22,067 bases of DNA from a virus, in IMG/VR virus record IMGVR_UViG_3300042549_006746, positions 1-22,067 of that record. One strand, written 5' to 3'. The position numbers and the translations under genes were made by a program. Shown here one piece after another: positions 1 through 22,067 of the stretch. Within the stretch, counting starts at the first letter, position 1; every line of letters starts with the position of its first letter. The notes below the pieces were generated by a model, which was given only the letters and a program-made list of their open reading frames with translations, had not been told where the DNA came from and did not search any database.

Positions 1-418
1 TTTTAGCTTTAGTAAATATAAGAATAAACTCAACATCTATATCAAACTCAGTATTATATTCCGGTTCATCAATAGAAGGTGACGGTGGAATAATATATGG
101 ATCTGCTAAAGTATATTGAAGAGAGAAATTAGAATCTTCAATAAGTAATTTAGTTGGAATTTTATGAGTTGTTTCTATATTAACTAATATATCATGTTCT
201 AATATACTTAACATTTTTAATAAAGCACTAGTATTAAATATACCTATAGTTCCATCTTCTATATTAAGATTACATTCTATATGTCCTACTAAGTCTTGAT
301 ACGGAGATACAAAATTTGTATGTAATTTACCTCCAGATACATTCCATTTAACGCTTTCAATAATACCTCCAAGGTAATATTTTTCAATACTTGCTACTAA
401 GTCTAATTTTTGAATCAT
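1..418 (-). CDS. Sliding clamp, T4 gp45-like (3' end outside window)
   Basis: The first 139 codons read from ATG at 416-418 down to the window edge without a stop; the C-terminal part is missing. The product resembles the N-terminal half of T4 gp45, the trimeric processivity clamp that encircles DNA and tethers the polymerase. The similarity is in layout: a short N-terminal helix, beta strands, a stretch near residues 73-80 (SALLKMLS) matching the gp45 helix region, then an acidic Pro-rich linker near residues 118-126 (DPYIIPPSPS), as between gp45 domains. It lies 27 nt downstream of the DNA polymerase gene, whose C-terminus carries a clamp-binding-like tail, so the two probably work together. 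The assignment rests on pattern and context; sequence identity to gp45 is low. Confidence 0.72.
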   Translation of the reverse strand, partial: MIQKLDLVASIEKYYLGGIIESVKWNVSGGKLHTNFVSPYQDLVGHIECNLNIEDGTIGIFNTSALLKMLSILEHDILVNIETTHKIPTKLLIEDSNFSLQYTLADPYIIPPSPSIDEPEYNTEFDIDVEFILIFTKAK

Positions 419-445
419 ATTTTAAATGTAATAATTGTTTTTTAG

Positions 446-3031
446 TTATCCAAATTTAAAGAATTTATTTATATTACTATTAAAGATAGGTTTACCCCAT
501 TTTAGGTCATCATATAAACTTTCTAATTTATTCCTTAACACAGAATCAAATAACTGTGTTTTATCTAAATATTTTTCTATAAACTCAGTAATAAATGGAG
601 GATCGTCATACCCATTAAACCCTATAACCTCTATATTGTATGGATTATCTTTTAAATAAGCTATAAACATTTTATCTCCTATCTGGAATGTATTAAATTG
701 TTTGTCTAGTTTTTTAAAACGTAATATATCGTTATAATATATAGCCGATTTAGTATTAATTGGGCATTTTAATCCTAATTTAGAAAATATTTCACCGGCT
801 TTGGGAGGAGAAGCAATGTATCCTCCTATGTTTTTTAAACCTGTAGGTTTTAATAATAGTCTCCAATCTACAGTATCTATACTCTCTCTAAATGCTAATA
901 TTTGTTTATCTATATCTGGTTTGGGTTTCCCAAACATTATATCTTGAAGCAATTGTTTACTGAAGTTTCGAAAATATGGTGGGAAATTTGATTTCATCAA
1001 GTCTAATCCCTTAATATCTAGTTCTTCTACAGGAACACCTTCTTTATTTACAATAAATTGAGCATAGCGTCTTTTACCTGCAAAGTATCCTCGTTCAAGT
1101 ACAACCTCTTGTTTTAAATCGAAGTAATGTTCTCTATCATGTAGGTTAAATAATTCAACTACTAAATCATGTAAATTATCATTTGCAATTTGTTGTACTT
1201 CAGTAGCAATTTCTAAAACATACTTAACTGTTTCTTCTCTATTGTTTAAGTCTAAATCAGGATATCTTTGTCTAAGTAAATCTTTAACTTGAATAAAAAG
1301 TGAATCTGTATCTGATGTTACAATGTAATCTATACCTTCTGTATTGATTTGATTATTCATCCATTTATTCACATGTTTAATGGATTCTTGAATTAAGCGT
1401 TGTCCTGTAAGTGTAATAGCTTTTGATATAAATTTGTGACCATCTGTATATCTCCAACCATTAATAGCATAACATCCATAAACATCATTTAATTTAATTT
1501 TATAAGCATGTTGACGTCTATTGTAGAAGTCTCCTAATATTGGGTCTTTTTTAACTTTAAAGGCATCTTTCATTAATGCTTTATATTCACTTCTCTTATT
1601 AAACCAGTCAGTTAATATTTCGCATACTACACTTTCTTTATCTTTTCTAAAGATGACACCAGGTGCAGATATTATATAGTTTCCTTGTTCAATAAACTTT
1701 ATTATTTTACTTACTTTTACAGTTGATCGAGTAATACTTTTATTTTCATTTACTTTTTCAATAGTAAGATCCATTTCTGGGTTTAGTAGTTTTAATTCTT
1801 TTAATGACCATTGGTTATCGTATTTGTCTCTATTTACTATACGACCTACTAAAGTTTCAATACCCATGTTTAGAGATCTAATAATAGAAGGATATAATGA
1901 TGTAAAATCTAAATCAATAACCCATTCATATAAACCAGGTACTGGATCTTTTAAGTAACCACCAGCATATTCTTCTTTAATGTCTCTTAGTGAAGGATTA
2001 TAGGTTGTAGGTTTATTTGGTGAAACTATCCCTTTACGCTTTAAATAAGTTAAAATAGCGCCCTCATTTAGCATAGTTGACATATATACCTGATTGTAGG
2101 GAGTATGGCATAAATGACATACTGTAACTGTTAAATCGATAAATTTAAGTTTTTTTTCTAGTTCAATTATAATTTCAACATCTCGAATGTTGTAATCAAT
2201 AAATTTTTGAACATCTTCCTGAAATAATTTATCAAGTGAACCTAAATATTCTATTTTTCCTAAATTAACATATTTAGTGCCTATATTTCCTAAAGCATAA
2301 GATGGTTCTTGAGTTGTTACATATTTTTTAAATAGCAACATATAGTCTAGATGATTTAAACCAGCTATAGTTGTTGTTTTAACTCCCAAAAATTCATTGC
2401 TATCTACTTGTTTTAACGGCGATAAACGCGCGGCCTCTGTTTTTCCCAATACCTTGGCGATTCTATGGTATAAGTATGGTATATCGAAGAATTCGCTGTT
2501 CCAACCGGATATAATTGTTGGGTCTAATTCTTCCCATTTATCAAGAAATTGGGATAATAAATCTTTTTCAGATGTACAAGATATAATATGTTTGTTATCT
2601 GTTTTTGATGATGGTAATTTTTTAGCTTCATCTAATACATAACAATAATACTCTTTAGTAGTGTTATCATACACAGCAATAGAAGTTATTTTACCTTGGG
2701 GATCACGAACACTATCTTGAGTAAGTGCTCCCGCTATTTCACACTCAATATCTAAATAAACTATATTTTGATAAGAAGGAACATCATCAGACTCATAATA
2801 AGCATCAACTAATATTCTAGTATATTTGTCAACATCACTTTCAAATACATTTGGATCTTTATATCCATACTGTAATGTGGGAGATACGCGTTGTCCATCT
2901 AATGTTTTATATTCACCGCTATCATTGGGTACATAACATGTCGCACGATAAGGGAAGGTAACCCATCCCTTTTTATCGTCGCGCACATGATATTGTTTAG
3001 TAGTTCTATTATAATAGATACTTTGGTACAT
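446..3031 (-). CDS. Family B DNA polymerase with 3'-5' exonuclease, T4 gp43-like
   Basis: The replicative phage DNA polymerase, 861 residues, close to the ~900 of T4 gp43. The proofreading exonuclease motifs are intact: Exo I D94/E96 (YLDIECE), Exo II N178 to D183 (NSEFFD) and Exo III Y280/D284 (YNIRD). The polymerase motifs are also present: motif A at D375 (DFTSLYPSII), motif B at 511-519 (KIKLNDVYG) and motif C at D574/D576 (SDTDS). Motif B has Asp where most family B enzymes have Ser in the NSxYG core. The last residues (KFFKFG) look like a short clamp-binding tail such as those of T4-like polymerases, which fits the clamp gene just downstream. The start at 3031 follows an A/T-rich leader nearly identical to the one before the QueE gene. 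No intein or frameshift is seen. Confidence 0.97.
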   Translation of the reverse strand: MYQSIYYNRTTKQYHVRDDKKGWVTFPYRATCYVPNDSGEYKTLDGQRVSPTLQYGYKDPNVFESDVDKYTRILVDAYYESDDVPSYQNIVYLDIECEIAGALTQDSVRDPQGKITSIAVYDNTTKEYYCYVLDEAKKLPSSKTDNKHIISCTSEKDLLSQFLDKWEELDPTIISGWNSEFFDIPYLYHRIAKVLGKTEAARLSPLKQVDSNEFLGVKTTTIAGLNHLDYMLLFKKYVTTQEPSYALGNIGTKYVNLGKIEYLGSLDKLFQEDVQKFIDYNIRDVEIIIELEKKLKFIDLTVTVCHLCHTPYNQVYMSTMLNEGAILTYLKRKGIVSPNKPTTYNPSLRDIKEEYAGGYLKDPVPGLYEWVIDLDFTSLYPSIIRSLNMGIETLVGRIVNRDKYDNQWSLKELKLLNPEMDLTIEKVNENKSITRSTVKVSKIIKFIEQGNYIISAPGVIFRKDKESVVCEILTDWFNKRSEYKALMKDAFKVKKDPILGDFYNRRQHAYKIKLNDVYGCYAINGWRYTDGHKFISKAITLTGQRLIQESIKHVNKWMNNQINTEGIDYIVTSDTDSLFIQVKDLLRQRYPDLDLNNREETVKYVLEIATEVQQIANDNLHDLVVELFNLHDREHYFDLKQEVVLERGYFAGKRRYAQFIVNKEGVPVEELDIKGLDLMKSNFPPYFRNFSKQLLQDIMFGKPKPDIDKQILAFRESIDTVDWRLLLKPTGLKNIGGYIASPPKAGEIFSKLGLKCPINTKSAIYYNDILRFKKLDKQFNTFQIGDKMFIAYLKDNPYNIEVIGFNGYDDPPFITEFIEKYLDKTQLFDSVLRNKLESLYDDLKWGKPIFNSNINKFFKFG

Positions 3032-3058
3032 AACTTTAATTTTTTGTAAATATAATAA
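3029..3058 (-). promoter_or_regulatory. Leader/promoter-like element before DNA polymerase
   Basis: The 30 nt ending in the polymerase ATG match 28 of 30 positions of the segment ending in the QueE ATG (13275-13304). On the minus strand it contains TATATTTAC followed by an A-rich tract and AAAGTT directly before ATG. TATATTTA resembles the Bacteroidetes -7 box TAnnTTTG. It may combine a promoter and a translation-initiation region; function is inferred. Confidence 0.45.
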
Positions 3059-3066
3059 CCTTTTAC

Positions 3067-5364
3067 TTAATTCTCACGTCTTTCTTCAGGTTTATAAAAA
3101 ACTATTCTATCATGAAGTACAGGTGATGCTAGTAACACTGCTGGTTTTATATTTCCTTTAACTGTTTCTTGGAACATATATGACATCCAAGTTTGTTCAT
3201 ATGGATGTTCCCATTGAGTATCTAAGAACATTTTTTGATTACCTTTTTTATTTACAATCATAGGCCAGTTAGCATAATATGCTTCTCCTGAGATGTAAGA
3301 TAATTCATTATGAACATCTATTTTATCAAATTTAGTTCTAGGTGCATATGGGTCTAAACCACTTATTGGTAATTGATCGTAATCAGGCCACATATATGTT
3401 CTAACAGATTGAGGTACATTATACCAAGATACTTGAATATTGTTATCCATATAAACTTCAGTGAATGACAATTTTAAGAAATCAAAATCTTCTTTAGCCA
3501 TTATTTCATGTACTTTTTTATATAAGTCAGGAATATAACTTTTAAACCCATTTCTGCAGAATCCTTGTTCTGAGCTTGGGTGTAATCCCATATCATCTTC
3601 AAAGAAGAAATAATAATCACTATCTGATTCTTGGAAATGTTTAGCAGCAAATAATCTACCACCATTTATACCTACATTTCCTTCCATAGGAATGTATTCA
3701 AAATTATATTTTTTAGCTAATTCTTGATTTTTTGTTCTAGCAGTTTCATCAGTTGAATTATCTAATAAAATTTTTCTAGGTTTAGACATCCAATCAGGTG
3801 AATTAGCTTCCCAAGTAGCAACAGTATGTTCTATTTGTTCTGGGAAGTTAAAAGTTAACATGTAAAGTGATGTTTTAGAAATATTAGAATTGTATACTCC
3901 TTTTGGTAGTACATGAGCTCGACCACCGTTATTTTCTAATCTTACATTATCTTCCATTAAATCTTGAATAAATTTAACTATGAGACCATTTCCTTCTAAA
4001 GCATATCTTCTATAAATGTGTGGTTCTAAATGAGCCATTATACTAAATAATGATTCTTCAGTCCCCATTAATCCAGATGCTAATGTATCTTGAAGTAAAT
4101 GATAATAAGTTCCATTGGCTTGTGATAAGAAATCTTTATGTCCTCCAAATAATCCACCTCTACAAACATATTTTACTTCTTCACGAGCATATTTGTTTAT
4201 AGCTTTAAAATCAAATCCATGAATTTCACTGTCTGCTTGATACGGATAACTTAAAAATAAGAATGTATTTAAATGAGGAATTAATTTATCTAAACATTTA
4301 TTTTCTGTAAAGTATTTTTCATATACTGTATTTGTTATTCCAGCATCTAACCATATAAAATAATCTGTATCAAATATGTTTAATATTTTAGCATCATGGA
4401 GCATAAACATTTTTGATTGTACAATTGGATTATACCATTCATTTGATGCTTGTGGCGAACCTGCTAACCATCCTGCTTGACTAAGCCATTCTGGATTTAT
4501 TCTGATTTCTTGGGTTTTGTCCCAGAATTGTTGGTAAAAATTATTTTTAATATCTTCTAATTCAAACACTCTAACGTGAGTATTTGATCTACTACGTTTT
4601 GCCCAAACTAAATGTTCTAAATCTTTAGGAACGTAAATAAACATATTTACAGGCATTTCTAAAAATTTATTAAAATTTTCAATATAATGCTCAAAACTTC
4701 TACCTGCGCGACTAATATCCCATAGTCCTGTAACTACTGTTAATTCTTTATTATCAATTTCTATTGTTTCCACTGTTTCTACTTTTGTCTTTTGTATAAC
4801 AATATGATTTCCTTTATTTACTACACTGTATCCTTTAGTTAATTCTTCAAATTCATCAAGATATTCAATTAGTAATTCTTCAGTACCTGGGTATCCTCCT
4901 AAATCTTCAATAACATAGATTCCTCCTTCTTTTAATTTAGAAAATAAATTTCTTAATGTTTTAACTTGATATTTTGGATCGTGATTTCCATCATCAATAA
5001 TAATATCAAATTCTAAATTATCTAAATAATAATCACAATATTCTTTTTCAGAAGAATCAAATAAAAATGTTTTAATTCTTTCTTCACTAAACATACAATC
5101 TTTAGCTATGTCAATACCATATACTTGGGCTTTAGAGAAATAATCTCTCCACACACGTAATGATCCTCCTGGTTTGTAGAAATCGAAATGTCGAACATTT
5201 CCAGCAAATGAGCTAGGTATTTCTGGGTTTAATGTTCCTAATCCTATTTCCAGTACTGACGTTACTTGGTCTTTTACAGGTGTAAATAAATCAGAGTAAG
5301 TGTAAGTATAACCACTTAATGTTTTATCAGTACCATATTTTTCTACTAATTCAAATAAATCCAT
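3067..5364 (-). CDS. Three-domain fusion: SAM methyltransferase + HtrL/YibB glycosyltransferase + GT2-like glycosyltransferase
   Basis: A 765-residue protein with three enzyme-like parts. Residues 1-190 resemble MycE-type class I methyltransferases: GTDK at 11-14, VLEIGLG at 37-43, GGSLRVWRDYF at 67-76, YGIDI at 82-86 and IIDDGNHD at 122-129. Residues 205-465 resemble the HtrL/YibB family of putative glycosyltransferases: start VVTGLWDI, IWLDAGITN at 337-345, GGLFGGH at 403-409. Residues 498-765 look GT2-like: TSLYMLTFNFPEQ, LLDNSTD, GNVGINGG at 562-569 and a DxD-like acidic cluster EDDM at 589-592. The YibB part is paralogous to the separate protein at 6986-7903. The gene starts 3 nt after the carbamoyltransferase stop, so they are surely co-transcribed. 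It probably builds or methylates a sugar on DNA, virion or host glycan; the target is unknown. Confidence 0.82.
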   Translation of the reverse strand: MDLFELVEKYGTDKTLSGYTYTYSDLFTPVKDQVTSVLEIGLGTLNPEIPSSFAGNVRHFDFYKPGGSLRVWRDYFSKAQVYGIDIAKDCMFSEERIKTFLFDSSEKEYCDYYLDNLEFDIIIDDGNHDPKYQVKTLRNLFSKLKEGGIYVIEDLGGYPGTEELLIEYLDEFEELTKGYSVVNKGNHIVIQKTKVETVETIEIDNKELTVVTGLWDISRAGRSFEHYIENFNKFLEMPVNMFIYVPKDLEHLVWAKRSRSNTHVRVFELEDIKNNFYQQFWDKTQEIRINPEWLSQAGWLAGSPQASNEWYNPIVQSKMFMLHDAKILNIFDTDYFIWLDAGITNTVYEKYFTENKCLDKLIPHLNTFLFLSYPYQADSEIHGFDFKAINKYAREEVKYVCRGGLFGGHKDFLSQANGTYYHLLQDTLASGLMGTEESLFSIMAHLEPHIYRRYALEGNGLIVKFIQDLMEDNVRLENNGGRAHVLPKGVYNSNISKTSLYMLTFNFPEQIEHTVATWEANSPDWMSKPRKILLDNSTDETARTKNQELAKKYNFEYIPMEGNVGINGGRLFAAKHFQESDSDYYFFFEDDMGLHPSSEQGFCRNGFKSYIPDLYKKVHEIMAKEDFDFLKLSFTEVYMDNNIQVSWYNVPQSVRTYMWPDYDQLPISGLDPYAPRTKFDKIDVHNELSYISGEAYYANWPMIVNKKGNQKMFLDTQWEHPYEQTWMSYMFQETVKGNIKPAVLLASPVLHDRIVFYKPEERREN

Positions 5365-5367
5365 TTT

Positions 5368-6984
5368 TTAATATTTTTTAAAATAATAATCTTCTATAAT
5401 TAAACAATCCATTTCTGTTTTTTCAAGTATTGTAAAAGCATCTTTACAAGTAGATAATATTGGTTTTCCATCTACATTAAATGATGTATTTAATAAAACA
5501 CCAACACCTGTTTTTTCTTCAAATTTAGTTAATAAATCGTATAACCATTCATTTTGTTCACGTGTTACAGTTTGAACTCGTGCAGTATTGTCTACGTGTG
5601 TGATAGCTGCTAGTTTTTTTCTCCATTCTGGTTTTACTGTAGGGCAGAATGACATCCATCTTGATTCCGTTTCCCATTCAAAGTATTTAGATATATCTTC
5701 TAAACGAACTACAGGAGCAAATGGACGATACCATTCTCTATGTTTTACTTTAGCATTTAATGTATCTTTCATCTCTGGTGTTGATGGGTTACAAAGTATA
5801 CTTCTGTTTCCTAAAGCTCTAGCTCCATGTTCTGATCTTCCCCTAGCTACTCCTACTATCTTCCCATTAGCTAAATCATTAACTAAATCATCTTGATTTA
5901 AAAAATTAGATAAAAAATGAACATTACTATTTTGTATATAGTAAGACAAATTATCTAGATCTAATAATGTTGTACCTGAATAAGTACTGTCAAATGCTTT
6001 TTCTGGTTTTAGATGGTTTAAAAGTATACCTAAAGCAATACCACAATCATTAGGGTCAGGTGCTACAAATACATCTCTCTTAAATTCAGTTACTAAACGC
6101 GTATTTAGCAATATATTTAAACCACATCCTCCCGTTATACCAATTGGTAAGTCTGGATATCGGTTCATATATGGTAGTGCTACTTCTAAGAAACTATCTT
6201 CAAAAGCTCTTTGTGTTGTTGCTGCTATATCCCAACCTAATTTACCTTCTATTCTGTCATATATATCAAACTTAACACCTATTTTTTCTCCTAATTCATC
6301 TACATGTTGTTGAAAATCTAAACCATTAAGATTACTTTTATAAAATTTCATAAAAGCAGGTAACCATTTTTTCTTTACTTTACCATATGAAGATAAACCC
6401 ATCATTTTACCAGGATATACAAGATTACCGGTTCCTAAATCTTCAAAATTAATATCTTTAAGATAATGACCTAACATCATATAAGGAAATCCTAAATCAT
6501 AATGAATGTGAGGACTATCAGATAATGGGCTTGTTACACATTCTAACAATCTTGGTGATTCACCTCTAACACAGTGGTATACATTAAATTTTCCATCATT
6601 TCCACCACCATCAAATGAAAATATTAACATTTCATTATGTGGGGATTGATAAAAACATCCAGCTGCATGGCCTTCATGGTGTAAACAGTGTATATAATTT
6701 TTAGCAGGTATGTATTTTTCTAATTCATGCTTTTCATATATGATAACATCCGTATTTAAATGATAACAGTTTTCAAATTCTGTTATATTTAATTTTTCCA
6801 TTATCCATTTAGGAATATACTGAGCGTAGAATAATAAATCTTCTGTTTTAGGACATTTGTATTGAGCTAAACCACTATTTTTATAATTAAGAAATCTCTC
6901 TAATTCTAATACTAAGAGTATTTCATTATTTTCTTCCACAACATAAGCGGCGTTGTGGGAACCGTAAAAAGCTATATTCGCCAT
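5368..6984 (-). CDS. Carbamoyltransferase, NodU/CmcH/TobZ family
   Basis: This enzyme transfers a carbamoyl group from carbamoyl phosphate, via carbamoyl-AMP, to a hydroxyl on a sugar or other acceptor. The 538 residues cover both family domains. The N-terminal Kae1-like domain has HHEGHAAG at 102-109 (metal-binding His), SFDGGGND at 123-130, GKMMGLSSYGK at 192-202 and ITGGCGLN at 283-290. The C-terminal domain has GRSEHGARALGNRSIL at 382-397, REWYRPFAPVV at 416-426 and NTSFNVDGKPI near 490-500. No catalytic motif is obviously lost. It lies between two YibB-type glycosyltransferase genes, with a 1-nt gap upstream. Some phage members of this family carbamoylate hydroxymethylated cytosine in DNA; others act on glycans or antibiotics. 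The acceptor here cannot be read from sequence. Confidence 0.95.
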   Translation of the reverse strand: MANIAFYGSHNAAYVVEENNEILLVLELERFLNYKNSGLAQYKCPKTEDLLFYAQYIPKWIMEKLNITEFENCYHLNTDVIIYEKHELEKYIPAKNYIHCLHHEGHAAGCFYQSPHNEMLIFSFDGGGNDGKFNVYHCVRGESPRLLECVTSPLSDSPHIHYDLGFPYMMLGHYLKDINFEDLGTGNLVYPGKMMGLSSYGKVKKKWLPAFMKFYKSNLNGLDFQQHVDELGEKIGVKFDIYDRIEGKLGWDIAATTQRAFEDSFLEVALPYMNRYPDLPIGITGGCGLNILLNTRLVTEFKRDVFVAPDPNDCGIALGILLNHLKPEKAFDSTYSGTTLLDLDNLSYYIQNSNVHFLSNFLNQDDLVNDLANGKIVGVARGRSEHGARALGNRSILCNPSTPEMKDTLNAKVKHREWYRPFAPVVRLEDISKYFEWETESRWMSFCPTVKPEWRKKLAAITHVDNTARVQTVTREQNEWLYDLLTKFEEKTGVGVLLNTSFNVDGKPILSTCKDAFTILEKTEMDCLIIEDYYFKKY

Positions 6985-6985
6985 A

Positions 6986-7903
6986 TTAAATTAAAGGTTT
7001 TAAAAAGAAATGAGAGAATGATATTTGTCCTGGTGTGAATATATTTTTCCAATCTTCATGGTAAAATGTATCAAAATACCAATTTTTAAACCATTCTCTA
7101 TTAGTGGTATTTATGTAAGCCATTATTTCCTGTTCTGTACATATTTCATCTACTTGAAGTATCTGTTCTATTACTTCTTTAGATTTATTAATATACTGTA
7201 TCATTAAATCTGAGTTTCCTCCGAATATTCCTGCTATAGGATAAACAGATTCATAATTTGTATTTAAATTTAATTTTTTATTAAATTCATGTAGATCATC
7301 ATCAGTTGAATGCCTATGTAAGTTAATAATTTTATCCTCAGCATACACATTTATTTTGTTTAATATTTCTGGTGTGAATGCTTTGTTATAATTGTATACT
7401 TTATACTCATTTACCATATATTCACTTCCATAAAACGTAGCGAATTCAGGTTCAATATTATATTGATTAGCAGAAGAAGGAAATAATCCACTATGAGATA
7501 AACCAGCATCAATCCAATACAGTTGAATATTAGGTTCATATTCCATTTCTAAGAATGAATATTTCATCCAATATATAACAGTAGGTCTAGTATAAAATCT
7601 AACACTTTCAGGATTATTATACAATTCTGATTTGTTTGTTCTTATTTTATGTACTCTGTCTTGGTAAGGATTATCTTCAATATTATATATTTTAATAGTT
7701 AAATTTTTAAGATTAAATTTTTCTTTTAATTCTACTAATTGATTATATCCTTTATCTCCATAATCAGTATAACATACAGTATGTACTCCCAAGCCACAAA
7801 TTGTAGCTAAGGAGTATTTATACCATCTATCTCTATTTAATTGACCCCAGTAAGGTTCCCCATTATGAAATGGGTAGTATGACGTTACAATTTTAGTTTC
7901 CAT
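6986..7903 (-). CDS. HtrL/YibB-family putative glycosyltransferase
   Basis: A 305-residue protein that matches the middle domain of the fusion protein at 3067-5364: IVTSYY near the start, YWIDAGLSHSG at 129-139 and GIFGGNSDLM near 225-234, against VVTGLW, IWLDAGITN and GGLFGGHKDFL there. The family is annotated as HtrL/YibB, found in LPS and glycan loci and thought to be glycosyltransferases; the DAG motif may be part of the sugar-nucleotide site. No signal peptide or membrane segment is seen, so it should be cytoplasmic. Its start overlaps the end of the upstream glycosyltransferase by 11 nt, indicating translational coupling. Donor and acceptor are unknown. Confidence 0.75.
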   Translation of the reverse strand: METKIVTSYYPFHNGEPYWGQLNRDRWYKYSLATICGLGVHTVCYTDYGDKGYNQLVELKEKFNLKNLTIKIYNIEDNPYQDRVHKIRTNKSELYNNPESVRFYTRPTVIYWMKYSFLEMEYEPNIQLYWIDAGLSHSGLFPSSANQYNIEPEFATFYGSEYMVNEYKVYNYNKAFTPEILNKINVYAEDKIINLHRHSTDDDLHEFNKKLNLNTNYESVYPIAGIFGGNSDLMIQYINKSKEVIEQILQVDEICTEQEIMAYINTTNREWFKNWYFDTFYHEDWKNIFTPGQISFSHFFLKPLI

Positions 7904-9179
7904 AATTCACTGGCCCTTCTATTCGTTCTACCCATTCTTGAGATTTACTATGAGCCCAAATAACCCATTTTGATGGTACTTGATCTATTAAGAAGAATTT
8001 TTCTTCATTATACCAATCACCTTGAGTTGCCATAATTTGTTTTATCTGATGTTCATTATAATCCTCTCTCCAAATTTGATTTCCATTTTCATCATCAAAT
8101 GCTACAACCCAGAAGTCATAGTCTGAGTGTTTGAAGGTAGATTTATTGAATTGTAATAAGTGGTAGAATGAAAACATAAATGAGTTTTCCCATTCTTGAT
8201 CATCTTCAATAAATGGATTTGGTGGATAATTATTATCTAGTGTGTATCGTTGTACTGCTCGTTTCTTAAAATGAATACCAGCATATTTTTCATAATCTCT
8301 TAAAGTACGCTCAGTTCCTAAATCATAACCAGTTAAATCAAATCCGTTATCTTCTGTTTGAAGTAATTGTCTAATTTTAGCTCTAGCTATATTTTGCTGA
8401 GACCACCAATCTTCACCTCGTTTAGATTGATCATCCCATACTAGGATACCATCACGTTCTTCTCTCATAGTAGCATGCCATACAACTAATTTATGTGGGT
8501 GGAACATATCATAACCATGAGTATATGAACGCACAGTTAAATTTAATTCTTCACCACTAAAATATATATCAGCATCATGGAGAACAGTTTTAGCCCAATG
8601 ACTATCAGCAAAGCAAAAATGTCCTGATAAGAATCTTGATGGTGCGGGTTCTGTCATATCTTTCCATCCGTGTAATAATCCTGGTCTAATAAAAATAGTT
8701 CCATGAGGATAGAATGAGGCAAATGTTTGTTGCCAAGGTTCCATAGTACGCTCAACAGGATCATTAAATGGATTATAGTAAGGTAGATATGCAGCTAATA
8801 TAGGTTTTTTATGACCTTTATCTTTTAATTGATCATGCATTTCAATTAATGTAACATCCCAATCTTGTGCAAATCTATGATGTGAATCTAATTGACAAAT
8901 GTATTCCTCGTTTGTAATTAATGTATTAATTTGATAACGAGCATAAGGTAATCCTTTAGCTTCTGTATATGGTATATCAATAATTTTGAAATGCTTATCT
9001 TTTCTGTAAGCATCAATATTATCAAATCCATCCTCATTATTGTATTGACGGCATATACCAAATACTAATCTTTTAGGATATTTTGCATTATTTAATGCAG
9101 ATTCTATTGTAGGAATTAATTCAGGTTCTCTATACGCTGGTAGATGAATGAATATTTTGCGGTTTTCTGCTTTTTTCAT
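7893..9179 (-). CDS. GlcNAc-transferase-like glycosyltransferase (PF11397/GT60-like), copy B
   Basis: A 428-residue protein if started at 9179, where the ATG overlaps the upstream stop codon by one base (TAATG). A longer in-frame start at 9218 would overlap the upstream gene by 40 nt and add 13 residues unlike the paralogue, so I prefer 9179. The N-terminal part is a GT-A fold: FIHLPAYREPELIPTI at 10-25 and the metal-binding QLDSHHRF at 96-103, as in the Skp1-type GlcNAc-transferase family. WHATMREER, near the middle, is a further conserved stretch. The C-terminal ~100 residues form an extra Trp-rich domain also present in the upstream paralogue (DFWVVAFDDENG, WVIWAHS). It is cytoplasmic, with no signal peptide. 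Donor sugar and acceptor are unknown. Confidence 0.82.
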   Translation of the reverse strand: MKKAENRKIFIHLPAYREPELIPTIESALNNAKYPKRLVFGICRQYNNEDGFDNIDAYRKDKHFKIIDIPYTEAKGLPYARYQINTLITNEEYICQLDSHHRFAQDWDVTLIEMHDQLKDKGHKKPILAAYLPYYNPFNDPVERTMEPWQQTFASFYPHGTIFIRPGLLHGWKDMTEPAPSRFLSGHFCFADSHWAKTVLHDADIYFSGEELNLTVRSYTHGYDMFHPHKLVVWHATMREERDGILVWDDQSKRGEDWWSQQNIARAKIRQLLQTEDNGFDLTGYDLGTERTLRDYEKYAGIHFKKRAVQRYTLDNNYPPNPFIEDDQEWENSFMFSFYHLLQFNKSTFKHSDYDFWVVAFDDENGNQIWREDYNEHQIKQIMATQGDWYNEEKFFLIDQVPSKWVIWAHSKSQEWVERIEGPVNYGN

Positions 9180-10456
9180 TAATAAGGTATTTCGTTTTGT
9201 ATTATTTCGTGATTCCATTCTTTAGATGGACTGTGAGGCCATAGTAACCAACTTGTTGGATATTCTACACAATCAAATTCTCGCCAAATATCATAAAATT
9301 GTCCTGGGCTTCCAAGTTTTATTCGGTTAATTTCATCAACATCAGCATCTTGTCTATTAATTTCAACACCGTTTTTATCCTTAAAGGCTATCACCCAACA
9401 ATCATAATCTTCTTCAGTAAGTGAACCTTTATAAACGTTAATACAATATTTAAAACGTCGAGTCATATTAGCTTCCCATTCTTCTTCAGTTGTATATGGT
9501 ACTGGTAGTAGTTTGTGTTGAGATGTGTGAATATGAACACGTTTTCCTTTAAAATCAACACCTATGTAATGTTCAAATTCTTTTAATGTTCGTTCAGTTC
9601 CTAGATCATATCCTACAAAGTCAAAATCTTCTCTGCTTTCATCATCTATACCAAATAATGCTCGATATTTTCTAAATGAACGTTTATCTAAAGGTGAAAA
9701 TTGATGATCATCCCAATGACGTTGTTTTCCTTCTCTAGTATATTCATGCCATATAATAGGAATGTGAGGATGAAACAAGTCATACCCATGTGTATAAGCA
9801 CGAGCAGCTATTGATGTTTCTTCTCCATGGAAATATAAATCAGGATCGTGTGGCACTTCATGTACGAAACTACCTAAAGTAAAGGCAAAGTGTCCCGAGT
9901 ATAGTCTAGCAGGTATTGGTTCTTTAATATCTCTCCAATTTGGTACGTAGTCAGGAGTAATAAATATAGGACCCTCAGGCATAAATCTATCATAATTTGT
10001 ATGCCATATTTCTATATTTCTACCTTCAGGATCATTTTTAGGAAAATATCCAGGTAAATATGCAGTTAATAATGGTTTTTTATGACCTTTAGCTTGAAGA
10101 CCTTTTAACATATTAATTAGAGTCTCATCCCAATTCTTATCGAATCGGTGATGAGAATCCAATTGTAATGTGTATTTTTCTCCGTTATATTGTCGTTGAA
10201 GTTTATTTCTGGCCCAACATACGCCTTTTGCATCTTTGTAGTTTATATCCAATATATTAAAGCGAGGATCGTTTTTATATTGGTCTAAAGTATCCCATTT
10301 ATCTTCTTTAGAATGTTGCCAAGCAATACAGAAATGTAAGTTTTCTGGGTATTTTGCATTGGATATACAATTTTCTAAAGTGGGAAGTAATTCCGGGTCT
10401 CTATAAGAAGCGATTTGTACAAATATAATTTCGTCAGAAATCTTTTTTTTAGGCAT
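9179..10456 (-). CDS. GlcNAc-transferase-like glycosyltransferase (PF11397/GT60-like), copy A
   Basis: A 425-residue paralogue of the downstream gene, alike along its whole length, so the pair arose by tandem duplication. Key stretches are IFVQIASYRDPELLPTLENC at 11-30, QLDSHHRF at 98-105 (DSH replaces the usual DxD), PARLYSGHFAF near 180-190 and IWHEYTREG near 238. The C-terminal extension (DCWVIAFKDKNG, SWLLWPHSPSKEW) is shared with copy B. Family members transfer GlcNAc to hydroxyl groups, for example hydroxyproline of Skp1 in eukaryotes; bacterial and viral members are mostly uncharacterised. The gene follows the small membrane protein gene by 14 nt and ends in a one-base stop/start overlap with copy B. 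The two copies may add successive sugars. Confidence 0.83.
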   Translation of the reverse strand: MPKKKISDEIIFVQIASYRDPELLPTLENCISNAKYPENLHFCIAWQHSKEDKWDTLDQYKNDPRFNILDINYKDAKGVCWARNKLQRQYNGEKYTLQLDSHHRFDKNWDETLINMLKGLQAKGHKKPLLTAYLPGYFPKNDPEGRNIEIWHTNYDRFMPEGPIFITPDYVPNWRDIKEPIPARLYSGHFAFTLGSFVHEVPHDPDLYFHGEETSIAARAYTHGYDLFHPHIPIIWHEYTREGKQRHWDDHQFSPLDKRSFRKYRALFGIDDESREDFDFVGYDLGTERTLKEFEHYIGVDFKGKRVHIHTSQHKLLPVPYTTEEEWEANMTRRFKYCINVYKGSLTEEDYDCWVIAFKDKNGVEINRQDADVDEINRIKLGSPGQFYDIWREFDCVEYPTSWLLWPHSPSKEWNHEIIQNEIPY

Positions 10457-10470
10457 AACTAAGATTTATA

Positions 10471-10800
10471 TTATTTTTTCTTTGGATAATATTTTCTTTT
10501 TTTCTTTGGCTTGTCAATAGGAAATTCTGGTTTTTCCTGTTTTTCTTTTTTAACTTTAGGTTCATCAATACCTACTGCTTCTTTAACAACTTCATTTATT
10601 TGACGTGTCGCTGGTGTTTGGATAGTAACTTTTCTAGGTTGGAATTTTTCTTCTTTTGGTTCTTCTCCTAGTTCTTTGTTTACATAATACTTCTTAGTCA
10701 TTTCTTTTAAGGATTTTTGTTCTCTTGTAACAAAGGCTCCTACAACCGCTGCTATAGCTACAATAGCAATAATTAGGATGATAATATCAAATCCGCTCAT
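10471..10800 (-). CDS. Small membrane protein with Lys-rich tail
   Basis: A 109-residue protein of unknown function. Residues 5-24 (DIIILIIAIVAIAAVVGAFV) form one strong transmembrane helix, followed by a charged, Pro- and Lys-rich tail of ~80 residues that ends in KKKRKYYPKKK. The topology is probably N-out with a basic cytoplasmic tail, which could bind nucleic acid or anionic lipid; this is inference. It is the first gene of the block leading into the glycosyltransferases. No family is recognised. Confidence 0.7.
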   Translation of the reverse strand: MSGFDIIILIIAIVAIAAVVGAFVTREQKSLKEMTKKYYVNKELGEEPKEEKFQPRKVTIQTPATRQINEVVKEAVGIDEPKVKKEKQEKPEFPIDKPKKKRKYYPKKK

Positions 10801-10830
10801 AATAATTTGTTTTAAATGTTAATAATTTGG

Positions 10831-11337
10831 TTAAATTTTGTTTTGGTAAATATCTTCTTCAGTGAAGAACTGTCTTAAATTTGGTCTAAAGTAATTTATA
10901 TTTTTCATTACTTTTCTGTCTCTTGTTCTATAAACAATGTAATACGCTCCAACTTTTTCGTAATGACACGCTTCATTCTGCTCGATGCTTCTTTTATCGA
11001 CTGTTGCTTTAGCTTCGTCTTCTGTTTTGCAAGCTTTAGATAAATTTGACGCTTGAACTTCTTGATATGCTGGCCATATCTTATCCTTAAGGCCATGTAA
11101 CATAGCACCGTTCCCAAGGGAAACATAAGCAATATCACACAAAGCATCCAGAACCTCAACGATGTCTCCTCTTTCGCAAGCGTCTCTATATTCTTCAAGT
11201 TCTTCAAGGATGAAATTGTATACAAATTCCCATTCTTTTCTTTGGGGGATAGTTGGTTCATAATTGTTTGGTTTGCCCATTATGGCATTAAATTCTTCTA
11301 CCTCGTCGATAAAAGGTACTTTTGGTTCTGTTATCAT
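10831..11337 (-). CDS. MazG-like nucleotide pyrophosphohydrolase
   Basis: A 168-residue protein if started at ATG 11335-11337, 7 nt after the phosphoribosyltransferase stop. A longer reading frame extends to 11493, but its extra 52 residues lie antisense-free inside the upstream gene in another frame and look unlike protein; I reject that start. The all-alpha NTP-PPase signature is visible: FNAIMGKP at 16-23, then EELEEYRDA around 45-53 and EVLDALCDIAYVSLG around 60-74, matching the EExxE...ExxD metal-binding pattern. Such enzymes hydrolyse NTPs or dNTPs to NMP and pyrophosphate; phage versions adjust nucleotide pools or alarmone levels. The ~70-residue C-terminal part (YYIVYRTRDRKVMKNINYFR) is a small extra domain. 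It belongs to the nucleotide operon with FolE and QueE. Confidence 0.82.
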   Translation of the reverse strand: MITEPKVPFIDEVEEFNAIMGKPNNYEPTIPQRKEWEFVYNFILEELEEYRDACERGDIVEVLDALCDIAYVSLGNGAMLHGLKDKIWPAYQEVQASNLSKACKTEDEAKATVDKRSIEQNEACHYEKVGAYYIVYRTRDRKVMKNINYFRPNLRQFFTEEDIYQNKI

Positions 11338-11344
11338 AACTATA

Positions 11345-11740
11345 TTAAACTTTATAATCTTGTATTGGTTGTGAATCTTTTTTTTCCCATGGATAAATAA
11401 TCCACTCATCTCCTTCATGTATTGATGCCCATAAATTAGGGATATGACATGAGGTATGAGGTTTATAATGTAACACTGCTGTATAACCTCCAATGCTATT
11501 TTTTAATGTTACCCCAGTATCAGCAATATCATCTATGACTAATGTATTAGGTAACATCACGTCAGACCACGGCAAACCTAACTTATGTGACACCATTACA
11601 GCAGGTATAAGTCCACCACGTTTTAAACCAAATACTGAATCAATATTAGGTTGTTCAGTAATTATTTTTTCACATAATTTATCTACTAGTTGGGATATGT
11701 CATCCCAACTTAAGTATATTTTATTATTTACTTTTAACAT
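11345..11740 (-). CDS. Phosphoribosyltransferase, type I (xanthine/guanine PRTase-like)
   Basis: A compact 131-residue type I PRTase. The PRPP loop is TLVIDDIADTGVTL at 66-79, and FGLKRGGLIPAVMVSHKLG at 37-55 is the upstream substrate/pyrophosphate loop typical of xanthine-guanine and hypoxanthine PRTases. The C-terminus WIIYPWEKK resembles the end of short phage and archaeal PRTases. It would convert a purine base and PRPP to a nucleotide; the base cannot be named. The start lies 3 nt after the FolE stop. The location beside FolE and QueE suggests purine or deazapurine salvage for modified DNA or dGTP supply, but ordinary guanine salvage explains it as well. Confidence 0.88.
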   Translation of the reverse strand: MLKVNNKIYLSWDDISQLVDKLCEKIITEQPNIDSVFGLKRGGLIPAVMVSHKLGLPWSDVMLPNTLVIDDIADTGVTLKNSIGGYTAVLHYKPHTSCHIPNLWASIHEGDEWIIYPWEKKDSQPIQDYKV

Positions 11741-11743
11741 ATC

Positions 11744-12439
11744 TTAAATATTATGTCCACCATTATTAATCTTTAATGAATCAAAGAATTCTTTACGAGC
11801 ATTATTAGAATCATCTCTAAAAGCACCACTTGCTTTTGTAGTAACCATTGCAGCACCTTGATGTTTAACACCTCTACAAGATACACAATTATGAGTTCCA
11901 ACTATAGTAACAATAACACCTAAATTACCTTCTGTAATTTTATCTACAGCATTGTGGATAGCTGATGTTAATTGTTCTTGGATAGCTCCTCTGCGACCAA
12001 ATAATTCTACAATACGATTTAATTTAGATAAACCAATTACTTGACCATTTTCTCCTGAGATATAACCAATATGAACTACACCTCCAATTGTTTGATGGTG
12101 ATGTGAACACATTGAGGTTAATGGAATATTTCTTTCAATTATAATACCATCGTAACCATCACTTGGGAATGAGGTAATTTCAGACATTGCTGTATATCTT
12201 CCTTTCCATAAATCGTGAACGTAAGCTTTAGCTACACGTCGTGGAGTTTCCATTGAATTTGGATCATTTCTCCAATCACATTTTAGGGCATCTAAAAATA
12301 AACCATATGCTTGTTCAGCATCATCGATCATTTTTTCCTTTTCTTGATCAGTAAAAGGGAAACCAGGTGCAACACCATTAGCAAATCCTACTTGTACTAC
12401 TTCTAGATTAGTGTGACTCTTTCGTCGTTTGTTTTCCAT
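11744..12439 (-). CDS. folE: GTP cyclohydrolase I
   Basis: Converts GTP to 7,8-dihydroneopterin triphosphate, the first step towards folate and towards preQ0/queuosine-type deazaguanines. The 231 residues match the family length. Zinc ligands are C111, H114 (SMCSHHHQ, 109-116) and C185 (HNCVSCRG, 183-190). Other conserved parts are METPRRVAKAY at 63-73 and GLSKLNRIVELFGRRGAIQEQ at 136-156. The usual CEHH is CSHH here, a modest change beside the zinc site. It lies in one transcript with QueE (64 nt upstream gap) and PRTase (3 nt downstream). A weak inverted repeat (12440-12453, AACAA/TTGTT) directly precedes the ATG and could tune translation. The FolE-QueE pair supports a phage deazaguanine pathway, though QueD and QueC are not in this window. 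Confidence 0.97.
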   Translation of the reverse strand: MENKRRKSHTNLEVVQVGFANGVAPGFPFTDQEKEKMIDDAEQAYGLFLDALKCDWRNDPNSMETPRRVAKAYVHDLWKGRYTAMSEITSFPSDGYDGIIIERNIPLTSMCSHHHQTIGGVVHIGYISGENGQVIGLSKLNRIVELFGRRGAIQEQLTSAIHNAVDKITEGNLGVIVTIVGTHNCVSCRGVKHQGAAMVTTKASGAFRDDSNNARKEFFDSLKINNGGHNI

Positions 12440-12503
12440 AACAATAAGTTGTTTTTTTATCTTTACTAAATGTAATAAATTTTATTTTAATATCCAAATA
12501 ACA

Positions 12504-13277
12504 TTATACTTCTCTTTGGTCTTCAAATGCAATGATATGAGGTCTCCAAGTTAATCTATAACCATTATCTCTAACCCAATCAAACATTTTAGGATATGAT
12601 TTAAATAAAGCCTCTCTTGAATCACCAGCTGGCATGAACCATACTTTATCTTGCGGTATATCTAATACTTTAATACAACCCATAATTTCATCTAATGCGC
12701 CTTGATCTTCACCATCCCATACAGGTTTTAAATGATAATCCGAATGGTACGCTATCATTTTAGACATTGCATCATAGTTAAGTCTTAATTTATTATGTTG
12801 CTTAATCATTTTTTCATCCGTAACAGCTCCTTGAGGTGTAAGTACTCCAACTTTAGGAACCGAATTACTAAACTTAGGTGATATGGAAAGTAAATTAATA
12901 GGATAGTCAGTCTCTAGAAAATGAGAGCCTTCAGTTTCGATTGTAATGAAGATTTTTCTTTCATGTGCAAAATGTGTTAATTCATTTACTAATGCTGGAT
13001 GCATTGTAGGTGATCCTCCTGTTAGCATCATCTCTGTGATGTGAGGATTTGCATCATACATGTTAATAATGTCTTGGAAAGTAATATGTCCTTTTTCAGG
13101 ATGTATACTTGTGTACCAAGAATCGCACCATCCACCTTCACCAAAATAACATCTGTGAGTACAGCCTGTTGTTCTGATTACTACGGTTGGATAGCCTGCT
13201 CTACTTCCTTCTGATTGTACTGCTGTATAAAGCTCTACAACTGGGAGTGTTTTGTTATAGTCTTCTATTCTTTTCAT
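12504..13277 (-). CDS. queE: 7-carboxy-7-deazaguanine synthase (radical SAM)
   Basis: A 257-residue radical SAM enzyme that contracts 6-carboxytetrahydropterin to 7-carboxy-7-deazaguanine in the preQ0 pathway. The N-terminal YTAVQSEGSRAGYPTVVIR stretch at 17-35 (compare the family's SIQGEG...G) and the cluster-binding cysteines C39, C43 and C52 identify it. GGSPTMHP at 92-99 stands in for the GGEP SAM-binding motif, and ETEGS follows at 114-118. The cysteine spacing is CX3CX8C rather than the canonical CX3CX2C, as in other QueE with insertions in this loop. The gene opens an operon after a terminator, behind the same leader as the DNA polymerase. Its product may feed 7-deazaguanine DNA modification, which protects some phages from restriction, or host tRNA queuosine. 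Confidence 0.9.
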   Translation of the reverse strand: MKRIEDYNKTLPVVELYTAVQSEGSRAGYPTVVIRTTGCTHRCYFGEGGWCDSWYTSIHPEKGHITFQDIINMYDANPHITEMMLTGGSPTMHPALVNELTHFAHERKIFITIETEGSHFLETDYPINLLSISPKFSNSVPKVGVLTPQGAVTDEKMIKQHNKLRLNYDAMSKMIAYHSDYHLKPVWDGEDQGALDEIMGCIKVLDIPQDKVWFMPAGDSREALFKSYPKMFDWVRDNGYRLTWRPHIIAFEDQREV

Positions 13278-13304
13278 AACTTTAAATTTTTGTAAAGATA
13301 ATAA
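13275..13304 (-). promoter_or_regulatory. Leader/promoter-like element before QueE
   Basis: The 30-nt segment ending in the QueE ATG is 28/30 identical to the segment before the DNA polymerase. Minus-strand TATCTTTAC sits about 14 nt before the ATG and resembles the Bacteroidetes -7 box TAnnTTTG. It follows a hairpin terminator directly, so this is a natural place for a new transcript to begin. Promoter function is inferred. Confidence 0.5.
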
Positions 13305-13305
13305 A

Positions 13306-13326
13306 AGGTTGGGGATTATCCAACCT
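13306..13326 (-). terminator. Hairpin terminator after the lysis cassette
   Basis: On the minus strand a perfect 7-bp stem AGGTTGG/CCAACCT with a 7-nt loop is followed by TTTTATTAT. It lies 24 nt past the holin stop and 29 nt before the QueE start, so it probably ends the lysis transcript. The T tract is interrupted, so termination may be partial. Confidence 0.65.
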
Positions 13327-13349
13327 AGTATTATTCTATTTTTATTAAT

Positions 13350-13766
13350 TTATTCTCTTTTTCCTTTATGTTTATCTAACTTATCTAGGATTTGAGTTAA
13401 TAATTCATTTTTAACTACACCTACCATTGAGGCATTTTTTAATATAGAAATTAATTGAAACACTAAAAATGGAGCTATAATTGTCTCACTTAACCATGAT
13501 GTTCCTGTAAATCCTTTTTCTATTGTTAGGATTGCTGATAGCATTACTACCCAGAATCCAAATGTTCTTAATACTTTTAAAGCTCTATAAGTTTTGAATC
13601 CTTCTTTTTTAACTCCAGCCCATACACCGAAGAACCCATCAGCAAATACTACAAATGCTACTGATAGGTACTGTTCGATGTTATCTGCTGTTAGATTCAT
13701 AAAGTATGAACCTATAAATGCGCAAGCTGTTGTCAATGATAATGTAATTAAAAGTGAAGTTTTCAT
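13350..13766 (-). CDS. Phage holin, holin 4-1 (PF05105)-like
   Basis: A 138-residue membrane protein with about four hydrophobic segments (near 5-24, 34-52, 68-86 and 92-110). The pattern FADGFFGVWAGVKKEGFKT at 41-59, RTFGFWVVMLSA at 67-78 and a C-terminal FQLISILKNASMVGVVKNE is that of the holin 4-1 family (D..G...A.K, then ..E..SilEN...lG). Holins form holes in the inner membrane that release the endolysin. The endolysin gene ends 11 nt upstream of this start, giving a standard lysis cassette. The soluble C-terminal end (DKLDKHKGKRE) is charged, as usual for holins. Confidence 0.85.
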   Translation of the reverse strand: MKTSLLITLSLTTACAFIGSYFMNLTADNIEQYLSVAFVVFADGFFGVWAGVKKEGFKTYRALKVLRTFGFWVVMLSAILTIEKGFTGTSWLSETIIAPFLVFQLISILKNASMVGVVKNELLTQILDKLDKHKGKRE

Positions 13767-13777
13767 CTTATATTTAA

Positions 13778-14389
13778 CTATTTAACGTATTCGTAATACT
13801 TTTTAGTTTTTTCGTTTCTATCTGCTAAACCATGAGTACCACCGTTAATTCTTTTTGTAAGAGCTAAGATAGCTGCATCATTAATTCCTTTATCACATAT
13901 CTCCCATAATTTGTTTTTATCAAAGAAGAACATTGCTGATTCAAATGAATATTCTGTAGCTACTAAGTCAGGGTTAGTCATGATTTCTGGTTTTTGTAAA
14001 TACTTAGCGAATGCAGCATAATTATCTTTTCCAGTTAATTGTAAAGCACCTCTACCTCTGTATTTCCAACCATCTCCTGATTTTTCATCACCATTACCCA
14101 TTCTAGATGCGTAAACTCTGTTAGCGATTTTTTCAGGATTTCTAGCGTAAGATTCTTCTAAAGTACCTGGAAAATATTTTCCAAATATACCTTGAAGACC
14201 TTGAGCTGAATAGTTTAAATTTTCAGAAAACAATTTATAACCACCTGTTTCGTGAGCTGTTTGTGCAAAGAAATGCGCAGCTCTAACAGGAGTTAATTTA
14301 TAAAACTCCATTGCTTTTTTCATAGTACCAGGACCGAATGCTCCGTCTGCTGTTACTCCTATTTTAGCTTGTAAACTTTTTAAGCTCAT
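13778..14389 (-). CDS. Endolysin, GH19 chitinase-like with N-terminal peptidoglycan-binding segment
   Basis: A 203-residue lysozyme-like enzyme of glycoside hydrolase family 19, used by many phages to cut peptidoglycan. Residues 1-28 (LQAKIGVTADGAFGPGTMKKA) look like the second half of a PG_binding_1 domain. The catalytic pair is E47 (TAHETGG) and E56 (FSENLNY), followed by GDGWKYRGRGALQLTGKDNY (near 105-124), which lines the GH19 cleft. There is no signal peptide, so export depends on the downstream holin. It starts 2 nt after the small membrane protein gene stop. Confidence 0.94.
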   Translation of the reverse strand: MSLKSLQAKIGVTADGAFGPGTMKKAMEFYKLTPVRAAHFFAQTAHETGGYKLFSENLNYSAQGLQGIFGKYFPGTLEESYARNPEKIANRVYASRMGNGDEKSGDGWKYRGRGALQLTGKDNYAAFAKYLQKPEIMTNPDLVATEYSFESAMFFFDKNKLWEICDKGINDAAILALTKRINGGTHGLADRNEKTKKYYEYVK

Positions 14390-14391
14390 AA

Positions 14392-14691
14392 TTATTCTTC
14401 TTTTTTACCGTTTTTAAATCCTGCAAATTTCTCTAATACATCTGGAAGGAATGATCCTAATGTAATGTACATAAATGCATCGAAGATGTACTCGTTTAAT
14501 TCTAATGCTTTACCCATGTAACCTGTTACTAGGTCTACTACAATGGCAATTACCATTACCATAAATGACATGAATCCAATTACAACTTTTTCATTGTAAT
14601 CATTTGATTTTTTAAAAATACTGAAAAATCCCATAAAATAATTTTTTAAGTTAGTTAATAAACAACCTATTTGACGGAACATATTTTTCAT
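14392..14691 (-). CDS. Small two-TM membrane protein in the lysis cassette
   Basis: A 99-residue protein with hydrophobic helices near 36-58 (VVIGFMSFMVMVIAIVVDLV) and 68-84, and a charged C-terminus (FKNGKKEE). No family is recognised. Its place directly before the endolysin makes it a candidate second holin, antiholin or spanin-like helper. The start is uncertain: ATG at 14691, 14682 or 14634 are all in frame. The last gives an 80-residue protein beginning MGFFSIFKK, with an A/T-rich leader much like other starts here, and may be the true one. Confidence 0.7.
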   Translation of the reverse strand: MKNMFRQIGCLLTNLKNYFMGFFSIFKKSNDYNEKVVIGFMSFMVMVIAIVVDLVTGYMGKALELNEYIFDAFMYITLGSFLPDVLEKFAGFKNGKKEE

Positions 14692-14712
14692 AAACGTAAT
14701 TTGCGATAAATA

Positions 14713-15174
14713 TTAAAATTTTAGTTCATCAATGGCTTCTATTAAAGCTTTTTTAACTGCTCCTGAGAATGCAGTCTTGTTAAATGGTAGGTTATCGTCG
14801 TTCAAATCTAAGAATGTTGATTGAACTGTTACGTTTGCTTCTCCTTGACCCCAATATTCCTCTTTTCCTATTATAAGTCTTAGTTTTACAATAGTAACTT
14901 TTTTAGTTTTAGAGAATGGACCAAAAGATGTATTTGTTGAAGGTGCTTCTACTGATAATACTTCTACTTCAACTGGGGTTCCATTTTCACATATATCGTA
15001 TTTTTCAGATAATATTTCTTCAGTCATTTGTTTGATACCAAACACAACTCTTTCTTTTTTCATTTCCGGTGCTTCTATTTGTGAAGACACTTTTGTTACT
15101 TTATAACATTCTTTAGTAGCTGTATCAGCTGATAGTAAGAACAGTACCGATAATAGTAGTAATATTTTTTTCAT
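14713..15174 (-). CDS. Secreted protein of unknown function
   Basis: A 153-residue protein with a clear signal peptide (MKKILLLLSVLFLLSA, cleavage near 16-17) and no lipobox. The mature part contains two Cys (C23, C62) that could form a disulfide in the periplasm. Its C-terminal half is strand-rich (VTIVKLRLIIGKEEYWGQGE near 92-111) and ends in a helix (FSGAVKKALIEAIDEL). The beta-strand-plus-helix end loosely recalls the CsgG-like protein at 16687-17400, but the likeness is too weak to name a family. It is the last gene of the exported-protein island and, unlike the other five, does not have Gln after the predicted cleavage site. Confidence 0.75.
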   Translation of the reverse strand: MKKILLLLSVLFLLSADTATKECYKVTKVSSQIEAPEMKKERVVFGIKQMTEEILSEKYDICENGTPVEVEVLSVEAPSTNTSFGPFSKTKKVTIVKLRLIIGKEEYWGQGEANVTVQSTFLDLNDDNLPFNKTAFSGAVKKALIEAIDELKF

Positions 15175-15185
15175 AATTAAAATTT

Positions 15186-15254
15186 TTATCTTCCAAAAAG
15201 GAAGTTTGAGACTTTATCATAAAACCTTTCAAATAATTGATTTAATTTTTTCAT
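15186..15254 (-). CDS. 22-residue micro-ORF with amphipathic helix
   Basis: A short reading frame, MKKLNQLFERFYDKVSNFLF then GR, lies between the outer-membrane protein gene (stop 2 nt before the ATG) and the 153-residue secreted protein gene. Its TTTTAATTATG start context is the same as that of the downstream gene. Hydrophobic residues L4, L7, F8, F11, Y12, V15, F18 and L19 fall on one helix face. It may be a real micropeptide, or a leader that couples translation between its neighbours. No homologue is recognised. Confidence 0.4.
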   Translation of the reverse strand: MKKLNQLFERFYDKVSNFLFGR

Positions 15255-15256
15255 AA

Positions 15257-16687
15257 TTAAAATGTTAATTTTCCTCCTGTTAGTATTTGGTAGTTTAAGA
15301 ATTCTTTACCTGCTTCGTATACTCCTGTAAAGCTTACATTAAATTTAAAGGTCTTAGTTATTTTTAAGTCCCATGAATTGAATGGTACTACTATTATTCC
15401 TGCATCCCACCATTTACCTTCATAGAATTGAGTGAATGGAGAGTATACTCCTAATACAAGTACGCTAGTACTAACTCTATCACTTAGTTTAAAACTACTA
15501 TGTCCTCCAGCTACAGCTGATAGATTTAATAGAGCTCTTTCTCCCATTTTACCTGCTGTAAAGTTAACCCCAAACATTCCTGTTAACTTACTACTCACTT
15601 TATATGATTCTAATACTGTAGTTGTACTAAAGAAATTTTTATCAAAATCCATCATAAGAGATTGAGCACCTACTGTATTTAGTTTTTTAGATTTATTAAT
15701 CCAAGATTTATAAAAAGTAACATTTAAGTTATTAACTCCTGAGGTAAAATTAAATAATACTCCTTTAATTCTAGTTCCCCTAGTATTGGCATGAGTTATA
15801 CTCCCTACAAATCTAAAGTTCTGAGTTTGATCAGTATTGGCAATAGCTACTATATCTCCTGAGGCAATTAAACTTCCTACACTTTTAGCAGCAGTATTAG
15901 ATTTTTTACCTCCACCTGATGTTCCCCCACCTGATGAACTTCCTCCTTCAGCTGATCCTCCGTCTACGGAGTTTGATAAAGAGTTAGCTAAGTTACTTCC
16001 ACCTCCACTTGATCCTTCTACAGATGACTCAGACGTTGAACCTCCTGTTGAAGTTGGTTGATTTGGATTTGTAGTTTCTCCTCCTTGTTGAGGTGTTCCT
16101 GATGAAGGTTGTGAAGGTGTTCCTCCAGAAGAGTTAGGATTGGTTTGGCCTCCTTGATTTTGGTTACCTGTTGGGCTTGTTCCAGTAGTTCCTGAATTCG
16201 TTCCTGCAGGTGTATTTGAATCTGATTTTTTGTCATTTTTTGAGTTTTGGTTAGTACTACCTCCTTCACTTTGTGAAGAATTTGTTACGCCTCCGGCTGT
16301 AGCTGTCATAGAACTCCCCATAGATCCTCCTATGGTTGCTATAGATTGAGCTACATTTGTCACAGATATTACATTTGTGACAACAGTTAATGTGTTAGCT
16401 ACTGTAATATTAGTTATACTATTTACAATGGCTGTAGTTACGGACTCACATGGTGAGTTAGAATTTTGTTGGGATACTTGAGCTATCCAGTTGTCAAAAA
16501 CCCCTGAAGAAAAGTCATTTGAAGTAAATATATTTTGATTGTCAAAATAGTTTACCATTACACCACCTCCCGCAGGTACGTAAATACTCTTTGATACTAA
16601 GGTGCAAGGGTCTTTGTAAGTATAGGTGTATTGACTCCAAGAAGTCAGGGCTGAGAATAGTAAGAATAATAGTATCCATTTTTTCAT
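15257..16687 (-). CDS. Outer-membrane beta-barrel protein with Ser/Gly/Asn-rich linker
   Basis: A 476-residue exported protein. The signal peptide is MKKWILLFLLFSALTSWS with Q19 as the new N-terminus. Residues 20-115 form a small N-terminal region with Cys28 and Cys80 and a Thr/Val/Asn-rich stretch (SITNITVANTLTVVTNVISV). Residues 120-262 are low complexity (Ser, Gly, Thr, Asn, Gln, Pro), a flexible linker. Residues 275-476 alternate polar and hydrophobic residues in successive strands and end in KLTF; a C-terminal Phe is the usual BAM recognition residue, so this part is probably an outer-membrane barrel. The start abuts the CsgG-like gene stop. It may partner the CsgG-like protein in the outer membrane. 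No family is recognised with confidence. Confidence 0.75.
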   Translation of the reverse strand: MKKWILLFLLFSALTSWSQYTYTYKDPCTLVSKSIYVPAGGGVMVNYFDNQNIFTSNDFSSGVFDNWIAQVSQQNSNSPCESVTTAIVNSITNITVANTLTVVTNVISVTNVAQSIATIGGSMGSSMTATAGGVTNSSQSEGGSTNQNSKNDKKSDSNTPAGTNSGTTGTSPTGNQNQGGQTNPNSSGGTPSQPSSGTPQQGGETTNPNQPTSTGGSTSESSVEGSSGGGSNLANSLSNSVDGGSAEGGSSSGGGTSGGGKKSNTAAKSVGSLIASGDIVAIANTDQTQNFRFVGSITHANTRGTRIKGVLFNFTSGVNNLNVTFYKSWINKSKKLNTVGAQSLMMDFDKNFFSTTTVLESYKVSSKLTGMFGVNFTAGKMGERALLNLSAVAGGHSSFKLSDRVSTSVLVLGVYSPFTQFYEGKWWDAGIIVVPFNSWDLKITKTFKFNVSFTGVYEAGKEFLNYQILTGGKLTF

Positions 16688-17400
16688 TAGTTCAGAAATA
16701 TACCCTTTTTAATCATTTTACTTACTACTCTTGAAGAGGCAGTTTCTAATGACTTTTTGGTAGATACTCCGATTGTTGATTGATTAAATTTAATATCGTC
16801 GAGTCCATCTAATAAGTTTGCCTTCTTCACTGTAACTGCTTCACCAGATCCTGATCCCGTGATTATTTCACCGCTTTGTGCATCCACAAATCTTACTTGT
16901 AACCCTAATATTGTTTTTTGTTTTATTTCAGCTCCTGAAGTTGTTACTTCTTCGTCTTCACCTATGCTGAAATCATAAACTTCTATATAAACAAAATACT
17001 TTGCTAATATAACATTTCCTTTAACTTCTATTTTATTTTCTGATATACCTTTAGCGGAAGCTATATGTTGGGCAATCATTTTTTGTTTTATTTCTTCTTT
17101 ATCTTCTGTAAATTTAAATCTATTTGTAGACTCTAAATACTCTAATACTATATTTGATACTCCTAAACCAACTCTTTTATCTTTTAGTTCCGGGTACATT
17201 TCGTACAACTCTTCGTTGATACCAATTTTAAGAATCTGAATAGGAATGATAATATCCCCAGTATAATCAGATACTACATCCAATGATTGTTTCTTTTCAA
17301 AATCAGCTTTGTATTCTTCAGTCTTAACAGACCCTATGGTTTGAGCAGAGCCTATTATACTAAATAATAAAAATATTATATAAAGTACTTTTTTTACCAT
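16687..17400 (-). CDS. CsgG-like protein (curli production assembly/transport family)
   Basis: A 237-residue exported protein. The signal peptide ends IIGSA with Q20 at +1; there is no lipobox Cys, whereas E. coli CsgG is a lipoprotein. The CsgG fold pattern is seen as KDKRVGLGVSNIVLEYLEST (near 74-93), an ESTNRF...EEIKQKMIAQ segment, a strand NVILAKYFVYIEVYDF, then GLQVRFVDAQSGEIITGSG (near 166-184), the family's VRLVDxxTGEV feature, and a C-terminal helix with serial Ser/Ala/Val/Lys. CsgG forms the nonameric outer-membrane pore for curli subunits. The gene overlaps the upstream gene by 7 nt and abuts the outer-membrane protein gene. No curlin, CsgE or CsgF is apparent, so its cargo is unknown; a structural (virion) role is also possible. 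Confidence 0.72.
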   Translation of the reverse strand: MVKKVLYIIFLLFSIIGSAQTIGSVKTEEYKADFEKKQSLDVVSDYTGDIIIPIQILKIGINEELYEMYPELKDKRVGLGVSNIVLEYLESTNRFKFTEDKEEIKQKMIAQHIASAKGISENKIEVKGNVILAKYFVYIEVYDFSIGEDEEVTTSGAEIKQKTILGLQVRFVDAQSGEIITGSGSGEAVTVKKANLLDGLDDIKFNQSTIGVSTKKSLETASSRVVSKMIKKGIFLN

Positions 17401-17720
17401 GATTCTTTTTGAGCAGGTTGAGCTGCAGGAGCTGGTTGAGCTGCTGGTTTTTCAATTACTCTTTCCTTAACAACAGTATGTGTACCTCCTGATTGTTTTT
17501 GTTGATTAGTGTTATTGTTTTGTAAGTTAATAACAACAGGTGCTGCTGCTGGTGCAGGAGCTACTTGTTCTGTCTTTACTTCTTCTTTATCTTCTGAGTG
17601 GCCTCCACCAAGTTGAGTTGTTAACCATACTCCTCCTGCTGTTACAATAGTTCCTAGAGTTCCAATAATGGTTTTTTTCAATCCTGATAATCCTCCTTCG
17701 TTGTTTGTTTCTTCTGACAT
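17394..17720 (-). CDS. Membrane-anchored Pro/Ala/Gln-rich protein
   Basis: A 108-residue protein with one transmembrane helix at about 15-38 (KKTIIGTLGTIVTAGGVWLT) and a long disordered tail rich in Pro, Ala, Gln and Asn (APAPAAAPVV, then AAQPAPAAQPAQ). Such tails often span the periplasm, as in TonB-like and spanin-like proteins, but no motif proves either. The ATG of the CsgG-like gene overlaps its last codons by 7 nt, so the two are translationally coupled. It may link the inner membrane to the outer-membrane parts of the exported system; this is inference. Confidence 0.7.
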   Translation of the reverse strand: MSEETNNEGGLSGLKKTIIGTLGTIVTAGGVWLTTQLGGGHSEDKEEVKTEQVAPAPAAAPVVINLQNNNTNQQKQSGGTHTVVKERVIEKPAAQPAPAAQPAQKESW

Positions 17721-17724
17721 GGTT

Positions 17725-18456
17725 TTAATTTTTTATAAGTTTAAATGTTTTAACAAATTTAGTATTTGTTATTTGTAATAAATAGATACCACTAGGGTAA
17801 GATTGTAAATTTTCTTGAATTGAATTATCTCCTTTTACAAAACGTTGTTTTCTATTATGTAAGATACTTCCATTTAAGTCATATACTATTATGTTGTAAT
17901 CTCCACTTACTGGGAGAGATAAATCTACTGTTACAATATCATTTGTAGGTACAGGGTAAGCTCTACCATTAATACCATCTTCATCTAAAGGAGCAGCATT
18001 TTTGTTCATATTAACATATCCATTTGTATTAGTTACGGCAATATCCCATCCTTGTACATCTCCCGCTGTTTTTCTTCCTATTGTTATAGGAGTTGTAGTC
18101 CAGTTAGGATTAAGTACTGTAAATTTTAATATGAATAATTCTGTTGGAGCTGTTACAGTATATTGCCCATGTGTTCTGTCATATCCTCCCCATCTTACTT
18201 TCCCATTTCCTGTATCCATTGTGTAGGTTAACCAAGTCTGTGCTTTTTCAGATAAGATTATTTCTGAGAATTGTAAAATGCTTTGATCATAATTTAAAGC
18301 AAATTCTAAACTCCCTACTCCATTTCCGTTTGTTTGAATAACTACTGGAAGATCTATAGTATTAGATGGAGACACTGTAATCCCAGGCACTTGAAATTGT
18401 ACCTGGGAGTATAGTGAATTTAGTGATAACAGTGCTATGATTATATAGCGTAGCAT
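17725..18456 (-). CDS. Cohesin-like secreted protein with T9SS type A sorting domain
   Basis: A 243-residue exported protein. The signal peptide ends LNSLYS with Q18 at +1. Residues 19-150 form a beta-sandwich resembling cohesin domains (VGSLEFALNYDQSILQFSEI at 47-66, then ELFILKFTVLN near 106-116). Residues 166-243 match the type A C-terminal domain of type IX secretion cargo: AYPVPTND at 166-173, YNIIVYDLNGSIL, SYPSGIYLLQI and a final KTFKLIKN. The host T9SS would move it across the outer membrane, remove the domain and release or anchor the protein. It lies directly after a second cohesin-like gene (1-nt gap). T9SS cargo domains are normally cellular, so one in a phage is notable. Confidence 0.88.
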   Translation of the reverse strand: MLRYIIIALLSLNSLYSQVQFQVPGITVSPSNTIDLPVVIQTNGNGVGSLEFALNYDQSILQFSEIILSEKAQTWLTYTMDTGNGKVRWGGYDRTHGQYTVTAPTELFILKFTVLNPNWTTTPITIGRKTAGDVQGWDIAVTNTNGYVNMNKNAAPLDEDGINGRAYPVPTNDIVTVDLSLPVSGDYNIIVYDLNGSILHNRKQRFVKGDNSIQENLQSYPSGIYLLQITNTKFVKTFKLIKN

Positions 18457-18457
18457 A

Positions 18458-19549
18458 TTAGTTACGTCCTGTTCCGTTTGCGTCTCCTAATACTAACAGA
18501 TAGTAATTAGCAGCTGTTGTATTGTTAATGTTAGCTGAAGTAAATGTTGATACCCCTGGAATTGTAGCTGATAAACTTGTTGTAGCAGCAGCAATTTGAT
18601 TATATTGAGCTTCTGTAAAGAATAATAAATCAGGTGTATTTGGGTAAGTTGATAAACCTTGAGCTAATCTAGAGAATAATGTATATGAATCTGAAATTGT
18701 AATTCCATTTGCTTGGTTAGGGTTAGCAGTGTAGAATTGGATTCCAGTTGGTATTTGTAATCCTGTAGCAAGTTGAGCCATCATATCAGCATCTGCAGCA
18801 GATAAAGCATCTGGTGCTGTAAGACCTGGATTTACTTTAACTCTAATTTGCCAGTAGTTCTGATCTAAGTTAGTTGTAAATTGAGCTACCCCTGTTGTAG
18901 CAGCAGTATTAACTGTCATTACATCTACCCAAGTTGTTCCGTTTGAAGATTTTTGTAATACAACTGGTACATCTGAAGCTGGGTTAGTTGGGCTATTTAA
19001 GAATGTAGCAGCATAGTTAAATACTGGTTCTGTAAATGCTCCACCATAATTTTGTAACCCTAATGTAGTATCAGTTCCATTTGCTAGAGTACCATAAGCT
19101 GGATAAGCTGTTGCTCCTGAAAATGCCATAGCGGTCACAGCTCCGTTAGTATAACTTGATTTGAATGGTAAAGCTACGTTGAACATTACTCCGTCAGCGA
19201 TATTAAAAGCAGCATTTGTTCCTGTGTAAACCCATGTAACTGTTACATTTCCTTCAGTAGCGTTTACTAATGTTTGGAAATAGTTGTTTGTTTCAGCTCC
19301 TGTGTAAGTTACTGTTGGAGAATCAAATACGTTTTTGTCATACCAAAATCTGTACTGTACGGCTTTAATAGCTGTAGAACCAGCATTATCATAATAAATT
19401 GCAACGTTTGTAGGTGTTGCGCCTATAGGTGCTAGATTGTAACTAGCGTCAAAGATTAAGTAAGGCTTAGTAGCATCAGGTGCTGTAGTTTGTGTGAATC
19501 CTGTTAATGATACTAAAACCAAACTTAAAGCTAAAAGTAATTTTTTCAT
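18458..19549 (-). CDS. Secreted protein with cohesin-like N-terminus and dockerin/EF-hand-like C-terminal module
   Basis: A 363-residue exported protein. The signal peptide ends SLTGFT with Q20 at +1. Residues ~25-175 look cohesin-like (IKAVQYRFWYDKNVFDS at 61-77, DGVMFNVALPFKSS at 119-132), residues ~178-240 form a second strand-rich unit, and residues ~247-363 carry a module shared with the protein at 19627-20901. Its centre is NPNQANGITISD at 276-287, like a dockerin calcium loop (positions 1, 3, 5 and 12 are N, N, A and D), followed by YTLFSRL and later by FTEAQYN, PGVSTFT and NYYLLVLG. The C-terminus GDANGTGRN is also Ca-loop-like but stops short. No T9SS sorting domain is visible. A phage surface adhesin or partner of the cohesin-like neighbour is possible. 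Confidence 0.75.
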   Translation of the reverse strand: MKKLLLALSLVLVSLTGFTQTTAPDATKPYLIFDASYNLAPIGATPTNVAIYYDNAGSTAIKAVQYRFWYDKNVFDSPTVTYTGAETNNYFQTLVNATEGNVTVTWVYTGTNAAFNIADGVMFNVALPFKSSYTNGAVTAMAFSGATAYPAYGTLANGTDTTLGLQNYGGAFTEPVFNYAATFLNSPTNPASDVPVVLQKSSNGTTWVDVMTVNTAATTGVAQFTTNLDQNYWQIRVKVNPGLTAPDALSAADADMMAQLATGLQIPTGIQFYTANPNQANGITISDSYTLFSRLAQGLSTYPNTPDLLFFTEAQYNQIAAATTSLSATIPGVSTFTSANINNTTAANYYLLVLGDANGTGRN

Positions 19550-19626
19550 TTCTTTTTTATTTAAGTAATTATTAATTCAAAAACCAGGTGTTTTCACACT
19601 TTTATGTTTATAGATAAATATGATAG

Positions 19627-20901
19627 TTAATTACTATACCCCAATCGTGTTATATAATAATTAGAAGTTCCACCAGATGTTGGATTATTTATTGTTATTG
19701 ATTGCACTCCAGGATACGTTGTTCTTAAATCTGTGGTCGATGTTTTCAAAGCGTTAAATTCTACTGGTGTAAATATTCTTAATACGGGTAATGTTCCACT
19801 ATAAGATGGTAATACTCCATTTCTTCTCATAAATACAGAATATACATCAGATACTGTTATATTATTAGTATTGTTAATATCATATCTATAATAATCTAAA
19901 GAAGTTAATCCACCATTTAATACTTTATTATTACTATCAGTAGCATCTAATACAGCTAATGCGTTAGTTAATGTTGGTGTATCTATTTGAATATAAAACT
20001 CATTTGATGTTGTACTTAACGCAGTATTAAAATTATAATACCCTGATGTGTTTGTTGTAGATGTTGTGTTTAAAGTCCAAGGTCCTGCGGGTGTTCCTGA
20101 TATACTTGTACTAGAACCATCTGTTACGAATTGTCTCCAAACTACTAATTTTATATTAGGCTGATTTTTTACAAAATATAAATCCCAAATAGTATCAACT
20201 CCTGATTGGGTATATTTTGAATTACCTTCATATCTCACTCTAAATACATCTCCCCAAAAAGGATCAGTATATGCTTCAGTTGATACAAACGTCATATTAT
20301 TATCCGAAAAACTATTATCAACGGATCCTATGTGAATTGTAGGCGCTGGTGGGTTGGTTGCATTTCCTTGATACCCACTACTATTTGCTGTTCCAAAAGT
20401 AAACCAAGAGTTTGCATTTACGTGTCCACTTGAATAAGTGCTTCCCAAGAAAGAAGTTGTAAATCCTGTAGGGAGTGTTATAGCTACTGAAGCTTCATCT
20501 GCTTGAGAAGAATACAATACAGATGTTCCTCTATTTCTATTAGCAGGTATGTTTGATGAAAATGGAGCTATTGTTGCTGATCCAGCAGCAGTAGTTACTG
20601 TAAAAGCGTTTGTAGTAATATAGTTATAGGTTGTACTGTTGTTTGGAGAGGCATTAAATACATTTCGAGCTAGAAATGTAGATCCATTAGTAACACCGAA
20701 TTGTTCTGATCCTGCTGTTACAGCTGAATTGCCTGATGTTCTAGTGAATAATTTTACTGCTATCCCTTGTACTCCTATTTCTTTAGTTCCATAAATGTAG
20801 CCAGAGTATGTAAAATTTTGTCCATAGGACAAAAAAATACCCCCTATAGTGAGAATAAGGGGGTATAACCATTTTTTGATATGTTGCAAACTAAACTTCA
20901 T
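19627..20901 (-). CDS. Large secreted protein with dockerin/EF-hand-like C-terminal module
   Basis: A 424-residue exported protein. The signal peptide (about residues 1-27, ending FLSYG) is followed by Q28. Residues 30-330 are rich in Thr, Ser, Asn and Gly and appear all-beta: FTYSGYIYG at 30-38, VLYSSQADEASVAITLPTGF near 128-147, and WFTFGTANSSG near 166-176. Residues 341-352 (DINNTNNITVSD) fit a dockerin calcium loop with D341, N343, T345 and D352, followed by VYSVFMRRNG; the rest (FTPVEFN, TYPGVQSIT, NYYITRLG) matches the module in the next gene. No T9SS domain is seen. A terminator-like hairpin lies in its signal-peptide codons (20831-20866). No known enzyme is recognised; a binding or structural surface role is the best guess. 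Confidence 0.75.
   Translation of the reverse strand: MKFSLQHIKKWLYPLILTIGGIFLSYGQNFTYSGYIYGTKEIGVQGIAVKLFTRTSGNSAVTAGSEQFGVTNGSTFLARNVFNASPNNSTTYNYITTNAFTVTTAAGSATIAPFSSNIPANRNRGTSVLYSSQADEASVAITLPTGFTTSFLGSTYSSGHVNANSWFTFGTANSSGYQGNATNPPAPTIHIGSVDNSFSDNNMTFVSTEAYTDPFWGDVFRVRYEGNSKYTQSGVDTIWDLYFVKNQPNIKLVVWRQFVTDGSSTSISGTPAGPWTLNTTSTTNTSGYYNFNTALSTTSNEFYIQIDTPTLTNALAVLDATDSNNKVLNGGLTSLDYYRYDINNTNNITVSDVYSVFMRRNGVLPSYSGTLPVLRIFTPVEFNALKTSTTDLRTTYPGVQSITINNPTSGGTSNYYITRLGYSN
20831..20866 (-). promoter_or_regulatory. Terminator-like hairpin inside signal-peptide codons
   Basis: On the minus strand a perfect 9-bp inverted repeat (ATACCCCCT/AGGGGGTAT, arms 20858-20866 and 20837-20845, 12-nt loop) is followed by seven T. 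This is the form of an intrinsic terminator or attenuator, placed 35-65 nt into the gene at 19627-20901. It encodes part of the hydrophobic core of the signal peptide. Whether it stops transcription is not known. Confidence 0.5.
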
Positions 20902-20919
20902 ATCGATAAATATAGAAAT

Positions 20920-21108
20920 TTATCTATTTTTTTGCAATTTGTGTAATGTATTTCTTACTAATTCCCCTAATTCAGCATCGTTAGGAGTAGTTAAGATAGT
21001 ATGATATGATACTTTAACATAATCAATCATACCTAATTCTTCACTATAAGAAACTAATTCTAATTGTTCTTGATTTTCTAAAGCATCATCGATTAAGTGG
21101 TGTCCCAT
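20920..21108 (-). CDS. Small acidic protein of unknown function
   Basis: A 62-residue protein beginning MGHHLIDDALENQEQLELV, with an acidic N-terminal half and a basic C-terminus (NTLHKLQKNR). Predicted to be soluble and mostly helical; no motif is recognised. It starts 2 nt after the HTH protein gene, so the two form one transcript and may act together, for example as regulator and partner; that is only a guess. Confidence 0.55.
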   Translation of the reverse strand: MGHHLIDDALENQEQLELVSYSEELGMIDYVKVSYHTILTTPNDAELGELVRNTLHKLQKNR

Positions 21109-21110
21109 AA

Positions 21111-21338
21111 TTACGCGTTTACAATGCTGTTTTTTACACGTTTTTTAGATAAATCATACATAGCAGTTGCTAATGTTTCATTTATTCTTCTTTGTCCTCT
21201 TTTAACATAACTAACAAAGCTAGGAGTAAATCCTGTTTGTTCTGCTAAAGTAGTGTTGTCACCTTTTTGTTGACGAGCCATGTAGAATGCTAATTTAGCT
21301 GTTCTGTTTAATTGTTTGGTTTTTGTTCTTTTTTTCAT
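21111..21338 (-). CDS. Small helix-turn-helix DNA-binding protein
   Basis: A 75-residue basic protein with a helix-turn-helix near residues 27-50 (NTTLAEQTGFTPSFVSYVKR), in the style of XRE/Cro or short phage repressors. The N-terminus (MKKRTKTKQLNRTAK) is strongly basic. It probably controls phage or host promoters; the target is unknown. The next gene follows after 2 nt. Confidence 0.7.
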   Translation of the reverse strand: MKKRTKTKQLNRTAKLAFYMARQQKGDNTTLAEQTGFTPSFVSYVKRGQRRINETLATAMYDLSKKRVKNSIVNA

Positions 21339-21376
21339 AATAATTCTAGTTTTAAATTTAATTTATTTTTATTAAG

Positions 21377-21735
21377 TTACCGTTCTTTATTGTTAATTTA
21401 TCCTTTTAATAATTTTTTAGTTGGTTCACAACCATCCTTATCTACTGATAAGATTTTTGCTTCTAATTTATCTACTCTAGAGTCAGTAAATGAAATACTG
21501 TCTTGATGTAGGCGATTTACTCGATCAATTTCTTGATCAATTCTACGATTTAATAATTCGTCATTTCTAGAAATCCAATTCTCTATATCAGTTAACTGTT
21601 TCTCATGTTTTGTTACTTTACTTGCTGTTCTAAACGCTACCACAACTCCCCATATAAGAAGAGCTATACCAGCACCTAAAACAAATGCTAAAATTTGTTC
21701 CATAGTTTTGTTTTTTTAAATTCAAAGAACGGTAA
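21377..21735. repeat. 12-bp inverted repeat pair flanking the coiled-coil gene
   Basis: TTACCGTTCTTT at 21377-21388 and its perfect reverse complement AAAGAACGGTAA at 21724-21735 lie about 335 nt apart, one on each side of the gene at 21398-21703. They are GC-richer than the surrounding non-coding DNA. They could be paired operator sites or chance; no function is shown. Confidence 0.35.
21398..21703 (-). CDS. Membrane-anchored coiled-coil protein
   Basis: A 101-residue protein with an N-terminal transmembrane helix (residues 5-25, LAFVLGAGIALLIWGVVVAF) and then a long charged heptad-like helix from about 30 to 88 (KHEKQLTDIENWISRNDELL, IDQEIDRVNRLHQ), probably cytoplasmic or periplasmic and oligomeric. 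No family is recognised. A spanin or membrane exclusion factor is possible but unproven. It lies between tRNA-like genes and the HTH gene. Confidence 0.7.
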   Translation of the reverse strand: MEQILAFVLGAGIALLIWGVVVAFRTASKVTKHEKQLTDIENWISRNDELLNRRIDQEIDRVNRLHQDSISFTDSRVDKLEAKILSVDKDGCEPTKKLLKG

Positions 21736-21747
21736 TCTTAAATTTGT

Positions 21748-21843
21748 AGTCAGGACAGGATTCGAACCTGCTCCAGCTTTGCCATAAAGAGTATATTTCA
21801 ACTCAACCTTGGGGAGGTGCCACCAACCAATGGTCTCCTGACT
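21748..21843 (-). tRNA. tRNA-like gene with unusual central region, anticodon unassigned
   Basis: A 96-nt RNA-like unit. The acceptor arms AGTCAGG and CCTGACT pair perfectly (7 bp), the discriminator is A, and the T arm GCAGG-TTCGAAT-CCTGT joins the acceptor as in true tRNAs. A short D-like arm (ACC-ATTGGTT-GGT) with GG in the loop follows. No clean 5-bp anticodon stem with a 7-nt loop and U33 is found; the best candidate is a 3-bp ACC/GGT stem around TCCCCAA. The extra length sits in a long variable-like region with GAGT/ACTC and CTTT/AAAG hairpins. It may be a diverged type II tRNA, a decoy or a degraded gene. Confidence 0.6.
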
Positions 21844-21849
21844 GTTTGG

Positions 21850-21932
21850 AATCGGTAAGGGACTCGAACCCTTATCACACATAGAAGTGCTGTTACCCTC
21901 TGCCAGCGTTATGCTGATTACACTAACCGATT
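21850..21932 (-). tRNA. tRNA-like gene with G-1:C73-type end, anticodon unassigned
   Basis: An 83-nt unit. Acceptor AATCGGT pairs perfectly with ACCGATT, and the T arm is AAGGG-TTCGAGT-CCCTT. U8 and A9 are followed by GTGTAAT, as in many D arms. Base C73 can pair with a G just before the 5' end (21933), a feature of tRNA-His, but no GTG anticodon is in place. The only central stem is GCTG/CAGC with an 11-nt loop lacking a normal U33 context, and a CAC/GTG hairpin makes a type II-like variable arm. Either decoding is abnormal or this is not a working adaptor tRNA. Confidence 0.6.
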
Positions 21933-21940
21933 CTTTTTTA

Positions 21941-22067
21941 TTAGAAACTTACTGTTGAAAGTACTTTAATAATTGTGTTTTCTGGATCAAAATCTTTATC
22001 TAATTTTTTAGCAACTAGTAAATCAATTGATGTTCCGTTCTTTTGCTCAACCCATAATTCTTTTACA
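21941..22067 (-). CDS. C-terminal end of an unidentified protein (5' part outside window)
   Basis: An open minus-strand frame runs from the window edge to TAA at 21941-21943, giving the last 41 residues: VKELWVEQKNG, LLVAKKLDKDFDPEN, then IIKVLSTVSF. The reading is consistent in codon use with neighbours and the stop lies just 8 nt before the upstream tRNA-like gene. Too little is present to name it. Confidence 0.55.
   Translation of the reverse strand, partial: VKELWVEQKNGTSIDLLVAKKLDKDFDPENTIIKVLSTVSF

Follow-up and report, generated by a model that had tools for sequence, protein, structure and literature searches.

In the clostridial scaffold CipA, the CohI9-X-DocII segment (3kcp/4fl4) places a cohesin, an X-like module and a dockerin in succession, and the scaffold presents dockerin-bearing partners on the cell surface. 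The viral locus described here encodes a scaffold with the same order of modules, but it is phage-encoded, has only two cohesins and neither enzymes nor CBMs, carries a T9SS tag rather than an S-layer anchor, is paired with lectin tips rather than cellulases, and has a degenerate first dockerin loop. A T9SS-anchored scaffoldin has been reported from the cellulosome-like complex of Ca. Stygibacter (Cloacimonadota), where, in the part of that report used here, a cohesin scaffoldin is likewise attached to the surface by its C-terminal domain and has exported dockerin-bearing partners; that system, however, is cellular, its 3,755-aa scaffold comes with CBMs and degradative enzymes, and the same part does not mention CsgG-fold or barrel genes (PMC8542988).

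Phages have supplied related components singly. In pelagimyophages and Melnitz, a CsgG-fold protein is encoded in one operon with further exported proteins, but these phages also carry CsgF and infect SAR11/OM43 (PMC7029224, PMC9004378), whereas the CsgG-fold protein of our locus (P3) is not matched by Pfam CsgG, has no second hairpin in its model and is accompanied by cohesin, dockerin and T9SS genes. Among cryophage genes, T9SS type A sorting domains occur in single tagged enzymes or a PA14 protein, and cohesin or CsgG is not mentioned (PMC7468147). An isolate with the cassette is Flavobacterium phage vB_FspM_immuto, whose gp013-gp019 are syntenic and 76-88% identical over the genes searched, with annotations that go no further than lectin, cohesin and hypothetical proteins; it differs in having a C-type lectin tip and an endolysin that is not adjacent. 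An earlier note on this DNA knew of no phage system with the whole combination, and none turned up in the open-access literature that was searched, where phage CsgG/CsgF and T9SS-tagged genes are reported separately.

Organization and conservation of the cassette

The window (the whole 22,067-nucleotide stretch of viral DNA that was analyzed) carries eight consecutive ORFs between positions 14713 and 20901, all on the minus strand and at the places given in the earlier note (Table 1). Signal peptides, judged by eye, are present in P7, P6, P5, P3, P2 and P1, and P4 has a single N-terminal TM segment without a signal peptide, which agrees with the six exported proteins, one membrane-anchored protein and micro-ORF counted before. 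Change in the micro-ORF is mostly synonymous (100% amino acid identity with pS 0.27 against L017; 95% with pS 0.28 against L010). Among the cassette genes, P1 alone matched PHROGs, and weakly; PADLOC gave no match to known defense families.

Table 1. Positions of the cassette genes and flanking genes in the window, with the basis for each description
Feature	Position	Strand	Basis or remarks
P7, exported "tip"	19627..20901	-	N-terminal piece 1-56, variable middle ~61-270, C-terminal transthyretin-like/dockerin module ~271-424
P6, exported, proposed adaptor: cohesin domain plus X-like/dockerin module	18458..19549	-	Homology to fused scaffolds, fold
P5, exported, proposed anchor: cohesin domain plus T9SS type A sorting domain	17725..18456	-	Pfam, PDB cohesin
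P4, inner-membrane protein, one TM helix	17394..17720	-	Alignment; in 32/34 loci
P3, exported CsgG-fold protein (predicted)	16687..17400	-	AlphaFold, Foldseek, dN/dS
P2, exported protein with putative outer-membrane barrel	15257..16687	-	Alignment, amphipathic strands; sequence only
Micro-ORF, 22 aa, MKKLNQLFERFYDKVSNFLFGR	15186..15254	-	Conserved in the window's clade
P1, small exported protein, distant P3 homologue	14713..15174	-	hhalign; in 34/34 loci
Flanking TM protein, holin-like position	14392..14691	-	In some relatives inside the cassette; not required
Flanking GH19 endolysin	13778..14389	-	Pfam GH19 4.6e-8, PHROG endolysin 9e-63
Flanking holin	13350..13766	-	Phage_holin_4_1 1e-6

A check for co-occurrence in related phages, which the earlier note had proposed, found that each of the 34 non-redundant loci has the scaffold as well as P3, P2 and P1, and that all but two have P4. 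This synteny, together with the dN/dS of P3, the most conserved gene of the cassette (0.05-0.15), and of P6 (about 0.13-0.23), places the cassette above chance; P7, hol1 and a few other pairs were left out of the dN/dS comparison (codon misregister, non-orthologous middle domain). The seven-gene kit is conserved in large Bacteroidota phages. At least 590 viral contigs, some of them 150-430 kb long, carry P3, which had only three matches among 84,980 prokaryote genomes; two of 395 Bacteroidota genomes were positive, one being the genome on which that sample was centered. When the scaffold profile was run against cellular genomes, the matches listed aligned only over the T9SS tail. A cellular origin of the whole cassette was rejected on the rarity of P3 in cells and on these tail-only scaffold matches. 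Each of 12 large phage genomes has a single T9SS tag, a single cohesin locus and a pair of dockerins (three in one case), all inside the cassette and none outside it.

Proposed scaffold and tip proteins

Two cohesin-like proteins and a T9SS sorting domain had been predicted, and both predictions hold. P5 matches Pfam Cohesin above the cut-off (8.3e-10) and cohesin 1g1k in a PDB sequence profile search (6e-4), and its C terminus matches Por_Secre_tail (PF18962, 3.3e-12); like T9SS cargo, it combines an N-terminal signal peptide with a conserved C-terminal sorting domain, the latter being found by Pfam in 11/11 fused scaffolds. These fusions, seen in 102 ORFs, join P6 and P5 into one protein (cohesin-X/dockerin-cohesin-T9SS tag) in 24 of 33 non-redundant relatives. 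P6 is homologous to residues 1-367 of the fused scaffolds, and through a fused homologue its N-terminal domain is assigned the cohesin fold (AlphaFold pLDDT >90; Z 14.6 to type I cohesins). The best Foldseek matches of the fused scaffold are the CipA structures named above.

The module common to the C termini of P7 and P6 is a transthyretin-like (X-like) domain followed by a dockerin, which upholds the shared dockerin-like ending described earlier. Dockerin_1 was matched in 9 of 17 module members (Pfam, best 9e-5) and the ScaB dockerin in the PDB at 1e-3; Dockerin_1 and PDB dockerins align over both of the 22-residue F-hand repeats expected of a type I dockerin, although repeat 1 is without calcium ligands, its Ca loop being degenerate, and the window's own copies fall below Pfam thresholds.

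P7-type tips are the dockerin-bearing partners, usually one per genome, and were called in 29 of 34 loci by hand count; the five absences are possibly an ORF-calling effect. Their domains are of lectin (C-type or ConA-like in most), PA14 and Ig-like types, with Pfam matches to Lectin_C in 24/36 and Laminin_G_3 in 12/36. Glycoside hydrolases were matched in none of the 36, so the dockerin-bearing enzymes of a cellulosome proper are not found here. In the phage genomes examined, each genome's sole C-type lectin sits in the tip. Between the window and immuto the middle domain of the tip has been swapped, its neighbors retaining the identity given above: the window's domain (61-270) had no match to Pfam or to a lectin family, only close copies of it were found, and the immuto orthologue has a different domain, a C-type lectin, in its place. 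A diversity-generating retroelement acting on C-type lectin tips was considered and rejected, since no reverse transcriptase (RVT_1) was found in the 12 phage records.

Predicted envelope proteins

P4, whose ORF overlaps the start of P3, has a Pro/Ala/Gln-rich periplasmic tail and an invariant C-terminal Trp in the alignment, and no coiled coil is evident. P3 gave an AlphaFold model of moderate confidence (pLDDT 73, pTM 0.64) whose best PDB match is CsgG (Foldseek 1e-7, Z 12.1 over 173 residues), and as modeled it has the CsgG fold, even though it had no match to Pfam CsgG or in a PDB sequence search. Structure prediction has recovered cohesin and CsgG folds rather than unrelated ones, so that of the refuting outcomes named in the earlier note neither unrelated folds nor a lack of co-occurrence was obtained. 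Read for secondary structure, the moderate-confidence P3 model shows a single long hairpin whose tip is charged; only one strand occupies the place of the second hairpin. Residues for a second pore hairpin appear to be absent, so the two-hairpin barrel pore of CsgG is not recovered; of the CsgG-like pore proposed earlier, the fold stands and the pore is not supported by the model. A lipobox-like motif is present in 16 of 40 P3 homologues. P1 is a second, shorter P3 relative, aligned over its full length at an hhalign probability of 95.5%. Its only PDB match, to ribosomal S1 (4e-4), was judged unrelated.

P2 consists of a conserved N-terminal domain with a Cys pair, a Ser/Gly/Asn-rich linker and a C-terminal domain of ~200 residues, for which the amphipathic strand pattern of residues 270-476 makes an outer-membrane barrel, as claimed before, plausible. 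It had no Pfam match and nothing significant in a PDB sequence search, and its alignment to cellular CsgF covers only the signal peptide and a few residues. No curlin or CsgF Pfam match was obtained anywhere in the cassette, nor were CsgF, CsgA or CsgB partners found in it. PelC is a CsgG-fold ring that works with the outer-membrane barrel PelB and exports polysaccharide. Like P3 as modeled, it has a CsgG fold without a membrane barrel of its own and stands beside a separate barrel protein, a putative one in the case of P2, but it serves polysaccharide export and has no similarity to P3 that a PDB sequence search could detect.

Discussion

The domain identities, co-occurrence, fusion, conservation and virus restriction reported above were obtained directly. 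From them we infer dockerin-cohesin pairing, export routes, surface location, assembly and a biological purpose, and on balance we favor the view that the cassette is a phage-specific cell-surface display apparatus of minimal-cellulosome design, with an envelope station and an exchangeable glycan-binding tip. P5 would take the Sec route and then the host T9SS to the surface and be anchored there; P6 would dock onto P5 where it is not, as in most relatives, covalently fused to it; and the X-like/dockerin module of P7 would plug into the free cohesin. P4 may act as an inner-membrane tether, P3 and P1 as CsgG-fold periplasmic or outer-membrane components and P2 as a putative outer-membrane barrel, so that P4-P3/P1-P2 would form an envelope-spanning station passing or holding the assembly. 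The tip would bind glycans. These would most likely be surface sugars of the host itself, so that receptors are masked from competing phages (superinfection exclusion); otherwise they would be glycans of neighboring cells, leading to capture or aggregation. Receptor masking or cell capture are the likely uses. In several relatives an exported DNA/RNA endonuclease adjoins the cassette, which would suit exclusion. Counting against surface display, the tips carry no T9SS tag that would account for their passage across the outer membrane. The surface assembly on the infected cell suggested in the earlier note is nevertheless well supported by the architecture (a T9SS-anchored cohesin scaffold, mostly lectin tips, pairing exclusive to the cassette and joint presence at all loci examined), and the interpretation offered there is, overall, partly supported.

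A tentative alternative is that the displayed lectin binds neighboring cells or particles, bringing progeny into contact with new hosts. The surface anatomy would be identical, the tips are variable and of glycan-binding folds, and "sibling capture" has been proposed for the pelagimyophage curli genes CsgGF (PMC7029224), but no clumping was observed in infections by the CsgGF-carrying Melnitz (PMC9004378).

It is unlikely that the cassette serves lysis or outer-membrane disruption, with P4 acting together with P3/P2 as a spanin or outer-membrane pore beside the GH19 endolysin and holin. GH19 adjoins the cassette in many relatives and is present in 22/34 loci, holin-like genes lie beside or within the cassette, P4 and P3 overlap as spanin gene pairs do, and a lysis role for phage CsgG has been proposed by the Melnitz authors (PMC9004378). 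Such a role, however, leaves the cohesin, dockerin, T9SS tag and lectin unaccounted for, though these always accompany P3; the annotated endolysin of immuto lies ~6 kb away, and no coiled coil is evident in P4.

Virion appendages, also raised in the earlier note, are quite improbable. Proteins decorating the virion, for example as lectin tips on glycans, could aid adsorption or retention, and Laminin_G_3 is also found in the tail-fiber region of immuto. Against this stand the six signal peptides and T9SS tag, genomes with no other cohesin or dockerin as an attachment point, and the position of the immuto cassette (10.5-16.4 kb, after replication genes) apart from the virion genes (119-160 kb). 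A true CsgG-type, curli-like amyloid exporter with P6 and P7 as fibre subunits, raised by the CsgG fold of P3, is the most doubtful reading and was rejected as the main one, because P3 lacks the second-hairpin residues and keeps a hairpin with a charged tip, the P2-CsgF alignment is trivial and Pfam matched no curlin-type domain.

For surface display at its broadest, we put at about even the chance that the cassette is a widespread, virus-only machine for programmable lectin display via the host T9SS, with exchangeable tips and a virus-specific CsgG-fold/barrel complex, and the first viral cohesin-dockerin system. It would also be a source of new cohesin-dockerin pairs and of modular lectins, and isolate immuto with its host Flavobacterium sp. 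LMO8 provides a testable setting for the role of phage CsgG-like genes. If the display reading is true, viruses took over the plug-and-socket logic of the cellulosome and the host T9SS to redecorate infected cells, and the abundance of the kit in viral contigs would make this a common means of controlling adsorption, exclusion or aggregation among Bacteroidota phages.

Gene order and distribution

All eight consecutive genes described in the earlier note, micro-ORF included, were found in place. The micro-ORF is kept among relatives, where its changes are mostly synonymous, and downstream of P1 lie lysis genes encoding a TM protein, a GH19 endolysin and a holin. At the P4/P3 overlap (window 17394-17400), both the start of P3 and the stop of P4 lie within TCATGGTAA, and the C-terminal Trp of P4 is retained also in relatives that have no such overlap. 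Among isolates, the nearest to the window, a 22,067-base IMG/VR virus record, is Flavobacterium phage vB_FspM_immuto (160 kb), which infects Flavobacterium sp. LMO8; its virion genes are T4-like (Gp20, Gp23, tail sheath) and its cassette follows the same gene order.

Cassette genes in order of transcription, and the adjoining endonuclease in two related loci
Feature	Position	Strand	Description
P7	19627-20901	minus	exported tip; transcribed first
P6	18458-19549	minus	cohesin plus X-like/dockerin adaptor
P5	17725-18456	minus	cohesin plus T9SS-tag anchor
P4	17394-17720	minus	one-TM protein
P3	16687-17400	minus	CsgG-fold protein
P2	15257-16687	minus	putative barrel
micro-ORF	15254-15186	minus	between P2 and P1
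P1	14713-15174	minus	shorter P3 relative; last cassette gene
Exported endonuclease PF01223	L020:5191-5769; L002:9935-10513

A P3 profile matched at least 590 viral loci and gave 3 matches across 84,980 prokaryote genomes; among 395 sampled Bacteroidota genomes it matched two, one being the MAG on which the sample was centred and the other marginal (3.8e-4). The scaffold (P6 and P5, separate or fused), P3, P2 and P1 are each present in 34/34 non-redundant loci (window counted), P4 in 32, the GH19 endolysin in 22 and the tip in 29, the last count including a hand correction for six tips taken for a second P6. In each of twelve large phage genomes of 137-434 kb there is a single T9SS tag and a single cohesin locus; dockerin modules number two per genome, with three in one case, and all of these domains lie within the cassette. 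Among the annotated phage records searched, only immuto carries the cassette. Exclusive cohesin and dockerin bookkeeping, P6-P5 fusion, strict synteny and purifying selection (P3 dN/dS 0.05-0.15) support the cassette being a single working unit.

Several relatives carry additional genes. An exported DNA/RNA non-specific endonuclease (PF01223, 1.5e-24), which could degrade incoming or released DNA, adjoins the cassette in 8/33 loci, and an exported protein of about 150 aa with an HExxH (HESLH) metalloprotease motif and no Pfam match lies within or beside it in 17/33 (e.g., L085:14240-14689). Some have a TM gene of the holin-like hol1 family between P4 and P3 (L053:9564-9884, L091:5308-5589, L098), or further exported barrel-like proteins between P2 and P1 or directly after P1 (L020:11211-12020 and L030:13283-14476, both lacking Pfam matches).

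Elsewhere in the window, a sugar-related run (3067-10456) encodes two GlcNAc-type glycosyltransferases (PF11397), a NodU-like carbamoyltransferase and an HtrL/YibB plus methyltransferase protein; modification of virion, DNA or host-surface glycans is possible. GTP cyclohydrolase I and a radical-SAM (QueE-like) protein (11744-13277), together with QueC, QueD, QueE and FolE in immuto, suggest 7-deazaguanine DNA modification. A tRNA-like element (21849-21932, minus), missed by ARAGORN and the default whole-window scan, scores 31.6 bits, above the Rfam tRNA threshold; tRNAs occupy the equivalent position in immuto, and a second tRNA-like stretch possibly lies at about 21750-21845.

Cohesin, dockerin and tip modules

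P5 exceeds the Pfam cut-offs for both cohesin (8e-10) and the T9SS sorting domain (3e-12) and matches PDB cohesin 1g1k (6e-4), which bears out both earlier assignments. P6 alone has no Pfam match; in most relatives P6 and P5 form a single protein (102 fused ORFs; 24/33 non-redundant loci). Against PDB, a fused-scaffold profile of 33 proteins matched the ScaB dockerin over residues 244-310 (0.0012) and a cohesin over residues 401-537 (0.007). One AlphaFold model of the fusion (mean pLDDT 73.5; first cohesin >90) resembles type I cohesins at Z 14.6, and Foldseek ranks the CipA Coh-X-Doc structures 4fl4 and 3kcp highest. Because of the ScaB and CipA matches, the shared module of P6 and P7, proposed earlier as dockerin-like, is read as a transthyretin-like X-like domain plus a dockerin. 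Most members have a canonical second calcium loop (DVNGDNNITISD); the first loop is degenerate.

C-type lectin domains occur in 24/36 P7-type tips and ConA-like (Laminin_G_3) domains in 12/36, some tips having both; PA14 or Ig-like domains appear in a few. In genomes with a C-type lectin, that domain lies in the tip. The window and immuto tips share their N-terminus (57% identity) and dockerin module (51%) and have no middle domain in common, while the neighbouring cassette genes searched are 76-88% identical; tips are thus exchanged as modules. Pfam gave no match for the middle domain of the window's own tip. One relative has two tips, one window-type and one lectin-type. The immuto tail-fibre region also contains ConA-like domains, which is compatible with, though no proof of, tips and fibres seeing similar glycans.

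Predicted envelope proteins

Pfam gave no match for P3. The AlphaFold model of this protein (40 sequences; pLDDT 73, pTM 0.64) best matches CsgG in PDB (Foldseek 1e-7; Z 12.1 over 173 residues), with PelC and LptE next and TraT further down, so the CsgG likeness noted earlier holds for the fold. Support for it does not extend to the pore: judged by secondary structure rather than residue-level superposition, the model has one long, acidic-tipped hairpin at the position of the first CsgG membrane hairpin and no room for a second, and as modelled it does not support a CsgG-type pore. PelC, which has a separate barrel, is a better analogue than CsgG. The suggestion of curli or amyloid export was rejected as the main reading, as neither support for such a pore nor curli partners were found in the cassette. 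P1 and P3 are distant homologues (hhalign probability 95.5%). In P2 a low-complexity linker joins the conserved N-terminal domain to a C-terminal part rich in amphipathic strands, a sequence pattern consistent with the putative outer-membrane barrel proposed earlier. The inner-membrane protein P4 has a tail that looks disordered, and its C-terminal Trp is invariant.

Discussion

CsgG/CsgF genes of phages are known from pelagimyophages (PMC7029224) and Melnitz (PMC9004378), and T9SS-tagged phage genes from Cryophage (PMC7468147); cohesin scaffoldins anchored via T9SS are described for Cloacimonadota cells (PMC8542988). No phage cohesin-dockerin system was found in the open-access papers searched. 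The cassette is best grouped with cohesin-dockerin surface assemblies as a variant of them; unlike a cellulosome, it has no enzymes.

A surface scaffoldin with a docked glycan-binding tip on the infected cell is most likely. As its purpose, receptor masking or superinfection exclusion is slightly favoured over capture or aggregation; the exported DNA/RNA endonuclease adjoins the cassette in several relatives, which would suit exclusion. A role in lysis fits less well, as does a role in the virion; in immuto the cassette lies at 10.5-16.4 kb, after replication genes, and the annotated virion genes at 119-160 kb. With a surface scaffoldin, the phage would cover the infected cell with a small scaffoldin exported via Sec and the host T9SS, on which the glycan-binding tip would dock, and P4-P3/P1-P2 would span the envelope, either holding the parts or passing them on.
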